64,000 nucleotides of DNA, taken from assembly GCF_900184815.1 (NCBI RefSeq), contig NZ_FXXQ01000007.1, positions 159,501-223,500 on the forward strand. Reading direction: 5' to 3'. Under the pieces are notes generated by a model. It did no database searches, was not told the DNA's origin, and saw nothing but the letters and a program-made list of their open reading frames with translations. Numbering within the stretch: the stretch's first letter is position 1; each line of letters opens with the position of its first letter. This document shows positions 1 through 64,000 of the stretch, piece after piece. The position numbers and the translations under genes are program-made. The DNA is from Boseongicola aestuarii. GTDB lineage: Bacteria > Pseudomonadota > Alphaproteobacteria > Rhodobacterales > Rhodobacteraceae.

Positions 1-3000
1 AAGGCACAGCGGGACCGCCACTTTCGATCCTTCGAAAAACAACCCGTTCCGCTGTCCCGTCATCAATCCGCATCCAGCTCAGGGACACTCGTCCCCCACC
101 CTGCGAGAACGCGCCATATTTCACCGCATTGGTTGCAAGCTCGTGGATCGCCATTCCAAGCGCGACAGCCGCGCGGGCGTTCAATTCGATGCGCGGCCCT
201 GCAAGGTTCACCCGCTCAACACCATAGACATGGGTCAACTCGGGTTCGATCAGCGCATAGATATCCGCGGCGCGCCAGTTCTCCTTTGTCAGAAGCTTGT
301 GCGTCTGAGACAAAGCCCTGATCCGGGCAGCCAGCGTATCAAGAACGCTGACATCGGCACCGGCTTCGCGTCGCGCGCGGCTAACCAGTGCAAGCACGTT
401 CGACAGCATGTTTTTCACCCGATGCTGAAGCTCTTGCATCATGCGTCGCAACTCAGCCTGCATTTCGGTTTGCTCGGTGATATCGCGGAAGTTGACGCCG
501 ACAGCGACGATCTCGTCATCGATACGCACGGGATACCAATCCGTTGAAAAAAGCCGACGATCACCTGCGTGCGCGGCCGTCTCACCTTCCATATGCAAAC
601 CAACAATCGGTTCGCCCTCACTCAGAACGGTCTTGAAGGCCGCATCGATCTGCTCGCCAAGATCCGGGACAATGTCCCTCATCTTCTCACCGAAATGTGC
701 CGCTGCATCGCGTCCGTTGATTTCGGCCATTTGCCGGTTGACCCTCAGATATGTCGTGTCCGGTGACGTAAGCGCCATGGCCTGCGGGCTGACAAAATAA
801 AGCTGCTCTATTTCGGCGAGGCTGCGCTGGGATACCCGCCGTTCGGCTTCTGCAGCGCTGACTGCCTGGCGGAGTTCCGTGATGCCGGTCATCGTGCAGA
901 CGATGCCACGCCGCCTTGAGGCTCCGTCACCGGAATAACCCAATATTTTCAGGGCATAGCGACGGTCTCGACTGTTGGTTTCGACCTCTTCGTTGATCGG
1001 AACGCCGCTGGTCAGAACTTCACGACACCGCGCTCGGAGGTACGCCGTGTCGATGTCGCCACCAATGTCGTCGATCCGTCTTCCACAGTTGGCATCCACG
1101 AACCGAAAGACGCACTGACTGCCCGGCGTAAAGAACCTCAGCCGCAGATCATCGTCCAGAAATAGCGTGATGACATCCGTAGACCCCATCAAGTTCGCAA
1201 GATCGTCGTTCGCCTCGCGCAGTTCTGCGACTTTGCTCTGCAGCTCCTCATTCGTCGTTGAAAGCTCCTCGTTGCCCGACTGCAACTCCTCGTTCATAGA
1301 CATCATTTCTTCGTTTGAGCTTTTCAGCTCTTCGTTGGACGTCTCAAGCTCCTCGACTGTCGTTCGGATGGTCTCGCGTGCGTTTTCGAGTTCCGCTTCA
1401 ATGCCTTGCACGTAGCTGTCATCGAGGGAGCCGACTCCAGCGACAACTACCTCGCGGTGCTCGACCAGATCCAGACGGTCCTCGATCACCAACAACCGCG
1501 ACCGATCCTCGAGAAACTCGAGCGACAGGAGGATGCGTACGTCCTTCCCGGCAAACTTGCCGCGATACTCCTGTTCACAACGCTCACCGTCCCGTTCCGC
1601 ACTTGCAAGTAGCCGCCGAAGCGCCGGTTCAAGTTCCGCAACAATTAGCTGCGTCAGACCGAGACGCGTCGACCCCGGCTTGATCCGGAAATAGGGAACG
1701 GCGCGTTCGGAAGTATAAATCAGGTTACCCGCCTTGTCGGCGACAATAAACGGCGGCGCGATCTTGTCGATCAGAGTGCGCGCATAGGGTTCGCGCGAAG
1801 CCTGTCGCAAGGCGTCTTCGGGTTCGGTTCGCGCACAATAGGGTGAGGCGGAGGTTGCCGGAAAGTTCAATCGCTGCGCCGGGCCTTTGCTCCGTCGATA
1901 GAGACGCAGACGGCTGTTGTTCGGGGCGAAAAGCTGGTTGTTGTTGCGTGGCATCTCGCTTGGACCGAGAAAGAGATGCCCCCCTTCGTTGAGAGCGTAG
2001 TGGAATACAGACAGCGCGAAGTCCTGCAAATCCGGTTCGAAATAGATGGCCACATTACGGCACGACACCAGATCAACGCGCGAGAACGGCGGGTCCTTGA
2101 TGATGCTTTGGCTGGAGAATCGTACCATTTCACGCAATTTCGGTGAGACCTCGAACCCGTCGTCGGTTGCATTGAAATAAGTGGTCAGAAAGCTTGGGGG
2201 GATCTCGTCAGCAATAGACGCCGGATAACGCCCCTTGCGGGCGATTTTGATGGCGTCTTCGTCAATGTCTGTCGCGAAGATTGACACCCGAGGCTGTGCG
2301 CTGGTGCGCTCTAACTCATCGGCGATCAGCATTGCGATCGTAAAGGCTTCCTGTCCCGTGGAGCACCCCGGCACCCAGATACGCACTTCGTCGCCCTCAC
2401 ACTTGCCGCCGAGGATGTCCGGCAAGACGGTCTTGGCCAGAGCGTCGAAGGCGTCGGGGTCGCGAAAGAAACTGGTAACATTGATCAGAAGGTCGCGGAA
2501 CAGCTTTGGCGCTTCTGCTTTGTTGGCAATCAGTTCTTTGACGTAATCGTTCGGGTTGGGAATCCCCAGAACCGACATCCGTACAGCCAGTCGGCGCAGA
2601 AGCGTCGATTTCTTGTAGTGCTGTATGTCATGCCCGGTACGGTAGCAGACGTGCTTTGCGATACGCTCGATGAATTCATCGTCCGAAAGCTTGCTGGGTT
2701 GCAGGTCGGTGCGGATCGAGAAGTAGTCGTTGATCACGTCGACCATTTCATCAGTCGGCAGCACCAGATCTTGGGCGCCCGTGGCGATCGCGCTTTTGGG
2801 CATCCCGTCGTAGTCGGCCTGCTTCGGGTCCTGTACAAAGACAAGACCGCCCGCTTCTTTGATCGCGCGCACGCCAGTCGATCCATCGGACCCGGTGCCG
2901 GAGAGAATGACCCCGACACCTTGGACGCCTACATCCTTCGCGAGACTTTCGAAGAAAGCGTCTATTGGACGGCGTATTCCGCGCGCCTTGCTATAGGCTT

Positions 3001-3310
3001 CAAGGCGAAGGCAGCCATCTTTCAGAGTGAGAAGCTGCCCTGGCGGGATCAGATAGATTAACCCGCTTTCCGCCCGCATTCCGTCTTCGGCCACCTGGAC
3101 CGGAGCGGCTATCTTCCTGGACAACAGCTCGGGCAGCAGGCTTTCATGGTCGGGATCAAGGTGCTGTACCAGAACGATTGCAAGACCGTGGCCGGGCCTT
3201 AACCCGGATAGCAGAGTGCAAAACGCGTCCAGCCCACCGGCTGACGCGCCGACGCCAACCACGACCGGGCCGCAATGCAGGTCCAACTCACTATAGGCTT
3301 CGTCACGCAT
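1..3310 (-). CDS. CheB-CheR-PAS-HWE sensory histidine kinase (3' end cut by window edge)
   Basis: The reading frame opens at the ATG at 3310 and stays open for about 1,103 codons to the window edge, so the C-terminus is missing. In order I read a CheB methylesterase domain (GASAGG with Ser ~23, VLVQH with His ~50, SGTGSDG with Asp ~145), then a CheR methyltransferase domain (GCSTGQEA SAM motif ~312, later SCRNVAIYF), and a repetitive NEEL/NEEM coiled coil around residues 645-700. One or two PAS-like domains follow, then an HWE/HisKA_2 kinase core (LQHRVKNM, phospho-His ~960; HELATNAVKYGA N-box ~1062). This architecture is known for soluble cytosolic kinases of alphaproteobacteria, often tied to general stress or light/redox sensing. 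Output partner and signal cannot be told from the window. No response regulator gene is adjacent on the visible side. Confidence 0.93.
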   Translation of the reverse strand, partial: MRDEAYSELDLHCGPVVVGVGASAGGLDAFCTLLSGLRPGHGLAIVLVQHLDPDHESLLPELLSRKIAAPVQVAEDGMRAESGLIYLIPPGQLLTLKDGCLRLEAYSKARGIRRPIDAFFESLAKDVGVQGVGVILSGTGSDGSTGVRAIKEAGGLVFVQDPKQADYDGMPKSAIATGAQDLVLPTDEMVDVINDYFSIRTDLQPSKLSDDEFIERIAKHVCYRTGHDIQHYKKSTLLRRLAVRMSVLGIPNPNDYVKELIANKAEAPKLFRDLLINVTSFFRDPDAFDALAKTVLPDILGGKCEGDEVRIWVPGCSTGQEAFTIAMLIADELERTSAQPRVSIFATDIDEDAIKIARKGRYPASIADEIPPSFLTTYFNATDDGFEVSPKLREMVRFSSQSIIKDPPFSRVDLVSCRNVAIYFEPDLQDFALSVFHYALNEGGHLFLGPSEMPRNNNQLFAPNNSRLRLYRRSKGPAQRLNFPATSASPYCARTEPEDALRQASREPYARTLIDKIAPPFIVADKAGNLIYTSERAVPYFRIKPGSTRLGLTQLIVAELEPALRRLLASAERDGERCEQEYRGKFAGKDVRILLSLEFLEDRSRLLVIEDRLDLVEHREVVVAGVGSLDDSYVQGIEAELENARETIRTTVEELETSNEELKSSNEEMMSMNEELQSGNEELSTTNEELQSKVAELREANDDLANLMGSTDVITLFLDDDLRLRFFTPGSQCVFRFVDANCGRRIDDIGGDIDTAYLRARCREVLTSGVPINEEVETNSRDRRYALKILGYSGDGASRRRGIVCTMTGITELRQAVSAAEAERRVSQRSLAEIEQLYFVSPQAMALTSPDTTYLRVNRQMAEINGRDAAAHFGEKMRDIVPDLGEQIDAAFKTVLSEGEPIVGLHMEGETAAHAGDRRLFSTDWYPVRIDDEIVAVGVNFRDITEQTEMQAELRRMMQELQHRVKNMLSNVLALVSRARREAGADVSVLDTLAARIRALSQTHKLLTKENWRAADIYALIEPELTHVYGVERVNLAGPRIELNARAAVALGMAIHELATNAVKYGAFSQGGGRVSLSWMRIDDGTAERVVFRRIESGGPAVP

Positions 3311-3469
3311 CGTCCGCCTCTTTCGTTCCGGGTCGACGCCCCGCAACGTGGCAGAAGATCGACAGCAACGCCCCTTAACGGAGAGCTACAGTCAACAATT
3401 ACATCTTAAGGTAGAGTTATACGCAACCAAAAAGTGACCTCTCCCGCGACATTCCGCGGGTTGAACGCC

Positions 3470-3760
3470 TCAGTCCGTGCCTTCAACCAGGATGATCACG
3501 CTCTCCGCGTTTCGTCGGCGTATTTCAGCGACGGCTTGATATTCAGGATCGTGATAGGCCTTTTTTGCAAGCTCATAGCTGTCAAACTCGATCAGAACGT
3601 GGCGCATCAGGCTCTCGCCTTCGACAGTTTCCGATTGGCCGCCTCGGATGACGAAACGCCCTCCAAGAGCAGTCAGAATTGGAGTGTCTTTTTCCACATA
3701 TTCCTTGTAGCCATCCGCGTCTTGGACCGTAATGTGCCCCATGATATAGCCCTTAGCCAT
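3470..3760 (-). CDS. DUF1330 family protein
   Basis: This 96-residue protein begins MAKGYIMGHI and carries the DUF1330 pattern: an N-terminal strand, an YxxYxxxxxP region, GGRFVIRGG, a VLIEF strand, then a short AYHDPEYQ helix and RRNAESVIILVEG. The family is a small dimeric alpha/beta-barrel fold related to NIPSNAP and antibiotic monooxygenases; its biochemical function is not established. I chose the third in-frame ATG (3760) because GGAGAACGGG lies just upstream; starts at 3781 and 3775 are possible. It stands alone between the kinase and the ExbD operon. A second DUF1330 paralogue lies at 58894-59223. Confidence 0.85.
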   Translation of the reverse strand: MAKGYIMGHITVQDADGYKEYVEKDTPILTALGGRFVIRGGQSETVEGESLMRHVLIEFDSYELAKKAYHDPEYQAVAEIRRRNAESVIILVEGTD

Positions 3761-3826
3761 CTTCCCGTTCTCCATTTTCAAAGATGAATTGTCGTCGATT
3801 CGCCATGTTATGCTGTTTGTGCGACG

Positions 3827-4198
3827 TTATTCCCGGGGACGCGCGACCACCAGTTGAACGGTGATCGCACCAGCCTGCTGCGCATCTGCCAGAACACGAG
3901 CCAGGATGGCGCCATCGAGATCGCGCGCAACGCGTAGTTCAACGCTCAGGCCCGAAAGTGGTCCAAGCGATGTCCTGCGCTGGCCATCTCTCCAAAGCGT
4001 CCCCTCGCGTTCGACGAACAGAACAACATCCCCTGCCGCCTCCGCCGATCCGTCCGCTTCGGGAGGATCGATCCGAACCGGATCCAGAGGTGCAATCACG
4101 GCGGTCATCAGGAAAAAAATCAACAGCAAGAAAGCGACATTGATCATTGGCACGATATTCTCCACGCGTTGGTGGCGCGGTTCGCTCAACCGGATCAT
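3827..4198 (-). CDS. ExbD/TolR-family protein, second copy of the operon
   Basis: This 123-residue protein has one N-terminal membrane helix (about residues 17-37) preceded by a basic cytoplasmic tail. The conserved ion-path Asp of ExbD/TolR would sit in the VPMI(D) motif, but here the sequence reads VPMINVAFLLL, so it appears to be Asn. A periplasmic domain with a predicted beta-alpha fold follows. Its start overlaps the stop of the upstream ExbD by 4 bp, so the three genes are translationally coupled. With ExbB/TolQ it would form an inner-membrane proton-driven motor. The missing Asp suggests a structural rather than proton-conducting role (inference). Confidence 0.85.
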   Translation of the reverse strand: MIRLSEPRHQRVENIVPMINVAFLLLIFFLMTAVIAPLDPVRIDPPEADGSAEAAGDVVLFVEREGTLWRDGQRRTSLGPLSGLSVELRVARDLDGAILARVLADAQQAGAITVQLVVARPRE

Positions 4199-4572
4199 TC
4201 GACAAGCGTCAGGGCAGTCAGCCCTTCCTGTCGCAAGTCGCTCATGACATCGACTATTCGCTGCACATCTGCAGTACCACGCGCCCGGAAGACCACGATA
4301 TCGGTCGGGTTATCCATCAGGATCAAGACCCGGCGCGCAAGCTCGGATTGCGGGATTTGCACGCCATTCAAAAGGACAGCATTCGGCGTCACATCCACCA
4401 GTCGCGGAGGACCGGTGTAGGCGCCGCCGCCACCAAGCGTGATAGGCACCACCGCCGTCTGGTCAAATCGCGCGGCCAGCATGAAGAAGACCAGCAACAG
4501 AAAAACCACGTCGATCATCGGCGTCAGGCTCATGACACGGCGACGTCGTATGGGCTGAAGCGTCAGGCTCAT
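4195..4572 (-). CDS. ExbD/TolR-family protein with canonical ion-path Asp
   Basis: This 125-residue protein has a basic N-terminus (RRRRVMS) followed by LTPMIDVVFLLLVFFML. This is the ExbD/TolR transmembrane helix with the conserved Asp (about residue 21) used for proton translocation. The periplasmic domain is short. Its ATG overlaps the stop of the ExbB-like gene (ATGA), and its own stop overlaps the next ExbD start. Paralogous ExbD pairs downstream of one ExbB are known in several proteobacteria and usually serve a TonB or related energy-transduction complex. No tonB gene is visible here. Confidence 0.92.
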   Translation of the reverse strand: MSLTLQPIRRRRVMSLTPMIDVVFLLLVFFMLAARFDQTAVVPITLGGGGAYTGPPRLVDVTPNAVLLNGVQIPQSELARRVLILMDNPTDIVVFRARGTADVQRIVDVMSDLRQEGLTALTLVE

Positions 4573-5198
4573 TCAGCAGCCGATTGCAAGCCCGCCGGTT
4601 GCGCAAGAAAGACGCGCACAAGCAGGTCCTCAAGATCGCTGGCAACGCGATCAATCACCGCCTCAAACCACGCCAGGGCAAGAGCCGCCGGGATCGCCAC
4701 TGCCATGCCGGCAGCCGTCGTCAACAAGGCTTCCCAAATGCCACCCGCCAGAACCGAGGCGTCTGCCTGCGCGCCACTTGTCTGAAGCGCCTGAAACGCG
4801 GCAATCATGCCCAAAACGGTGCCCAAGAGCCCAAGCAGCGGCGCAATCGTCGAAATCACCTCGAGAACCCGAAGCCCACGACGCGCCTCTGCAAGAGAAC
4901 GACGCGCAACGCGTTCGGTCTCTTCGCGGGCTTGTTCCGTCGCAAGCCGCGTATCGGTCACGGCCTCCATCGCCGCGCGTACGACCAGCATCCGCAATCC
5001 GCCGCCATGGCCTGCGTCGACGTGGCCATCCAGCCGAAAGGCTTCAACGGCCGCCTCGGCGCGCGCGCCGCCCCATGCCCCAAGTATCGACAACTGCCAG
5101 AGCTTCCACAGGATCACCGCCAATCCCACGACGCTTAGGGCAGCGATGACCCAGATCACCGCGCCTCCACGCTCCAAAAGCCCAAGTATCGGCGACAT
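4569..5198 (-). CDS. ExbB/TolQ/MotA-family proton channel protein
   Basis: Starting at the ATG at 5198 (MSPILGLLERGG) the product is 209 residues, a normal size for ExbB/TolQ; the frame extends 20 codons further up to 5258. Three hydrophobic segments are visible: near the N-terminus, around VISTIAPLLGLLGTVLGMIAAF, and ALLTTAAGMAVAIPAALA. The latter two hold the conserved family signatures, GLLGTVxGMI and TTAxGMxVAIPA. The protein is expected in the inner membrane as the pentameric channel of an ExbB-ExbD motor. It is first in a three-gene operon transcribed leftward, divergent from the hydantoinase operon. Confidence 0.93.
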   Translation of the reverse strand: MSPILGLLERGGAVIWVIAALSVVGLAVILWKLWQLSILGAWGGARAEAAVEAFRLDGHVDAGHGGGLRMLVVRAAMEAVTDTRLATEQAREETERVARRSLAEARRGLRVLEVISTIAPLLGLLGTVLGMIAAFQALQTSGAQADASVLAGGIWEALLTTAAGMAVAIPAALALAWFEAVIDRVASDLEDLLVRVFLAQPAGLQSAAE

Positions 5199-5307
5199 CG
5201 CCCGCGCCCTTCCTATTTTCGACCGCGCCACACTGCCTGTCACCCTTGGGAAGCGCAAGCCTCACGACCTGCTTGTCGATCCACGCGTCTCCTGCTCTAG
5301 ATACAGC
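5199..5307. promoter_or_regulatory. divergent intergenic region, ExbB operon / amidohydrolase operon
   Basis: About 109 bp separate the two divergent starts at 5198 and 5308, so promoters and any shared operator for both operons should lie here or inside the first codons. I do not see a convincing sigma-70 box or clear palindrome by eye. This is therefore a positional call only. Confidence 0.4.
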
Positions 5308-6744
5308 ATGGTGGAACATACAAATCTGGTCATTCGAAATGCACGCATACTGTCGTCTGATGGCGACAGGATCGGCGATGTTGAAGTTGGTGATGGCAAA
5401 ATCAAAGCTATCGGAGATGTGCCAGCGACCACTGGCGCGGAAATCGACGCTGAAGGCTATGTGCTGACCCCCGGCGGCGTCGATGTACACGCGCACATTG
5501 AACAAATGTCCGGCATGGGCCTGATGAATGCCGACACGTTCGAAACTGCAACACGATCGGCGGCCCTTGGCGGAACGACATCGGTCATCAGTTTCGCGCC
5601 CCAAAGTGCGGCGCCAAGCCTTGCGCATGCGGTTGAAGATTATGCCGGGCGTGCAAGTTCGGGTGCGATGATTGACTATGCTTTTCATATCATCCTGAAC
5701 GACATGAAGGCGGAAAATGTCGTAGACGATCTGACCGCGCTGATCGCCGTCGGACACCGTTCCATCAAGATATTCACCACATACAACATCCAGCTTTCTG
5801 ACCGCGACATCTGCGAAGTCCTTGGCATCGCAAAAGAAGCAGGCGCTCTTGTCTGCGTTCACGCCGAAAACGATGGCCTAATAGGCTGGACCAAAGACCG
5901 TCTTCTGGCGTCCGGCAAGACCCAACCAAAGCATCACGCCTTGTCGCATCCCCGACTGGCCGAAATCGAAGCCGTCGAGCGCCTCATTCGCTTTGCCGAG
6001 TACTTCGCAACGCCTGTCATGCTGTTCCACATTTCTACGCATGAAGCCGTTAATGCCGTCCGCCACGCCCGCGCGCGCGGTGTCCCGGTCTGGGCGGAGA
6101 CCTGTCCGCATTACCTCTTCATGACCGACGCGGTTCTGGATCGTCCCGGCATTGAAGGCGCGAAATGGATGTGCTCGCCACCACAACGCACAACCGCAGA
6201 TCAGGATGCGCTTTGGGCTGGTCTGTCAGACGGCACGCTTGACCTTGTTTCGTCTGACCATGCCCCCTACCGGTTTGACGAAAGCGGCAAGCTGTCAAAT
6301 GGCAAAAATGCCGATTTCTCGAAGATCGCCAATGGTTTGCCCGGCCTTGAAGTTCGTATGCCGCTGATGTTCGACGCCATGCAGCATGGTCGCATCAGCC
6401 CCATGGAATTCGTCACTTGGTGCTGCACTAACCCCGCCAGAATTCACGGGCTACCCCGAAAAGGCGACATACAGATCGGTTTAGACGCCGACCTCGTGCT
6501 CTGGAATCCCACGAAGCACCACGCTTATGGCGCCAATGACCTGCACGACAACGTCGGCTACAACCCATGGGTCGGAAAAACGATCACGGGATACCCCGAA
6601 ACCGTCTTCCTGCGCGGCTATCCCATTGTGAAAAACGGCGCGCTTGAAGGCAAGGTCGGGCAAGGCCGCTGGATCGCGCGCCCCGCTCCTGGCGTTTCTA
6701 CCACCGCAGCTCCGGCCCCGGAATATGTCGAGGCCACAACATGA
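5308..6744 (+). CDS. cyclic amidohydrolase, dihydropyrimidinase/hydantoinase type
   Basis: This 478-residue cytosolic metal-dependent hydrolase has all binuclear-centre ligands of the dihydropyrimidinase/hydantoinase/allantoinase family. These are HAH (VDVHAHIE), the Lys to be carboxylated (SIKIFTTY), His in VCVHAEN, His in FHISTHE and Asp in SSDHAPY. Length fits D-hydantoinase/dihydropyrimidinase (about 460-490). The likely reaction is ring-opening hydrolysis of a cyclic diamide such as a hydantoin or dihydropyrimidine to its N-carbamoyl acid. The start was taken at MVEHTNLVI because similarity begins there; the frame is open much further upstream over the divergent ExbB gene. The gene overlaps the downstream VOC gene by 4 bp. 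A hydantoin-racemase-like gene in the same operon supports the hydantoin assignment. No N-carbamoylase is adjacent. Confidence 0.88.
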   Translation: MVEHTNLVIRNARILSSDGDRIGDVEVGDGKIKAIGDVPATTGAEIDAEGYVLTPGGVDVHAHIEQMSGMGLMNADTFETATRSAALGGTTSVISFAPQSAAPSLAHAVEDYAGRASSGAMIDYAFHIILNDMKAENVVDDLTALIAVGHRSIKIFTTYNIQLSDRDICEVLGIAKEAGALVCVHAENDGLIGWTKDRLLASGKTQPKHHALSHPRLAEIEAVERLIRFAEYFATPVMLFHISTHEAVNAVRHARARGVPVWAETCPHYLFMTDAVLDRPGIEGAKWMCSPPQRTTADQDALWAGLSDGTLDLVSSDHAPYRFDESGKLSNGKNADFSKIANGLPGLEVRMPLMFDAMQHGRISPMEFVTWCCTNPARIHGLPRKGDIQIGLDADLVLWNPTKHHAYGANDLHDNVGYNPWVGKTITGYPETVFLRGYPIVKNGALEGKVGQGRWIARPAPGVSTTAAPAPEYVEATT

Positions 6745-7127
6745 CCGCCCCCACTGCGCCAAGCCTCGCGATTACGTTCCTTTATTACCGCGACCTGAAA
6801 ACGGCCGAGGCCTTTTACGCTGAAACTCTCGGACTGCCTCTGGTTATCGATCAGGGATGGGCGAAGATCTTTCGACTGGCAGAAGGCGCGCACATCGGGC
6901 TGGTGGATGAATCCCGCGGCATGAACAACTGGCAGGCAGAAAAATGCGTCCAACTCTGCCTTCGGGTTGAAGATGTGGACGCATGGTACGCGTGGGCGAG
7001 AGCCGAAGCCCTCGCGGACCTCAGCGAAATGTTCCAGAACGATGAGATCGGCATTCGCGCATTCGTTTTTTCTGATCCTGAAGGGTATCAAATCGAAGTC
7101 CAGACCCCCACGAGGCAAGGGGCATGA
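6741..7127 (+). CDS. VOC (glyoxalase/bleomycin-resistance) superfamily protein
   Basis: This 128-residue single-unit VOC protein has FLYYRDLKTAEAFYAETLG at the N-terminus and DPEGYQIEVQTP at the C-terminus, the classical ends of the fold. It has few conserved metal ligands by eye. Its start overlaps the amidohydrolase stop (ATGA), and its stop overlaps the racemase start. It is therefore a structural part of the operon and probably acts on, or binds, an intermediate of the same pathway. The specific substrate cannot be read from the sequence. Confidence 0.85.
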   Translation: MTAPTAPSLAITFLYYRDLKTAEAFYAETLGLPLVIDQGWAKIFRLAEGAHIGLVDESRGMNNWQAEKCVQLCLRVEDVDAWYAWARAEALADLSEMFQNDEIGIRAFVFSDPEGYQIEVQTPTRQGA

Positions 7128-7798
7128 CGCTTTACGTGATCAATCCCAATTCATCGCAAGGCGTAACCGATGGTCTGAAAAAGGCACTCTCGCCACTTGA
7201 AGCCTTGGGGCATCCCATCCGGTGCCTCATGCTGAACGAAGGCCCGCCGGGCATTGAAACGCAAGCCCACATCGACAGCGTCATCCAGCCCACGCTTCAG
7301 CTTACCCGTACGCTTGATGACGCAACCGGCTTCGTGATCGCGTGCTTCAGTGATCCCGGCGTCAAAGACATCCGCGCGGAAACGGCACTGCCGGTTCTGG
7401 GCATTCGTGAAGCCGCGATCAGTTCCGCTCTGACACTTGGCAATCGCTTCGGCATCATTGCCATTCGCCAGGGCTCGATCCCCCGCCACCTCGCGGCAGT
7501 CGATGCGATGGGGCTGAGCGATCGCCTGGCCGCGGATCGCGCGCTGGAACTAGGCGTCACCGAACTTGCCGATGAAACCCGCACACTTCAGCGCCTTTTG
7601 TCGACGGCACGACATTTGCGCGATGAAGATGGCGCCGATGTCGTGATCCTCGGATGCGCCGGCATGGCGCAATACCGCGCACGCGTTGAAGCTGCCACAG
7701 GCCTGCCTACAATCGACCCGACTCAGGCCGCCACAGCCATGGCGCTTGGTCGTATTTTCCTTCGTCAATCTCACAAACCAGAGGTCAACCATGCTTGA
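7124..7798 (+). CDS. Asp/Glu/hydantoin racemase family protein
   Basis: This 224-residue protein begins TLYVINPNSS, typical of hydantoin racemases. It carries the two catalytic cysteines of the family, in VIACFSDPGV (about residue 69) and ILGCAGMAQY (about residue 177). Racemases of this family interconvert D- and L-5-substituted hydantoins by proton transfer between the two Cys. It sits directly after the VOC gene (4-bp overlap) and overlaps the DapA-like gene by 8 bp. Together with the amidohydrolase this strongly suggests handling of racemic cyclic amides, although aspartate/glutamate or allantoin racemase activity remains possible. Confidence 0.88.
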   Translation: MTLYVINPNSSQGVTDGLKKALSPLEALGHPIRCLMLNEGPPGIETQAHIDSVIQPTLQLTRTLDDATGFVIACFSDPGVKDIRAETALPVLGIREAAISSALTLGNRFGIIAIRQGSIPRHLAAVDAMGLSDRLAADRALELGVTELADETRTLQRLLSTARHLRDEDGADVVILGCAGMAQYRARVEAATGLPTIDPTQAATAMALGRIFLRQSHKPEVNHA

Positions 7799-8702
7799 TG
7801 AATCCGCCAAGGGTGTCTTCACAATCGCCGCAACTCCCTTTCTGCCCAATGGCGCGCTGGACATCGAAAGCCTTGATACCATGACGGATTTCTACATGGA
7901 GAAAGGCGCAACAGGCCTGACGATCCTCGGAATCATGGGCGAGGCTGGCAAGCTCTCGGCGGGCGAAAACGCAACGGTCATTGAACGCATCTGTGCACGC
8001 GCCACCGTGCCGGTCATCGTTGGCGTCTCGGCACCGGGGTTCGCGCAGATAGAAGCCACCACTGAAGTCGCCATGGCAAAAGGCGCGGCTGGCGTGATGG
8101 TCGCGCCGCCCTCAAGCCTTCGCACAGATGCGCAGATTACCGGATACTATCGAACCCTCGGCGAACGGCTCGGTAAGACCCCTTGGGTCATTCAGGACTT
8201 TCCGCTTGTGACCGATGTGCAGGTTGACCCCAAAGTCATCCTCCAAATCGTCGAGGACAACCCGGCGTGTGTGATGCTAAAGCACGAGGACTGGCCGGGT
8301 CTGGAAAAAATTGCCGCCCTGCGCGCAGCCTCGGACGCCGGAAGCAGACGCATCTCCATACTTTGCGGCAATGGCGGCCAGTTTCTCCTTGAAGAAATGA
8401 TCCGCGGCGCGGACGGGGCCATGACCGGCTTTGCCTACCCCGAAATGATGCGCGATGTGACAACACTCATGTCCGCCGGGGATGAAAGCGCCGCTCGCGA
8501 CATCTTCGACGCCTACCTGCCCCTGGTGCGCTACGAAAGCCAACCCGGCCTCGGTCTGGCCATTCGCAAATACATCCTGGCCAAACGTGGCGCGATCGCC
8601 CACGCCACCGTCCGCGCGCCGGGTCCCAAGCTCAGCAAGGCCGCAATCGCGGAAATCGAAACCCTGATCGAACGTCAGCAACAACGCCTCGCGGCGCTTT
8701 GA
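7791..8702 (+). CDS. DapA/NAL-superfamily aldolase-lyase lacking the canonical Tyr
   Basis: This 303-residue TIM-barrel protein of the dihydrodipicolinate synthase/N-acetylneuraminate lyase superfamily starts at MLDESAKG. The Schiff-base Lys is present (VMLKHEDWPG, about residue 163). The canonical GTTGE is GIMGE here, and the catalytic Tyr of the YNxP motif is replaced (WVIQDFP, Gln at the Tyr position). A true dihydrodipicolinate synthase is therefore unlikely; a hydratase-aldolase or other pyruvate-type lyase chemistry is more plausible (inference). It is the last gene of the hydantoinase operon, overlapping the racemase end. It may process the carbon skeleton released upstream. Confidence 0.85.
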   Translation: MLDESAKGVFTIAATPFLPNGALDIESLDTMTDFYMEKGATGLTILGIMGEAGKLSAGENATVIERICARATVPVIVGVSAPGFAQIEATTEVAMAKGAAGVMVAPPSSLRTDAQITGYYRTLGERLGKTPWVIQDFPLVTDVQVDPKVILQIVEDNPACVMLKHEDWPGLEKIAALRAASDAGSRRISILCGNGGQFLLEEMIRGADGAMTGFAYPEMMRDVTTLMSAGDESAARDIFDAYLPLVRYESQPGLGLAIRKYILAKRGAIAHATVRAPGPKLSKAAIAEIETLIERQQQRLAAL

Positions 8703-8741
8703 TTCTAGATCCTTTCGGCAACCACCACGGGGGTGAGCGCA

Positions 8742-8765
8742 GCGAGGGGGCAGAGCCCCCCTCGC
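8742..8765 (+). terminator. GC-rich hairpin after the hydantoinase operon
   Basis: GCGAGGGGG (8742-8750) pairs with CCCCCTCGC (8757-8765) around a 6-nt loop. It lies 40 bp after the DapA-like stop and before mipZ. No U-tract follows on the plus strand; an A-rich run follows instead. It may be a weak or bidirectional terminator or a common GC-rich intergenic stem. Confidence 0.5.
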
Positions 8766-8874
8766 AAGAAAAACCTGCGCGCCTTCAACACTCATACTTT
8801 TCTTGCAGGCTTTCCCAACCTATAGTGCCGCCAACCAGCGGCATCGGGACCGCCCAAAAAACCAGAGGCATGCA

Positions 8875-9684
8875 GTGGCCCATATTATCGTCGTAGGCAA
8901 CGAAAAGGGCGGCGCGGGGAAATCCACCGTCTCCATGCATATATCGACGGCGCTGGTGCGCATGGGGCATGTGGTTGGGGTTCTAGACCTTGATCTCAGG
9001 CAGAAAAGCTTTGGACGCTACGTGGAAAACCGCAAGGCATTTCTCGATGCAGAAGGCCTCGATCTCCCCACGCCAATCTACCGAGACCTGCCAGCAATAA
9101 GCGCCGATAGCCTCGCGCCGGGTGAAAACGTCTATGATCAGCGTTTGTCCGCGGCAGTCACCGGACTTGAGCGTGAGGTCGACTTTATCCTCATCGATTG
9201 CCCCGGCTCACACACGCGCCTCAGCCAGGTCGCGCATTCACTGGCCGACACGCTTGTGACGCCTTTGAACGACAGTTTTGTCGATTTCGACCTTCTGGCG
9301 CGCATTGATCCGCAGTCAAACCGCATCCTCGGCCCTTCGGTTTATTCCGAAATGGTCTGGAACGCGCGGCAACTTCGCGCACAAGCTGGTCTTGACCCGA
9401 TTGACTGGGTCGTCGTGCGCAACCGCGTTGGCGCCCAGCAGATGCACAACAAAAAGAAAATGGCGCAAGCTGTCGACGCGCTGGCCAAACGGATCGGATT
9501 TCGTGTTGCCCCCGGATTTTCCGAGCGCGTCATTTTCCGCGAGCTGTTTCCACGCGGCCTGACATTGCTCGATCTACGCGATATCGGCGTTCAGAACCTG
9601 AATTTATCGAATGTCGCCGCGCGCCAAGAGCTCCGCGAGTTGGTGAAAGAACTCCGATTGCCCGGTGTCACAGTCGACTTCTAA
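8875..9684 (+). CDS. mipZ: MipZ, ParA-like ATPase positioning the division septum
   Basis: This 269-residue cytosolic protein begins (G)TG-AHIIVVGNEKGGAGKST, the deviant Walker A of ParA/MinD/MipZ. Later features are DLDLRQKSF, VDFILIDCPG (Walker B-like) and the conserved stretch DSFVDFDLLARIDP, diagnostic of MipZ. In alphaproteobacteria MipZ forms a gradient from ParB-bound poles and inhibits FtsZ polymerisation away from midcell. I chose the GTG at 8875 because AGAGG lies 6 bp upstream and similarity starts at the next residue; the frame runs open from 8803. Its stop overlaps by 17 bp the stop of a convergent gene. Confidence 0.95.
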   Translation: MAHIIVVGNEKGGAGKSTVSMHISTALVRMGHVVGVLDLDLRQKSFGRYVENRKAFLDAEGLDLPTPIYRDLPAISADSLAPGENVYDQRLSAAVTGLEREVDFILIDCPGSHTRLSQVAHSLADTLVTPLNDSFVDFDLLARIDPQSNRILGPSVYSEMVWNARQLRAQAGLDPIDWVVVRNRVGAQQMHNKKKMAQAVDALAKRIGFRVAPGFSERVIFRELFPRGLTLLDLRDIGVQNLNLSNVAARQELRELVKELRLPGVTVDF

Positions 9685-10648
9685 GGCGCGAAAGCGCCCG
9701 AAAACCCATTTGCGACGTCACACGTTGCTCATCGTCTGACTGTTGAATTTCATCCTGCGGCAGGAGCGGGTCAAAATACCGTGTCGAAGAGCCACTCGCT
9801 GTTTGGGCCGGCTTGTGCGCGTGCGTCGCCATGTTCCGCGGTCCGCGTCCTGAAAAACTGCGCACAATCAGACTTGCTCCGAATAAAAGCGAGACAATCG
9901 CAACCGATGCAAGAAAATTCCGCGCTTCGGTCATGTCCGCACCGCCAGGAGCCAAGCGCCGCGACGCGTAGGGCGCGATCAAAGGCAGTCCCGAGCCGCC
10001 AGTCAGACCAAATGCTTCGCGTGCGGCGGTCTCGACCTGTCCCTGTGACGCTCCTTTCGCCCAAAGCGTGCCCGAGAAAGCCACGCCAGACACCAAGACA
10101 AGCTCACCGTTGAACCCACGGCCGACCGACGTCATGCCCAAGTCTTCCGCATTGGTGGAGCGCATTGGCCGGTCTTCAAGATCATAGACCAAGCCTGCAA
10201 TCGGATTCGCAGTGGCGGTCGCAGCTGCACGCGGAACGGGACGGTGAAGCCCCGGTGAATGCACCCCGCGGATCGTTGAAGCACGATGCATCCCGCCAAG
10301 GCTTACGCCATAGACCGGTGTCAGAAGATAGGTTCGCGCGTTGCCATCTTCGCCTATACTGCGATGCACGGATTGCGCAATATCCACCTCGGCAAGAATC
10401 TGAACCTCGCCAAGCAGATTGCTGTTCGCGGCTCGACTGAAATTCTGCACGATGACCGGCGCCGGGAGACCGACTTTTTTGGCAAGAACCTGATCCGCGC
10501 GGTTTTGGTCGTTGTGATAGTTCAGGCCCATAGCGGCAAGAAGAAGGACGACGCCAAGCGTCATACAGAATCTTGGGACCACAATCCAAATCAACCCATT
10601 CGACGCCAAAGCCGAAGTCCTTTTCGTTGAGAGTTCGGATGTGAACAT
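9668..10648 (-). CDS. conserved-type two-TM protein of unknown function
   Basis: I do not recognise this 326-residue protein. It has a short N-terminal tail, a hydrophobic helix (WIVVPRFCMTLGVVLLLAAM, about 21-40) and a central region of about 190 residues. A second helix (FLASVAIVSLLFGASLIV, about 243-262) is followed by a polar C-terminal tail. The topology suggests an inner-membrane protein with a periplasmic central domain holding strands such as ILAEVDIAQSV and YLLTPVYGVSLGGMHRAS. It is convergent with mipZ and overlaps its stop. Codon use resembles the neighbours, so the gene looks real, but no function can be assigned. Confidence 0.7.
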   Translation of the reverse strand: MFTSELSTKRTSALASNGLIWIVVPRFCMTLGVVLLLAAMGLNYHNDQNRADQVLAKKVGLPAPVIVQNFSRAANSNLLGEVQILAEVDIAQSVHRSIGEDGNARTYLLTPVYGVSLGGMHRASTIRGVHSPGLHRPVPRAAATATANPIAGLVYDLEDRPMRSTNAEDLGMTSVGRGFNGELVLVSGVAFSGTLWAKGASQGQVETAAREAFGLTGGSGLPLIAPYASRRLAPGGADMTEARNFLASVAIVSLLFGASLIVRSFSGRGPRNMATHAHKPAQTASGSSTRYFDPLLPQDEIQQSDDEQRVTSQMGFRALSRLRSRL

Positions 10649-10979
10649 GGTCGTGCAAGAGGGCGCTAACGTGGCAGTACGGCGATGTATTGTTCGCGTC
10701 GACGCGACAGATCGTTCGCGATTGCCTCTAAAAACCTATCTTTAGGACGCTGACTTGCACACGAGCCATTCGATTTCGACGAAACTATGACCAAGTCGGG
10801 CCAAATGCTTCCGAAATCAGAACGCAAGTGCGGTCATATCGATGACCGTCCGCACTTATTGCCGCCGGGACTTTGCAGAAAACGCGCGTTTTTATCATTT
10901 TTCACGAAAGCGCCTTAGATCGGCCAAGTTCTTTCGTTAAAAACTACATCGTATTGTAATTAGTGAGTGGTTCCGAGGT
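10649..10979. other. 331-bp divergent intergenic region
   Basis: This gene-free stretch lies between the two-TM protein (leftward) and the micro-protein at 10980 (rightward). It is AT-richer near its right end (TTAAAAACTACATCGTATTG around 10937-10957), which could hold a promoter for the micro-protein. I see no RNA gene or clear palindrome. Confidence 0.4.
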
Positions 10980-11171
10980 ATGGACTTTTTCCTTGTATTG
11001 GCCCTTTGTGGCCTCGTTTCATCAATCGTTGCGGGTGTTTTTTACCTGACCAAACGCACGGTTTTGCCCCCGAAAACGCCCTACGACATTTGGTTTTCGG
11101 AAGCGCAAAAACAAAGCGCATTCAAGCTAGAACGGGTGAAGCCCCAATCGAATTCGCGACTGATTTCGTAA
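10980..11171 (+). CDS. 63-residue single-TM micro-protein
   Basis: It opens at an ATG with CCGAGG a few bases upstream. The product has one N-terminal hydrophobic helix (FFLVLALCGLVSSIVAGVFYL, residues 3-23), then KRTVLPPKTPYDIWFSEAQKQSAF and a basic end. I do not recognise the family. The 'P-K-T-P-Y-D-I-W' segment just after the helix resembles 'P-E-K-T-V-Y-E-V-W' in the small protein at 56277-56450, which also has an N-terminal TM helix. It is isolated, with its own likely promoter. Confidence 0.6.
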   Translation: MDFFLVLALCGLVSSIVAGVFYLTKRTVLPPKTPYDIWFSEAQKQSAFKLERVKPQSNSRLIS

Positions 11172-11428
11172 AGACCGACCCTCGCGCAAGCTAGAACCAA
11201 CAACGCGGTTTCGAGATCGTCGGAACAGCACCTTGGTTGTCGTCAAGACAAAACGGAAGCGTTTGTCATTGCTGCTGTGTGTGCTCTTAAACAGGCCGGG
11301 CAAAACAGTGTTTCAAAAGAAGCCGCCCCAGTGACTGGATCACTGTTTGCATGCGGTCTAAAAGTGCACCGGGGAGTCGGTAAGCCGGATTGCCGCCGCC
11401 CAGAACAATCGTTCGCAAGGGAATCAAC

Positions 11429-11665
11429 GTGAGAAAGCCGAAAGTCAGTCTGTGCATGCCGGTGTTCAACGGTGCAAACTTCATCGATGAAGCCCTGGCA
11501 TCGATCTGCGAACAGACCTATGCGGACTTTGAACTTATCGTGACGGACAACGCGTCATCGGACGACACCGCGGATATTGTTCGCCGCTGGGCAGAACAGG
11601 ACCCGCGCATCCGCTACATTCGAAATGACCGCAATATTGGTGCCGCACAGAATTCTCCCGACTGA
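11429..11665 (+). pseudogene. truncated GT2 glycosyltransferase (N-terminal fragment)
   Basis: A GTG start with AAGGGA 6 bp upstream gives MRKPKVSLCMPVFNGA, then SICEQTYADFELIVTDNASSD. This is the nucleotide-binding N-terminus of family 2 glycosyltransferases. The frame stops after 78 residues (AAQNSPD), where complete enzymes continue with the DxD region and acceptor domain. The remaining two thirds are absent and the sequence changes abruptly before the MFS gene. It is most likely a deletion remnant of a polysaccharide gene outside the main cluster. An expressed short protein is unlikely to be active. Confidence 0.8.
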
Positions 11666-11732
11666 GCGCCCAAATTCCGACCCCTTTTGCCTTTTGTCTT
11701 GCTTTGGCTGCGGCCCCGTTCGATAGCTTGGC

Positions 11733-12938
11733 ATGTTCAAAAGCCCGGCCATGACCTTCATCCTGATCACGCTGATGATCGACGCCATTGGAATTGGCAT
11801 CGTCTTTCCAATCATGCCCGATCTCATGGACCGGGTGGGCGCGGGCGACACCGGTCAAGGAGCCTTTTGGGGTGGCCTGCTGATGGCCGCCTACGCGGGC
11901 GCACTCTTCCTCTCAGGCCCGATCATCGGGAGCATCTCGGACACTATTGGGCGCAGACCCGTGCTGATTGCGGCCCTTGTCATGCTGGCGCTGGACTATG
12001 TCATTATGGCTTTGGCCGACAGTTTCTGGTTATTGCTGGTTGGACGGACACTGGCCGGACTTGCAGGTGCCACATATGTCACGGCGACGGCTTACGTTGC
12101 TGACATCTCGACAGCAAAAGAAAAGGCCGCCAATTTCGGTCTGATCGGTGCGGCCTTCGGCATTGGGTTTGTTCTTGGCCCGGCCTTGGGCGGAATTGCC
12201 GCCGAAATCAGTATTTCAGCTCCCTTCTGGATTGCGGCCGTCCTCTCGACCTCGAATGCCTTATTTGGGTACTTCGTCTTGCCCGAGAGCCTGCCACCGG
12301 AAAATCGCCGACCTTTCGGCAAACGAGATCTGAACCCGTTCAAATCGATCCTTGATGCTCTTCGCCTTCAGGGCCTGGCCATTCCGCTGACCTGTATCTT
12401 CATTTTCGAGTTCGCAAACATGGTTTACCCGACCATCTGGGCGTTCTGGACCCGCGAGGTATTTGACTGGCCGACCCTCTATATCGGTCTGTCGCTCGCC
12501 ACCTATGGTGTGCTTTTGGCCCTGGTGCAGGGTGGGCTATTGCCGGTTCTGATCAATCGGTTCGGGGACTATCGCACGTTGATTCTGGGGATGCTTTCGG
12601 CGTTGGCCGGGCTGATCGGTTTTGGCTTTACCGGCTCGATCTCGGCATTGATCATTTTCCTTTTGCTTGCCGCAATGTCAGACCTTGTTCCCGCGTTGAT
12701 GACGGCCATGGCGTCCAATCAGGTGGATGAGGACCGACAGGGCGTCGTTCAGGGCGTTATCGCGTCGTTGACTTCCGTTGCTGCTATCTTGTCCCCCATC
12801 GCCATGACCGCGCTGTTCCAGGCATCGGTCGATGAGCGGGGGACCTACTTCCCCGGAGCGTCATTCCTCTTCGCGGCTTTATTGGTCTTCTTGATGATCC
12901 CGCTTGCGATCCGTCTGCGCGGACATGCGTCCTCCTAA
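11733..12938 (+). CDS. MFS exporter, TetA-like (DHA1 family)
   Basis: This 401-residue inner-membrane protein has about 12 hydrophobic segments. The N-terminus FILITLMIDAIGIGIVFPIMPDL matches the TetA(DHA1) first helix, and the loop 2-3 motif A reads GPIIGSISDTIGRRP, as in tetracycline/H+ antiporters. The second helix pair contains GRTLAGLAGA and the motif C region GIGFVLGPALGG. These proteins export drugs or metabolites with proton antiport. Substrate cannot be assigned: distant chromosomal TetA-like proteins often do not confer tetracycline resistance. It is a single gene with no visible TetR partner. Confidence 0.88.
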   Translation: MFKSPAMTFILITLMIDAIGIGIVFPIMPDLMDRVGAGDTGQGAFWGGLLMAAYAGALFLSGPIIGSISDTIGRRPVLIAALVMLALDYVIMALADSFWLLLVGRTLAGLAGATYVTATAYVADISTAKEKAANFGLIGAAFGIGFVLGPALGGIAAEISISAPFWIAAVLSTSNALFGYFVLPESLPPENRRPFGKRDLNPFKSILDALRLQGLAIPLTCIFIFEFANMVYPTIWAFWTREVFDWPTLYIGLSLATYGVLLALVQGGLLPVLINRFGDYRTLILGMLSALAGLIGFGFTGSISALIIFLLLAAMSDLVPALMTAMASNQVDEDRQGVVQGVIASLTSVAAILSPIAMTALFQASVDERGTYFPGASFLFAALLVFLMIPLAIRLRGHASS

Positions 12939-13050
12939 ACGCCAGGTTGAAAAGCCTTCAGCCGTCGAGGCACCAAGGTCAATGGTCGCTTGCCAATGGT
13001 CACCGAGCATGGAAATCTTGTTGAAACAAATGGTTCAAGGGAAAGCGGCA

Positions 13051-14478
13051 ATGCAGAATACAGACGTGATTTGGGAGAATGTTGATCGCCACAAATCAGA
13101 TCTGATCGGGCTGTCCGATCGCGTCTTTGACATTCCGGAAACGCTCTACAACGAATACAAATCCGTCGCCGAGCACACGGCGATTCTGAAGGAAAAAGGC
13201 TTTCGCATTACCGAGAACGCAGCAGGCATCCCAACGGCCGTGCTGGGAGAAGCCGGTGACGAAGGTCCGGTGATTGCCATTCTGGGCGAATTCGATGCTT
13301 TGCCGTATCTCAGCCAAGAGCCCGGCGTCGCCGAGCCGAGTCCGATTGAAGCTGGCGGGAATGGTCACGGGTGCGGACACAATCTGCTGGGCGCCGCCGC
13401 ACTTCTTGCCGCGACTGCGGTGAAGGACTGGTTGGATGAAGCCGGTATCAAAGCGCGTGTTCGCTACTATGGATGCCCAGCGGAAGAAGGCGGCGCTGCA
13501 AAGGTCTATATGGTGCGTGACGGACTTTTCGACGATGTCGATATCGCTATCTCGTGGCACCCGTCCACATTCACCGCCGTCAATAGGGCGGTATCGCTTG
13601 CAAATACGCGCATCGACTTCACGTTCCATGGCAAGGCCGCGCATGCCGCCGCCGCGCCTGAATTGGGTCGCAGCGCGCTTGATGCTGTGGAGTTGATGAA
13701 TGTCGGGATCAATTACATGCGCGAACACATGCCCGACGGCGCGCGTGTCCACTACGCCTACCTTGATGCGGGCGGCGCGGCGCCAAACGTGGTGCCCCAT
13801 AAAGCCACTGTGCGTCAGTTGGTTCGTGCCAAGGATCTCCCTGAACTGCGATCGTTGGTCGAGCGGGTGAAAAAGATCGCGGAAGGCGCCGCCCTGATGA
13901 CCGAGACCCGCATGGAAAGTAAAGTTTACAGCGGCGTCTCGAACCTTGTGGGCAATCGTGCATTGGAAGAAGCCATGCAGACCGAAATGGACCGATTGGG
14001 GCCCATCGCTTTCGACGACGCAGATCGTGCCTTTGCCCATGAGATCCAAAAGACCCTGACCAAGGACGATATCGCGGTCTCGTTCAGGCGGTGCGGAATG
14101 CCGCCTCCCGATGAAGGTATGGCTCTGTGCGACTTCGTGGCACCGCTTGATCTGCCAAACGGAGGCGGAAACGGTTCGACGGACGTGGGCGACGTAAGTT
14201 GGGCGGTTCCGACGGTACAGGCAAGGATCACCACCTGTGCGGTGGGCACCGTGTTCCACACATGGCAAACCGTTGCACAAGGCAAGGTGCCAGCCGCGCA
14301 CAAGGGCATGGTCTACGCCGCGAAGGTCATGGCGGCCACCGCCAAGCGCGTCATCGAAGACCCTGCCCTTATTGCCAATGCCAAGGCGCAACACGCCGCC
14401 TATCTTGCGAAAACGCCTTACGTCTGTCCGTTGCCGGAAGGTGTGCGGCCACCCCTGGTCGCGAGGGCAGCCGAATGA
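13051..14478 (+). CDS. M20D amidohydrolase, AbgB-like
   Basis: This 475-residue zinc hydrolase of the M20 family has the metal motifs GNGHGCGHN (about residue 110), CPAEEGG (about 148) and HPSTF; the dimerisation lid has DFTFHGKAAHAAAAP. The sequence resembles AbgB, the catalytic subunit of p-aminobenzoyl-glutamate hydrolase, and related N-acyl-amino-acid or indole-acetyl-amino-acid hydrolases. The ATG at 13051 has AAGGGAAA 6-7 bp upstream; the frame is open to 12904. It overlaps the downstream AspA/AstE-type gene by 4 bp (ATGA), making a two-gene deacylase operon facing the peptide ABC importer. An AbgA partner is absent, so the substrate is probably another N-acyl amino acid or small peptide (inference). 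Confidence 0.9.
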   Translation: MQNTDVIWENVDRHKSDLIGLSDRVFDIPETLYNEYKSVAEHTAILKEKGFRITENAAGIPTAVLGEAGDEGPVIAILGEFDALPYLSQEPGVAEPSPIEAGGNGHGCGHNLLGAAALLAATAVKDWLDEAGIKARVRYYGCPAEEGGAAKVYMVRDGLFDDVDIAISWHPSTFTAVNRAVSLANTRIDFTFHGKAAHAAAAPELGRSALDAVELMNVGINYMREHMPDGARVHYAYLDAGGAAPNVVPHKATVRQLVRAKDLPELRSLVERVKKIAEGAALMTETRMESKVYSGVSNLVGNRALEEAMQTEMDRLGPIAFDDADRAFAHEIQKTLTKDDIAVSFRRCGMPPPDEGMALCDFVAPLDLPNGGGNGSTDVGDVSWAVPTVQARITTCAVGTVFHTWQTVAQGKVPAAHKGMVYAAKVMAATAKRVIEDPALIANAKAQHAAYLAKTPYVCPLPEGVRPPLVARAAE

Positions 14479-15431
14479 GCGCAACCGACCCCAACAAATA
14501 CCCGATCGAACTGCTGTTCCCGGATATATCAGCCCACAAGAACGGCAATACGGGCGTTGAGTATTACACTACGTTCGACAGTGGTGTTGCCGGACCACAT
14601 GTTCTGATCAATGCCCTTGTCCACGGCAATGAAGTCTGCGGTGTAATTGCGCTTGAGCATCTGCTCGAGACGGGTGTCAGACCCAAGAAGGGCAAGCTGA
14701 CCCTCGGGTTTTCGAATGTGGCCGCCTATCAGGCGTTTGATCCCGCCGAACCCATGGCAAGCCGGTTTCTGGACGAGGACATGAACCGGGTTTGGGATGT
14801 CGAAACATTGGACGGCGACCGGACAACGTACGAGGTCGAACGTGCCCGCCAGATCCGCCCACTGATCGACACGGTCGATCTGCTTTTCGACGTGCATTCA
14901 ATGCAGCACAAGACCGCTCCGGTGATCGTCGCCGGGCCACTCGACAAAAGTATTGCCATGTCCAGGCGGTTGGGGACGCCTGATATCATTGTTTCAGATG
15001 GTGGACACGCCGCGGGCAAACGCCTGCGCGACTATGGCGGTTTCGGTGATCCGGACAGTCAAAAGACTGCGGTTCTCATCGAATGCGGTCAGCATTGGGA
15101 GGCCGATGCCGCGCCGGTTGCCATCGACAGTGTATATCGCTGGTTGCTTATGCATGAGATGATCGACCCCGAAGTTGCCGCGCCGAACTTGCGGCCACTT
15201 CCGCCGCGTCAGCGCGTAGTGCAGGTTGTTGCACCGGTCACGGTAGAGTCCGAGAATTTTGTGTTTGCGCAGCCGTTCACCGGTCTTGAGACCCTTGCGA
15301 AAGGCGAACTGATCGGCACCGAAGGTGACAAGGAAATCCGGGCGCCGCATGATGGATGTGTGCTGATCATGCCAAGCCGGAGACTGACGCCAGGAGCAAC
15401 TGCTGTGCGCCTTGGTCGATGGGTCGACTGA
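14475..15431 (+). CDS. succinylglutamate desuccinylase/aspartoacylase family zinc deacylase
   Basis: The 318-residue protein has the zinc motif HGNEVCG (His and Glu, about residues 56-59), LLFDVHSMQ carrying the third ligand, and LIECGQHW with the catalytic Glu. These are the four landmarks of the AspA/AstE M14-like family. The reaction expected is release of an acyl group (aspartate, succinate or similar) from an N-acylated amino acid. The C-terminal part, after about residue 240, resembles the beta-barrel domain of this family. It is translationally coupled to the AbgB-like hydrolase and ends 28 bp from the convergent DppF gene. Confidence 0.9.
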   Translation: MSATDPNKYPIELLFPDISAHKNGNTGVEYYTTFDSGVAGPHVLINALVHGNEVCGVIALEHLLETGVRPKKGKLTLGFSNVAAYQAFDPAEPMASRFLDEDMNRVWDVETLDGDRTTYEVERARQIRPLIDTVDLLFDVHSMQHKTAPVIVAGPLDKSIAMSRRLGTPDIIVSDGGHAAGKRLRDYGGFGDPDSQKTAVLIECGQHWEADAAPVAIDSVYRWLLMHEMIDPEVAAPNLRPLPPRQRVVQVVAPVTVESENFVFAQPFTGLETLAKGELIGTEGDKEIRAPHDGCVLIMPSRRLTPGATAVRLGRWVD

Positions 15432-15458
15432 TAGGCCGCTGACGCCGCAACCGTCGCT

Positions 15459-16454
15459 TCAACCGTCGTTCAGATGGCAGGCACTGACGCGACCCGGTGA
15501 GATTTCCTTGAGTTTTGGGATCTCTGTCCGGCATCGATCCATCGCATGAGGGCACCGCGGATGGAAATGGCATCCTTTGGGTGGGTGAAGCGGCGACGGG
15601 ATTTCTCCTTTGATCGGCGCATAAATCCGACGATCGGTCTCGAGGCGCGGTGCTTCCGCCAGCAAAGCCTGCGTATAGGGATGGTTTGGTGAGGCGAACA
15701 GATCGTCCGTCGGCGCGGTTTCGACGACCCGACCGAGATACATGATCACCACGCGATCGCTGAGATGCTCGACAACGCCGAGGTCGTGGCTGATGAACAG
15801 GTACGTCAGGCCCAGATCCTCGCGCAGATCCATGAACAGATTGAGTACCTGCGCCTGAATGGAAACGTCCAGAGCCGCAACCGCTTCGTCGCAAACAATG
15901 AAGTCAGGTTGAACCGCCAGTGCGCGCGCGATGCCGATGCGCTGGCGCTGTCCGCCCGAGAACTGATGGGGATAGCGCTGATGATAGGACGGGTCCAGAC
16001 CAACGCGCTGCATCGTCGCCGCGACGTATTCGTCAACGTCGCTTCGACTGATTAAGCCATGAAACAGCGGTGCTTCGCTGATGATGTCCGAGACTTTCAG
16101 GCGTGGATTGAGGCTACTCATCGGGTCCTGAAAAATCATCTGCACCTTGAGGCGGCTTTCCAACAACGCCTTGCCCTTAAGCGTTGTGACGTCCTCGCCC
16201 AGGTACCTTATGACGCCTTCCGAGGGCTGATGGACGCCCGCCACGCAGCGACCAAGGGTGCTTTTGCCACAGCCGCTTTCACCGACAAGGCCCACCACTT
16301 CTCCGGGCATGATGGCCATGTCGACACTGTCAACGGCGTGAACGGTGTGTTCTTCGACCTTGGCGCCCAATCTGCGGGCGAACTTCTCGGCAATATCAAG
16401 CTTCTTGACGAACCTTTTGGATATTGCGTCCAATTGAATGATCGGAGTCGTCAT
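15459..16454 (-). CDS. oligopeptide/dipeptide ABC importer ATPase, DppF/OppF type
   Basis: This 331-residue cytosolic ATPase has Walker A GESGCGKST, Q-loop FQDPMSSLNPR, signature FSGGQRQRIGIARAL, Walker B FIVCDEAVAALD and H-loop FISHD. The C-terminal extension HPYTQALLAEAP plus a CxFHPRCPHAMDRC cluster is characteristic of Opp/Dpp ATPases. The start was set at 16454 (MTTPIIQLD), where its ATG overlaps the TGA of the DppD-like gene. It is the last gene of the dppA-B-C-D-F order and pairs with the preceding ATPase. Confidence 0.95.
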   Translation of the reverse strand: MTTPIIQLDAISKRFVKKLDIAEKFARRLGAKVEEHTVHAVDSVDMAIMPGEVVGLVGESGCGKSTLGRCVAGVHQPSEGVIRYLGEDVTTLKGKALLESRLKVQMIFQDPMSSLNPRLKVSDIISEAPLFHGLISRSDVDEYVAATMQRVGLDPSYHQRYPHQFSGGQRQRIGIARALAVQPDFIVCDEAVAALDVSIQAQVLNLFMDLREDLGLTYLFISHDLGVVEHLSDRVVIMYLGRVVETAPTDDLFASPNHPYTQALLAEAPRLETDRRIYAPIKGEIPSPLHPPKGCHFHPRCPHAMDRCRTEIPKLKEISPGRVSACHLNDG

Positions 16455-17437
16455 GCTGCCGTCCCCCGGTCGAAGGCACCAACAAGCGGATGATGGCATC
16501 TTACCAGATGATCGCCTTCGAGTGTGGAGGCGTCTGGCGAGACCGCGCAGGCCCCGGTGGCGTGGTCACATCTTGGCTGGAATGCGCAACCGGTCGGCAG
16601 GTTCATCGGCAGCGGCGCCATACCACGGATCTGCGTAAGTCGCGTGCCGCGCGCGTTTCGCGACGGCGCGGAACCGATAAGACCGGCAGTATATGGGTGC
16701 GCAGGGCGGTTCACGACTTCGTCTGTCGTTCCCATTTCCACGATCCGCCCGGCGTACATCACCGCAACCCGGTTTGCCAGACCAGCCACCACGGCAAGGT
16801 CGTGCGTGACCCAGATCATGGCCGTGTTGTTTTCCGCGACAAGTTTCTGAATCTCGAACAGGATTTGGGCCTGGATGGTGACATCGAGTGCCGTTGTGGG
16901 TTCGTCCGCGATAATCAGGTCCGGCTGGTGCAGCAGCGCAATGGCGATCGCAACGCGCTGACGCATCCCGCCGGAAAACTGATGCGGGTAGCTTTTCAGG
17001 CGTTCTTCGGGGCTTGGAATACCAACCTGTCCCAAGACGTCACGGCATCTTTGGCGCGCGTCATCGTCGCTCCAGCGCCCATGGGCGCGAAGCGCCTCGA
17101 TCATCTGTGTGTCGACCCGAAGCACCGGGTTGAGCGTCATCATCGGGTCCTGAAAAATCATCGCGATCCGACGCCCGCGCAAATCGCGCATCTGGGGTTC
17201 CGGCAGGTCGACCAGGTTCTGCCCATCAAAGCGGATCGAGCCTTCCGCGATGCGACCGGGCGCATCGACAAGGCCCATGATGGAAAAGCCGGTGACGGAT
17301 TTGCCCGACCCGCTTTCGCCCACGATCCCGAGGATCTCTCCTCGGTCGAGATCGAACGAGACACCATCGACCGACTTGACCACGCCTGCCTTGGTGAAGA
17401 AGTGCGTTTTCAGGTTTTCGATACTGAGGAGTGTCAT
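16451..17437 (-). CDS. oligopeptide/dipeptide ABC importer ATPase, DppD/OppD type
   Basis: This 328-residue ATPase has Walker [11 protein letters not shown]-loop [11 protein letters not shown], signature [15 protein letters not shown], Walker [14 protein letters not shown]-loop WVTHDL, and the C-terminal Opp/Dpp motif [12 protein letters not shown] with a [10 protein letters not shown] cysteine cluster. The start at 17437 (MTLLSIENL) overlaps the DppC stop by 4 bp; the same frame is open much further upstream across dppC. It forms a heterodimeric ATPase with the DppF-like subunit. Confidence 0.95.
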
Positions 17438-18729
17438 CGGTGAAGCCTCGGATTGAGAGCATCGCGCAGACGATCGCCCACCAGGTTGATAGCAATGATC
17501 GTCACCAGAAGGGCGACGCCAGGGTACACGCTGATCCAGTAGCGCCCTGACAGCATGAACTCGAAGCCGTTCGAGATCAAAAGCCCGAGGCTTGGTTCCG
17601 TTACCGGCAGCCCAATGCCGAGGAAGGACAGTGTCGCCTCCAATGCAATGGCGTTGGCCACCTGCACCGTCGCCACCACGATGATTGGCGGTAGGCAGTT
17701 CGGCAAGAGATGGCGAAAAATGACGCGGCCCTTCGACAGGGCAAGGCACTGCGCGGCCTCGACGTATTCCTTGCTCCGCTCGACCAGAGCCACGGATCTG
17801 GCCGTACGCGCGAAATAGGCCCATTGGACAATGATCAAGGCCAGCATGACCTTCTCGACACCCGAACCCAGGATCGCAAGAAGCATCAGTGCCACAAGAA
17901 TGGTCGGGAAGCTGAGTTGCAGATCGACGATCCGCATGATGATGTTTTCGAGTCTGCCGCCGAAAAAGGCCGCGATCATCCCGAGGCTCAGCCCAATGAC
18001 CATCGCAAAGAAACAACTGACTACTCCAACAGCCAGGCTGGTGCGCAGTCCGTACATGATGGCCGACAGCATGTCGCGACCCTGACCGTCCGTGCCAAGC
18101 CAATAGGTCATCAGGGCTTCGCCCTCGGTCGCTTTCAGGACCAGTTCAAGTTCGAAAGGTTCATCCAGATCGCGGCTTGAAGACACAGTGAACTGTTCCA
18201 GGTCTGCAAGATCGACGGTCCAGAATGACCGGAAGCTGTGCTTCTCGCCAACGTCCAGTTCCGCCCCTCGCGGCAGATCATCCAACCGAAGCGCCTCCAG
18301 CGGCACGCCTTCGAGCGACGGATTGAATACCAGTGCGACGCTGACTGCGTTCTCTCCGCCAACTGGGGCCCAGGACAAGACCGCACTTTCTATCGGTGCG
18401 TCCCCGTCGAAAGTCAGTTCGGTGCGACCCTGCAGTGTCGGATCGATTGCAAGCGCAAGATCGGCCTCCCATGGATCGGTGAGGCGTTTTGATCCGGGCG
18501 GCTGACGGCTGTCTTCCAGACGGATTTCGGACAGATCATAGGGGTCTTGCGGCGCGATCAGGGGGGCAAAAACCGCAACCAGAACAATGATCGACAACAT
18601 CACAAGTCCCAGAACCGCAAGCGGGCTTTCGACGAAATCCCGCGCAATGCGGACGGCCGGAGGGACTGGCTTTGCGGCCTTCTGATCGGCAAGCGGCGCG
18701 ATTGCGGGGGCGGTGTCGAGACTGCTCAT
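17434..18729 (-). CDS. DppC-type ABC permease with ~130-residue inserted domain
   Basis: This 431-residue permease is about 130 longer than the usual ~300 of DppC/OppC. TM1 lies at about residues 37-59 and is followed by APQDPYD, as in normal DppC. The standard LGTDxxGRD motif that normally comes within about 30 residues is delayed to about residues 211-218. Residues about 80-208 are an extra, probably periplasmic, beta-rich acidic segment (for example TELTFDGD and SAVLSWAPVGG). The rest is standard, with the EAA loop region ALVERSKEYVEAAQ and five more TM helices. The start at 18729 (MSSLDTAPAI) was chosen over 18813 because of the 4-bp overlap with dppB. No frameshift is seen, so the insertion looks genuine. 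Confidence 0.93.
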   Translation of the reverse strand: MSSLDTAPAIAPLADQKAAKPVPPAVRIARDFVESPLAVLGLVMLSIIVLVAVFAPLIAPQDPYDLSEIRLEDSRQPPGSKRLTDPWEADLALAIDPTLQGRTELTFDGDAPIESAVLSWAPVGGENAVSVALVFNPSLEGVPLEALRLDDLPRGAELDVGEKHSFRSFWTVDLADLEQFTVSSSRDLDEPFELELVLKATEGEALMTYWLGTDGQGRDMLSAIMYGLRTSLAVGVVSCFFAMVIGLSLGMIAAFFGGRLENIIMRIVDLQLSFPTILVALMLLAILGSGVEKVMLALIIVQWAYFARTARSVALVERSKEYVEAAQCLALSKGRVIFRHLLPNCLPPIIVVATVQVANAIALEATLSFLGIGLPVTEPSLGLLISNGFEFMLSGRYWISVYPGVALLVTIIAINLVGDRLRDALNPRLHR

Positions 18730-19703
18730 GCTTTTTGATCCGCAAGCCGGACACGCGGATCCAGGATGGCATAGAGGATATCGACCACCAAATTGATCGT
18801 GATGAATAGGCACACGATGACGATCAGATAGGCGACGATTACTGGGCGATCGAGTTGGAAGATGCTGTCAATGATCAGCTTTCCCATGCCGGGCCAAGCA
18901 AACACAGTTTCAGTGACGACAGCGAAGGCAATGACCGAGCCAAACTCAAGCCCGATAATAGTGACCAGCGGGATCATAATGTTCTTCAGGACATGCAAAC
19001 CAATGACGCGGCGGGGTCTGAGACCCTTTGCACGGGCGAACTTGACGTAGTCCAGATTGATCGTCTCGCGCACCGAGGCACGGGTCAATCGAATGACAAG
19101 GCTAGTCTTGAAAAGCGCGAGATTGATGGCCGGCAAGATCAGATGGCTGATCCCGTCCCAGGAAAAGAAACTGCTCTCGATCCCGAGGAACTCACCGCGC
19201 ACTCCGCGGCCGCCGGCAGGCAACCACTGCAGGATCACGGCAAAAAGCATGATCAGCATCAGGCCTTGCCAGAAATTCGGCAACGAAAACCCGAAGATCG
19301 AGCCGGTCATGATGGTTCGTCCGGCGATGCTTTCGGGTCGCAGACCTGCATAAAGACCTAGCGGAACACCGATGAAGATCGACATCATCATCGCACAGAT
19401 GGCCAATTCCATCGTCGCAGGAAAGCGTTGCAGCACAAGCTGAAGCGCCGGTTCACCGAACACGAAACTGGTGCCCAGGTCGCCCTTCACAAGGTTGCCC
19501 AGAAAGGCGAGATATTGTTCCGGAAGGCTCTTGTCCAAGCCAAGGCGCGCGATGGCCGCCGCCCTTTCGGCTTCGGTTGCATCCTGGCTGATCAGGATCT
19601 CGACCGGATTTCCGATCGCGTAGACGCCCGCAAAAACCAGCAGCGTCATGACCGCGACAACGAGAACGCTCTGGAGCAGTCGGCGAATGATAAAGACCGT
19701 CAT
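18726..19703 (-). CDS. DppB-type ABC permease
   Basis: This 325-residue permease begins MTVFIIRRLLQSVLVV, the typical DppB/OppB N-terminus. It has six hydrophobic segments, a GDLGTSFVF motif and the EAA loop (INLDYVKFARAKGLRPRRV). It ends with the usual DILYAILDPRVR. It forms the transmembrane channel together with the DppC-like subunit and overlaps it by 4 bp. It is 115 bp downstream of the binding-protein gene, from which it is separated by a strong hairpin. Confidence 0.95.
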   Translation of the reverse strand: MTVFIIRRLLQSVLVVAVMTLLVFAGVYAIGNPVEILISQDATEAERAAAIARLGLDKSLPEQYLAFLGNLVKGDLGTSFVFGEPALQLVLQRFPATMELAICAMMMSIFIGVPLGLYAGLRPESIAGRTIMTGSIFGFSLPNFWQGLMLIMLFAVILQWLPAGGRGVRGEFLGIESSFFSWDGISHLILPAINLALFKTSLVIRLTRASVRETINLDYVKFARAKGLRPRRVIGLHVLKNIMIPLVTIIGLEFGSVIAFAVVTETVFAWPGMGKLIIDSIFQLDRPVIVAYLIVIVCLFITINLVVDILYAILDPRVRLADQKA

Positions 19704-19771
19704 TGCGCGTGATCTATCCCTGACGACGCGACTTCATTTCACAAAGACGAAGCGGCGGTCGAATTTCAAAG

Positions 19772-19808
19772 GACGGGCGGGAACCTCCTGTAGGTGTTCC
19801 CGCCCGTC
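19772..19808 (-). terminator. perfect 13-bp hairpin between dppA-like and dppB-like genes
   Basis: GACGGGCGGGAAC (19772-19784) is exactly complementary to GTTCCCGCCCGTC (19796-19808) with an 11-nt loop. It lies just after the stop of the solute-binding-protein gene (19819). Such stems typically stabilise the binding-protein mRNA or attenuate read-through, giving more binding protein than permease. No clear U-tract follows, so attenuation or mRNA protection is as likely as full termination. Confidence 0.75.
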
Positions 19809-19818
19809 TGAAGTGAGC

Positions 19819-21390
19819 TTACTCGATCACAACATTTGTCGGACGCGTGTACTCGTCGGTCCGCGGCATATACCGCAATCCGACCCGGCTACCCCAGGTA
19901 TTCACCTGGAAGTGCGTCGGGATAAGCCCCACTTCACGCATCGCGATTTCCGTTGCCCGCGCAAGCAGAGCCTGACGCATGTCATCGTCGACAGTGTTCA
20001 ATGCCAGTTGAAGCGTGGCATCGAATGGCGCGCTTGAGTACCGCCCGCGGTTGGTGCGTCCAAGACCGGAATCGTCGTCACGCGTGTGCAGAAGCGCACG
20101 CAGCGGTGAAGACGCTTCACCCGTACCCGAACCCCAGCCGACAAGCATCAGCGAGAACTCAGACCCTTCATCGTCACCCGATGCGCGGCCGAAATAAACC
20201 GAACGTGGCATGGTTTCGACTTCGGTCTGGATACCAACGCGCGTGAGCATCTGCGCAATCGCCTGCGCGATCTGCTCATCGTTGATATAACGGTCGTTCG
20301 GGCCGTGGATCGTCAGGCGGAAGCCATCTGGGTAGCCGGCCTCGGCCAACAGTTCGCGGGCGCCTTCGGGATCATATTCCGGCACTTCGATGTTCTCCGA
20401 AACGCCGAAGAACCCTTCTGGCAGAACTTGTCCGGCAGGGATCGCAATACCTTCCATCACTTCTTCCACGATCGTGTCGCGGTCGATGGCCATCGAAATC
20501 GCCTTGCGGACATTCACGTCCTGCAGCGGGTTGAACATCTGGTTTCCGTCATTGTCAGTGATGTAGGGCGAATAGACCCGACGGCTGTCGACGTGCAGAT
20601 AGATCACCCGGTTCGAGACACCTTGGCTGAGGACAATGTCCGGATTGCCTTCAAGTGTCGCGATATCCGACGTCGGCACGCCTGAAATGACGTCGACGTC
20701 ACCGGCCAGTAAGGCCGCGACGCGCGCCGCGTCCGAGCTGATCGGGCGATAGGTCACGGTGTCGAATTCAGGTGCGCCGCCCCAATAATCAGCATTGGCT
20801 TCCAGAATGATGCTTTCGCCGGGCGTGTAGCTGACGAACTTGTACGGACCGGTTCCGACACTTGCCGGACCGGCGTTGTAGTCCTCGGTCGTCGCGTCTG
20901 GGTTCTCGGAGCTTACGATCTGAATTGTCGAAAGGTCGATCGGCAAAAGCGGATAAGGACCGTTCGTTTTGAACTGAAGGGTGTAATCATCAACGACAGT
21001 GATTTCGGCAATACCGGCCGTATATGTCGCGAATGATGAGGGGCTGTTGGGCACGTTCGGAACGCGCTCGTAGCTGAAGACGATGTCTTCTGCGGTCAAT
21101 GCAGAGCCGTCATGGAAGGTGACACCTTCGCGCAGTTTGAACTCCCAGACGTCATCGGCGATGGGTCCCCACTCGACGGCAAGTCCGGGTCCAAGCTGTT
21201 GGTTGCTGTCCTGATGCAGCATGCGGTCGTAAATGAGACCGACGATCTGGTTGTTGTTGCCGGTGTTATGGTAGTGCGGATCCATGGCGGTGACTTCGGA
21301 CGCCACCGCGATGGTGATATCCTCTGCATAGGCGGTTGCACCTATAACCATGGCCACCGCAAACGACGCAGTAGACAGCGTTTTCAACAT
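19819..21390 (-). CDS. periplasmic peptide-binding protein, DppA/OppA type (SBP_bac_5)
   Basis: This 523-residue protein has a Sec signal peptide (MLKTLSTASFAVAMVIGATAYA, cleavage before EDITIAV). The family landmarks follow: MDPHYHNTGNNNQ, YDRMLHQDSNQQLGPGLA, WEFKLREGVTFHDGS, VGTGPYKFVSYTPGE and VNVRKAISMAIDRDTIV. It is the substrate-capturing component of the Dpp/Opp-type importer whose permeases and ATPases follow. The divergent ArgE-like gene and nearby deacylases and M81 proteases suggest the ligand is a small peptide or N-acyl/modified amino acid. The family also binds nickel, heme, opines and oligosaccharides, so this is inference. Confidence 0.95.
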   Translation of the reverse strand: MLKTLSTASFAVAMVIGATAYAEDITIAVASEVTAMDPHYHNTGNNNQIVGLIYDRMLHQDSNQQLGPGLAVEWGPIADDVWEFKLREGVTFHDGSALTAEDIVFSYERVPNVPNSPSSFATYTAGIAEITVVDDYTLQFKTNGPYPLLPIDLSTIQIVSSENPDATTEDYNAGPASVGTGPYKFVSYTPGESIILEANADYWGGAPEFDTVTYRPISSDAARVAALLAGDVDVISGVPTSDIATLEGNPDIVLSQGVSNRVIYLHVDSRRVYSPYITDNDGNQMFNPLQDVNVRKAISMAIDRDTIVEEVMEGIAIPAGQVLPEGFFGVSENIEVPEYDPEGARELLAEAGYPDGFRLTIHGPNDRYINDEQIAQAIAQMLTRVGIQTEVETMPRSVYFGRASGDDEGSEFSLMLVGWGSGTGEASSPLRALLHTRDDDSGLGRTNRGRYSSAPFDATLQLALNTVDDDMRQALLARATEIAMREVGLIPTHFQVNTWGSRVGLRYMPRTDEYTRPTNVVIE

Positions 21391-21643
21391 TGACTGAACT
21401 CCCTTATAGCAGCCTTCTTGAGACTGAGAGGAGGAGATCTTGTGTCCCCATCCTGTCAGACAAGTTGCATGTTAGTCGCATTGTTGAAGATTTGGGAAGT
21501 CTTAATTCCGGAATCGCAACAGCGAATAGCAGGCGACGAGAACAGGCTTCGCTCCAAGCGTCGCTGGCCGACAAAAATGGGTCACAGGACTTGGAAAGGC
21601 AGGAGCCCTCGTCGTAACACTGCGTTTTGGAAGGTTGGAATTG
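21391..21643. promoter_or_regulatory. divergent regulatory region, dpp operon / ArgE-like gene
   Basis: The 253 bp between the divergent starts should contain promoters for the importer and the deacylase. No unmistakable operator was found by eye. The ORFs that cross it look like noise. Confidence 0.4.
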
Positions 21644-22816
21644 ATGGGGATGACAGACAAGCTTTCTCGATCGAGCGTGGACCACCTGCGTGCTCTTGTC
21701 GGGTTCGACACCGTCAGCCATCGCTCGAACCTCGCGTTGATCGACTATCTTGAAGGCGTACTCGGAACGCTTGGCGCGCGGCTTTTGCGGATTGAGGACG
21801 ACAGCGGTGAAAAAGCGAACTTGCTGGCAAGTTTCGGACCGACCGACAGGCCGGGCTATATTCTTTCCGGGCATACGGACGTTGTGCCGGTGGACGGCCA
21901 GAACTGGACAACCGACCCGTTTGACCTGACCGAGCGGGACGGCAGGCTCTACGGGCGCGGTGCCACTGATATGAAAGGTTTTCTGGCCTGCTGCCTTGCC
22001 ATGGCCCCAAAGATGGCCGCCGCGCCCCTCAGGTCGCCTCTGCACATCGCGTTTTCCTATGATGAAGAGGTCGGCTGCCTTGGTGTAAGGGACATTATCA
22101 AGACGCTCGGCGCGTGGGATGTGAAACCGCTGGGCTGCATCATCGGGGAACCGACCTCGATGCAGATCGTGACCAGCCACAAGGCCAAACGCGCGTTTCG
22201 CGGTGTGGTAACCGGAACACCGGGCCACTCGTCGCGCGCGCCGAATTTCGTGAACGCGGTCGATTTCGCCGCGGAGTTCCTTGTGGAATTGCGCCGCCTG
22301 GGTCGCGAGATCGAGGAAACCGGGCCACGCGACCCACTTTTTGACGTCCCCTTTACAACAACGCATGTTGGCCTGATCGAAGGGGGAGAAGCCCTCAACA
22401 TCGTCCCCGAAAACTGCCGTTTCGAGTTCGAGTTTCGCGCCTTGCCGAACGAGGATGTGGACGCGATGGCCGCGCATATGCAGCAATTTGCCGAAACCGA
22501 GTTGCTTGCGCGCATGCAAGCCATCAGCCCCCACGCCGATTTCCGTCTTGAGCCAATCATGTCCTATCCGGGGCTTGATACCGCGCCCGAGGAAGATATC
22601 GTGGTCTTGGCAAAAAAGCTCGCCGGGCGGAATGACCACCAAAAAGTGGCCTACGGGACCGAAGGCGGTCTGTTCAGCAAGACCGGCGGAATTCCTGCCG
22701 TCGTATGTGGACCAGGCGATATTGGCCGCGCGCATAAGGCCGACGAATACATCACACGCCACGAACTAGCGGCCTGCGAAGCGTTCATCGACGCCCTCAT
22801 CGCGCATGCCAGCTAA
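21644..22816 (+). CDS. M20 deacylase, acetylornithine deacetylase (ArgE)-like
   Basis: This M20A-type zinc hydrolase of about 390 residues has metal motifs LSGHTDVVPVDG, GRGATDMKGFLACCL, FSYDEEVGCLG and GEPTSM; the lid domain carries GTPGHSS and ALNIVPENC. The C-terminal His motif is IGRAHKADEY. These match ArgE rather than DapE in spacing. I prefer the ATG at 21644 because GGAAGG ends 9 bp upstream; an ATG at 21650 and a TTG at 21635 are in frame. Being divergent from a peptide importer and not in an arginine operon, it probably hydrolyses an imported N-acyl amino acid rather than serving biosynthesis (inference). Confidence 0.9.
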   Translation: MGMTDKLSRSSVDHLRALVGFDTVSHRSNLALIDYLEGVLGTLGARLLRIEDDSGEKANLLASFGPTDRPGYILSGHTDVVPVDGQNWTTDPFDLTERDGRLYGRGATDMKGFLACCLAMAPKMAAAPLRSPLHIAFSYDEEVGCLGVRDIIKTLGAWDVKPLGCIIGEPTSMQIVTSHKAKRAFRGVVTGTPGHSSRAPNFVNAVDFAAEFLVELRRLGREIEETGPRDPLFDVPFTTTHVGLIEGGEALNIVPENCRFEFEFRALPNEDVDAMAAHMQQFAETELLARMQAISPHADFRLEPIMSYPGLDTAPEEDIVVLAKKLAGRNDHQKVAYGTEGGLFSKTGGIPAVVCGPGDIGRAHKADEYITRHELAACEAFIDALIAHAS

Positions 22817-22825
22817 GGCGCCGAC

Positions 22826-24283
22826 CTAGGGTCTGGCGTGCTGAAAGGGAAGTTTCGAGATATCTGCTGGTCCGTAGTCCGGAGTGTCGACAATGACGAT
22901 TTCGGCGGCAAATCCTTCCCAAGCGGCGCGAAAGTGCGTCTTTGATCGCAACAGAACAATATCGAATTCGGCGGGGTCGAGGCCGAATTGCAGAAACGGA
23001 TCGAAATCGATTGCGCTGTGCGAGAGGCTGGTTACGCTGATCTTCATTCCGTGCACGTCCAGTAACACCGTGTCGCCCAAGTGCACTGTGCTGCCCGCGC
23101 GCATCTCCCCTGTTCCGCGATACGTAAAATCCGCCCGAACGTCCTCGACGCACGCAACGACCTGCACCGGAGCCCCGGCAAGCGGTGCCGAATGCCCCCC
23201 CAACATCAGCGAAACTTCCGCGCCTTGGCCTGCGGCCATCGCTTTGGCGACAGCCTCGGGGTCCCACAGGAATGGGACGGCGACTCGCATCCTATCCGAC
23301 ATGGCAAGCAGCGCGGCCAGCCCATATGTGCTGTCGTTGGCACGGTCAGCGTGTTCCAGGACAACGACGGGCCGGTCGGCATCCTGCGCAATCTTCACGG
23401 CTCGTTCGATGCCATCATTTAAACCATAGACCGGAACCGGGGCAGACAGCGCGTCCCGATTGCGGGCGACATCCAACGACAGCGCGTCCGCCAATCCTTG
23501 TGCCTCCACTGCCGTATCATCGACGACAGCCACAACTGACACCCCGCAATTGGGTACATCTGCATAGGCAAAACCGGCAAAGAGCGACACATCGGTATAC
23601 ACCGAACCTTCGTTTGAGTGGCGCCTTGCCTTGTCCACCAGCCCCGCCAGCGGTGCGAGGTCGGTCGCAGAAAAGATCGATGGCAGGATGAGTCCGGGTC
23701 GCGCGATCGCCATCACAGGCCGGATATCCCCGGCCAATGTTTGTATCAGGCACCGCGCTGCGCGTTCTCCCGTCGCGCCCATGTCGATATGAGGAGAATA
23801 TCGATAGCCAAACGCCGCTGTCGCACCGGCGATCGATGTGGCGTCAAGATTGGCGTGGTAGTCAAGCGCCAGCATGATCGGCAAGTATGGTCCGACCGTG
23901 TCTCGAATTGCGTCAAGTGTGGTCGCATCCGGGTCCAATTCGTCCTGTGTGACCATGGCCCCATGCAGGTGAAGCAGTACCCCGTCCAGGGATCCATCAA
24001 GCGATTTCAAGGCGTCGACGATCTCGTGGCGATAGCTTGAGATCGCCCCTTGGTCGGCAAGTCCCGCAGCTCCGCCATCGGCATGGAGGATCGGGACAGC
24101 TTCGGCCCCTGCTGCGTCGATTGTCTTCAGAAAACCTCCCATCACCGTGTTGGAGTTCTGGAAGGTCGCAATGACATCGTCGCCACGGACGGTACGCGCC
24201 TCGAACACCTCACGCCCGGTGACATGAGGCAGGAAGGTGGCGCATTCCATATGGAGGCCAAGAAGCGCGATGCGAAATGTCAT
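22826..24283 (-). CDS. M81 (MlrC-like) metallopeptidase with degenerate DNPGGG motif
   Basis: This 485-residue protein of the MlrC family starts at MTFRIALLGLHMECATF. It keeps the zinc ligands of MlrC: Asp and His in LALDYHANLD and a later His in YRYSPHIDMG. HLHGAMVTQDE is the family-typical upstream motif. The usual central motif (DNPGGGxxGD) is replaced by EHADRANDSTYG, so the C-terminal active-site region is unusual. MlrC is known for the last step of microcystin breakdown, but most homologues are in peptide-catabolic loci of unknown substrate. Its ATG overlaps the stop of the upstream M81 gene (4 bp), so the two are coexpressed. It is convergent with the ArgE-like gene, 10 bp apart. Confidence 0.9.
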   Translation of the reverse strand: MTFRIALLGLHMECATFLPHVTGREVFEARTVRGDDVIATFQNSNTVMGGFLKTIDAAGAEAVPILHADGGAAGLADQGAISSYRHEIVDALKSLDGSLDGVLLHLHGAMVTQDELDPDATTLDAIRDTVGPYLPIMLALDYHANLDATSIAGATAAFGYRYSPHIDMGATGERAARCLIQTLAGDIRPVMAIARPGLILPSIFSATDLAPLAGLVDKARRHSNEGSVYTDVSLFAGFAYADVPNCGVSVVAVVDDTAVEAQGLADALSLDVARNRDALSAPVPVYGLNDGIERAVKIAQDADRPVVVLEHADRANDSTYGLAALLAMSDRMRVAVPFLWDPEAVAKAMAAGQGAEVSLMLGGHSAPLAGAPVQVVACVEDVRADFTYRGTGEMRAGSTVHLGDTVLLDVHGMKISVTSLSHSAIDFDPFLQFGLDPAEFDIVLLRSKTHFRAAWEGFAAEIVIVDTPDYGPADISKLPFQHARP

Positions 24284-25836
24284 GGCAACAAGCCCAGAGC
24301 TTTGAGATGCGGAATGGCCCAATTCGGCGGCGACCATGCCGCATCAGTGTCCAACGGATAAACCGGACGTGGCAAGCCCTGGAACGTGAAGTTACTCAGA
24401 ACCGGACTGGTCAAACCCTTCGTATCCACCTCGATCACTTGATCGGGCGCGAAGTACTCATCGAAGCCTGCGCGAAAGTGGCCACGGCTCTTGACGACGA
24501 TCGCCCGGAACGCCGCGGGATCAAGGCCAAGATGCTCGAAATAGACCGGGTCTGCGCATTGCTTGCGGTTGGTAACGACAACTACAGTCAAACCGCCAAT
24601 CCGCAGGGCAGCAGTCGGCCCCAGGTCCACGCGCCGACCTGCAACAAGACCGCGCCGCCCAGTGACTTGGCCGTTACTCAGCGCAATGACGACCGCCTCT
24701 GCGGTAAACGGATCTCCAAAACCGTTCGAACCCTGGCGCAGGAACCGCGCCGTGATCCGCGCACCGATGCCTGCCGTCATCGCGTCGCGGGCAAGGTCGG
24801 CATCAATGAACAGACCGTAAAGCACGCCGTCGGCGTTGGCAGCGATCAATGCGCGCAAGAGATCTGTGGAGGTTCCTCGCCCCCCACCGCCGGGGTTGTC
24901 GCCACTATCGGCAAGTATCCAGCGCGATTGATCCTTGGCGGTCACGATCCGGACGGCGTCCGCGATAGACGTCAGGTCATGCACGAAACGGCCACGATCT
25001 GCCCAAAGCTGCCCTGCGAGCCGCGCGACTTGGCGCTCAGCCAACTCGCGTCTTGTCGCTGTGACCAGAACCGCGATGCCGTTGTCCGGCGTATCGCTGT
25101 AGACAAAACCACCAAGCACAGTCGCATTCATGATGTCACCCGATGGGTCCGTAAGGCTGGCCGCGTCCCGGACACGCTCGGCGTAGGCGCCCGCGCCTAT
25201 TGTCAGCAGAGTCACGCTGGCAGGCGTAAGTGGCAGACGCAAAAAGGACATGTGAAAACGCGTCCCGTTAAGGATTCGCGCCAGAACAATCGCGGCCTCT
25301 CTTGCGATCTCGGCCTGATCGACATGCGGATTGGTGCGATAACCAATCAGGCAATCGGCCGCTTCAACCATCGCATCGGACAGGTTCGCGTGCAGGTCAA
25401 GCGTTGCAATGATCGGGACATCCGGCCCCACGACGTCGCGAACGGTGGCCAAAAGCGTGCCGTCGGGGTCGGGTGTGTCGATCCCCACCATCGCGCCATG
25501 GCTAGCAACATAAACAGCATCGACCGGACCCTGTTCAGTCAAGCCCGCCCGCGTTCTGTCCAGTACACTCTGCAAGACCGCCCCATCCAAAGGGCCTCCG
25601 GGCTCGGCGCCTGCAACGAGAATGGGCACGAATTCGACGCCATCGCCGTCCAATTGGCGGCTTATCTCGCGCAGAAACGCCGGAACTTCGGCACATTGTC
25701 GGGGTGCATCGCAATTGGCGTCCGCCAGGATTGCATCGCCTTCGAGCCAGCATCGGGCGTCAAAGTCGGCGCGCCGTGTCGTCGGGGCGAACCGATTGCT
25801 TTCAAGCAGAAATCCCAGGATAGCAATTCTGGCCAT
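24280..25836 (-). CDS. M81 (MlrC-like) metallopeptidase, canonical copy
   Basis: This 518-residue MlrC family member begins MARIAILGFLLESNRFAP. It has the conserved VASHGAMVG, the zinc-binding ATLDLHANLSD and GYRTNPHVD, and the canonical DNPGGGGRGTSTD motif (about residue 320). The C-terminal domain includes VVKSRGHFRAGFDEYF, a typical M81 ending. It is first of the two-gene operon with the divergent-motif paralogue. The pair could act on consecutive peptides or as a heteromer (inference). A cytosolic location is expected, since there is no signal peptide. Confidence 0.93.
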   Translation of the reverse strand: MARIAILGFLLESNRFAPTTRRADFDARCWLEGDAILADANCDAPRQCAEVPAFLREISRQLDGDGVEFVPILVAGAEPGGPLDGAVLQSVLDRTRAGLTEQGPVDAVYVASHGAMVGIDTPDPDGTLLATVRDVVGPDVPIIATLDLHANLSDAMVEAADCLIGYRTNPHVDQAEIAREAAIVLARILNGTRFHMSFLRLPLTPASVTLLTIGAGAYAERVRDAASLTDPSGDIMNATVLGGFVYSDTPDNGIAVLVTATRRELAERQVARLAGQLWADRGRFVHDLTSIADAVRIVTAKDQSRWILADSGDNPGGGGRGTSTDLLRALIAANADGVLYGLFIDADLARDAMTAGIGARITARFLRQGSNGFGDPFTAEAVVIALSNGQVTGRRGLVAGRRVDLGPTAALRIGGLTVVVVTNRKQCADPVYFEHLGLDPAAFRAIVVKSRGHFRAGFDEYFAPDQVIEVDTKGLTSPVLSNFTFQGLPRPVYPLDTDAAWSPPNWAIPHLKALGLLP

Positions 25837-25919
25837 ATGCCACCGTTACTCGGATTGGTGTCAAAAAAGCCTAGCCGGTACGGCTCCGGCGGTCGATACA
25901 TCTTATCAGTCACGAAGGA

Positions 25920-26504
25920 TCAACTCTGCCCGCGCAGAAGCGACAGGTGGTCGTCATATCTGTGCTGCGAGAGCGCCCGAAGCGCCTCGATCCGACCTTC
26001 ACGGCTGTGATCCGTGTCGACGACATGGCGAATCGAACGGAGGCGATCGTTATGTTCCTGCGGAAGCGAATGATAGTGACTGCCCGCCAACACCAGCGCC
26101 AGATACCAGTCAAACGGAATAAGTTCGGGAACAGGAGCGCACGCGATGTATGTTGTCGCTGGCGCAGTCTCGCCGGTTGAGTTGTTGGTGACAGGGAAAT
26201 CATCGAGGCGGTCATAACCATAACCCGCACTTTCGGCTGTATCGAGCAGGTGCAGTTCGCTCCTCTCGATCTCGAAAAGCACGCCTGGAGTAGCCGCGTC
26301 GGGCAAGTCAGACCGAACGAGGGTCGCCTTGCCAGAGCCGTCTTTCCCCTGCTTGCTGAACTCCATCCCAAAGCTTTGCGCTGTTGCCGTTGAGATCACG
26401 CGAGCCGTGCTGCATCGCGCCTGCAGTCGCGCAGGCAACATGTTCGACCCATAAGCGAAATATACAAAACTCAACTCTGACCTCCCGCCACTCACTTCGC
26501 CCAT
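25920..26504 (-). CDS. gamma-glutamylcyclotransferase-like (GGCT/AIG2 fold) protein
   Basis: The N-terminus VYFAYGSNM is the hallmark substrate-loop motif of the GGCT/AIG2-like fold. GMEFSKQGKDGSGKATLVRS and GVLFEIERSELHLLDTAE follow, where the Glu of the ExL motif sits. The enzyme would release 5-oxoproline from gamma-glutamyl compounds. The annotated ATG is 26504. A TTG at 26474 with GGGAGG 6 bp upstream would give a protein starting SFVYFAYGSNM, which is the usual family start and may be the real one. It is a single gene near the peptide-degradation cluster. Confidence 0.85.
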   Translation of the reverse strand: MGEVSGGRSELSFVYFAYGSNMLPARLQARCSTARVISTATAQSFGMEFSKQGKDGSGKATLVRSDLPDAATPGVLFEIERSELHLLDTAESAGYGYDRLDDFPVTNNSTGETAPATTYIACAPVPELIPFDWYLALVLAGSHYHSLPQEHNDRLRSIRHVVDTDHSREGRIEALRALSQHRYDDHLSLLRGQS

Positions 26505-26772
26505 CGCTATATAGTCAACGAATTCGCGCGATCCTAATTTCAGATCAGGTCAAACGCATCTGCTTCGTGCAATTCATGCGATTTCAGTCAGTAAGGGAGC
26601 ATGGCAATCCAGCTACAGCTCTCTTTCAGGATCTCTTCGGCATTTCAGAGCTGCTATCGCGCCTGCGTCTCGCCGGTGATTGTTCCCGGTCATTCGTTCA
26701 AGGGCCGCCCCAAACCGACGACCCATGGCTTTGCCATATGGCGTCACTCAGCCAATTGCGATCAGCCGCAAT

Positions 26773-27816
26773 TCAGGCGGCAAGCGGGTTCCCGACGCGC
26801 GCATCCAACCGTGCGGCTAGCAATCCCCCGACAATGATGCTCGCAAGCGCGATCAGACTGGCAACACTAAGCGCCGCAGATCCGCTCAGCCCTGCCCCCA
26901 CAGTGCAACCGCCTGCAAGAACGCCACCGACGCCCATAAGGCCAGCGCCCGCAGCGTAGCGTAGGAATTGCTTCGGGGCCTCGAAACCGACGAGTTCCAA
27001 TTCCCCTCTGACCGCAGCGCTAAGAAAGCTCCCGAACAGTACGCCACCGACCAAACCGGTGCCAAATCCTGCCGGCACGGCCGTTGACGCGATTGTCCAG
27101 AACAGCGTGTCTGACCAAGGAAGTGTGAACGCAACCGATTGAACCGCCAGGGGGTCAAAATCGTCAAAAAGCAGCACACTGGTGGTTGCCCATCCCAACA
27201 CCGGTATCAACCCGATGACGACGCCCGAGGCAACTTCGCGCCAGGACGGTCGAAACCGGTGAATTAGATAGAGTGCCGCAACGGCCATCAGGGCGGACGC
27301 GACCGGCGCGCCCAAAGACAGCTCACTGAATGACCCAAACGACAGTGTTGTCGAGACTGAACCGAACGCCACGCGCAGGGGGGCCAGAACGCCTTTTAAC
27401 GTCGCGTGTGCCACAACCGCAAAGATGATCAAAACAGTCACGGCACGCATATTCCCGGTCGCACTCAGGGCCGTGAGACGCGAAGCACATCCCCGCGTCA
27501 GTGTCATTCCGGCCCCGAAAGCGAGGCCTCCCAAAACGATCGCCAGAAGCGGCAATTCACGATCGAGATAGCGGTGCCCGCTCAAATCGACGTAGCCCCA
27601 ATTGCTCGCCAGCAAGAAGCCGACAATTGCCGATGCAAGAGCCACCATCCACGTAGCCGAGGCAGAGCCGCGCTCTCCGCTCTTTCCTGCAATGGCGCGC
27701 CGAAGGCAAAACCGCGAGATTTGAAGCGCAGCGCCAAAGACGACGCCAAATGTCAATCCGAAAAGCAATTGCAGTGTCCGGGCATCAAGGCCCCAATCGA
27801 ACAATTCCAGCAACAC
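26773..27816 (-). CDS. YeeE/YedE family sulfur-compound transporter
   Basis: This 347-residue polytopic inner-membrane protein has about 9-10 hydrophobic segments. It carries the YeeE motifs with conserved cysteines, TRGCASRLT (about residue 110) and AGGCTVGAGLSGS (about residue 305), which line the thiosulfate path in structurally studied YeeE. It also has ISRFCLRRA near the N-terminus. The fused length matches full-length YeeE rather than the two half-size PmpA/PmpB proteins. A role in thiosulfate or related sulfur uptake is expected. A 17-bp inverted repeat lies about 92 bp upstream of the start. Confidence 0.9.
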   Translation of the reverse strand: MLLELFDWGLDARTLQLLFGLTFGVVFGAALQISRFCLRRAIAGKSGERGSASATWMVALASAIVGFLLASNWGYVDLSGHRYLDRELPLLAIVLGGLAFGAGMTLTRGCASRLTALSATGNMRAVTVLIIFAVVAHATLKGVLAPLRVAFGSVSTTLSFGSFSELSLGAPVASALMAVAALYLIHRFRPSWREVASGVVIGLIPVLGWATTSVLLFDDFDPLAVQSVAFTLPWSDTLFWTIASTAVPAGFGTGLVGGVLFGSFLSAAVRGELELVGFEAPKQFLRYAAGAGLMGVGGVLAGGCTVGAGLSGSAALSVASLIALASIIVGGLLAARLDARVGNPLAA

Positions 27817-27907
27817 AGCAGATCCCCTTGATTACGCGGAAATGGACATGGGTCCCTGTTCTAGGCTTGTCAATTGACGCAATCGGAACAAAGATATGCT
27901 TCAGTAT

Positions 27908-27924
27908 TATTATTCGGAATAATA
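27908..27924. promoter_or_regulatory. AT-rich 8-1-8 inverted repeat upstream of the YeeE gene
   Basis: TATTATTC-G-GAATAATA is a perfect inverted repeat, followed immediately by a second ATATTC half-site (27922-27927). ATTC/GAAT spaced palindromes are bound by ArsR-type persulfide sensors of the SqrR/BigR group, which in related bacteria control sulfur-transport genes. Assignment to such a regulator is inference; none is encoded in the window. Confidence 0.5.
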
Positions 27925-27976
27925 TTCTGATATCTAGAAGAACGCGAAATAATCCGTGCGATGCGTGACGGTCCAC

Positions 27977-28520
27977 CGCGCCAGTATTCCTAATCGCATG
28001 ATCGCACGTTTCTTGCGATCCTTTACAATCTGCTCAAGGCCAAGGCGCCCTTGCTATCGCCGGGGGTCTGCGCTGCCCCGAAAAGGGGCTTTGCAAACCC
28101 GCCATTGCCCGAACAAGACAGAAATCCCGCGTCCTGCTTGCTGCCGAGGTTCTTCTTACAGGACCGGCCCTTAACGCGCCTCATCTTGCCCGAGCAACCC
28201 GACGTTCAGCACCTGATCTCCGCCATATTCATAATGGCGGCATCCTTGATGCTGTCTTTGGCCAACTCGACGGGATGCAGGTCCAATCCGCTGCCGCATA
28301 AGCTCAATCAGAAACCGAACCAGAGCCTTTGTTATGAATTAGCCTGCTTTCAATGGAGAACTCTGGCGACCGACATGTCGCTTGTACGCCATTCGATGTC
28401 CTAAGCCTCCTTAGCATAACGGCGGACCAATTTAGATAGGGAGGCTCAGCAAGGACAAGCTAAGAACTTCGGGCCGGTTGCAGGTAACAACGGCCGAATA
28501 CGACGTCTTCTTCATGACTT
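27977..28520. other. gene-free region, possibly eroded mobile DNA
   Basis: I find no convincing gene. The stretch at 28419-28450 (ACGGCGGACCAATTTAGATA...) is very similar to 50856-50886, next to another eroded element, which suggests both are ends of a lost insertion sequence. It separates the metabolic part of the window from the polysaccharide locus. Confidence 0.45.
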
Positions 28521-29015
28521 TCAGCCCTCGCTCCAATGCGTTAGCTGCGCATTCAGACGATCTGTGAAGTCTTTGGATGCGAAGGGATCGAGGCCCGCGT
28601 CGCTGCCCGCCCAGCCCTCGGCGGCTTTTATTTGAGCAGCCAGATCATTCTCATCCCATGCAATGAAAACACCGGGCTTACCTTCAAGCCAGCGCGCGGT
28701 GGCCATTTGATGGTCGGTTGTGTGCTCGCCTGCTTCGAACCTGCGCGGCATCAGAACGATCGGTGTCACGTGCTGCATCGCCGTGATCACCGACCCCATA
28801 CCCGCGTGTGCTACGACCAGTTTGGCTTTTTGCATGGTGTCGCTGAGGTGCGTGTGCCCGAGCGTTTCATGCCATTTCATATGAGCAGGCTTATATCGGC
28901 CGCGACCGATCTGTGCGAGGCAGTCGTCCCCGCGACCGGCCTCATGGGCCCAGTTGTCCATCGACTGGATCAGACGATCAAATGGAAAGGCCGAACCTAC
29001 GGTGACAAAGATCAC
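28521..29015 (-). CDS. Alg13/PssE-like glycosyltransferase catalytic subunit (GT28 C-domain)
   Basis: This 164-residue protein begins MIFVTVGSAFPFDRLI, as in Alg13/EpsF-type proteins. It has VVAHAGMGSVITAMQH and PIVLMPRRFEAGEHTTDHQ, the UDP-sugar-binding C-terminal half of a GT28/GT-B enzyme. It overlaps the upstream Alg14-like gene by 4 bp; the two subunits form one GT-B enzyme, the Alg14-like protein anchoring it to the membrane. PssD/PssE pairs add glucuronic acid in rhizobial exopolysaccharide, so a similar early step in polysaccharide assembly is likely here (inference). Confidence 0.9.
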   Translation of the reverse strand: MIFVTVGSAFPFDRLIQSMDNWAHEAGRGDDCLAQIGRGRYKPAHMKWHETLGHTHLSDTMQKAKLVVAHAGMGSVITAMQHVTPIVLMPRRFEAGEHTTDHQMATARWLEGKPGVFIAWDENDLAAQIKAAEGWAGSDAGLDPFASKDFTDRLNAQLTHWSEG

Positions 29016-29470
29016 AGCACCGCCCCCCAGTGTTCGACGGAATCATCCGCAAGATCGGGCCATTGTGTCAGCCGCAAATCCGCAAACTTCGCGGCAAGCC
29101 CCCCTGAACCCGAAAGCTTTTCGACATTCGCGATGCTGTCTATCCAGATGGTCTTGGCCCCAAACAATGTCTTTCCAAGTGCCAAAGTCACCAGTCCGGG
29201 GGCGGCCCCCGTCGTGATAATAATCGCAGGTCGCGTGCGCAGCAGGATCCAAAACGCCTGTAAAATAACGACTAAGAACGCTAACTTCTGACTGCGGGAC
29301 GCATCCCCGATGGTGAAGTAGCGGGCGTCTGGAACGTCTTGGGACGATGATGGGTCGCGTGAGACGTAAGTGACTTCGAAGCCCTCAAAAGCCGGGCGCA
29401 AACGCAGTAACTGCACCCAATGCCCGCCACCTGAGGCAACCGCCAGTATTCTCTTGGATCGCTTTGTCAC
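29012..29470 (-). CDS. Alg14/PssD-like membrane-anchoring glycosyltransferase subunit
   Basis: This 152-residue protein has ILAVASGGGHWVQLLRLRP at the N-terminus and VTYVSRD. A hydrophobic helix (AFLVVILQAFWILL, about 63-77), IIITTGAAPGLVTLALGK and IDSIANVEKLS follow. This is the Alg14 fold that recruits Alg13-like subunits to the inner membrane and binds the lipid-linked acceptor. It is translationally coupled to the catalytic subunit. The pair is transcribed away from galE. Confidence 0.9.
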   Translation of the reverse strand: MTKRSKRILAVASGGGHWVQLLRLRPAFEGFEVTYVSRDPSSSQDVPDARYFTIGDASRSQKLAFLVVILQAFWILLRTRPAIIITTGAAPGLVTLALGKTLFGAKTIWIDSIANVEKLSGSGGLAAKFADLRLTQWPDLADDSVEHWGAVL

Positions 29471-29901
29471 GTGTGCTCACTTCACTCTTCTGAACGTCTC
29501 ATAGCGGCGATATCGTCAGTCGGGCAACTTCAAAAACAGTGGTGTTTGAAGGGCGTGCAATTATGTCCCGGTGCAAGACCGGTGTCAGACGAAGACGAAA
29601 ACGGCATCAGAAAACAGGTTTCACACCAGAAGATGCGCCGCTACTGAGCAAGGCATGCTTCGTGCGCAGGCGTGATGTTCGCCCAAGAACCAGCCCAGAT
29701 CCCGGAATTCTCGCACATCGGAATGACGTCGGTATCACGTCAGTATCACGTCGGTGCGCCCGCGCGATCTGGTAACACTTTGAAAACCATTCCTTTGGCG
29801 CAGCGCTTTGCCTTTGCCTTTGCCTTTGCCTTTGCCTTGACACAAACCTTAGCTAAAATATTTCCAACGCCCAAACGAGCGCAAAAGAGGCAACAGAGCA
29901 G
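29471..29901. promoter_or_regulatory. divergent region upstream of the GalE operon, with short repeats
   Basis: The 431 bp between divergent polysaccharide genes hold a TATCACGTC direct repeat (about 29731-29752, three related units) and a (TTTGCC)5 hexamer tract. Promoters for both directions are expected here. ORFs crossing it translate the repeats and are not convincing. Confidence 0.45.
29807..29838 (+). repeat. (TTTGCC)5 hexanucleotide tandem repeat upstream of galE
   Basis: Five exact TTTGCC units (29807-29836) plus two more T lie about 65 bp before the galE ATG. Because the unit is 6 bp and non-coding, copy-number changes would alter promoter or leader spacing rather than a reading frame. 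Confidence 0.85.
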
Positions 29902-30882
29902 ATGCACGTTCTTGTCACCGGAGGAGCCGGATACATTGGCAGCCACGCCTGCAAGGCGCTGGCCCAAGCGGGCTTTGCGCCAGTGGCCTTTGACAATCTT
30001 TCGAAAGGCCGGTCAGGGGCTGTCCAATGGGGGCCTCTTGAGGTTGGTGATCTATCTGACCGCGCGCGTCTGGATGAGGTCTTTTCCACCTATCGACCCG
30101 TCGCCGTCATGCATTTCGCCGCAGCCATCGAGGTCGGCGAAAGTATGACTGATCCGGGCAAATATTGGCGCAATAATTTCATCGGGTCGCTGACGCTGGC
30201 TGAAGCCGCCGTCGCCGCCGAATGTCTGAACCTTGTCTTCTCGTCGACCTGTGCGGTCTATGACGGAAATACCGAGGCGGATCTGACCGAAGACAGCCCG
30301 TTTGGGCCGATCAATGCCTATGGCGGCTCCAAGCGCGCCACCGAAATGATGCTGGGTGACTTTGAAGCAGCGCACCGACTGAAAACGATCATTTTCCGCT
30401 ATTTCAACGTAGCCGGTGCTGCACCGGGCGCCGGGATCGGGCAAAGCCATGCGAATCCAACGCATATCATTCCGCGCCTGCTGATCGCACTGGAAGGCGG
30501 AACAGGTCATATGACGATCAATGGAGATGACTATCCGACGCCAGACGGCACCTGCGTGCGGGACTATATCCATGTGACGGATCTGGTTGAGGCGCATATC
30601 GGCGGACTGAAACGGCTTCTGGATGGTGGCTCGGGGGGCTCTTACAACCTTGGCACCGGACAGGGTGCTTCGGTGCGCCAAGTGATCGAAGCTGCCGGTG
30701 ATTTGGTCGGCCATATGCCACAAATTCAGATCGGACCACGGCGACCGGGCGACGCGGTCCGGCTGGTTTCCGGTTCTGAGAAGGCGCATCTGGATCTTGG
30801 CTGGGTGCCGCAATCATCGGACTTGGAGACAATTCTGGCGGATGCCTGGGACTGGCACAAGAGTCGGGGGTGGCTGGCATGA
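29902..30882 (+). CDS. galE: UDP-glucose 4-epimerase
   Basis: This 326-residue SDR-extended enzyme has the NAD motif TGGAGYIGSH (residues 6-15), FDNLSKGR, VMHFAAAIEVGES, the catalytic SST plus YGGSK (Tyr about 141) and RYFNVAGA. C-terminal YNLGTGQGASV and RPGDAV complete the GalE signature. It interconverts UDP-glucose and UDP-galactose for polysaccharide synthesis. Its stop overlaps the ATG of the HAD-UbiA gene (ATGA), forming an operon that continues to the exosortase. Confidence 0.93.
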   Translation: MHVLVTGGAGYIGSHACKALAQAGFAPVAFDNLSKGRSGAVQWGPLEVGDLSDRARLDEVFSTYRPVAVMHFAAAIEVGESMTDPGKYWRNNFIGSLTLAEAAVAAECLNLVFSSTCAVYDGNTEADLTEDSPFGPINAYGGSKRATEMMLGDFEAAHRLKTIIFRYFNVAGAAPGAGIGQSHANPTHIIPRLLIALEGGTGHMTINGDDYPTPDGTCVRDYIHVTDLVEAHIGGLKRLLDGGSGGSYNLGTGQGASVRQVIEAAGDLVGHMPQIQIGPRRPGDAVRLVSGSEKAHLDLGWVPQSSDLETILADAWDWHKSRGWLA

Positions 30883-32327
30883 ATGCACAGCCAAAGGTTC
30901 TTGCCGTAGATCTGGATGGCACATTGATTGCCAGTGACATGCTGCATGAAAGCTTCTGGGCGTCGCTTGGCCGGGACCGGGGGGCCGTGCTGAAAGCGGG
31001 AGCGAGGTTTTTGACCGGCGGGCGGGCCGCCTTGAAGGAACGTCTGGCAGCGGGCGCCGACGTCGATGTGGCACATCTGCCTTACAAGAACGTGGTGCTT
31101 GAAGAGATACGCACCGCCAAAGAACAGGGCGCGCATGTGGTTTTGGCCACGGCAAGTGATCGGTCATTTGCGCAGGCGGTGGCGGATCATCTGGGGCTTT
31201 TCGACGAGGTCATGGCTTCGGATGGCACTGTCAACCTGAAGGGCGAAGCGAAAACCGCCGCATTGGTTGAGAAGTTCGGGGCCGGTGGATTTTCCTATCT
31301 GGGCGACAGCTCGGCTGATCTGCCGGTCTGGGCGGCCAGTGGCGAGGCGATCAGCGTCGATGCCCCAGCAGCCCTGAAAGAGCGGATCAAGGCCCCTGTC
31401 GTGCGCCATCTGGACGGAGCCAATGGCACCCAGAAGGGTTTCGCGCCTCTGCTAAAGGCTTTGCGCCCGCACCAATGGTTGAAAAACCTGCTTCTCTTTA
31501 TCCCGATGCTTCTGGCGCATGACTTTTCCGGCAGTTCCGTTCTGGCGGCTATTGTTGCGTTCATCTCGTTCTCGCTGGTAGCCTCCAGTGTCTATGTTCT
31601 TAATGATCTGGTGGATTTGTCTGCGGATCGCTCCCATCCGCGCAAACGTCTGAGACCCTTTGCAAGCGGTGCTTTACCCCTGTCAGCGGGGCTTTGGCTG
31701 GCGCCGGGTCTGCTGATTGCAGGGACTGTGATTGGAGCCTTTGCCGGGCCGCTGTTCCTGCTTGTCCTGCTGTTTTATTATTTGTGCACGCTGGCCTATT
31801 CGCTGGGCCTGAAACGGATCACGGTGATCGATATCTGCATGCTGGCGGGCCTTTATACTTTGCGGGTGATCGCCGGGGCAGCCGCGACGATGAATGCCCC
31901 CTCGGTCTGGTTACTGGGCTTTTCGATCTTCTTCTTTCTGGCGCTGGCGGCCGTCAAGCGTCAGGCCGAGCTTGTCGATCTAGTGGTGCGCGGCGATGAG
32001 AAGGCCGAAGGGCGCGGATATCTGCCCGGCGACCTGCCCCTGATTACCATGATGGCGCTGGCCTCGGGCTATGTGGCGGTGTTAGTGGCGGGCCTTTATC
32101 TGACCTCGGATACAGTCGCGCGGTTATACTCCTTCCCGCCGGCCCTTTGGGGCATTTGCGCGGTGTTGGTATATTGGGTGAGCCGTATCGTAATGCTGAC
32201 CCACCGCAGACGAATGCACGATGATCCGATCGTTTTTGCCGTGACGGACAAAGTAAGCCTGTTTTGCGGAGCGGTGATTATCGGCCTTGTGGTTCTGGCA
32301 GCGCGGTTTCCGGGGGGGTCCCCATGA
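30879..32327 (+). CDS. HAD phosphatase - UbiA prenyltransferase fusion
   Basis: This 482-residue fusion has residues about 1-200 as a HAD-like domain (VLAVDLDGTLIASDM motif I; YLGDSSADLPVW motif IV). Residues about 200-482 are a UbiA-family membrane domain with 8-9 helices and the Mg/diphosphate motif NDLVDLSADRSHPRK. The combination is seen in decaprenyl-phosphate phosphoribosyltransferase-like proteins of polysaccharide loci. It could transfer a phosphosugar to a polyprenyl phosphate, with the HAD domain removing the phosphate (inference). It is coupled to galE. An ATG at 30870 is an alternative start. Confidence 0.9.
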   Translation: MNAQPKVLAVDLDGTLIASDMLHESFWASLGRDRGAVLKAGARFLTGGRAALKERLAAGADVDVAHLPYKNVVLEEIRTAKEQGAHVVLATASDRSFAQAVADHLGLFDEVMASDGTVNLKGEAKTAALVEKFGAGGFSYLGDSSADLPVWAASGEAISVDAPAALKERIKAPVVRHLDGANGTQKGFAPLLKALRPHQWLKNLLLFIPMLLAHDFSGSSVLAAIVAFISFSLVASSVYVLNDLVDLSADRSHPRKRLRPFASGALPLSAGLWLAPGLLIAGTVIGAFAGPLFLLVLLFYYLCTLAYSLGLKRITVIDICMLAGLYTLRVIAGAAATMNAPSVWLLGFSIFFFLALAAVKRQAELVDLVVRGDEKAEGRGYLPGDLPLITMMALASGYVAVLVAGLYLTSDTVARLYSFPPALWGICAVLVYWVSRIVMLTHRRRMHDDPIVFAVTDKVSLFCGAVIIGLVVLAARFPGGSP

Positions 32328-32430
32328 CGAGATCGTTATGTTTGCGGCGTGACGCAAAGGACCGCTTTGATGTATGGTGCGTTGGTCCTGACTCGGGGGC
32401 GAGTTTTTGTGTGGGATGTGACAGAGTACA

Positions 32431-34026
32431 ATGTCTATGAGTGAGAGTGTCGAAATCAAAAGTCCGACGGCGTTTCGTCTGAATTTACCGGGCTTTTTGC
32501 TGTTCCTTATCTTGTGTGCGGGCTCGCTGCCGATCTTCTGGTTCGGCTTTGAGAGTCTGGCGCGGGCATGGTCGACGCCTGAATACAGCCATGGACCTAT
32601 TATCCCACTGATTTCACTGTACCTTTTTCTTCGCGAGCTTCGCGCTGCCCCCGCAGATGATGGCGCGCCAAAGCGGCGTTGGCCGGGGCTTCTGGTGGTG
32701 GCTTTGGGTCTTGCTCTGGCGGCGTTCGGTAACTTGGCGCGCGTCCCCGATATCGTCACATATGCCTTTATCATCTGGGTTGGCGGCGTAGTTTTGACGG
32801 TCTTTGGCTGGCAGCGTGGCATCCGCCATCAGCTTCCGGTGTTTCATCTGGTCTTCATGCTGCCACTGCCGCAGTTCCTTTACTGGCAGATGACAGTGTT
32901 TCTTCAGGGTGTATCATCTGTCGTAGGCGTGTGGTTTGTTTCCGCAATGGGCATTCCGGTGTTCCTTGACGGCAACATAATTGATCTGGGGCCCTACAAA
33001 CTTTTGGTGGCGGAAGCCTGTTCGGGTCTTCGGTATCTGTTTCCGATCCTGAGTTTCTCTTATCTATTCTCGATCCTCTATCGCGGCCCGTTGTGGCACA
33101 AAGCCGTACTGCTTTTGTCCGCGGCACCCATTGCGGTCTTCATGAATTCCGTGCGGATCGGGATCATCGGTATTCTGGTGAACTACTTCGGGATCGAACA
33201 CGCCGAGGGGTTCCTGCACTTCTTTGAAGGCTGGATTATCTTCCTGGCCTGTATCGGCATTCTTTTCCTGATGGCGGTTGTGCTGCAGCAGCTGCACCGG
33301 GACACGCTGCCGCTGCGCGATGCGATTGATGTTGATTTCGACGGCTTTGCGGGTGTGGCCGCGCGTCTCTTCGAGATCCGGGCGAGCATTGCGATGGTGG
33401 TGGCAACGGCCGTCGGTGTGCTGGTATCAGCCCTGTACCTGACCGTGGGTCTGCCCGAAGGCGAAACCATTGATCGCGATCCCTTTTCAATCTTCCCGCG
33501 CACGATAAGCGACTGGTCCGGGCGATCCACTATTCTGGAGCCCGAAATTGAGGTCGTGCTTGGTGCCGATGACTACCTGAATGCGAATTACCGCAATGAC
33601 TCCGGGGAAACCGTTCACTTCTTTTCAGCCTATTATCTGAACCAGACCGAAGGAGAAGGTATACACTCGCCCGAGGTGTGCCTGCCGGTGGGCGGCTGGG
33701 AGATCTTCTCGATTGATCCGTTTGAGGTCGATATGTCGGAAACCCCCTATGGTGTATTCGAGGTGAACCGTGCCGTGATCCAAAAAGGGCAGCAGATGCA
33801 GCTGGTCTATTATTGGTTCGAACAGCGGGGCGCACGAATGACAAATGATTTCGTCGCCAAGCTGAGTGTGCTGTGGGACGGTGTCATTCGGGGTCGGACG
33901 GATGGCGCAATTGTTCGTTATACAACACCCATCAGACCGGGCGAGGAGGTTGCAGCAGGCGACGCGCGCATTCAGGAACTGATGCGCGAAAGCCTGCCAC
34001 GCTTGCCACTGCACGTGCCATTTTAG
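32431..34026 (+). CDS. xrtD: exosortase with C-terminal EpsI domain, XrtD-like
   Basis: This 531-residue protein has 8 or more TM helices and the exosortase catalytic set: Cys197 in EACSGLRYL, Arg242 in NSVRIGIIG and His263 in FLHFFEGW. Residues about 320-531 form an EpsI domain ([14 protein letters not shown] about 414-427). Exosortases are membrane transpeptidases that recognise a short C-terminal sorting motif plus a TM helix and basic tail on exported proteins; they co-occur with exopolysaccharide genes. The fused length and alphaproteobacterial context fit XrtD, which is linked to VPLPA-CTERM substrates. I see no such substrate in this window. A second ATG at 32437 is in frame. An IS110 remnant begins 2 bp after the stop. 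Confidence 0.87.
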
Positions 34027-34027
34027 G

Positions 34028-34627
34028 CGTGTCGCGGAGTTCGGGATCAGTGCGCCGCAGGGGCTACGCAAAGTGATCGAACTTGTCGCTCGCCTTCGTG
34101 ATGACGGCAATCTGGGACTGTCGGAGGTCGCCCAGTCGGCGCTCCTCGCCTTGGCGGAACAACTTGAGAGTCTGGCTGCCAGGGTGCGGGCTATCGAAAC
34201 GCAACTGCTGGCATGGCATTGGCAGAATGCTGCGAGCCAGCGGCTCGAAACGATCCCCGGTGTAGGCATCATCACCGCCACAGCGTTCGCGGCCAGCGTG
34301 CCCGATCCAGCCGTGTTCAAATCCGGCCGACAGTTTGCGGCCTATATAGGCCTTGAGCCCAGATAGAACTCGTCGGGCGGCAAGGACCGTCTCGGGCATA
34401 TATCGAATATGGGCAACGGCTACCTGCGACGACTGTTGGTCGTCGGGGCCACCTCTGTCACACGGCGAGCGCCAACCACCGACACCCGAATCGGGGCCTG
34501 GGTGCGATCGCTTCTCGAGCACAAGCCAACGCGGCTCGTCACCGTCGCCATCGCCAACAACACCACCCGTACTGCATGGGCACTGCTCGCGAAGGGAGAA
34601 AGCTACAAGGCCACACCGGCCACCTGA
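34028..34627 (+). pseudogene. IS110-family transposase remnant (C-terminal part)
   Basis: The frame from 34028 reads RVAEFGISAPQGLRKVIEL and later IPGVGIITATAFAASV, the transposase_20 region of IS110 enzymes. After GLEPR a TAG (34364) breaks the frame, and the same frame then continues with SSGGKDRLGHISNMGNGYLRRLL to 34627. The N-terminal RuvC-like DEDD domain is missing. IS110-type non-coding end sequence seems to continue to about 34880. It starts immediately after the exosortase stop codon, so the insertion or a deletion may have trimmed the original downstream operon. Confidence 0.9.
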
Positions 34628-35108
34628 ACAGATTAAGGATATGCGGCGCATCACATCGCTGCAAAGAGATGCAAGGGCAGAAGTGAGTGATGATGATCAA
34701 ACGGGACCGCTGCCGGGACACCCCGAGGCACTGTCAGGGCGTCAAAGCTCGATTGTCTGATTGGGACCCGGCATGCGGACTTCATCAAGGCCAGCGGTCA
34801 CATACACCGCGCAAACAGGCCGGACGAATGACCACAACCCGCGACGATCAACATTAGCTCAAATTAACCCTTGCAAAAAAAGGAACCGTCCAAAAATGGC
34901 AGTGCCCATTGGAAAGCAGGGGAGCCTTCCGTCTCAATACGTGGCTTTCTTACCGATTGGGTATTTGGTGTGCCGTAGAGATAAAGCAACATTCGCAAAA
35001 GCGCCTGTCAAGAAGAGCCCGTGCTGCCGGTGATAATGATGGTGGAGTTGGAAAACATGTTCGTCTTCGGGCTCAAATGCCTTGTCAGCACAAATGAAGC
35101 AAAAGTTA
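34628..35108. other. gene-free region with IS110 end sequence
   Basis: About 480 bp without a credible gene. The left half looks like the non-coding right end of the IS110 remnant. The right half runs to the stop of the convergent ABC exporter. I see no RNA gene. Confidence 0.5.
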
Positions 35109-36929
35109 TTACTCATCGTTGACACTAGCAATTCTTTGAAACGCCTCATTTTGGGCCATCAGCGCCGCCCATGTGTCGCACCCAACGAGCTGTCCCTTAT
35201 CCAGCACAATGATCCGATCACATCGTTTTACGGTGCTCAGGCGGTGTGCAATCATAAGGACAGTTTTGTCACCGGGCAGGGCGTCAATGGCGGTCATGAC
35301 CTCGCGCTCGGTCAGGTTATCAAGCGCGCTGGTGGCCTCATCGAAGACGATGAGATCAGCATCATGATAGAGCGCACGCGCGATACCCACGCGCTGACGC
35401 TGCCCGCCTGAGAGGCGCACGCCGCGTTCTCCAATGGTTGTGGCATAGCCGTCGGACAACTCTTCGCGGATGAACGTGTTAATCCGGGCAATCCCGGCGG
35501 CACGGCGCACGCGGGCCTCGTCTATCTCTTCGGGTGGTACGCCCAGGGCGATGTTCTCGGAGATGCTGGCGTCGATAAGAAAGATATCCTGCGGTACATA
35601 GCCCACACTTTGTTGCCAAGAGCGCAGGGTCTCGTCAGTAATCTCGGTGCCATCCACGAGGATGCGACCCGTGCTCGGGGGCAACAGACCCAGAATTAGG
35701 TCAGCCAAAGTCGTCTTGCCTGAACCAGTACTGCCAACAATGCCAATTCTCTCTCCAGCCCGGATGTCGAGCGAGACCCCTTGCAAACCGGCCAACTCAG
35801 TGCCAGGGTAACGGTAGGACACTTCTACAAACCCAAGGCCGTGCTTTAGGCCAAGCGCGGGTTGGATTTCGACGGGCAAGCTGCCCGATCCGGCCTTGTC
35901 CATCAGATCATCATACACCACGTCCACGGCGGCTCCACCCGCCTGAATTTGTGCTAGCGATTGGTAGAGCTTTGATAGTTCCGGCATCAATCTCTGTCCC
36001 GCAAAAGCAAACACGCCAAGTGTTGGCAGAATTCCCCCCAAGGCAGCGCCTGACGTGAGCCCTCCCGGGTCCAACAAAACAAGACAAAGCAGGATGATCC
36101 CACCGAAGGCCACAGCCTGCATCGCGAATTGTGGCACTTGAGAATACACCGAAACACCGACAAGCGCGTGCGCCATGCGTTTAGATGGCGCAGCATACCT
36201 GTCCGCATAAGACCTCTCTCGTCCCAATAGTTTGATATCCTTGATCCCGCCAAGGGCCTCGTTGGCAATGCGGAAGCGAGCACTATTGGCCGTTGCGCGT
36301 GCCAGTCCGTACCGCTTAAGGATATGTCTACTGAGCACGTAGACCGTTCCAAAGCTTCCCCCAAACGCTACAAACGCAATTACCGTGACCATGGGGTCAA
36401 GCCATAAGAGTAACCCCACGATCGATACGACGGTGAATGCGGAGGCAATCAGCTCTGCTGCTGGGCGCAGAAACATATTTACCACTTGTTGCGCTTCTTG
36501 AAGCACCCGCGTGCCCATTTCCCCAGTATGCCGGTTAAGGAAAAAGGCGTAGGGCTGCCTTAAATACGCGATGAGAAGGCGGTGGCTGATGGAATGGACA
36601 CGCATTAATGCATAGCGCGAGACCACGTAGGTCTTTGCGATTTGTATTAGGCTGGTGATCACGATCACACCAAAAGACGCAAGCCCCAATGCCACAAGAA
36701 ATGCGTAGCTGTCGGCAAACCCAAACGTCTCAAACGTCCAAGACAAGGCCGGTATCCGCTCGATCTGACCAGGGTCGGACAGGACCGACAGGAACGGCAG
36801 CACTGATCCGATCATCAATGCTGATGACAAGGCGCCAAGGACCACGACGGACAACGTGATCCAGGCATTGCGCCTCTCGCGTGCGTCCAGCAAGGCCCAC
36901 GCCTTCTTCCATGTGTCGAGGTTGATCAT
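35109..36929 (-). CDS. ABC exporter, fused TMD-NBD (MsbA/PglK-like)
   Basis: This 606-residue half-transporter has six TM helices in residues about 20-320, then an ATPase domain. The ATPase has Walker A GSTGSGKTT, Q-loop YVPQDIFLIDASISENIALG, signature LSGGQRQRVGIARAL, Walker B LIVFDEATSALD and H-loop IAHRLS. The pattern matches exporters of lipid-linked oligosaccharides or polysaccharide precursors (PglK/MsbA group), which fits the locus. It works as a homodimer in the inner membrane. A degraded copy of the same NBD region is found at 41284-41631. Confidence 0.92.
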   Translation of the reverse strand: MINLDTWKKAWALLDARERRNAWITLSVVVLGALSSALMIGSVLPFLSVLSDPGQIERIPALSWTFETFGFADSYAFLVALGLASFGVIVITSLIQIAKTYVVSRYALMRVHSISHRLLIAYLRQPYAFFLNRHTGEMGTRVLQEAQQVVNMFLRPAAELIASAFTVVSIVGLLLWLDPMVTVIAFVAFGGSFGTVYVLSRHILKRYGLARATANSARFRIANEALGGIKDIKLLGRERSYADRYAAPSKRMAHALVGVSVYSQVPQFAMQAVAFGGIILLCLVLLDPGGLTSGAALGGILPTLGVFAFAGQRLMPELSKLYQSLAQIQAGGAAVDVVYDDLMDKAGSGSLPVEIQPALGLKHGLGFVEVSYRYPGTELAGLQGVSLDIRAGERIGIVGSTGSGKTTLADLILGLLPPSTGRILVDGTEITDETLRSWQQSVGYVPQDIFLIDASISENIALGVPPEEIDEARVRRAAGIARINTFIREELSDGYATTIGERGVRLSGGQRQRVGIARALYHDADLIVFDEATSALDNLTEREVMTAIDALPGDKTVLMIAHRLSTVKRCDRIIVLDKGQLVGCDTWAALMAQNEAFQRIASVNDE

Positions 36930-37020
36930 AGCCTAAGATCGCTTTCGTCTTGCGCAAACTTGGTCTGCATGTCGGAGAACCCCGTTTCTCTCGGCCAAAG
37001 TTCTGAAGGGCTGTCACACC

Positions 37021-37209
37021 TTAAACAACGAAGTCGGCGTGTGCCACAGCAAGGATAACGCCGCCATTTACCCCGTCCTTTCGCAGTGCGACCAGATCAA
37101 TGCTAGTGTTGCGCTGCCCCGCGGCAGGACTGACGCAGGGGCATTGTACGTCGATGTCCATGCCGCATTCCTCAAGCTCTCGTACCAGATTGTCCAGCCC
37201 CCTATATAT
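37021..37209 (-). pseudogene. C-terminal fragment of a nucleotide-sugar dehydrogenase (TviB/WbpO-like)
   Basis: Read leftward from about 37209 to the TAA at 37021-37023, the frame gives GLDNLVRELEECGMDIDVQ and, near the end, GGVILAVAHADF. This matches the last part of UDP-GlcNAc/UDP-glucose 6-dehydrogenases of the TviB/WbpO type (…V.ELxxxGxxVDVxDPxxxP … VILAVAHxEF). The rest of the gene is missing; directly upstream the frame runs into an IS3-type remnant. It indicates a lost uronic-acid-forming gene in this locus. Recognition rests on short motifs, hence moderate confidence. Confidence 0.6.
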
Positions 37210-37579
37210 CAGTACTACTGATTTTGGCTTTCTCCAGAAAGGTTTCAGTCACTGGTGAACGGATGTCTTGGGAGTGATAGGGGCCGAACTGGTTGTATTG
37301 CTTGCGCGACACATTGAAGCAAACCTGTGCTCGCTTGATACGGTGTGTCATTTTAGCGTTCAGCACTTCTCGTCTTAATGTTCCGTTTGAGCGCTCGTTG
37401 GAACCATTCTCCCGAGGACTGTCGGGGTAGATTTGGACCGGTTGTATGCCGACCTTTCTCAGCCAGCTCTGCAGAGGTGTTGCGATGAACTCAGGGCCAT
37501 TCACCGCTGCAGGTTCATGATTTTTTCTCAAGAAGCTCCATTGCCTCTTTCGCCAAAATGTATGCGCTCGCCGCTGCAC
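37202..37579 (-). pseudogene. IS3-type transposase OrfB remnant (integrase core, C-terminal part)
   Basis: The frame contains NGPEFIATPLQSWLRKVG, PDSPRENGSNERSNGTLRRE and a C-terminal tail. This is the last part of the rve integrase core of IS3-family OrfB, with the final catalytic Glu region. The NGPEF motif is preceded by unrelated sequence (LRKNHEPAAV) instead of the usual SDNGPEF context, and the N-terminal two thirds are absent. It is therefore a broken, rearranged copy. It abuts the nucleotide-sugar dehydrogenase fragment. Confidence 0.8.
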
Positions 37580-37838
37580 AGTCTTTCATAGCATCCTCAA
37601 AGTTTCCAACTGCCTGTCACAGAAGGCCTACTCCACTTAAGGCGCCGCTAAAAGTCATGCCAGCTCAGCGCTTCACTAGTATAGAACTTAAAAGCTTCTG
37701 GATTCGGCATTTGGGGATAGGGGGAGTATCTTGCCTGTCGACGAAGCTAGCCAAAGAAGAGCGAAACGTTGACCTTTCTTCGATACTCAGCGATTTCTTT
37801 GCCACAAAAGCGCCACTGGCGTCTGCAAAAGGTGCCGA

Positions 37839-38729
37839 ATGTCAGATAAAGTTACAGTGATTCTGCCGGTCTACAACCGCTCAGCCAGCCTCTATGAGGC
37901 GTGCAAAAGCGTGTTGGACCAGTCGTATCGAAATCTGGAATTAATTGTAGTGGATGACGCGTCAACCGAGGACCTATGCAATGTCATAAAGGCATTGGAC
38001 GACCCGCGCTTGACCTACGTACGCCATGAGAAAAACCAGGGGGCAGCAGCGGCACGTAACACGGGTTTAGCTCTCGTCGATAGCCCGCTGATTGCGTTTC
38101 AGGATAGCGATGACATGTGGTTGCCGGGCAAACTGGAGGCGCAGGTGAAGCTCTTGGCGTCATTGCCCGAAGATGTGGGTGCGGTCACAGGCGGGAAGAT
38201 TTTGTATGGTGTGAACATTGATCGCGCACCGGGCCCCGGGCGGGTGACTTATGCGCCGACGCCGGGGCGGTGGTTGCGCCCCGAAGTTGATCAGGTACGT
38301 CATATCCTGACCGAAAACCGCGTCAGCCTCCAAAATGCGTTATTCCGGGCTGGGTGTTATCCGGAGGTCGCGTGGTTTGATCCACGTGCCAAGGCCAATA
38401 ACGACTGGGAATTCGTCATCCGTCTGGTGCAGCATACAAAGGTGTATGAGGACCCGGAGCCTGTTGTCTTGTCGTTTATTTCCGCCGACAGCATCTCGAC
38501 GAACTTGCGAAAAAAGATAACTGGTCAGGTGCGACTTTTGAAAAAAAACCGGCATCTGTCCGAAAAATATCCTGCACAATACGCGCGACAGCAGTTTGTA
38601 TTGGGCCGCGGGCTTTGGCGGACGGGTAAACGTTCGGCGGCCAAACGTTTTATGGCGCAAGGTGTTCGCGATTGTCCTGCTTTAGTGTTTGATATGGCGC
38701 GTGCACGGATTGCGCGGCTCTGGCGTTAG
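37839..38729 (+). CDS. GT2 family glycosyltransferase
   Basis: This 296-residue GT-A enzyme has VTVILPVYNRSASLYEAC, ELIVVDDASTED, the GAAAARNTGL loop and the DxD-like motif FQDSDDMW (about residue 93). NNDWEFVIRL lies in the acceptor region. It is likely a cytosolic face membrane-associated enzyme adding one sugar to a lipid-linked repeat unit. Donor and linkage cannot be read. It is convergent with the FrhB-like gene, with a 4-bp overlap of stops. Confidence 0.92.
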   Translation: MSDKVTVILPVYNRSASLYEACKSVLDQSYRNLELIVVDDASTEDLCNVIKALDDPRLTYVRHEKNQGAAAARNTGLALVDSPLIAFQDSDDMWLPGKLEAQVKLLASLPEDVGAVTGGKILYGVNIDRAPGPGRVTYAPTPGRWLRPEVDQVRHILTENRVSLQNALFRAGCYPEVAWFDPRAKANNDWEFVIRLVQHTKVYEDPEPVVLSFISADSISTNLRKKITGQVRLLKKNRHLSEKYPAQYARQQFVLGRGLWRTGKRSAAKRFMAQGVRDCPALVFDMARARIARLWR

Positions 38730-39949
38730 TCTTTACCTGCTGAGCGGCCGCGGCGGATCATTCCGATTAGGTTTCGCAAGGCCCACTTCAGAGACCCGGT
38801 CTGCGCGGCCTTTCGCAAGGACAATCCGCGATACTTCGGGATTGTGCGTCCAAGGAGGCGCTGTCCTGCAAGACGTGCCGCGAGCGCCTGACGGCGACGG
38901 GTTTGGCCAGGCTGCATTGCGGCAAGTTTGGTGACGTCAAAGTCCTGCGCTTCCAGTGCACCGGCAGCAATTGCGCGTGCCAGAAGGTCGGCGCCTTTTC
39001 GAGTACGCGCGACGATGAGGCTGATACCGTCGGCTTCTTCAAACAAAGGATAGCCAGTAGTATCTGTTTCCCAAGCGTCGGCGAAGACCAGATCTGCGGC
39101 GACACCTGTGCCGTCGGCGCAGAGCTTGCAGCGGTGCTGCACTCGGGGCGAGAGGCGGCTGCCCCAGCTTTCCTCGTAGGTCATTGAGGTTTCAGAGCCG
39201 TCTTTGGCAACGGCCGTTGCGCGGCCGGGCCAACCATGCCCTCGATATCGGAAGACGGCAGTCGTTTTTGGAGTGACGCCGAGTGCCTCAAGAATGGATT
39301 CGCCGCCGGCGAGCGAAGGCACCCCTGCACAGAAGAACGACAGAACTACCGGAAATTGGGCCGCCAGAACCGGATCAGTAGTTTGCATGACACGCAGGGC
39401 CACCACGTCGCAGGGTTTGCCTACGAAGGCAGAGGGACCATCTTCTACCATATCAAGCGCTGCAAGGGGCGCCGACGGCGCATATCGTGAGCCTGCGGCG
39501 CGAGCAATATCGCTTCGGTTTTTCGCAAGGATCGGCACGTTGGCTACAGCACGATCCGGATCAGCGGTGTTGGTGAGCGCGCTTTTGACTTCACCGCTTT
39601 CTATGAGCCACGCAAGCATCCCTGACAGTGCACCGCCGGAAGAGGCTTTAAAGCGAAGCTCCGGATCGGTGGCAAAGCCAGTATGCATTTCAAGAAAAGG
39701 ACCCCAAAGGGGGTGGTCTTTGCGCCCCAAGTTCGAAACGCATTGCCCCAGTCCGGGACAGGCCTTTGAGATGGCGGCATCTTGGTCAGAGGTCACAACG
39801 CTGGTTTGGCGCGGGCGCAGAAACCCATCGCCGGCAAGCTCCATAATTATAGCTGTTGGCGCGATTGCCCGACAGGCCCCACAACCAGAGCAAAGCCCGC
39901 CTTTTGTGACGCGGGCCAATGCGGGGGTCAGGGTTTGAGTGTCGGTCAT
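38726..39949 (-). CDS. coenzyme F420 hydrogenase beta-subunit-like (FrhB) protein, polysaccharide-locus type
   Basis: This 407-residue protein has an N-terminal GLCSGCGACRAIAP and a later HRCKLCADGTG cysteine cluster, giving Fe-S ligand sets. Between them lie FKASSGGALSGMLAWL and FVGKPCDVVALR, typical of FrhB/FdhB-like proteins. Such proteins are often adjacent to polysaccharide pyruvyl transferases in EPS loci, where their redox role is unknown. Here it is divergent from exactly such a gene (134 bp apart), which supports a functional pair. F420 use is not implied. Confidence 0.88.
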   Translation of the reverse strand: MTDTQTLTPALARVTKGGLCSGCGACRAIAPTAIIMELAGDGFLRPRQTSVVTSDQDAAISKACPGLGQCVSNLGRKDHPLWGPFLEMHTGFATDPELRFKASSGGALSGMLAWLIESGEVKSALTNTADPDRAVANVPILAKNRSDIARAAGSRYAPSAPLAALDMVEDGPSAFVGKPCDVVALRVMQTTDPVLAAQFPVVLSFFCAGVPSLAGGESILEALGVTPKTTAVFRYRGHGWPGRATAVAKDGSETSMTYEESWGSRLSPRVQHRCKLCADGTGVAADLVFADAWETDTTGYPLFEEADGISLIVARTRKGADLLARAIAAGALEAQDFDVTKLAAMQPGQTRRRQALAARLAGQRLLGRTIPKYRGLSLRKAAQTGSLKWALRNLIGMIRRGRSAGKD

Positions 39950-40083
39950 GGCTTCTCCGGGGCATGGTTGCTAAGTCATTCCCGTCACACAGCTTGCCGT
40001 CAATGGGCTTTTTGCATTCTAAGGAATGGACTTTCAAGTCGGATCGGGTAGGACGAAGGACGTACTTTGTTCATGGAGTGGCC

Positions 40084-41250
40084 ATGTCTCGCCCCGTTAC
40101 ACTTGCACTTGTCTGGCACCAAATGAACTCGGACAATCTTGGTGTCGGTGCGTTGACACTGGCAAATTTGGCAATTTTGCGCGCTGCGGCCGCACAGGCC
40201 GGGCGTGAGGTGCAGTTCTTAATTGTAGGCTGGAAAGATCCGAGACCCTGGTACGAAACGCCCCACAATGTGGAGAACGTAGCGCTGCGCCTTCGTCATC
40301 TGGTAATGCCTTTCGGGCCTTTAGGGGAAGCCTTTTCGCGTGCAGACGCCGTGTTTGATATCGGCGGCGGCGACAGTTTTACCGATATCTATGGGAAAAA
40401 GCGGTTCTTCACCGTCTGGGGCACGAAAGCGCGGGCTCTCGCCAAAGGCTTACCGTTGATCTTGTCCCCGCAGACCATCGGGCCGTTCAAAGCTGGCTGG
40501 TCGCGTAGGTTGGCGTGCTTCGTCATGAACCGGTCTGCTGCAGTGGTCAGCCGGGACGCACCGTCAACGGCGTTCTTGTCCGATTTGGGGATCCACTCGC
40601 GGGTTTTGGAAGCTACGGATGTGGCAATGCGCCTGCCCTATGAACCTGCACCCGTGAGGACCGACGGAAAAATCCGGGTTGGGTTGAATGTCTCCGGGCT
40701 ATTGATGTCGGGCGGTTATGATAGGAACAACCAATTTGGCTTGGCCGTGGACTACCCGGCATTGATCCGTGAGGTGATTAAGTGGTTTCAGGCTCAGGAT
40801 GGGGTTGAGGTTCATCTGATCGGGCATGTGCAGTCCAAGGTCCAACCCATCGAGGATGATCAGCGCGCCAGCGCTGCTCTGGCCGCCGAATTCTCGGGCA
40901 CTGTTCTGGCGCCGATTTTTGCCTCGCCCGTTGATGCCAAGAGCTATATTGCGGGCATGGACTTCTTCATGGGCGCAAGAATGCATGCTACGATAGCCGC
41001 GTTTTCAACGGGTGTTCCGGTCATACCGATGGCTTATTCCCGCAAGTTTCACGGTGTCTTTGCGACCCTTGGATACGATCATGTTGCAAATTTGAAAACC
41101 GATTGCACGAAGGACATTCTGGCGCGAATTAAAAACGGATTTGAAACACGCGACGCGTTGTCGCTCGACATTGAAAGCGGTATGTCTCAAGTCGACGCAA
41201 GGCTTGCGGCGTATCAGACTCTGGCAACACAGATTATTCGGGATTTGTAG
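40084..41250 (+). CDS. polysaccharide pyruvyl transferase family protein
   Basis: This 388-residue protein has SDNLGVGALTLANL at the start (the 'GNxGD' region variant). It carries DAVFDIGGGDSFTDIYG, ILSPQTIGPFK, MNRSAAVVSRDAPS and the C-terminal FFMGARMHATIAAFSTGVP, all diagnostic for the WcaK/CsaB pyruvyl transferase family. The family forms ketal-pyruvate groups on sugars from phosphoenolpyruvate. The ATG at 40084 has GGAG 5 bp upstream; the frame is open to 39919. It is the partner of the divergent FrhB-like gene. Confidence 0.92.
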   Translation: MSRPVTLALVWHQMNSDNLGVGALTLANLAILRAAAAQAGREVQFLIVGWKDPRPWYETPHNVENVALRLRHLVMPFGPLGEAFSRADAVFDIGGGDSFTDIYGKKRFFTVWGTKARALAKGLPLILSPQTIGPFKAGWSRRLACFVMNRSAAVVSRDAPSTAFLSDLGIHSRVLEATDVAMRLPYEPAPVRTDGKIRVGLNVSGLLMSGGYDRNNQFGLAVDYPALIREVIKWFQAQDGVEVHLIGHVQSKVQPIEDDQRASAALAAEFSGTVLAPIFASPVDAKSYIAGMDFFMGARMHATIAAFSTGVPVIPMAYSRKFHGVFATLGYDHVANLKTDCTKDILARIKNGFETRDALSLDIESGMSQVDARLAAYQTLATQIIRDL

Positions 41251-41283
41251 ACCGAGGATTGATCGAAAAGGGAGGCGTGACGG

Positions 41284-41631
41284 AATGCGTACGTGCCCCA
41301 AGATATTTTTCCAACTGACGCGAGCCTGTTAGAAAATATTGCCCTTGGCCTTCGGCTTGAAGAGATCGACGAGGGCAAAGTTGAGCGTGCCGGCCGGATC
41401 GCCCAGCTCCATGATTTCGCTTCATCGGAACTATATGATGGCTGCCGGACCCGAACCGGTGAACGCGGCGTGCGTTTATCGGGAGGCCAACGCCAACGTA
41501 CCGGCATCGCTTGTCCACTCCATCACGTGTCCCAACTATTTGTCCTTAACGAAGCTGCAAGCGCCCTTGCCAACTTCACAAAGTGCGCATCCGAAACCTC
41601 CATGCCGCCATACTGCGACTTGAATTTGTAG
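41284..41631 (+). pseudogene. fragment of an ABC-exporter ATPase domain
   Basis: From about 41284 the frame reads AYVPQDIFPTDASLLENIALG, then GERGVRLSGGQRQRTGIA and LFVLNEAASALANFT. These are the Q-loop, signature and Walker B parts of the NBD of an MsbA-like exporter, with damaging changes: Walker B Asp-Glu is Asn-Glu and the ARAL helix is disrupted. Walker A, the H-loop and the whole TMD are absent. It resembles the intact exporter at 35109-36929. It lies between the pyruvyl transferase and the Stealth gene and ends 1 bp before the latter's start. Confidence 0.88.
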
Positions 41632-41632
41632 A

Positions 41633-42832
41633 ATGTCCACTGACCAAGAGTTAGGGCGGGTTCGACGAGCGCCTACCATTATCCACCACGCTGATACGTC
41701 TTTAGTCTTTTATCTTTCTGGTCCGCAGAAAATCCGATGGCTTCGTAAACGCAAGAGCCATATCGTTGCTCATGTGGCATATCCTTTTGCCTTGAAAGAA
41801 TTGCGACGTCCTAACAACACCATGATATGCAGCCCTTTCAGGTCGGCACCAACTTTCGGCTATAACTCTTTTGCGCAAAGGATTTGTTCATTGACGACTG
41901 ACGCTGTAATCACTTGGGTTGATGGGGCAGACCCAGAACATGCCGCAAAGCGTGCACGCTACTCCGGAGAAGCGAAAGCGCCAAAAACTAATCCTGGAGC
42001 CTCAGAAAGTACACGCTTTGCCTCGCTGGGCGAAATTGAATTTTGCATCAAATTAATACGCAAAAATGCGCCATGGATTAACACAATTTTTTTGATCACG
42101 GACGCGCAATGTCCAGTCTGGCTCGACAGTGCAGAGCGCAAACGCCTCAATGTTAAACTCGTCGATCACAGAGTGCTTTTTCGTGACTATGAGGACGTTT
42201 TACCAACTTTCAATAGCATAACCATCGAGACACTATTACACAGAATTCCTGGCCTATCTGAGCGTTTTTTGTATTTTAATGATGACTTTTTTCTAATTAG
42301 GCCAACCAGTATTTTAGATTTCTTTGAGAACGATATTCCAAAAGTTTATGGACGCATTGTTTTCCGGTACAAGAAGCTCCGCAAATTTGCGGCCAAATTA
42401 ATGCGGCATTCGCCTTTGCCTTCGGGACTTAACGGGGTGCGCTTAGGAAAATTAGGAAAGCTTCCGATTTCCGTTTTATGGTCAGTAATGCTTGGGCACT
42501 CTCCGCACGCCATAAAAACCGCAGATTTTGGCAAGATCATGGATAGCAAACGACGGATTGATAGAAACATACGCTTCCGATTCAGAAATTGGAGGCAATT
42601 TAGTCCAGTTTGCCTTTACGCAACACTCGGACTAAACTCAAAAAGCGTTAAAGTTATCGAACCTGATGGTCTCTATTTAATTCCCGAAGGAGATCGGGGG
42701 GTAGCTGAGGTACTCGAAGAGGCACGTTCGGCATCGAGTATAAATACTTATCTTTGCATTCAAAGTCTCGATCTTTTCGATTCTCAGTCTCAATCTGCTA
42801 TTCTAGAGTTTCTAGAAGAAATTTCAGCATAA
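41633..42832 (+). CDS. Stealth-family sugar-phosphate transferase (capsule type)
   Basis: This 399-residue protein has the conserved Stealth regions: CR1 DAVITWVDGADP (about residue 88), CR2 from FASLGEIEFCIKLIRKNAPW through FNSITIETLLHRIPGLSERF to LYFNDDFFL, and CR3 GHSPHAIKTADF. Stealth proteins are hexose-1-phosphate transferases that build phosphodiester-linked capsules, in bacteria and in the eukaryotic GlcNAc-1-phosphotransferase. The first 80 residues are less typical; a start at the internal ATG (41822, MICSPFRS) is possible. Base composition is more AT-rich than the left part of the window, suggesting transfer. Confidence 0.9.
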   Translation: MSTDQELGRVRRAPTIIHHADTSLVFYLSGPQKIRWLRKRKSHIVAHVAYPFALKELRRPNNTMICSPFRSAPTFGYNSFAQRICSLTTDAVITWVDGADPEHAAKRARYSGEAKAPKTNPGASESTRFASLGEIEFCIKLIRKNAPWINTIFLITDAQCPVWLDSAERKRLNVKLVDHRVLFRDYEDVLPTFNSITIETLLHRIPGLSERFLYFNDDFFLIRPTSILDFFENDIPKVYGRIVFRYKKLRKFAAKLMRHSPLPSGLNGVRLGKLGKLPISVLWSVMLGHSPHAIKTADFGKIMDSKRRIDRNIRFRFRNWRQFSPVCLYATLGLNSKSVKVIEPDGLYLIPEGDRGVAEVLEEARSASSINTYLCIQSLDLFDSQSQSAILEFLEEISA

Positions 42833-43415
42833 TTGTAAGTATTTAAAAAGAATTTCTGCTTTCTAGAGTGCCGATCGAGGAAGAGGTGGTCGCAAAATGA
42901 GCCATAGCTGAAAGTTGACGGGCGTTTAAAAGTTTTTCATTTTGCGGGCTGGTTCGACTGCGAGCGACCCTCCGAAATTCGGACACCGACGTAAGCTGCG
43001 ATTTGTAGTGTGATTGTCTAGCCCCCCGCATCTGGGCCACTTATTTGGCGTTTCTCTAATATAGTTTCCGGCACAGGTGATCGAACTGTCTTTGTGATAG
43101 AGCCGTCGTCGTTTATTGTGTCGTTGCGGAACCCGACAGCCGGATATTTCGTCTGGCTGCAACACATTGATTTTAAAATTGCTAACTATGTTACGCAATT
43201 AGTTCAATCCGCCCAAAATGCGTTCCTCGATTCAGTATAGGATTGCAATGCGCATATTCAGAGTCCATTGATCCACTCCGATCCTAGAGTGAAAAAAGCA
43301 AAAAAACTTGGCGCCTCTAGCGGCAGAGAGAGTAGAATTTGTGCGAACAAGGTTGGTCATTGCCGCCACGAGGTGCGAATTCCAGCAATCGCAACCATAG
43401 GGATTGGAGAGAGGG
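42833..43415. other. gene-poor region, AT-rich
   Basis: About 580 bp between the Stealth and GT4 genes. Small ORFs on both strands show no recognisable motif. The text around 43015-43060 resembles an eroded insertion-sequence end but cannot be named. A promoter for the GT4 gene may lie near the right end. Confidence 0.4.
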
Positions 43416-44618
43416 ATGAAGAAATTCACTCTAGCGGTTGCGGTGCCAAAATTTGGCGAACCCAGTCAAACATGGGTCTACCGGCAGCTCTCTTCTTTTG
43501 ACCGGTTGAGAACTCGGCTCGTCCATTGGGGTCCCGCAAAAAACTTTTCTGCACAAAGACCGAATTTGGATGCGGTAGATTTGTCCGATGGCGCAGACCC
43601 AATTTTCAACAAGAATTGGTCCAAATGGTTGGATAGAGCCAGCCATCTACGTGACCAAAATTTCTTTGCCCCTAATCGTAGGTCTCAAGCGCATTTAAAG
43701 CGCGCATTTTCCAACATTCGACCTGATGCGATCCTATGCCATTTCGGGCACACTGCGCTTCATGTGCTGCCTATAGCCGATCATCTTCAGGTGCCGTTGA
43801 TAGCGCATTTTCATGGGGTGGACCTATCTGAAAGTTTCCAGCGGAATAGATGGTATAGATGGAGTCTCCAGAAGAATTTGCGAAGATTTCGCTCGTGCGT
43901 TGTAGTAGGGTCGCATCAACGGGACGTACTTTTAGAGCTCGGTTATCCGGAAGAGCGAATTCATTTGATTCCCTGCGGAGTTCCTACTGAGTTGTTTAAA
44001 CCTTCCGACGCAGGTTTTGACCGGCGGCTAAGATTTGTGTCAGTCTCCAGATTGGTTCGAAATAAGGGAGTACACATCTCTTTGCGAGCGTTTGCCATAT
44101 TGGCGGAGCGATATCCTGATGCAGAATATTGGATCATCGGAGATGGTCCAGAGAAGGGAATGCTGACGGACCTTCGGAATGAGCTTTGCTTAAACGAAAA
44201 GGTTAAGTTTTTGGGTAATTTGGACGAGCTTTCCGTGATGGAGAAATTGACCAAATGTAATATTTTCTTACAGCATTCTCTTCAGGTCCATGGTTCGATT
44301 GAAGGCTTTGGCGTTTCCGTCTCAGAGGCTTCTTCTTGTTGCTTACCGGTAATAGTAACGCCTGTCGGCGGCCTAACAGACCAAGTAGTTGACGGAGAAA
44401 CCGGTTTGATTGTTCCTGAAGGAGACCCCAATGCGATGGCTGCGGCGATGTGCCGACTATCTTCCGATACAAAGCTTATGAAGCAAATGGGTGAGTCTGG
44501 ACGAAAGCGAATGCGCCTTTTCTATGACTACAAAAATTTAGGCAGACAGCTGGAAGACGTGATACTTTCTGATGTGAAGGCAGGATACCGCAATGTGGCG
44601 TTGGAGACCAAACAATGA
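43416..44618 (+). CDS. GT4 family glycosyltransferase
   Basis: This 400-residue GT-B enzyme has an N-terminal acceptor domain with LIAHFHGVDLSES and a C-terminal GT4 domain. The latter has FVSVSRLVRNKGVHISLRA, EYWIIGDGPEKGML, VKFLGNLDE and the EX7E-type stretch SIEGFGVSVSEASSCCLPVI. The ATG at 43416 follows GGAGAGAGGG; a TTG at 43404 is in frame. It acts at the cytoplasmic membrane face to extend the repeat unit. AT-rich codon use matches the neighbouring Stealth and Wzy genes. Confidence 0.92.
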   Translation: MKKFTLAVAVPKFGEPSQTWVYRQLSSFDRLRTRLVHWGPAKNFSAQRPNLDAVDLSDGADPIFNKNWSKWLDRASHLRDQNFFAPNRRSQAHLKRAFSNIRPDAILCHFGHTALHVLPIADHLQVPLIAHFHGVDLSESFQRNRWYRWSLQKNLRRFRSCVVVGSHQRDVLLELGYPEERIHLIPCGVPTELFKPSDAGFDRRLRFVSVSRLVRNKGVHISLRAFAILAERYPDAEYWIIGDGPEKGMLTDLRNELCLNEKVKFLGNLDELSVMEKLTKCNIFLQHSLQVHGSIEGFGVSVSEASSCCLPVIVTPVGGLTDQVVDGETGLIVPEGDPNAMAAAMCRLSSDTKLMKQMGESGRKRMRLFYDYKNLGRQLEDVILSDVKAGYRNVALETKQ

Positions 44619-44886
44619 CTTATTGAATGGGATTGACACCGACCTGCCGACGAGCTCCATCCGAGGCGGTTTAGTAACTAAAACGAGAAGTTCCTCAAGA
44701 TATCGGCCACGCTAGCTATTTTGGCCGAAAGTGCTCGTTTGCTGGGACTCGGTGACTTTTGAAACTTCGCGCGACCCCGAAGAAAAAACTACCCTTGTCC
44801 GTAACTGCAAACACGATTGGGTGTCGTGTATCCGCTAGATTTTGATTGGTGCCGCCTCTGCGTGAGATGTCGACGGCATCTCTCAT
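44619..44886. other. intergenic, probable mobile-element debris
   Basis: This stretch between the GT4 stop and the end of a GT2 fragment has no credible gene. The sequence at 44632-44700 looks like non-coding insertion-sequence flank. I cannot name the family. Confidence 0.35.
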
Positions 44887-45135
44887 TTATGCCGAACTGC
44901 CGTCTTTCCACTCTTGCCGCCTCCGCCTGATGTCCATCCATGTGGCCGATTTCTTGCGGGCTCCTTTGCTGCCCTTCAAAGCGACAAGTCTCCAGACGTT
45001 TGCGCGGCTGAGTGGCCACCACGCCAAGAGCTGCCAGCCTATGCCGCGACTTTCCGGGCTGAAGTGGCGAGAGGTCAGCTCGCTCTTAGCACGCATTAGT
45101 CTGACCATCTTGTCAGCACGCACTGTATCACTTGC
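44887..45135 (-). pseudogene. C-terminal fragment of a GT2 (rhamnosyltransferase-like) gene
   Basis: The frame read leftward from 45135 gives ASDTVRADKMVRLMRAKSE, then RHFSPESRGIGWQLLAWWPL, and ends EWKDGSSA. This aligns without gaps to the last about 80 residues of the intact GT2 at 52962-53903 (SDTIRAEKMVRLMRAKMEI … WPLSRGIVW … RRRSEWKFGYNR), at roughly half identity. The upstream 230 residues are absent: at 45135/45136 the frame switches directly into an IS481-type transposase. It is a remnant of a paralogous glycosyltransferase interrupted by the element. Confidence 0.88.
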
Positions 45136-45524
45136 AAGACGCGCGAAACGGTAGCATCAGACATTTTGATGTCATGATAGCTCGCCAAATACCAATCGAT
45201 CCGCAGCGGGCCGAAATGGTATTTGCGCCGAAGATAAAGAACCTTTTCTTCTCGCTCAGCTGGCGTCCTGTTGGCATACCATTTGGGGATAGGAGGTGCG
45301 TTGATCAGCCCCGCTTCTCCACGCTCGGCATAGGCCCTGCACCAGCGATAAAAGCTGGCGCGACCAATCCCAAGATAACGGCAAGCCTTCGCAACATGGC
45401 CAATCTGATCTGCATGCGCAGTATCCGCAAACCGCCTGGCGCGGTTTATTGGCAGCGTATTGAAACAACCCAAACCCACCAGCAGGTGGAAAATGTAGCA
45501 TAACTTTCTGCAGTTCCTATCCAA
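45136..45524 (-). pseudogene. IS481-type transposase N-terminal remnant
   Basis: The frame contains VAKACRYLGIGRASFYRWCR (helix-turn-helix), GEAGL, then KVLYLRRKYHFGPLRIDWYLA and MSDATVSRVLQ. This is the N-terminal third of IS481-family transposases. The catalytic DDE core is missing: after SRVLQ the frame continues into GT2 sequence. The open frame therefore makes a chimeric 142-residue peptide (to 45096) that is almost certainly not functional. Confidence 0.85.
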
Positions 45525-45789
45525 AATTTGGGGAGTAGCTCTCGCAATTGCATTTAAAGAGCGCTCAAGGCGGAATTAAAGATATGTTCTTAAAGCTAGC
45601 TCAAAAAGCACAAAGCAATTTGGAGGAATAAAAGCGTGACTCTTGCGTTAAGCATCTTGCATATGAAATCTACGACGGTCAGGCAGGGAGTAAGCGTAGT
45701 CCAAATCAAAGCTGAAACTTCAAAGCATGCTAGTCTAGACTTCGATACGAACTCAAAACGATTTCTGAGAAATAGAGCCAAATTGTAAG

Positions 45790-47181
45790 ATGACGGTTAA
45801 TCCAGTACGCACAAAGTCGGGTGGGACCGTTTCGGTGGTTCTATTTCTATTTATCGTGTCGCTCTTTTTGCCAATTTCGATTTGGTTAGGTCCACTTCAA
45901 CTCACGCCGTCTAGAGTATTGCTCCTGTTTCTAATGCCTATATTGGTGACCAATTGGATTAGGGGCGACTGCGGGAAAAAGCACTTTACAGATTTTGCTT
46001 TCTTGGGGCTGAGTGTCTGGGCTTCGTTCAGCTTTTTGGTGGTTCACGGACTGTCCGTAGCAATAGAAGCCGGCGGGATATTCTTTGTAGAGACGTTCGG
46101 GGCTTATATATTGGGACGTCGATATATTAGAAACCAGCGCGATTTCATATACATGTGTAAAACGCTGTTAGCAGTTGCGATCCTAATTTTACCATTTGCA
46201 TTAGTAGAGTCTTTTTTCGGGCGAAATCTATTACTTGAGCTAGCTCAAAAAATTTCATCGACAGGTGGATTTCTTGGGAAAAATCCCCGATGGGGCTTGG
46301 ATCGAGCACAGGGGACATTTGAGCACCCAATACTCTGGGGTGTCTTCGCTTCCAGTTTGATTGGAATTACATATTACGTTTCGGGATACTCGAAGCCGTT
46401 TATACTTAGGGTTGTCTTCACCGGACTAGTAACCATCGCGGCGACCACTTCACTTTCGGCTGGACCTATGACGGCAATGACCACGCAATACCTCCTGATA
46501 TTTTGGAACGCTTTTTTTTCCTGGCTTCGGGGTCATTGGAAGCTTTTGACGTTTCTATTCTTAATGATCTGGATATTTCTCGATATCGCGTCAGATAGGG
46601 GACCTGTGAAACTGTTTATCTCGTACTTTTCTTTTAACGAATATAGCGCCTACATGAGAGTTCACATCTGGAACTTTGGTACGAACTCGATCCTTTCCAA
46701 TCCGCTCTTTGGGATTGGCTTCAACGAGTGGGAGCGCCCAAGTTGGATGAGCTCCAGTGTTGATATGTTTTGGATTGTCTTCGGTATTCGACATGGCATC
46801 CCGGCCATGCTGCTGACCTTGGCTGGCTTTTTTGCAGCCTATTTATCAATCGCTAAAGCGAGAATTTCATCACCAGTTCAAATCGCCTGCCGCACAGGCT
46901 TTCTAGTCTCGCTCACGGGATTGTTCTTTTCAGCTTGGACCGTTCATTTGTGGGATAACATTTATTTATACTTCATGCTTTTTATTGGGGCCGGCATTTG
47001 GCTGCGAGACGCAGAATCTAACGGCTACAGCGCTCTCTCGGTTCCAGAGAGTAACGCCGAAAGGCCGCTGGCAACACATCGGAGAGAGGTGGATAGTCAA
47101 AATGTCTACACTAGGTTCAGCAATCACAGGAGGCGCGAGGAGAATGAAGCTGACTCCGTACAAAAGCGACGGAACCGTTAG
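45790..47181 (+). CDS. O-antigen ligase/polymerase-like (Wzy/WaaL) membrane protein
   Basis: This 463-residue polytopic protein has about 10-11 hydrophobic segments. The typical Wzy_C features are RAQGTFEHPILWGVFASSL (about residue 175) and a long loop around RVHIWNFGTNSILSNPLFGIGFNEW, the His/Arg-containing periplasmic loop of O-antigen ligase-like enzymes. It would polymerise undecaprenyl-linked repeat units or ligate them in the periplasm. The last about 50 residues are polar and overlap the start of the beta-helix gene. Codon use is AT-rich, like the genes from 41.6 kb. Confidence 0.87.
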   Translation: MTVNPVRTKSGGTVSVVLFLFIVSLFLPISIWLGPLQLTPSRVLLLFLMPILVTNWIRGDCGKKHFTDFAFLGLSVWASFSFLVVHGLSVAIEAGGIFFVETFGAYILGRRYIRNQRDFIYMCKTLLAVAILILPFALVESFFGRNLLLELAQKISSTGGFLGKNPRWGLDRAQGTFEHPILWGVFASSLIGITYYVSGYSKPFILRVVFTGLVTIAATTSLSAGPMTAMTTQYLLIFWNAFFSWLRGHWKLLTFLFLMIWIFLDIASDRGPVKLFISYFSFNEYSAYMRVHIWNFGTNSILSNPLFGIGFNEWERPSWMSSSVDMFWIVFGIRHGIPAMLLTLAGFFAAYLSIAKARISSPVQIACRTGFLVSLTGLFFSAWTVHLWDNIYLYFMLFIGAGIWLRDAESNGYSALSVPESNAERPLATHRREVDSQNVYTRFSNHRRREENEADSVQKRRNR

Positions 47182-48280
47182 TTTGTTTCCTTTTGGGCTA
47201 TTACTAATTTGGTTAGTGCCTTTCGCTCCAGCGTTAGCAGAAACTCGAATCGATACAAAATTGGAAATGACGAATAGGTTGGGCGGCGAGACCCTTTACC
47301 TAGCACCTGGAGATTACGGGTCAGTTACTCTTGAAGGCTTCATGTTCGACGAACCCATCACCATCGTTTCAGAGAGTGCCGGTCAAGCCACGATTGAAAG
47401 TCTGACCATCAGCGGGTCAACCAACCTGATCTTTGAAGGGATTCATTTTGAGAGTCCCAGCAATGGGACATCAGCATCATCGATCGTTTCGATCAAGGAT
47501 AGCGACAACATCCAAATCAACCACTCTGAAATCAATGGTCCAGTCGATGATGTTTATGACGGCCACGTTGGAGTTCGTGTAACTGATTCATCCAATGTAA
47601 AAATTGAAGGGAATTTTATTCATGATGTAAAGCGAGCCGGAATATTTGAGAACACTGATGGCTTGATCGTAGCCGAAAACACCGCGGATTACTTGGGGGA
47701 TGACAATTACAAATTCATCGCCGTGAACGATGTATTGATTGAGAATAACATCGGTGCTCGCCATGTTTTCCCTAGCGAAGGGGCCCATTTGGACTTCATT
47801 CAGTTTCAGGGGCGCGATTCAAGCGACATTGTGATCAGAGGGAATTTACTGCTTCCCGAAAACAAGACAAATATTCAGGGCATATTCTTAGACGACGCTC
47901 ACTACACGAACGTGCTCATCGAGCAGAACATTATTGTAACGGGCATGATACGTGGCATCTCTTTGTCAAGTGGAACAAACGTAGTTGCACGCGACAACAC
48001 AGTACTGGATATCGACGGCGCGGGCTCAAAAGCCACAAAAGTAATGGTCGTTGGAGAGCGCTATGGGAATATTCAAGGTTCATATCTTCAAGACGCCGGA
48101 GTCGGCGACAATCTAACTTTACAACAGGCCGATCCCTCACGTGCGCTGCACTACGACGACGTGTTCGAGAACGCGACAGTCGGACTAGGGATGGATGTTC
48201 TCGACCTAATGCCAATCCCAGACTCATTAGCTCAGAAGTATGGAGCGTACGAAAGGCTTCTTGAATTACTAGGACTGTAG
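47144..48280 (+). CDS. secreted right-handed beta-helix protein, copy 1 (truncated end)
   Basis: This 378-residue protein begins with a Sec signal peptide (hydrophobic VSLFPFGLLLIWLVPFAPALA, cleavage before ETRID). From residue about 46 it is a run of short strand-turn repeats such as VTLEGFMFDEPITIV, NIQINHSEI, NVKIEGNFI and DVLIENNI. This is the pattern of right-handed parallel beta-helices of the pectate-lyase-like/NosD group, found in polysaccharide lyases and epimerases. The core is nearly identical to the protein at 49164-50654. This copy ends at once after YERLLELLGL and lacks that protein's C-terminal tail. AGGAGG lies 10 bp before the ATG; an earlier ATG at 47102 is in frame. It overlaps the Wzy-like gene by 38 bp. 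Its specific activity is unknown. Confidence 0.85.
   Translation: MKLTPYKSDGTVSLFPFGLLLIWLVPFAPALAETRIDTKLEMTNRLGGETLYLAPGDYGSVTLEGFMFDEPITIVSESAGQATIESLTISGSTNLIFEGIHFESPSNGTSASSIVSIKDSDNIQINHSEINGPVDDVYDGHVGVRVTDSSNVKIEGNFIHDVKRAGIFENTDGLIVAENTADYLGDDNYKFIAVNDVLIENNIGARHVFPSEGAHLDFIQFQGRDSSDIVIRGNLLLPENKTNIQGIFLDDAHYTNVLIEQNIIVTGMIRGISLSSGTNVVARDNTVLDIDGAGSKATKVMVVGERYGNIQGSYLQDAGVGDNLTLQQADPSRALHYDDVFENATVGLGMDVLDLMPIPDSLAQKYGAYERLLELLGL
47282..48270 (+). repeat. 989-bp direct repeat, unit A (beta-helix core)
   Basis: This unit matches 49248-50236 at a constant offset of 1,966 bp with no indel. The encoded proteins are identical from GGETLYLAPGDYG to KATKVMV. Only two changes follow nearby (Val/Asp and Arg/Ser), then a more divergent last 60 bp. 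The match starts sharply at 47282. Confidence 0.95.
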
Positions 48281-49163
48281 ATACGCCGTTAATCGCGAGA
48301 CATCTCCTTTGACGTCCCAGATTTGGGAAGAAGGAGATGTTGATGAACAAGTGACCTGCTCCCCTTTGAGTCCGCTAATTTAAGTTAGCTCTGTTCAGGT
48401 TCAGGTCTTCCTTTGACGGGTTAGCATAGGCCAGTGCCTCTCGGTTTTCGAGCAGGGCTAAGGTCTCGGTCCCGAACAGCCCCATCTATGTTTCTGAGGC
48501 CGCCCAAAGATCTGGCACGACAGGATCGAGCGCGAGCCAATCGGCATCGTTGACATCCTCGTAGCCAGCACGACGCCTGAGAATTGATTGCTGGAAAAAC
48601 AAATCGAGCGGATGAACGGTGTTCTTGCCGGGGCGGTTATTTTGAAGTACCGCCTACGCGACTTCCGACAGCGCTAACGCACCACCCAGTTCGCGCATCT
48701 CGACGAGGGAGCCGTGCCAACCGAGCTGTGTGACTCTGAATTTCAGCCGAACATGAGTGTCGAGTTCCACCCGATTTTCCCGCTGCGATCCAGCACCAGA
48801 TTGGGTAATCCATGACACGCGCCCTTCTCAGCCATCAAAACCATCAAAACCATCATTGATGTCAAAACCCTACGATAAGGACAGCAAAATCAGCGATTTT
48901 TTTGGGGAATGCGGATTAAAGCCGGGCTCGAAGTGAGCCCAACCCCAACCTCTTTTTTATGAAACAATGGACTCCGATCTTAAGTGATTGTCCTTCGCTC
49001 CGCGCCAAGAATAATTAGTAGTCCTTTCAAAAAGTAAGAATTGTTCGGAGATCCGCAACAATCACTCAGATTGAGCCGCCATAAAAACACACATGGGCCA
49101 TCATTTGCTCACAGACTCCGTCGAAAAAAACACCGTCAGAGTAATTTGTGAAGGAAAAGCCCA
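48281..49163. other. gene-free spacer between the two beta-helix genes
   Basis: About 880 bp without an intact gene. It holds an IS1380-type remnant on the minus strand (about 48390-48625). The rest (about 48640-49160) shows no recognisable coding. A promoter for copy 2 should lie in the AT-rich right end (48990-49160). Confidence 0.6.
48390..48625 (-). pseudogene. IS1380-type transposase remnant
   Basis: Read leftward from 48620 the frame gives LFFQQSILRRRAGYEDVNDA then DWLALDP, the conserved GYEDxNDAxxLxxDP block of IS1380 transposases. It stops at a TAG at about 48488. A further piece, reading ETLALLENREALAYANPSKE (about 48395-48465), matches the region after this block in another frame. 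It is heavily eroded and lacks the DDE core. Confidence 0.75.
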
Positions 49164-50654
49164 ATGATTGATGGAGACATCAACAGTTCAAATGCCGTGT
49201 TCGTGTCCGGTGGAGAAGAACTACTTTCGACTCTTGGATACTTGAATGGCGGCGAGACCCTTTACCTAGCACCTGGAGATTACGGGTCAGTTACTCTTGA
49301 AGGCTTCATGTTCGACGAACCCATCACCATCGTTTCAGAGAGTGCCGGTCAAGCCACGATTGAAAGTCTGACCATCAGCGGGTCAACCAACCTGATCTTT
49401 GAAGGGATTCATTTTGAGAGTCCCAGCAATGGGACATCAGCATCATCGATCGTTTCGATCAAGGATAGCGACAACATCCAAATCAACCACTCTGAAATCA
49501 ATGGTCCAGTCGATGATGTTTATGACGGCCACGTTGGAGTTCGTGTAACTGATTCATCCAATGTAAAAATTGAAGGGAATTTTATTCATGATGTAAAGCG
49601 AGCCGGAATATTTGAGAACACTGATGGCTTGATCGTAGCCGAAAACACCGCGGATTACTTGGGGGATGACAATTACAAATTCATCGCCGTGAACGATGTA
49701 TTGATTGAGAATAACATCGGTGCTCGCCATGTTTTCCCTAGCGAAGGGGCCCATTTGGACTTCATTCAGTTTCAGGGGCGCGATTCAAGCGACATTGTGA
49801 TCAGAGGGAATTTACTGCTTCCCGAAAACAAGACAAATATTCAGGGCATATTCTTAGACGACGCTCACTACACGAACGTGCTCATCGAGCAGAACATTAT
49901 TGTAACGGGCATGATACGTGGCATCTCTTTGTCAAGTGGAACAAACGTAGTTGCACGCGACAACACAGTACTGGATATCGACGGCGCGGGCTCAAAAGCC
50001 ACAAAAGTAATGGTCGATGGAGAGAGCTATGGGAATATTCAAGGTTCATATCTTCAAGACGCCGGAGTCGGCGACAATCTAACTTTACAACAGGCCGATC
50101 CCTCACGTGCGCTGCACTACGACGACGTGTTCGAGAACGCGACAGTCGGACTAGGGATGGATGTTCTCGACCTAACGCCAATCCCAGGCTCTTTATCCGA
50201 GGAGTATGGAGCGTACGAACGGCTTCTTGAATTACTGGCACAGGCATCTGAAGCCACAGAAACTCCGGTCGAACGGCCCTCCTCAGAGCTTGAAGAAGTG
50301 CCGGATGAAGTCGAGGAAATACCCGATGAAGGAGCTGATCAGAATCCAGAAGCAGTCGATGAAGGAGCTGAGCAGAGTCCAGAAACTCCCGATCCTTTAC
50401 TTACGCTGAAAGAGAACGACAGTTCTGGCGGGTTTTTCGACTGGTTATTTGATCTATTTGCCACCATTTTTGGTGGAAATACCAAGACTAGTATTGGAAT
50501 TGACCCCGAAGGTGGGAGAGACCCGTTGATCTCAGGACATAGTAGCTTCGAATTGGAAGACCTATTTCTGGATAAATCTGATTTTTCGCCGGAGACCGAC
50601 GAAAGCATGGCCGAAGAGCTAGAACCTGCGGAAGGTGAAATGATTTGGTTATGA
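49164..50654 (+). CDS. right-handed beta-helix protein, copy 2, with acidic C-terminal tail
   Basis: This 496-residue protein has residues 29-358 as the same beta-helix core as copy 1. Its N-terminus (MIDGDINSSNAVFVSGGEEL) is unrelated to copy 1 and has no Sec signal. The C-terminal about 138 residues are a Glu/Asp/Pro-rich segment with short repeats (EVPDEVEEIPDEGADQ, NPEAVDEGAEQSPE). A hydrophobic FFDWLFDLFATIFGG and an acidic end MIWL follow. The lack of an N-terminal signal with an acidic C-terminus would fit export by a type I system, but no RTX repeats or T1SS genes are visible. A role on the extracellular polysaccharide is inferred from fold and context. Confidence 0.85.
   Translation: MIDGDINSSNAVFVSGGEELLSTLGYLNGGETLYLAPGDYGSVTLEGFMFDEPITIVSESAGQATIESLTISGSTNLIFEGIHFESPSNGTSASSIVSIKDSDNIQINHSEINGPVDDVYDGHVGVRVTDSSNVKIEGNFIHDVKRAGIFENTDGLIVAENTADYLGDDNYKFIAVNDVLIENNIGARHVFPSEGAHLDFIQFQGRDSSDIVIRGNLLLPENKTNIQGIFLDDAHYTNVLIEQNIIVTGMIRGISLSSGTNVVARDNTVLDIDGAGSKATKVMVDGESYGNIQGSYLQDAGVGDNLTLQQADPSRALHYDDVFENATVGLGMDVLDLTPIPGSLSEEYGAYERLLELLAQASEATETPVERPSSELEEVPDEVEEIPDEGADQNPEAVDEGAEQSPETPDPLLTLKENDSSGGFFDWLFDLFATIFGGNTKTSIGIDPEGGRDPLISGHSSFELEDLFLDKSDFSPETDESMAEELEPAEGEMIWL
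49248..50236 (+). repeat. 989-bp direct repeat, unit B (beta-helix core)
   Basis: Partner of 47282-48270 (offset 1,966 bp, same strand, no gaps). Divergence is concentrated in the last 60 bp, where copy 2 has PIPGSLSEEYGAY against PIPDSLAQKYGAY in copy 1. Confidence 0.95.
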
Positions 50655-50770
50655 CGCTGGCGGTTAGGGTCATCAAAATTCGAAGCGTGCCTGATTTTTC
50701 TTTCAATCTCTCAAAAAAAAATGAAGCTTGATGGAAGTGCGCTCAGTTTTGGAGGATCGGAAGTAACGGC

Positions 50771-50834
50771 TGCCTAGCCTGATCTGAGTGATCCAACTTG
50801 ATTGTTAGTGCATGACTGGTCGTCGGTCTATTGG
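50771..50834 (+). repeat. 64-bp dispersed repeat, copy 1
   Basis: TGCCTAGCCTGATCTGAGTG and the following bases to ATTGG are about 80% identical to 55686-55750. On the minus strand both copies keep the peptide DHALTIK(L/M)D(H/Q)SDQAR or nearly so, suggesting the end of the same lost transposase or element. Family not recognised. Confidence 0.7.
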
Positions 50835-50939
50835 CAGGATGGTTTCCTAAACATACGGTGGACCAATTCAGATGGCGAGACTCATCACGTTCAAAGCGAT
50901 GCGGCTCACCTTTGTACAATAATTTCTGTGGAGTATGAT

Positions 50940-51641
50940 ATGAAGCGCGGGCCACTATTCGCAGCAGCACAGAGAAAATTCCGATCTCGTCGCTTTTTAC
51001 TAATCGACGAAATTCTTAGAAATCTGCTTTCACAGAAGGAGAAAGTTTCAGTCTTGGACGCTGGCGGACGTCCAGGTTATTGGAAATTACTATCACCTGA
51101 TCTGCGCTCCCGCGTGAGTATTGTATGCCTCAACTTTACACGCGAGCTGCAGCTACACGCTGAAAGTGTCGAAGATCTAAGGATTGAATTCGAAGCAGGT
51201 GACGCCTGCAATATGCCGCAATATGGAGAGGGGCAGTTCGATCTCGTTCACTCAAATAGCGTGATCGAACACGTTGGAAACTTCCACAACATGTCGCGCT
51301 TTGCATCGGAAACGGCCAGGGTCGGTCGCGGATACTATCACCAAACGCCTGACCTGTTATTTCCAATAGAGCCTCACTATGGAGTTCCGTTTGTTCATTG
51401 GCTTCCCGAGAGTTTACGCGTCAAGCTGTTCACAAAGATGAACTTGGGATATGCAAAGCAATGCGATTTCGGTCATGCAATCAAGAGAGCTGACCATACT
51501 CGAATAATTAGCAAGTGGATGATGAGACAGTTCTTTCCAGACGCAGAAGTTCTAAGCGAGCGCGTTCTCTTTATTCCCAAATCTACAGTTTGCTATCGAA
51601 TACCGCAGGCCTCCACGACTTCCAAAAATGGCTTGCGCTAA
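50940..51641 (+). CDS. class I SAM-dependent methyltransferase
   Basis: The 233-residue protein starts at MKRGPLFAAAQRKF. Motif I is VLDAGGRPGYW (about residue 40), an acidic strand-end follows at EAGDACNMPQ, and FDLVHSNSVIEHVGN is the post-II/motif IV region. These are features of a Rossmann-fold methyltransferase of the Methyltransf_11/25 type. The frame is open back to 50802 but that part lies in dispersed-repeat sequence. GTGGAG is 6 bp before the ATG at 50940. It may methylate a sugar of the repeat unit; substrate unknown. Confidence 0.8.
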   Translation: MKRGPLFAAAQRKFRSRRFLLIDEILRNLLSQKEKVSVLDAGGRPGYWKLLSPDLRSRVSIVCLNFTRELQLHAESVEDLRIEFEAGDACNMPQYGEGQFDLVHSNSVIEHVGNFHNMSRFASETARVGRGYYHQTPDLLFPIEPHYGVPFVHWLPESLRVKLFTKMNLGYAKQCDFGHAIKRADHTRIISKWMMRQFFPDAEVLSERVLFIPKSTVCYRIPQASTTSKNGLR

Positions 51642-51989
51642 ATTAGTCCCTCAAACTCCCGCAATTCCTAAGCTGTTCGATGCCAACGATGGTTTTAATT
51701 CCAGTAAATAGCCTTTTCTAATTCTATCAGCCTATGCCGACCTTTCATTGCTGAGAGATGTTGGCTGGCAGGTCAGCGACGGTCGCGTCGAGCGGCTGTA
51801 GAAGCGGGAGGTGCCAGCAAAACAACCAAAGAAAAGTCGACTTTGGCGAAATGACGGGTCATGTATCCGGCTCAAGCCCGAGTATCGTAATCATGGTAGG
51901 AGCTATGCTTTGTCCATTCTCAACTTTCCCGCGCACGCAAAGATGAACTTCAGTGAAATATCCTAAAATGTTGGAATCATGAGATATCT
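51642..51989. other. gene-free interval with IS3 debris
   Basis: No intact gene. It contains the IS3-type OrfB remnant described separately. The right part is an AT-rich flank of the convergent GT2 gene. Confidence 0.6.
51733..51930 (+). pseudogene. IS3-family OrfB remnant with in-frame stop
   Basis: The frame from 51733 reads YADLSLLRDVGWQVSDGRVE-RL, a TAG at about 51799, then KREVPAKQPKKSRLWRNDGS and IRLKPEYRNHGRSYA. This is the pre-core region of IS3/IS407-type OrfB (…VERIWRREGLKVPxKQPKRxRLWLNDGSCIRLRPEYxNHVWSYD). The TAG replaces the Trp of ERIW. The integrase core that should follow is gone. It is a different piece, on the other strand, from the IS3 remnant at 37202-37579. Confidence 0.85.
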
Positions 51990-52859
51990 TCATTTTTCAG
52001 CCGATAGTTCGTTTTTGTACAGGCAACAAAACATCCATATCATTCGCGCAAGCCGCAAACGCACAAGAATAAAGAATCCACGAATCTTTTCAACTCTAGA
52101 GAGTTTCGGGTGGCAAAACAAACGGGGCGTGTGAAATAATATACTGAACGGCATCATTAATGATTTCGAGGCCCACATGAGTTTGCCTTTTGCGCCCTGC
52201 CCTTCTAGCTTAAAGCTCTCTGAGGTCAGGCGTAACCATTTGTGCCGAAGCGCGGTCCAGTCCTGTCGCGATGGATGACTAACAGCGAAGCTTGTATCAA
52301 AGTCCAACCGATAGCCTGCCTTAGCAGCGCGCTGACTCCAGTCTTTATCTTCCGAAACAGCTGGACGGAACTCTCCAACCTGCTCAAAGACCTTGCGCGA
52401 CGTGACCAGATTTCCACTACCAAGAAAAGCTCCCTTCCTCAGATAAGACTCCATCTGAAATGCAAAAACCGTCTCAAAGGCCTCAGCGCCGGACTGTGGC
52501 GGTAGTGTTTCGTGAAATACATCTACCCGGCCTCCGATGACAGTGCCTTCCCTTGCGATCTCACGGCCCCGTGCAACCCAGTTTGGCGCGGGCACACAGT
52601 CTGCATCGATGAACAGCAACCAAGGGGCTGAAGTGGCCGCCACGCCCGCATTTCGCGCTGGCCCGGCCCCTCTTTCTGTTTGAGTGACGGTCCGCACGTT
52701 TGGCCAGCGCTGCACGACACCTTCAATTGAGACACTCGATGCATTGTCGGCAACCACCACTTCGATATCGTCAGTTACCTGAGGCATCAGTGCCTCAAGG
52801 CACCGCTCCAATCGTACGACGTCGTTGTAGTGGGGGATGATTACGGCAAACTCATACAT
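51990..52859 (-). CDS. GT2 family glycosyltransferase
   Basis: This 289-residue GT-A enzyme has FAVIIPHYNDVVRLERCL, IEVVVADNASS, the RGAGPARNAGV loop, the DxD motif LFIDADCVP (about residue 94) and GSGNLVTSRKVFEQVGEF. A C-terminal hydrophobic/basic segment suggests membrane association. It is divergent from the neighbouring GT2 at 52962 (about 100 bp apart). Codon use is back to the GC-rich pattern of the left side of the window. Confidence 0.92.
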   Translation of the reverse strand: MYEFAVIIPHYNDVVRLERCLEALMPQVTDDIEVVVADNASSVSIEGVVQRWPNVRTVTQTERGAGPARNAGVAATSAPWLLFIDADCVPAPNWVARGREIAREGTVIGGRVDVFHETLPPQSGAEAFETVFAFQMESYLRKGAFLGSGNLVTSRKVFEQVGEFRPAVSEDKDWSQRAAKAGYRLDFDTSFAVSHPSRQDWTALRHKWLRLTSESFKLEGQGAKGKLMWASKSLMMPFSILFHTPRLFCHPKLSRVEKIRGFFILVRLRLARMIWMFCCLYKNELSAEK

Positions 52860-52961
52860 GGCTCATTTGGATTGACACAGAAAACAGCTCTCGGGAAGAC
52901 AAACACGCCTTTTCCCACAGAATCCCTTGCGCGCCTGTCGTAAGTTGGCCATGAGCAAAAC

Positions 52962-53903
52962 ATGAACACCTCTGACCTTTCTATCGTGGTAATTAGCCAC
53001 AATACACGCGATATGACGCTCGCTTGTTTGAAATCAGTTTATGCTGAAACCAAAACACCGTTTGAACTGATCGTGGTCGATAATGACTCACAGGACGGGT
53101 CGGCCGATGCGATCGCCAAAGACTTTCCGGATGTGACGCTCATCTCCGAAAAGATAAATCATGGTTTTGCTCCAGCGCATTCAATTGCCCTGAGACATGC
53201 CAGCGCACCCTGGTTACTCCTACTCAATCCGGATACCGTCGTACTGGATAGTGCCTTGGACAAGCTTTTTGCCCATGCGCAAGCGACGCCAGAAGCAGGC
53301 ATCTGGGGCGGGCGCACGCTGTTTGCAGATGGAACTCTCAATCCGAGCTCGTGCTGGGGAAAGATGACGCCCCTTTCCCTCATTGCGAGATTGTTCTTTC
53401 TTACAAATCTCTTCCCAAAATCTGAGATTCTGAATTCAGAAGAAATAGGCCGCTGGCCAAGAGATACGGCGCGCAGCGTCGATATCGTAACCGGGTGTCT
53501 CTTTCTCATACGACGCAAGGACTGGGACCGCCTGAACGGATTTGACCCGGCTTTCAAAATGTATGGTGAAGAGGCAGACTTGTGCCTGCGCGCGCAGGAA
53601 AACGGCTTCCGGCCCAGAATCACACCGACGGCTGAGATCATTCATCACGGTGGTGCCAGCGATACGATTCGGGCCGAAAAAATGGTCCGCTTGATGCGCG
53701 CAAAGATGGAAATTGTGAAACGGCACTTCTCCCTTTTGGGCCGACCGATTGGACTAATCTGCCTTGCACTCTGGCCGCTCAGCCGTGGTATCGTTTGGTC
53801 CATCCTCGCAGTGTTGGGATATCCCGGGGCAAAGCAGAAAGCACAAATCTGGATGGAAATTTGGCGTCGGCGCTCTGAATGGAAATTCGGCTACAATCGT
53901 TGA
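52962..53903 (+). CDS. GT2 glycosyltransferase, rhamnosyltransferase-like
   Basis: The 313-residue protein has SIVVISHNTRDMTLACL, FELIVVDNDSQDGS, the LLLNPDTVV motif (DxD equivalent), DIVTGCLFLIRRKDWD and MYGEEADLCLRAQENG. This is the pattern of WcaA/RfbF-type rhamnosyl- or galactofuranosyl-transferases. The last 80 residues are the intact counterpart of the broken fragment at 44887-45135, showing that a paralogue once existed on the other side of the locus. Confidence 0.92.
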   Translation: MNTSDLSIVVISHNTRDMTLACLKSVYAETKTPFELIVVDNDSQDGSADAIAKDFPDVTLISEKINHGFAPAHSIALRHASAPWLLLLNPDTVVLDSALDKLFAHAQATPEAGIWGGRTLFADGTLNPSSCWGKMTPLSLIARLFFLTNLFPKSEILNSEEIGRWPRDTARSVDIVTGCLFLIRRKDWDRLNGFDPAFKMYGEEADLCLRAQENGFRPRITPTAEIIHHGGASDTIRAEKMVRLMRAKMEIVKRHFSLLGRPIGLICLALWPLSRGIVWSILAVLGYPGAKQKAQIWMEIWRRRSEWKFGYNR

Positions 53904-54121
53904 GCTAGAAACTATTTCAGATTTTCAAGCGATCGGAAAACCACGCCTGCAGATCGCTTTCCAGGGTGCCGCTCACGGCTAATCCAGACAGCTCTAATGT
54001 CGTCACCCCGAACCATAGGCCCTACCACACCGGGTTGCGTTTGCAGCTTGAGCCGCCCTAAGAGCCTACAGGCGAATGAGCGCTGAAAGGCAATAGATTT
54101 GCCGTCTGCCTGCCTCACTGG

Positions 54122-54355
54122 CTACACAGCCCTGAAGAGATCCGTTTCGCATCTTGGGCAATGCCAAGATGCTTGCTCACCATCCGGATCAATCACACAG
54201 CCTCCAAAGACCACCTCGCCACGCTCCTCCTTCTCATAAAGATCACTGGCGATGCTCGGCATGCCGTAGAAGATGCTGGCCACCGGGCTTGAGCCGCAGT
54301 TCGGACACTTCCTAGGCTTCCGCTTGTAGTTGGTTCTAAGGTCTGTTGTTGGCAT
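54122..54355 (-). CDS. small zinc-ribbon protein
   Basis: The 77-residue protein has two CxxC knuckles, CPNCGSSPV (residue about 17) and CPRCETDLF (residue about 67). They are separated by a conserved-looking core (IFYGMPSIASDLY … GGCVIDPDGEQASWHC). This is a stand-alone zinc ribbon as found widely in proteobacteria and often annotated as hypothetical. Function unknown. It has a good context-independent coding pattern and is a single gene. Confidence 0.75.
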   Translation of the reverse strand: MPTTDLRTNYKRKPRKCPNCGSSPVASIFYGMPSIASDLYEKEERGEVVFGGCVIDPDGEQASWHCPRCETDLFRAV

Positions 54356-54824
54356 CCCGCCTAAGACTAGAACCTAGCCCTATCCAATGACGTGAAGCGG
54401 ATGTTCATTAAGACGAGCGCCTGTGACTGTTATGCGGACGAAGTTGCCATTTGTATTGGATGCAGCCTGGCAAGAAGGGCGAGCAGATGCAAACCGAGAT
54501 AAACTATCGAGAATGCTCGATAAACTGAAAACCGGGAACTCCAACGCGTCTGCCAGACAATAGGATATGATGCTGGCGTACAAAGTTGACCTGTTTCCCC
54601 TCGGTGCTGGAAACATGTTAACTTATCAAAGTCGAACTCTACGTCTGTTTGACGGGCGTGCTGACAACCATTGCAGGCAGTAATAAACATAAACACTTCA
54701 AGGAAATGCTGTCGTGGGGTTTTCGAAAATAAAAACAGGACTTACCCACTTTTGTTGCGACTAACGAGTGTCATCGTACCGCCTGAAATGTGCCTCTTGG
54801 TGTTTGTTTTGCCAGAATGGGCGC
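54356..54824. other. gene-free interval
   Basis: About 470 bp with only weak ORFs on the minus strand and no recognisable motif. It may contain IS-flank debris around 54580-54660, but I cannot identify it. Confidence 0.4.
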
Positions 54825-55619
54825 TTAAACTCTTCGGTTAAGCCAAACTTTTTTCAACAATCTTACCCAGCGCTCGGATAGTTCAAGGGAAATGCCTCTA
54901 AACAATTTGATTTTCTTACGGTTTAATGGAGGTTTTTTACTGTCCTCTAAGTATTCCGCCAACGCATCTTCAATGACTTCCGTTTGATCCAACTTGAAGT
55001 TCGCGAAATAAGCGTCAGGACCGCATTTAAACAATTTCCTAAAGCCAAGAGATTCTATCATTTCTGCAACTTCTGGCTTATAGACCTCGATTTGGAGTAA
55101 GCATTGATTTTCCATTAAAAGGCGCTCGGCCCCTTCTATCGCAGCCAACTCATGTCCTTCGATATCCATCTTTATAAGGATTTTTGCCCCCCGAAAACCG
55201 AACATTTTATCTAAGGTGTTGGTCTCAACCCGTTCCGTTCGCGAAAAGTTTTTGTCGGCATGTATGGTTGTGTCGGCCACACTATTTGCGCCTGATAAAT
55301 CCGAAACAATAGCCATATCAACCTCGCCAATTGCATTTGAAACGGCAACTTTGTGGCAGTGAATGGGGAACGGCCGAGTGTTTTCGAGCAACTCTTCGTA
55401 GCATAGTGCAACGGGTTCAAAAGCGTGCACTTCTGGGGTCGCATTCAAAATAACCGAATAGTATCCGATATTTGCCCCAACATCCAAAAACACATCGGGT
55501 GCTATGGTTTTTGCGAATTCAGTTATGATGTACGGCTGCAAAGGCTCGTAAATATTTGTTAGTCGGTTGCGGGATCGCGATTTTGTGGTCCATTTAAAAG
55601 CTTGGTCTAGGTGCCGCAT
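54825..55619 (-). CDS. FkbM-family SAM-dependent methyltransferase
   Basis: The 264-residue protein has the FkbM signatures FLDVGANIGYYSVIL (motif I), VHAFEPVALCYEELLENT, and LIKMDIEGHELAAIEGAERLL, then QIEVYKPEVAEMI. The family O-methylates sugars or polyketides. Being at the edge of the polysaccharide locus, it could decorate a glycan (inference). The C-terminal 60 residues are basic and less conserved. Confidence 0.9.
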   Translation of the reverse strand: MRHLDQAFKWTTKSRSRNRLTNIYEPLQPYIITEFAKTIAPDVFLDVGANIGYYSVILNATPEVHAFEPVALCYEELLENTRPFPIHCHKVAVSNAIGEVDMAIVSDLSGANSVADTTIHADKNFSRTERVETNTLDKMFGFRGAKILIKMDIEGHELAAIEGAERLLMENQCLLQIEVYKPEVAEMIESLGFRKLFKCGPDAYFANFKLDQTEVIEDALAEYLEDSKKPPLNRKKIKLFRGISLELSERWVRLLKKVWLNRRV

Positions 55620-55685
55620 AATACTCCTTTCAACTAAGCATTAAGTATTTGTCTTTGGGGCGTGTTGCGTAATTGAGGGTGCCTA

Positions 55686-55750
55686 GTGCCTAGCCTGATC
55701 TGACTGGTCCATCTTTATTGTTAGTGCATGATCGGCCTTTGGTCCATTGT
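55686..55750 (+). repeat. 64-bp dispersed repeat, copy 2
   Basis: About 80% identical to 50771-50834 and in the same orientation. It lies just upstream of the start of the leftward FkbM gene. Probably the terminus of a lost element. Confidence 0.7.
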
Positions 55751-56186
55751 CACACCGGCGGTTCCAGAGTCTGCTAGGCAATCCGGATGAGATTGAAGAG
55801 CACCTTGCCTCGACCAAAGCCCTTTTATTGCGCATGGCCTCTGCTGTTAAGAAGCAGCCCTTCCTTGCCGGAGCACTCTCTCGAATCTCCTCGCGGTGGA
55901 AGCGCTTGATAAAGAAAGTCCCCGCATCCTCCCAAAACGCGGGGACCGAATCCAACTCAGCGGACTCTATTAGTAGCCGTGTCGGGACAATGACACAGTA
56001 AGATGAAACGACAGATACATTCGGCGTGATCCGTGAGTGGGGCGTATCCCGATCCTCGCTAAGCCTTCCGACATTTGATGTGCTGTCAGCACGCTTTCAA
56101 AGAACAGGAGTAGCTCCAATCGGGCAAGAACCACTCCGGATAGCCTCCCTATCCGAAAGTATAGTAAGCGCATTGCCCGCAGAGCC

Positions 56187-56235
56187 GACGTTGGCGCAAA
56201 GCGCAGCGAATGACCGCACCGAGCCCAAACCGGAC
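56187..56235 (+). repeat. degenerate intergenic repeat, copy a
   Basis: GACGTTGGCGCAAAGCGCAGCGAATGACCG… followed by GAGCCC resembles copies b-d listed below. Most degenerate of the four clear ones. Confidence 0.5.
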
Positions 56236-56276
56236 ACTAAGTACCTTTCCGGATGCCAGACTTGACCGACGTTTCC

Positions 56277-56450
56277 CTACACGCAGTTTGAGAAGTCTCT
56301 GCGCTGAGGGACAACATTGTCATTGGCGACACCGTCCAACCAAACTTCGTAGACAGTTTTCTCAGGGCGGGAATCTCGAATGTTCGCCAGCAAAGAGAGA
56401 ATAAATGAGAATACAAGCGCACCTAGCGCCATTCCGATCATTATAGCCAT
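56277..56450 (-). CDS. 57-residue single-TM micro-protein
   Basis: From the ATG at 56450 the product is MAIMIGMALGALVFSFILSL then a short polar part with RPEKTVYEVWLDG and a polar end. One N-terminal TM helix plus the 'E-K-T-V-Y-E-V-W' segment is the same layout as the micro-protein at 10980-11171. An upstream ATG at 56519 would add 23 residues. I do not recognise a family. Reality of the gene is supported mainly by the resemblance. Confidence 0.5.
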   Translation of the reverse strand: MAIMIGMALGALVFSFILSLLANIRDSRPEKTVYEVWLDGVANDNVVPQRRDFSNCV

Positions 56451-56789
56451 AACGGGCCTCACACTGATTACAATACTATCCTTATAATGTAGCCTGCCAG
56501 TGTGCCGACGCTCAGGCAAAAAGCAGGAAATTTTTGGATTATTTCATCCAGCTCAGAGGCCAGCGGTTTGAACGAAAGAAACCGTAGGACGACTGGAGCG
56601 TGCCGTTGTGCCGCATTACGAGCCGACCAACACATCCACGTCGATAAACCCACGACGCGATTACGAACTCATGCGACTGCGCGACCTGCCTGTTTCTATC
56701 AATGATTGAGAGCATTCATTTTCAGGACAAGGTGAAGAACACCTTAGAAAGGCACGCATCCCGACCCCGTCAGGACTTAAATCCAAACA

Positions 56790-57674
56790 TCATTGAAAGT
56801 CACCTACTGCCGACTTTTTATTCTCAGCAATCTCGTGGGCATATTTTTGATCTTTGTCGTCACGGTTGTGCTTGTTGCCGCCCTTACCATTTGCGTCTGA
56901 GTTATCTGTCTTTTGCGATTTCGAATCTTCGCGCTCTGCGGACTCATCGGGGGTCTCGGAAGTGGTTGGGTCGTTATTGACCTCGTCATCGACGTCTTGA
57001 TCGTCGAAGAACTCATCGTCGCTGCGTTCATCCTCGAAAGACTTCGTTTCTGGCTCGACTGAATCAATTATTTCGTCCAGTCGATCATCCACTGTTTCGG
57101 TTTCGGGGCTCAAATTGTCTGCAACTGAGTAATAATTTAGTGACCCATCATCACGGTTGCCGTCTTGGCCAATCGAATAATGACTGTGAATGTACTCTAG
57201 GAATTCCGTGGTTGTACGTCTGTTGGCCGCCTCACGATTATCAGTATCTACAACTGGTTCTAGTTCCCCTTGACTGACCAGAGCCACTAGTTGTTGCTCA
57301 CTAACGCCGGCATTCATCAACGCCGCAACGACGCGTTTGGCTCGTCGCATTCCAAGTTCCATGTTGTAGTCGGCATCTCCAACGAGGTCTGTGTGACCGA
57401 CAACTCCAAATCGAATGTTGGGGTTACTTCCAATCCAGGCAGCCTGTGCGGCTAGCTTCACCATAGCTTCCGCCGTCAATTCGTCGCTGTCGAACTCAAA
57501 GTTGATCACAGTGAAACCGGCGTTCTTCACACCAAAGCTACTGGCGTTTGAGCCTGCTGCTACCCAAGTCTGGGCAGAAACTGTGTTCTTTTGAATTGAA
57601 GCGCTGTCCACGCAACCTGCTAGGGTGGTTACTGCAGCAATGCAAAGGGCACTAAAAACCATACGACGAGCCAT
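56790..57674 (-). CDS. OmpA-like lipoprotein with long acidic C-terminal tail
   Basis: The 294-residue protein has a lipoprotein signal (MARRMVFSALCIAAVTTLAGC, lipobox LAGC) and an OmpA/MotB domain at residues about 52-165. The domain has TVINFEFDSDELTAEA, FGVVGHTDLVGDADYNMELG and RRAKRVVAAL, the peptidoglycan-binding fold. The last about 125 residues are low-complexity and Asp/Glu/Lys-rich (for example DDEFFDDQDVDDEVNND), which is unusual for the Pal-like group. The start at 57674 follows GAGGTGAG. An outer-membrane lipoprotein tethering to peptidoglycan is expected. Confidence 0.9.
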   Translation of the reverse strand: MARRMVFSALCIAAVTTLAGCVDSASIQKNTVSAQTWVAAGSNASSFGVKNAGFTVINFEFDSDELTAEAMVKLAAQAAWIGSNPNIRFGVVGHTDLVGDADYNMELGMRRAKRVVAALMNAGVSEQQLVALVSQGELEPVVDTDNREAANRRTTTEFLEYIHSHYSIGQDGNRDDGSLNYYSVADNLSPETETVDDRLDEIIDSVEPETKSFEDERSDDEFFDDQDVDDEVNNDPTTSETPDESAEREDSKSQKTDNSDANGKGGNKHNRDDKDQKYAHEIAENKKSAVGDFQ

Positions 57675-57916
57675 ACTGCTCACCTCACTAGTTAATGATA
57701 CACGCACCAAAATACACTTTTGGTGCCATTCTTTTCTAACTACTAAAATTGTCAAAATTATGAGGGGATCTGGGAGAGTTTGGGAAGAAAACGCTGCGCA
57801 ATGCACGCGAAGATTCAGTCTCTCCAATCTGATTCTTTTGACTTCAGTATGGTCGGAAGCTCATGTTTATCACCTGCATGGACTAAGCCGGACGAACGGC
57901 GGAAAGTCCCGCATTG

Positions 57917-57975
57917 TGGTCATCGGTGCACGGCGCAGCGAAAGGCGGGTTCGTGTCCAAAGCGGAAGCTCATTA
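57917..57975 (+). repeat. degenerate intergenic repeat, copy b
   Basis: GTGGTCATCGGTGCACGGCG followed by CAGCGAAAGGCGGG and AAAGCGGAAGCTCATT. It aligns with 58755-58810 and 59779-59830; consensus ACGGTCATTGGTGCTCGGCG then CAGCGAAAGGCGGCTTTGAG. Confidence 0.7.
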
Positions 57976-58051
57976 GTATTGCCGCGCATGAGTGGTTCGA
58001 GCAATTGGGTTGCACCAAAGGCACAATCCAATTCGGACCCATGATTGAACT

Positions 58052-58696
58052 ATGCCTACGCAATTGAAAAATGTACTCACAGATACCGGCTTCTGGGCTC
58101 ATTATCTCATTAAAAAAAAGGGCAACCGCATTAGGATCAATTTCGCAGGTCTCCTTCTTGGACCTTTTTTCTTGGCGGGCTGCGGCATCGAACTGGCAGT
58201 GCTTGGAGTGGCAGCTGTCACATCGCCTGTATGGGTGCCGCTAGAATACAGCAATAGCCAGTCGAAAATCGTTCAGCCTGTTGAAGTAGTTACTGTGAAA
58301 AATGAAAGTGTGACCCCGCAGTTCACAGAGAACCCGGTTGCTCGCTTCGTGCTCTCCAAGGATACAGTTCTTTGTACCGGTCGTCACAATATCAGGAACA
58401 GCACAGACAATGGTATCAAGCTTGTGTGTAGCAATAACTTAAAGGGACGCCTCACGATCTCAAAATTTACGACAAGAGATATGGAAATTACGATCGGTCC
58501 GAATTCTGTTCCAGAAAAGAATATTGGAACGCTTAGCGAAGTTCGATTTAAGTGCTCCGGTAAATACAATGTGACGAAAGGCGGCGTCTTCCCGTTCTTG
58601 ATAAACTGTCCGGAAAAAGGCGCAGCAGTGATTTCGCCCGACTACCGCTCAAGTGACCCCGAAGCGTTTAAGGTGTGGATAAAGCCGCCTGTCTGA
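58052..58696 (+). CDS. lipoprotein of unknown function
   Basis: The 214-residue protein has a clear hydrophobic segment ending in a lipobox (FAGLLLGPFFLAGC, Cys about residue 44) preceded by KKKGNRIR. If the ATG at 58052 is right, the n-region is unusually long (about 28 residues); a TTG at 58064 is another in-frame option. The mature part has several Cys (VLCTGRHNI, KLVCSNN, VRFKCSGKY, LINCPEK) that could form two disulfides. It has beta-rich character. Not recognised; probably periplasmic or surface-attached. Confidence 0.7.
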   Translation: MPTQLKNVLTDTGFWAHYLIKKKGNRIRINFAGLLLGPFFLAGCGIELAVLGVAAVTSPVWVPLEYSNSQSKIVQPVEVVTVKNESVTPQFTENPVARFVLSKDTVLCTGRHNIRNSTDNGIKLVCSNNLKGRLTISKFTTRDMEITIGPNSVPEKNIGTLSEVRFKCSGKYNVTKGGVFPFLINCPEKGAAVISPDYRSSDPEAFKVWIKPPV

Positions 58697-58754
58697 GTAC
58701 GAGCCCGCATTTTCGCTGGACATAATTCAGCGCAAAGTCAGTTAAGCCCACACA

Positions 58755-58810
58755 ACGGTCATTGGTGCTCGCCGCAGCTAACGACTGCTTTTGAGCCCGC
58801 CGCGGAAGTT
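58755..58810 (+). repeat. degenerate intergenic repeat, copy c
   Basis: ACGGTCATTGGTGCTCGCCG followed by CAGCTAACGACTGCTTTTGAGCCC and GCGGAAGTT. It lies between the lipoprotein and the DUF1330 gene. Confidence 0.75.
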
Positions 58811-58893
58811 CCGATTGTTGGGCAGACACCGAGCACTATTCCCGCTAGGCTCGAATTTCCTAAGCAACAAAAACCAAACTGTAAGGAGGAAAG

Positions 58894-59223
58894 ATGACAG
58901 TCTACTTAATTGCTGACGTAAAGGTCACCGACGACGCATGGATACCGGAATACGCAACAAAAGTTCACGACATAGTGGCCAAGCACGGTGGAAAGTATCT
59001 CTCGCGCAGCGGAAACATCGAAACGATTGAGGGTGAAGGCCTGGATACGACCCTTATTGCCTTAATCCAATTCCCGTCGAGAGAGGCGCTTGATGCTTTT
59101 GCAAGTGATCCTGAATACGCACCATTCGGCAAAGCGCGACAAGAAGGAAGCGTCAGCCGCTTTCATGTTATCGATGATACCGATCTTGCGGGCGCGATAC
59201 CGTATCTTCCCGCTGCGGGATAG
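58894..59223 (+). CDS. DUF1330 family protein
   Basis: The 109-residue protein MTVYLIADVKVTD… has the DUF1330 layout: first strand, VHDIVAKHGGKYLSRSG, an IETIEGEG turn, LIALIQFPSREALDAF and a SDPEYAPFGKARQ helix. GTAAGGAGGAAAG lies right before the ATG, a strong ribosome-binding site. It is a paralogue of the protein at 3470-3760. Function unknown. It is followed by a hairpin and a VOC gene. Confidence 0.88.
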   Translation: MTVYLIADVKVTDDAWIPEYATKVHDIVAKHGGKYLSRSGNIETIEGEGLDTTLIALIQFPSREALDAFASDPEYAPFGKARQEGSVSRFHVIDDTDLAGAIPYLPAAG

Positions 59224-59257
59224 CGGTCCTCCATAACATTAAATGATGACCAATAAG

Positions 59258-59285
59258 GCCTCGGAGGTTCTTGGACCTCCGAGGC
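59258..59285 (+). terminator. 11-bp hairpin between DUF1330 and VOC genes
   Basis: GCCTCGGAGGT (59258-59268) pairs perfectly with ACCTCCGAGGC (59275-59285) with a 6-nt loop. It has no U-tract. It probably ends the DUF1330 transcript or partly attenuates into the VOC gene 26 bp later. Confidence 0.7.
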
Positions 59286-59310
59286 GGTCCAAATCTAAGG
59301 ATTACCAGCA

Positions 59311-59706
59311 ATGGCCAAAGCAATTCATAGCATGATCCGTGTGTTGGACAGGGAGCGGTCTATAGATTTCTATGAACGAGCGTTTGACCTACGCGTTGCC
59401 GATGTCTTCGATTTCGAATCCTTCACTCTTATTTACTTGTCGAATGATGAGACAGAATTTGAGCTCGAACTAACAGTAAACAAGGGGCAGAAAGCTCCTT
59501 ACGCACTTGGTGATGGGTACGGTCATATTGCGTTTAGCGTTGAGGACATCAAGAAAGAGCATGAGCGGCTTTCCTCACTTGGGTTTTCGCCCGGCGATGT
59601 CAAATCTTTGGACCACGACGGCAAAAAGCTTGCTACATTCTTTTTTTTAGAAGATCCCGATGGTTACAAGATCGAGATGCTGCAGCGCGCCGGCAGATAC
59701 ATTTAG
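59311..59706 (+). CDS. glyoxalase I (lactoylglutathione lyase)-like VOC protein
   Basis: The 131-residue protein resembles GloA: HSMIRVLDRERSIDFYERAF at the N-terminus, TEFELELTVN with a metal-ligand Glu, YGHIAFSVEDI with the His ligand, and FFLEDPDGYKIEMLQR with the C-terminal Glu. The metal ligands needed for glyoxalase I (two His, two Glu) appear present. It would convert the methylglyoxal-glutathione hemithioacetal to S-lactoylglutathione in the cytosol. It follows a DUF1330 gene. Confidence 0.87.
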   Translation: MAKAIHSMIRVLDRERSIDFYERAFDLRVADVFDFESFTLIYLSNDETEFELELTVNKGQKAPYALGDGYGHIAFSVEDIKKEHERLSSLGFSPGDVKSLDHDGKKLATFFFLEDPDGYKIEMLQRAGRYI

Positions 59707-59778
59707 CGGACGCATGCACGGCAAGAGCCGAATGGATCAAGAGCTCTTGATTGAAGGAGCGTTGCTCTTTCCCGCGGA

Positions 59779-59840
59779 ACGGTCATTGGTGCTCGGCGCC
59801 ACGAAAGGCGGCTTTGACCCAGTGCAAGTTGGCAGGCTTC
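59779..59840 (+). repeat. degenerate intergenic repeat, copy d
   Basis: ACGGTCATTGGTGCTCGGCG followed by CCACGAAAGGCGGCTTTGACCC. This is the copy closest to the consensus. It lies in the convergent gap between the VOC gene and the small oxidase-like gene. Confidence 0.75.
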
Positions 59841-59913
59841 GCCCGAGCACTGAAGGTGCGGACGGTTGGCGCGGGCCTATGTGCTCATGACTGCCTCAAG
59901 GCCCACGCGGAGA

Positions 59914-60291
59914 CTATTTCGCGTTCTGCAGCACATTCCAGCCGAATGCGAGCACCCCAAGAAGCACCAAGAACTCTGATATTGGTGCAAGTGGCACCAT
60001 TCCGGCTTCGGTGATAATCTCCGCCAGCAATAAGAATACCATCAGGTTCACCATAATGGCACCGACGAAGTGCAGCCAGAAATGTGCACTTGCAAGGCGA
60101 CCCTCGGCCATTGCGGGATAGGCTTTATAGGTCAGCGCGAAGACCGCTGAGAGCACAAAACCAAGCAAGTTGATATGTGCATGGCTCAGCGCCAGAGAAT
60201 GATCTCCCGATCCGCCCATGTACATTCCGATCACGATGCCCACGATCAGAAAGGCTGAACCAAGTAACATGAAGTTTCGAGATATGTTCAT
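59914..60291 (-). CDS. small four-TM heme-copper-oxidase subunit I-like membrane protein
   Basis: The 125-residue protein MNISRNFMLLGSAFLIVG… has four hydrophobic helices. The motif SHAHINLLGFVLSAVFALTYK (residues about 37-57) and FWLHFVGAIMVNLMV resemble the His-bearing helices of cbb3-type oxidase subunit I. Such short homologues are common in marine alphaproteobacteria, and their function is not established. An earlier ATG at 60327 would add 12 residues. It is a single gene. Confidence 0.72.
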   Translation of the reverse strand: MNISRNFMLLGSAFLIVGIVIGMYMGGSGDHSLALSHAHINLLGFVLSAVFALTYKAYPAMAEGRLASAHFWLHFVGAIMVNLMVFLLLAEIITEAGMVPLAPISEFLVLLGVLAFGWNVLQNAK

Positions 60292-60397
60292 TTGACTGTC
60301 CCTTTTGTTTTCTTCCTGCCCCGACATATCACGAAAGCGTGATCGGAGAAACCGCGGCCACTAGGGAATAGAAATCGTGCCGATTTTGCGGGAAGGA

Positions 60398-60778
60398 TCA
60401 CGTCTTGTTTTCAGGATTGGTAATAATGGTCATATAGATCAATGCATCTTCTTCGCTGACAACCCGACTGACGTGTCCGCGACCGGCGACATCGGTGCTT
60501 CGCCAAACTTCGCCAGACGAAAACCTTCTAACCTGCCCGTCACCAACCTCAATCTCAACGCTGCCCTGAAGCAGAATAGCGAAGCCATCACCCGGAGAGT
60601 TGTGCCAACCGCTATCCCACCCTGAAGGTACTGAAACAAAGCCAGCGTCAGATGATAGAAAAACAGACTTCAAGACTGGGTTTGTTTTGGAGGCGAAGTC
60701 GCTTGGAGAGAAAGAAACCTCTACATCCCGAAAATGGGACACTCCATTTGGATCACTGTAGATTTTCGCATAGTTCAT
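60398..60778 (-). CDS. cupin-domain protein
   Basis: The 126-residue single-domain cupin has GWHNSPGDGFAILLQGSVEI corresponding to cupin motif 1 (His plus the G-rich turn). The RFSSGEVWRSTDVAGRGHVS segment is motif 2. No fused domain. Typical of small oxygenase-like or sensor cupins. The substrate cannot be read. It is leftward, 107 bp from the small oxidase-like protein. Confidence 0.8.
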   Translation of the reverse strand: MNYAKIYSDPNGVSHFRDVEVSFSPSDFASKTNPVLKSVFLSSDAGFVSVPSGWDSGWHNSPGDGFAILLQGSVEIEVGDGQVRRFSSGEVWRSTDVAGRGHVSRVVSEEDALIYMTIITNPENKT

Positions 60779-61344
60779 TTGGGATGCACCGTTTAGGACT
60801 TAGCATAACACCGTGAAAACCTTCTCTGCTTGATTTCAGACACTATTCGGGTTGTGGGCTTCTGTCGAATATTTGCACAATTCGGTACATCCTGAAGGGC
60901 AGCAATGTCGGCGAGTTGAATGACCGCTGTGCGGAAAAGATCAACGATGCCGATGAAGCGAAATATGCCTTCACATCTCGGTCAAATCGCTGAAGTAGCC
61001 TCGGGGGTAGAGGTGCTGAGGCATATGTTGACGCGTCGGTTCGGAGCAACAGCACAACACTGACGATGGGGCCCGCCCCGGAATGCCGATAGTCCGAGCC
61101 ACAATGACAAAATCAATTGATCGCATCGGGTACAAAGCGTCACCTGAGGTTTTCAGCCATGTGCCGGCTCGGCAATCACTGGCGGATGCTCAACGCTAAA
61201 ACACCGATGCAGGATTCTTTGAGATAGAAAGACAGCGAATGTATCAGGGGTGATGAAATTGTCAGAGACTTGATCTATCGTAGACGAAACCGATCCAAGA
61301 CAAGCTCAAATCTCCCATTTACTTACTAAAAACTGAGGGGCCCG
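60779..61344. other. gene-free interval upstream of the Hint protein
   Basis: About 570 bp between divergent genes. I see no coding or RNA gene. It should contain the promoters for the cupin and the Hint protein. ORFs in it are short and motif-free. Confidence 0.45.
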
Positions 61345-62391
61345 ATGCCAAACATCAATGAATTTTCATACGATGGAGCCGCCGGTGAATTTGTGGAAAT
61401 CAGAGTGGCCGCTGGTGAAGACGTCTCCGGTTTGGAGCTTGAAATCTACGGTAAGTCAGGTCCTTCGGCAGAACTTGATCAGGTGTTGGCTGTCGGCTCG
61501 GGTACATTCACCACTGACGGAACCTACGACTACTATGTCCTAAGTGTAGCACTGGAAGACGGACCACGAGCGGCAATTGCTCTGGTTAATAATGGGACGC
61601 TTATAGAATCCGTAACCTGGGGTGCCACTAGCCCGGTAACAGTCCTTGGCGGCGCCCTCGATGGCACGACGCAGGCAAGCATCGGGGACCCGCTTAAAAA
61701 CAATTCAACCGACTCTCTGATAACGGATGGAAATGGTGGATGGATCCTCACGCCACCAACTGTTGGCGAGGAAAACATCTGCCTTACTGCCGGGACGTTA
61801 ATCAAAACGACTGACGGTGAAATTCCAATTGAAGAGCTGCGAACCGGTATGCAGGTCACCGCGTATGAAGGTGGGGCTAGGGCAATTCGCTGGATAGGTC
61901 ACCGCCACTTTGATGAAGTTGCATTGCGAAAGCAGCCAAAGCTTCGCCCAGTTCGTATCTTGGCCGGAGCCATGGGGAATGAGCTACCGAAACGAGATCT
62001 ACTAGTCTCCCGTCAGCACCGACTATTGGTGCGTTCGAAAATTGCTGAGCGGATGTTTGGAGTACCTGAAGTTCTAATATCAGCAATAAAAATGACGAAA
62101 CTGGCGGGGATATTCGTGGATGAAACTGCCAAAAGCGTTGACTATTTCCATCTGCTTTTTGACCGACACGAAGTGATTTTTGCGGAAGGTATGCCCACAG
62201 AAAGTCTTTTTACGGGACCCGAGACTCTTACTGCTATTGGAGCAGAGGCAAGGGAGGAAATCTTGGCCATTCTACCTGAAGTCGCTCAGTTGAATTATGC
62301 GCCTTATCCAGCAGCTCCGATTCCATCCGGAAAGCTACAAAAGCAACTAGTCTCCCGACATTTAAGGAACGCCAAGCCGGTTTTTGCGTAA
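61345..62391 (+). CDS. Hint-domain protein with N-terminal LTD-like domain
   Basis: The 348-residue protein has residues 1-140 as a beta-rich domain resembling secreted lamin-tail-like domains (NINEFSYDGAAGEFVEI, ISVxW-like segments). From Cys146 a Hint domain follows: CLTAGTLIKTTDGEIPIEEL, RAIRWIGHRHF, KRDLLVSRQHRLLVRS and YFHLLFDRHEVIFAEGMPTES. Hint domains perform N-S acyl shifts and self-cleavage; this Rhodobacterales type is usually found with type I secreted proteins. There is no N-terminal signal. The protein ends soon after the Hint core, so only the N-domain could be released or transferred (inference). Confidence 0.9.
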   Translation: MPNINEFSYDGAAGEFVEIRVAAGEDVSGLELEIYGKSGPSAELDQVLAVGSGTFTTDGTYDYYVLSVALEDGPRAAIALVNNGTLIESVTWGATSPVTVLGGALDGTTQASIGDPLKNNSTDSLITDGNGGWILTPPTVGEENICLTAGTLIKTTDGEIPIEELRTGMQVTAYEGGARAIRWIGHRHFDEVALRKQPKLRPVRILAGAMGNELPKRDLLVSRQHRLLVRSKIAERMFGVPEVLISAIKMTKLAGIFVDETAKSVDYFHLLFDRHEVIFAEGMPTESLFTGPETLTAIGAEAREEILAILPEVAQLNYAPYPAAPIPSGKLQKQLVSRHLRNAKPVFA

Positions 62392-62648
62392 TCATCAAGG
62401 TTTTCTGGAGCCACAGATTATTGGTGTCAGTGTTGTGGGCTTGCCTTGCAACCCCCTCGGCTTCAATCGTGGAACACCTCACTAACGCGAAGGGGGCGCA
62501 AGGCAGTTCTGAGCCCAGCGCGGTCGTTCGCCTCGCTCGACTTATACGGCCGCTGTGCGGATTAAATTGCCGCTCGCATCAGGGCAGAACCCGAAGCCAA
62601 GTCGAACAACTGCAAAGCGGAGAGAGCTGAATTGCGTTCCCTGCGCCG
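62392..62648. other. convergent gap with a weak copy of the intergenic repeat
   Basis: This 257-bp convergent gap holds CGCGAAGGGGGCGCAAGGCA and GAGCCC (about 62486-62518) that faintly resemble repeat copies a-d. There is no gene and no clear terminator. Confidence 0.35.
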
Positions 62649-63917
62649 CTAGTATTGCAGACGATATGTTGGGATGCCCTCTTGACCTTCCTGGGGCGCA
62701 ACGCGGACAAAGCGTGGCTGGCGAGGCGTGCTTTGTCCGGATTGTGAACTTCCAACCACGTCATTTCCGGAAGGCGTGTAGAAATACGCAGTCATATGAC
62801 CGCCAAGACTTCGGTTATAGAGTGGACGGCGATCAGATATCCAAGCCTCCATCTCTGGGTTCTTGAACCGGGCCAAGTACATTTCGAACCAAGAGAAATA
62901 TTGATTGTCCTTGCGATACTTCAAGGAAACCTCGCTCGTGCCGGAAAATCGGCTGACAAAATTTGGGTCGGCGATGATTCTGTTGTTCAGGGCAACAAGT
63001 GAATGGAGTGAACGACCTTCAATTTCCAGACTCCAAAGGTCGTATCCCTGTCGCTCAGCCAGATGCGCAATCATCGCAAGATACATCAAAGCATAGTTCT
63101 GGTAGTGTGCGGCGAGCGGCCCGCGCTCCATTTCCAGCGGCAGCGCGCCTTCTTTTGTGGCATGTGACAAAGCGGAGTAGATCGCTCCGACGCCATCGCG
63201 AAACAGCCTGTCATCATCAGCTATTACGCCAACAATCGTTGCGTAGACCGCGCGACGGTAAAAATGGTTGTTACAGCACGTTCCTCCGGGCTCACCCCTT
63301 TTGTCAAAATGCTTACGGGATGCACTCACAAGCCACGTATTAATGAAAGATAGGTCCGCCTCACGATGCAGGACCTCGGGCCGGACGACTGCCAGAGCAA
63401 ATCCAATAGCAAAAAGTGTAGACTCAACCTGATACCACCCCTGTTTTTGTTTGGAGCTGTAACTGAACTCCATGAGCGCGTCGCGCTTTGCCCAATTCAA
63501 GATTAGCGTAACAAGACAGTCTGCGTATCGCACGTCACCCGTCAGCAAGTTTGCCGCGGCCAAGTTGCTGACTGCATCCTCGAAATCGCGAAACGGTGCC
63601 ACAGCCACTTTCCAGGCTGCGTTGTCGCCGTAGAAAGAAGGAAGGTTGATGAATTGGTCCTGAATGGGAATAGCCAATACCTGATTGCACGCAGGCGCTT
63701 TTTTCTCGATGCGTTTGCGCGCCTTGATCAGCGTTGAACTTTTTGAAGTATGGAGCAGGCTGCGCCGCTTTTCACGATCAAAATACCCCGCATTGGCGTC
63801 TCTGACGGTGAAGCTGGAAATCTCGCTATCCCACCAGTTTCCAGAAACCGCACCGCAATTCAGCATCGGCATGGCCATACCCGAGAGGAGAAATGTCCTA
63901 CGGTTGAGCATTTTCAT
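62649..63917 (-). CDS. PL5-type alginate (mannuronate) lyase, exported
   Basis: The 422-residue protein has an N-terminal NRRTFLLSGMAMPML, a twin-Arg-like signal. PL5/AlgL motifs follow: NLAAANLLTGDVRYAD, CCNNHFYRRAVYATIVGVI (the NNHxY catalytic motif, Asn-His) and GALPLEMERGPLAAHYQNYA (the Arg/Tyr motif of AlgL: Y-x-NYA). These are arranged as in the alpha/alpha-barrel of AlgL. The expected reaction is beta-elimination of (beta-1,4)-mannuronate or a related polyuronate in the periplasm. No alginate synthesis genes are in the window. It may trim the local exopolysaccharide or degrade algal alginate. It is somewhat longer than AlgL (about 370). Confidence 0.85.
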   Translation of the reverse strand: MKMLNRRTFLLSGMAMPMLNCGAVSGNWWDSEISSFTVRDANAGYFDREKRRSLLHTSKSSTLIKARKRIEKKAPACNQVLAIPIQDQFINLPSFYGDNAAWKVAVAPFRDFEDAVSNLAAANLLTGDVRYADCLVTLILNWAKRDALMEFSYSSKQKQGWYQVESTLFAIGFALAVVRPEVLHREADLSFINTWLVSASRKHFDKRGEPGGTCCNNHFYRRAVYATIVGVIADDDRLFRDGVGAIYSALSHATKEGALPLEMERGPLAAHYQNYALMYLAMIAHLAERQGYDLWSLEIEGRSLHSLVALNNRIIADPNFVSRFSGTSEVSLKYRKDNQYFSWFEMYLARFKNPEMEAWISDRRPLYNRSLGGHMTAYFYTPSGNDVVGSSQSGQSTPRQPRFVRVAPQEGQEGIPTYRLQY

Positions 63918-64000
63918 TCTACTGACGTCTCATTTTTGCCCATCTCTTCAAACTCTCACCTTAGGCTTGCGCGGTTCTGGTACTAGATCTTGTCGAAGCA

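What the first reader, a model, noticed from the sequence alone, without database searches (positions are those of the whole stretch)
5308..8702. Four-gene hydantoinase-VOC-racemase-DapA operon without a carbamoylase
Amidohydrolase, VOC protein, Cys-pair racemase and DapA-like lyase overlap by 4-8 bp each. Known hydantoin operons use an N-carbamoylase as the next step; here a VOC protein and a lyase take that place. This suggests a different cyclic substrate or a different way of breaking the ring-opened product.
Basis: partly seen in the sequence, partly recalled or inferred. Interest (0 to 1): 0.52.

Follow-up and report, generated by a model that had tools for sequence, protein, structure and literature searches.

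The report
Roseobacter ring-opening operon with odd lyase
Four overlapping genes in a marine bacterium form a compact unit, shared by many relatives, that probably opens a nitrogen-containing ring with a hydantoinase and a racemase and then uses an unusual aldolase-type enzyme; the compound it eats is unknown.

Summary
Four overlapping genes (5308-8702, +) encode a hydantoinase (HYD), a small VOC protein, a two-cysteine hydantoin-racemase-family protein (RAC) and a DapA-fold protein (DAP). It is a real unit: 65 of 80 loci brought in by the VOC family keep HYD-VOC-RAC-DAP in order, while flanks are rarely shared. No carbamoylase-like gene (four references) was found near any of 70 compact cassettes (15 of them cut by contig ends). 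A D-carbamoylase, the usual partner, is absent from the whole genome and from 24 of 25 cassette genomes; a HyuC-type gene is present in 24 of 25, but also in 17 of 20 genomes without the cassette. DAP is not a dihydrodipicolinate synthase: it keeps the Schiff-base lysine but lost the catalytic Tyr/Thr residues and shares Q-D-x-P with L-2-keto-3-deoxyarabonate dehydratase. Yet in sister clusters the same DAP family sits beside genuine D-carbamoylases (7 loci), transaminases or amine oxidases, so there DAP acts with a carbamoylase, probably late, on a 2-oxo acid or imine. Whether the compact cassette borrows HyuC or needs no carbamoylase is open. Substrate unknown. New variant of a known kind.

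The parts
5308..6744 (+). HYD, hydantoinase/dihydropyrimidinase-type amidohydrolase, 478 aa; expected to open the ring
   Evidence: TIGR02033 480.5 bits over cut-off 393.25; metal-ligand positions H61, H63, K154, H185, H241, D317 at least 97% conserved in 82 sequences (roles recalled); nearest solved structure 1nfg D-hydantoinase, E 1.5e-102
6741..7127 (+). VOC-fold protein, 128 aa; role unknown
   Evidence: PF00903; 37 invariant columns in an alignment of 46 sequences; AlphaFold model pLDDT 88 with VOC fold, Z 12.9 to 3fcd and 12.7 (tied) to methylmalonyl-CoA epimerase 6xbs
7124..7798 (+). RAC, Asp/Glu/hydantoin racemase family, 224 aa, two catalytic-type cysteines
   Evidence: PF01177 172 bits; nearest solved 3qvj putative hydantoin racemase E 1.1e-19 and 5lfd allantoin racemase; C74 and C178 at least 97% conserved in 96 sequences
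7791..8702 (+). DAP, DapA-fold Schiff-base-type lyase/dehydratase of the 3dz1 group, 303 aa
   Evidence: PF00701; 3dz1 E 2.4e-97, next L-2-keto-3-deoxyarabonate dehydratase 6e-19; K164 kept, Tyr/Thr of DapA replaced, Q135-D136-x-P138 at least 97% conserved in 124 sequences

Best explanation
The four genes are one catabolic operon for an unidentified chiral cyclic ureide (most likely a 5-monosubstituted hydantoin or a substituted dihydropyrimidine). RAC interconverts the two mirror forms, HYD opens the ring with its two-metal centre to give an N-carbamoyl (ureido) acid, and DAP acts late: its Lys164 forms a Schiff base with a 2-oxo acid (or imine) made from that product and removes water, ammonia or a small fragment, as L-2-keto-3-deoxyarabonate dehydratase does. 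The carbamoyl and amino groups are removed by general enzymes encoded elsewhere; the only candidate carbamoylase found in this genome is the HyuC/PydC-type gene on contig C26. VOC assists an unknown step. Shown: gene order, family membership, conserved catalytic residues, conservation as a unit. Inferred: ureide substrate, order of steps, 2-oxo-acid substrate of DAP, help from elsewhere in the genome.
For: Families and residues. Unit: 65 of 80 loci; overlaps and correlated divergence of the four proteins (Mantel r 0.46-0.78, p 0.001), flanks shared in only 96 of 1711 and 63 of 1770 pairs. DAP together with a carbamoylase and an amine-to-oxo step in sister clusters: seven loci with a D-carbamoylase beside DAP, hydantoinase and RAC (L063, L113, L135, L092, L114, L035, L064; 70-100% to the L063 protein, which is 338 bits to the solved D-carbamoylase 6lei); Microvirga ErtD - HyuC/ErtE - flavin reductase - RAC - GlcD-like oxidase - DAP - SDR; Sulfitobacter alexandrii DAP - SDR - C-N hydrolase - amine oxidase; Salipiger HyuC2, 5-oxoprolinase, D-amino-acid transaminase, aminotransferase, DAP, SDR. 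HyuC-type gene in the own genome and in 24 of 25 cassette genomes.
Against: The D-carbamoylase of the sister clusters is absent from the own genome and from 24 of 25 cassette genomes (1 of 25 has it, against 5 of 20 controls; weak 34-35% matches in two more cassette genomes and one control not counted). The HyuC-type gene is as common without the cassette (17 of 20), and one genome with HYD-VOC-RAC (G204, 96% complete, cassette at a contig end) has neither type. No compact cassette carries a tested carbamoylase or amine-to-oxo gene nearby, apart from one 28% AspAT match in L088. The SDR that follows DAP in sister clusters has a copy of 46% identity or more in 3 of 26 genomes only, one of them linked. 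In one complete genome only HYD and DAP remain (L096), which suits a more direct coupling.
Confidence: 0.4

Rival explanations
1. Carbamoylase-free route: the HYD product carries an imine, an enamine or an alpha-hydroxyl, and DAP's lysine attacks it, expelling urea or ammonia by transimination, so that DAP (perhaps with VOC) truly replaces the carbamoylase.
For: No carbamoylase-like gene near 70 of 70 compact cassettes; 24 of 25 cassette genomes lack a D-carbamoylase altogether; HYD-DAP persists alone in L096, and VOC-DAP without HYD or RAC matches in L167 and L199; DAP resembles a Schiff-base dehydratase, not DapA. A deaminase in the same superfamily (hydroxyproline pathway) is a precedent, recalled from memory.
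Against: Seven sister loci pair the same DAP family with a genuine D-carbamoylase, others with HyuC-type genes. HyuC is available in 24 of 25 cassette genomes. No enzyme of this fold that expels urea is known to me (recalled). A racemase needs a C-H at the ring position, which limits such substrates.
Confidence: 0.25
2. The substrate is a cyclic imide or lactam, not a ureide, so ring opening gives a half-amide and no carbamoyl group exists.
For: Hydantoinases are known to accept imides (recalled); the DAP family also occurs beside 5-oxoprolinase genes (6 of 124 DAP loci) and amidases; D-carbamoylase is rare in cassette genomes.
Against: HYD scores well over the D-hydantoinase cut-off and RAC is nearest to hydantoin and allantoin racemases; both point to ureides.
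Confidence: 0.15
3. An allantoin, ergothioneine or reductive-pyrimidine pathway in disguise.
For: HYD gives allantoinase and ErtD matches; DAP lies in a Microvirga cluster with ErtD and ErtE.
Against: Allantoinase 257.5 bits under cut-off 357.85 and ErtD 210.5 under 650; the own genome has a separate hydantoinase-HyuC pair on contig C26 beside PreA-like/PreT-like ORFs; none of these routes uses a DapA-fold enzyme (recalled).
Confidence: 0.08

Closest known systems
hyu (hydantoin-utilisation) gene clusters: hydantoinase, hydantoin racemase, N-carbamoylase
   Same: Hydantoinase and two-cysteine racemase side by side; ring opening of a racemic substrate is expected.
   Different: No carbamoylase found in or beside the compact operon; VOC and DAP added. 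Passages read in PMC3546935 say such genes are 'often' clustered with carbamoylases, and also that Bradyrhizobium strains hold hydantoinase genes outside such clusters, so a hydantoinase gene without a neighbouring carbamoylase is not new in itself.
D-hydantoin cluster with DAP: ABC transporter - D-carbamoylase - flavin reductase - DAP - SDR - hydantoinase - RAC - LysR (L063, L113, L114 and partly L092, L035, L064, L135)
   Same: Hydantoinase, RAC and DAP families together (RAC 36-50%, DAP 50-53% identical to the window's).
   Different: Has a D-carbamoylase, transporter and, in most, flavin reductase, SDR and regulator; no VOC in the operon.
3dz1 group of the DHDPS/NAL superfamily and L-2-keto-3-deoxyarabonate dehydratase
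   Same: Fold, Schiff-base lysine, Q-D-x-P in place of Y-N-x-P.
   Different: Only about 72 bits to the dehydratase; G-x-M-G-E and K-H-E-D motifs conserved in the group differ from it.
Larger Sulfitobacter/Labrenzia plasmid cluster HYD<>GntR-VOC-ABC transporter-TRZ/ATZ-like hydrolase-RAC-DAP-SDR
   Same: Same four families, 53-67% identical.
   Different: Adds a Dpp-type transporter, GntR regulator, further amidohydrolase(s) and an SDR; HYD is divergently transcribed.

Membership tests
D-hydantoinase/dihydropyrimidinase (TIGR02033) | Score over the curated cut-off | tested here: met
   480.5 bits, cut-off 393.25
D-hydantoinase/dihydropyrimidinase (TIGR02033) | Binuclear metal ligands and carboxylated Lys | tested here: met
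   H61, H63, K154, H185, H241, D317 at least 97% conserved in 82 sequences; roles of the positions recalled
D-hydantoinase/dihydropyrimidinase (TIGR02033) | Hydantoin or dihydropyrimidine hydrolysis | not testable with these tools
   needs an assay
PRK13404 dihydropyrimidinase subfamily (NF009941) | Score over the curated cut-off | tested here: not met
   577.4 bits, cut-off 647
Hydantoin racemase (Asp/Glu racemase superfamily) | Family score and two catalytic cysteines | tested here: met
   PF01177 172 bits; C74 and C178
Hydantoin racemase (Asp/Glu racemase superfamily) | Racemisation of hydantoins | not testable with these tools
   the superfamily also holds allantoin racemase and OpaE
Dihydrodipicolinate synthase DapA (TIGR00674) | Score over the curated cut-off | tested here: not met
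   83.8 bits, cut-off 206.15
Dihydrodipicolinate synthase DapA (TIGR00674) | Tyr-Thr-Tyr catalytic triad (Y133, T44, Y107, numbering recalled) | tested here: not met
   Y-N-V-P is Q-D-F-P, G-T-T-G-E is G-I-M-G-E, P-Y-Y-N is P-P-S-S in the alignment
Dihydrodipicolinate synthase DapA (TIGR00674) | Schiff-base lysine | tested here: met
   K164 aligned, at least 97% conserved in 124 sequences
L-2-keto-3-deoxyarabonate dehydratase | Q-D-x-P at the Tyr133 place and Schiff-base lysine | tested here: met
   alignment with 7c0c/3fkk
L-2-keto-3-deoxyarabonate dehydratase | Dehydration of L-KDA; sugar-acid gene neighbours | not tested
   no sugar-acid gene was among the references; in Salipiger an annotated L-arabinonate dehydratase lies about 8.5 kb from DAP
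VOC superfamily | Fold | tested here: met
VOC superfamily | Metal ligand set (His on first strand, H/Q, E; recalled) | tested here: inconclusive
   invariant Thr12 rather than His on strand 1, but Q71 and E119 invariant in 46 sequences; positions placed by eye
hyu hydantoin-utilisation operon | Carbamoylase in or beside the operon | tested here: not met
   0 of 70 compact loci with four reference proteins; 55 of the 70 have 4.5 kb held on both sides
Ergothioneine utilisation (ErtD) | Score over the ErtD cut-off | tested here: not met
   210.5 bits, cut-off 650

The most novel reading that the evidence does not exclude
A carbamoylase-free way to break down a cyclic ureide: the hydantoinase product goes straight to a DapA-fold lysine enzyme, which expels urea or ammonia through a Schiff base, with the VOC protein preparing the intermediate. 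This would be a new reaction type for the DapA superfamily and a new branch of hydantoin catabolism common in roseobacters.
Probability: 0.18. Interest if true: 0.65.

Novelty: new variant of a known kind. Interest (0 to 1): 0.43.

Why it matters
Roseobacters are common marine degraders (recalled), and this conserved operon (219 stretches encoding relatives of its VOC protein in one genome collection; VOC in 31 of 295 genomes of the family sample) points to a dissolved nitrogen compound whose breakdown route is not known to me. It also gives a concrete setting for the 3dz1 group of DapA-fold proteins, which carry the name dihydrodipicolinate synthase although the catalytic residues are gone. 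The four proteins can be made and tested together, so the question is directly testable.

Tried and rejected
Rejected: DAP as a true DapA (cut-off and catalytic triad not met). Set aside: hydroxyproline-pathway deaminase HypD, suspected after a Sinorhizobium hit; the record is labelled pSYMA and has no annotation there, and neither HypD nor any other hydroxyproline gene was compared, so this is not a real test. Viral origin: 22 pattern matches in viral contigs, none a relative. Ergothioneine and allantoin routes: cut-offs not met. A D-carbamoylase in the own genome: none; its five nitrilase-fold genes type as NAD synthase and apolipoprotein N-acyltransferase (over cut-offs), a deaminated-glutathione-amidase-like and a Nit6803-like protein (under cut-offs) and one distant member, all at most 26% over a long stretch to a D-carbamoylase. 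SDR of sister clusters as an unlinked partner: mostly no close copy. Promoter-like sites 3 found, shuffles 1.1 (sd 1.1); terminator-like 3 found, shuffles 4.0 (sd 2.3): nothing to build on.

Literature: the listings of searches (4 papers; 0; 2; 15 of 27 listed; 6) show no paper whose title or abstract start describes such an operon; only an open-access library was searched. Searches (20 of 151 listed; 4; 12 of 177; 10 of 18; 12 of 52) brought nothing used beyond the name OpaE. Passages of PMC3546935 and PMC7431475 were read; all other papers were seen only as listings with the start of the abstract.

Limits of the counts: neighbour references were hand-picked from annotated plasmids, matches at E 1e-12 or better; D-carbamoylase was added later (E 1e-5). 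The C-N hydrolase reference first used missed the D-carbamoylase of L035, so the count of 9 of 54 becomes 10 of 54. The class 'compact' is defined as HYD, VOC and RAC within 4.5 kb and no SDR match, so absence of SDR there is by definition; L151 and L161 fell out of it through weak SDR matches (26-30%), and L161 has a 38% match to the Sulfitobacter C-N hydrolase on the other strand, so with them the count would be 1 of 72. The 80 loci were chosen by VOC and favour loci with VOC. Searches scored only part of the candidates in many genomes (7 or 10), so their counts are lower bounds. Gene prediction was crude and used only to find conserved neighbours. After the D-carbamoylase results I lowered the main reading from 0.45 to 0.40 and the disguise rival from 0.1 to 0.08, and raised the carbamoylase-free rival from 0.20 to 0.25, the novel case from 0.15 to 0.18 and the interest from 0.42 to 0.43.
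Full report
What is there. The window lies at G000:C56:159501-223500. Four ORFs on the + strand run HYD 5308-6744, VOC 6741-7127, RAC 7124-7798, DAP 7791-8702, overlapping by 4, 4 and 8 bases. Upstream, on the other strand, are ORFs that look like ExbB and ExbD (4569-5258, 4195-4572, 3827-4198; by eye) and a DUF1330 protein; downstream is a ParA-like ORF (8803-9684; by eye). Neither side looks related.

The proteins. HYD scores 480.5 bits against the D-hydantoinase model (cut-off 393.25), is under the cut-offs for PRK13404, allantoinase and ErtD, and matches 1nfg best in the PDB. Its metal-ligand positions H61, H63, K154, H185, H241 and D317 are at least 97% conserved in 82 sequences (roles recalled). 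RAC belongs to PF01177 and is nearest to a putative hydantoin racemase (3qvj) and an allantoin racemase (5lfd); Cys74 and Cys178 are at least 97% conserved in 96 sequences. VOC has 37 invariant columns in 46 sequences and a well-predicted VOC fold (pLDDT 88); the nearest solved structures are a putative glyoxalase (3fcd, Z 12.9, rmsd 2.2, 111 aligned) and, tied, methylmalonyl-CoA epimerase (6xbs, Z 12.7, rmsd 2.5, 118 aligned) among many others. The usual first-strand histidine is absent and Q71 and E119 are invariant, so metal binding is open.

DAP. It is 329 bits to 3dz1, a chain named dihydrodipicolinate synthase, and 72 bits to L-2-keto-3-deoxyarabonate dehydratase. Against dihydrodipicolinate synthases the alignment shows Y-N-V-P replaced by Q-D-F-P, G-T-T-G-E by G-I-M-G-E and P-Y-Y-N by P-P-S-S, while the lysine (K164) stays; the arabonate dehydratase also has Q-D-x-P. 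Q135, D136, P138, M49, G50, E51 and K164-H165-E166-D167 are at least 97% conserved in 124 sequences. So DAP is a Schiff-base-type enzyme without DapA's general acid; dehydratase- or deaminase-like chemistry is more likely than DapA chemistry (inference).

Conservation. DAP was found in 64 of 295 sampled genomes of the family, VOC in 31 of 295 and RAC in 60 of 295 (E limits 1e-60, 1e-20, 1e-30). Reading the coordinates of these three calls, VOC, RAC and DAP are contiguous in 22 of the 31 VOC genomes, spread over a larger cluster in 3, VOC-DAP without RAC in 1, VOC-RAC without adjacent DAP in 3, and scattered or incomplete in 2. A scan of the species genomes with a VOC alignment gave 219 stretches that encode a relative, 80 kept, mostly in records titled as Rhodobacteraceae or roseobacter genera, with a few other Alphaproteobacteria and two actinobacterial MAGs; 65 of the 80 have HYD-VOC-RAC-DAP in order on one strand. 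Junctions: 4-base overlap HYD/VOC in 37 of 65, VOC/RAC in 58 of 65, 8-base RAC/DAP in 35 of 65; distances of the four proteins correlate (r 0.46 to 0.78, p 0.001); only 96 of 1711 upstream and 63 of 1770 downstream flank pairs share a tblastx match. The unit is conserved while its surroundings change, as expected of a self-contained catabolic operon that moves.

Variants. A complete genome with a close DAP (84%) keeps only HYD and DAP (L096; neither VOC nor RAC found in that genome at the limits). L093 has HYD-VOC-DAP, L100 HYD-RAC-DAP, L167 and L199 VOC-DAP. On Sulfitobacter and Labrenzia plasmids the same four families sit in a bigger cluster: HYD divergent from GntR-VOC-solute-binding protein-Dpp-type ABC transporter-second binding protein-TRZ/ATZ-like amidohydrolase-RAC-DAP-SDR. 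A third arrangement is amino-acid-type ABC transporter-D-carbamoylase-flavin reductase-DAP-SDR-hydantoinase-RAC-LysR (L063, L113, L114; partly L035, L092, L064, L135). A fourth puts DAP-SDR beside 5-oxoprolinase genes, a D-amino-acid transaminase, an aminotransferase and, further off, a HyuC-type hydrolase; a fifth puts DAP beside ErtD-like amidohydrolases, AroM-like proteins and amidases.

The missing carbamoylase. Over 124 distinct DAP loci, 70 are compact (HYD, VOC and RAC within 4.5 kb, no SDR match). None of the 70 has a match to HyuC, HyuC2 or the Sulfitobacter C-N hydrolase within 4.5 kb, nor to a D-carbamoylase in the stretch held; 55 of the 70 have 4.5 kb held on both sides of DAP, the rest are cut. 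Among the other 54, 10 have one (9 plus L035). The C-N hydrolase of L063 is a genuine D-carbamoylase by sequence (338 bits, E 3.6e-100 to 6lei), and six more loci carry it at 70-88% identity.

Genome-wide, the own genome has no D-carbamoylase; its five nitrilase-fold genes are other things. It has one gene over the TIGR01879 cut-off, C26:36633-37826, 373.4 bits, beside a hydantoinase (601.6 bits to TIGR02033) and ORFs that read like PreT and PreA (by eye), so probably the reductive pyrimidine pathway's ureidopropionase. Among 25 genomes with the cassette or part of it, a D-carbamoylase (286 bits or more) occurs in 1, against 5 of 20 genomes without VOC or DAP; HyuC-type genes are over the cut-off in 24 of 25 and in 17 of 20. 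So the cassette does not travel with a D-carbamoylase; a HyuC-type enzyme is available from elsewhere, without any sign of a special link, and one genome with part of the cassette (G204, incomplete) has neither.

How it most likely works. RAC and HYD together point to a chiral ring with an acidic C-H, most simply a 5-monosubstituted hydantoin. In sister clusters DAP stands with genes that remove a carbamoyl group (D-carbamoylase, HyuC/ErtE) and could turn an amine into an oxo group (D-amino-acid transaminase, amine oxidase). This fits a late role of DAP on a 2-oxo acid. The compact cassette lacks those genes, so their work is either done from elsewhere (main reading, 0.40), not needed because DAP itself expels the nitrogen (0.25; as a fully new reaction 0.18), or not needed because the substrate is an imide or lactam (0.15). 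The rarity of D-carbamoylase in cassette genomes and the persistence of HYD with DAP alone are the best evidence against the main reading; the D-carbamoylase beside DAP in seven sister loci is the best evidence against the carbamoylase-free one.

Comparison with what is known. The passages read say that hydantoinase and carbamoylase genes are often clustered, that some strains hold hydantoinase genes outside such clusters, and ask what role the hyu genes play (PMC3546935); the racemase-hydantoinase-carbamoylase set is the standard cascade of the applied process (PMC7431475). The listings of searches show no paper on this operon; that covers an open-access library and, for search 76, 15 of 27 papers. 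I rate it a new variant of a known kind: known families, a conserved combination for which I found no description, unknown substrate, and one enzyme family whose usual name is wrong.

Noticed in passing
window 11733-26504: A second catabolic-looking region: an MFS-like ORF (by eye), M20 amidohydrolase, AstE/AspA-like hydrolase, Dpp-type ABC transporter, another M20 peptidase, two M81/MlrC metallopeptidases side by side and an AIG2/gamma-glutamyl-cyclotransferase-like protein.
   Followed up: partly
L043 (own genome, contig C17, 1-19000): Another hydantoinase cluster in the same genome with two racemase-family matches (27% and 30%), a maleate-isomerase-like ORF, a TRZ/ATZ-like hydrolase, transporter ORFs and an amidase (several by eye).
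   Followed up: no
L063 7675-12928 (also L113, L114, L092, L035, L064, L135): A D-hydantoin cluster with D-carbamoylase, hydantoinase, racemase, DAP and (in most) SDR and flavin reductase: a good system for finding what the 3dz1 group does.
   Followed up: partly
L065 10861-12303; L149 7585-8982: SBP_bac_5 proteins, the one in L149 apparently without a signal peptide (by eye), next to the VOC gene in L149 and inside the larger cluster in L065.
   Followed up: partly
L149 (Jannaschia formosa) 3138-9387: VOC and the binding protein stand near an arginase-family gene and a NitT/TauT-like binding protein (by eye), with no match to HYD, RAC or DAP; a different DapA-fold ORF lies at 13007-13906 (by eye).
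   Followed up: no
L068 (Microvirga ossetica plasmid) 13947-22288: DAP family member inside a cluster with ErtD and ErtE over their curated cut-offs, DUF917, flavin reductase and a GlcD-like oxidase: a possible link between ergothioneine breakdown and the 3dz1 group.
   Followed up: partly
L143, L189: Close VOC relatives (65-70%) in Acidimicrobiales and Actinomycetes MAGs with no match to HYD, RAC or DAP in the stretch held.
   Followed up: no
L040 (wider stretch of L032): A DAP relative with stop codons inside and in several reading-frame pieces, a likely decayed copy.
   Followed up: no
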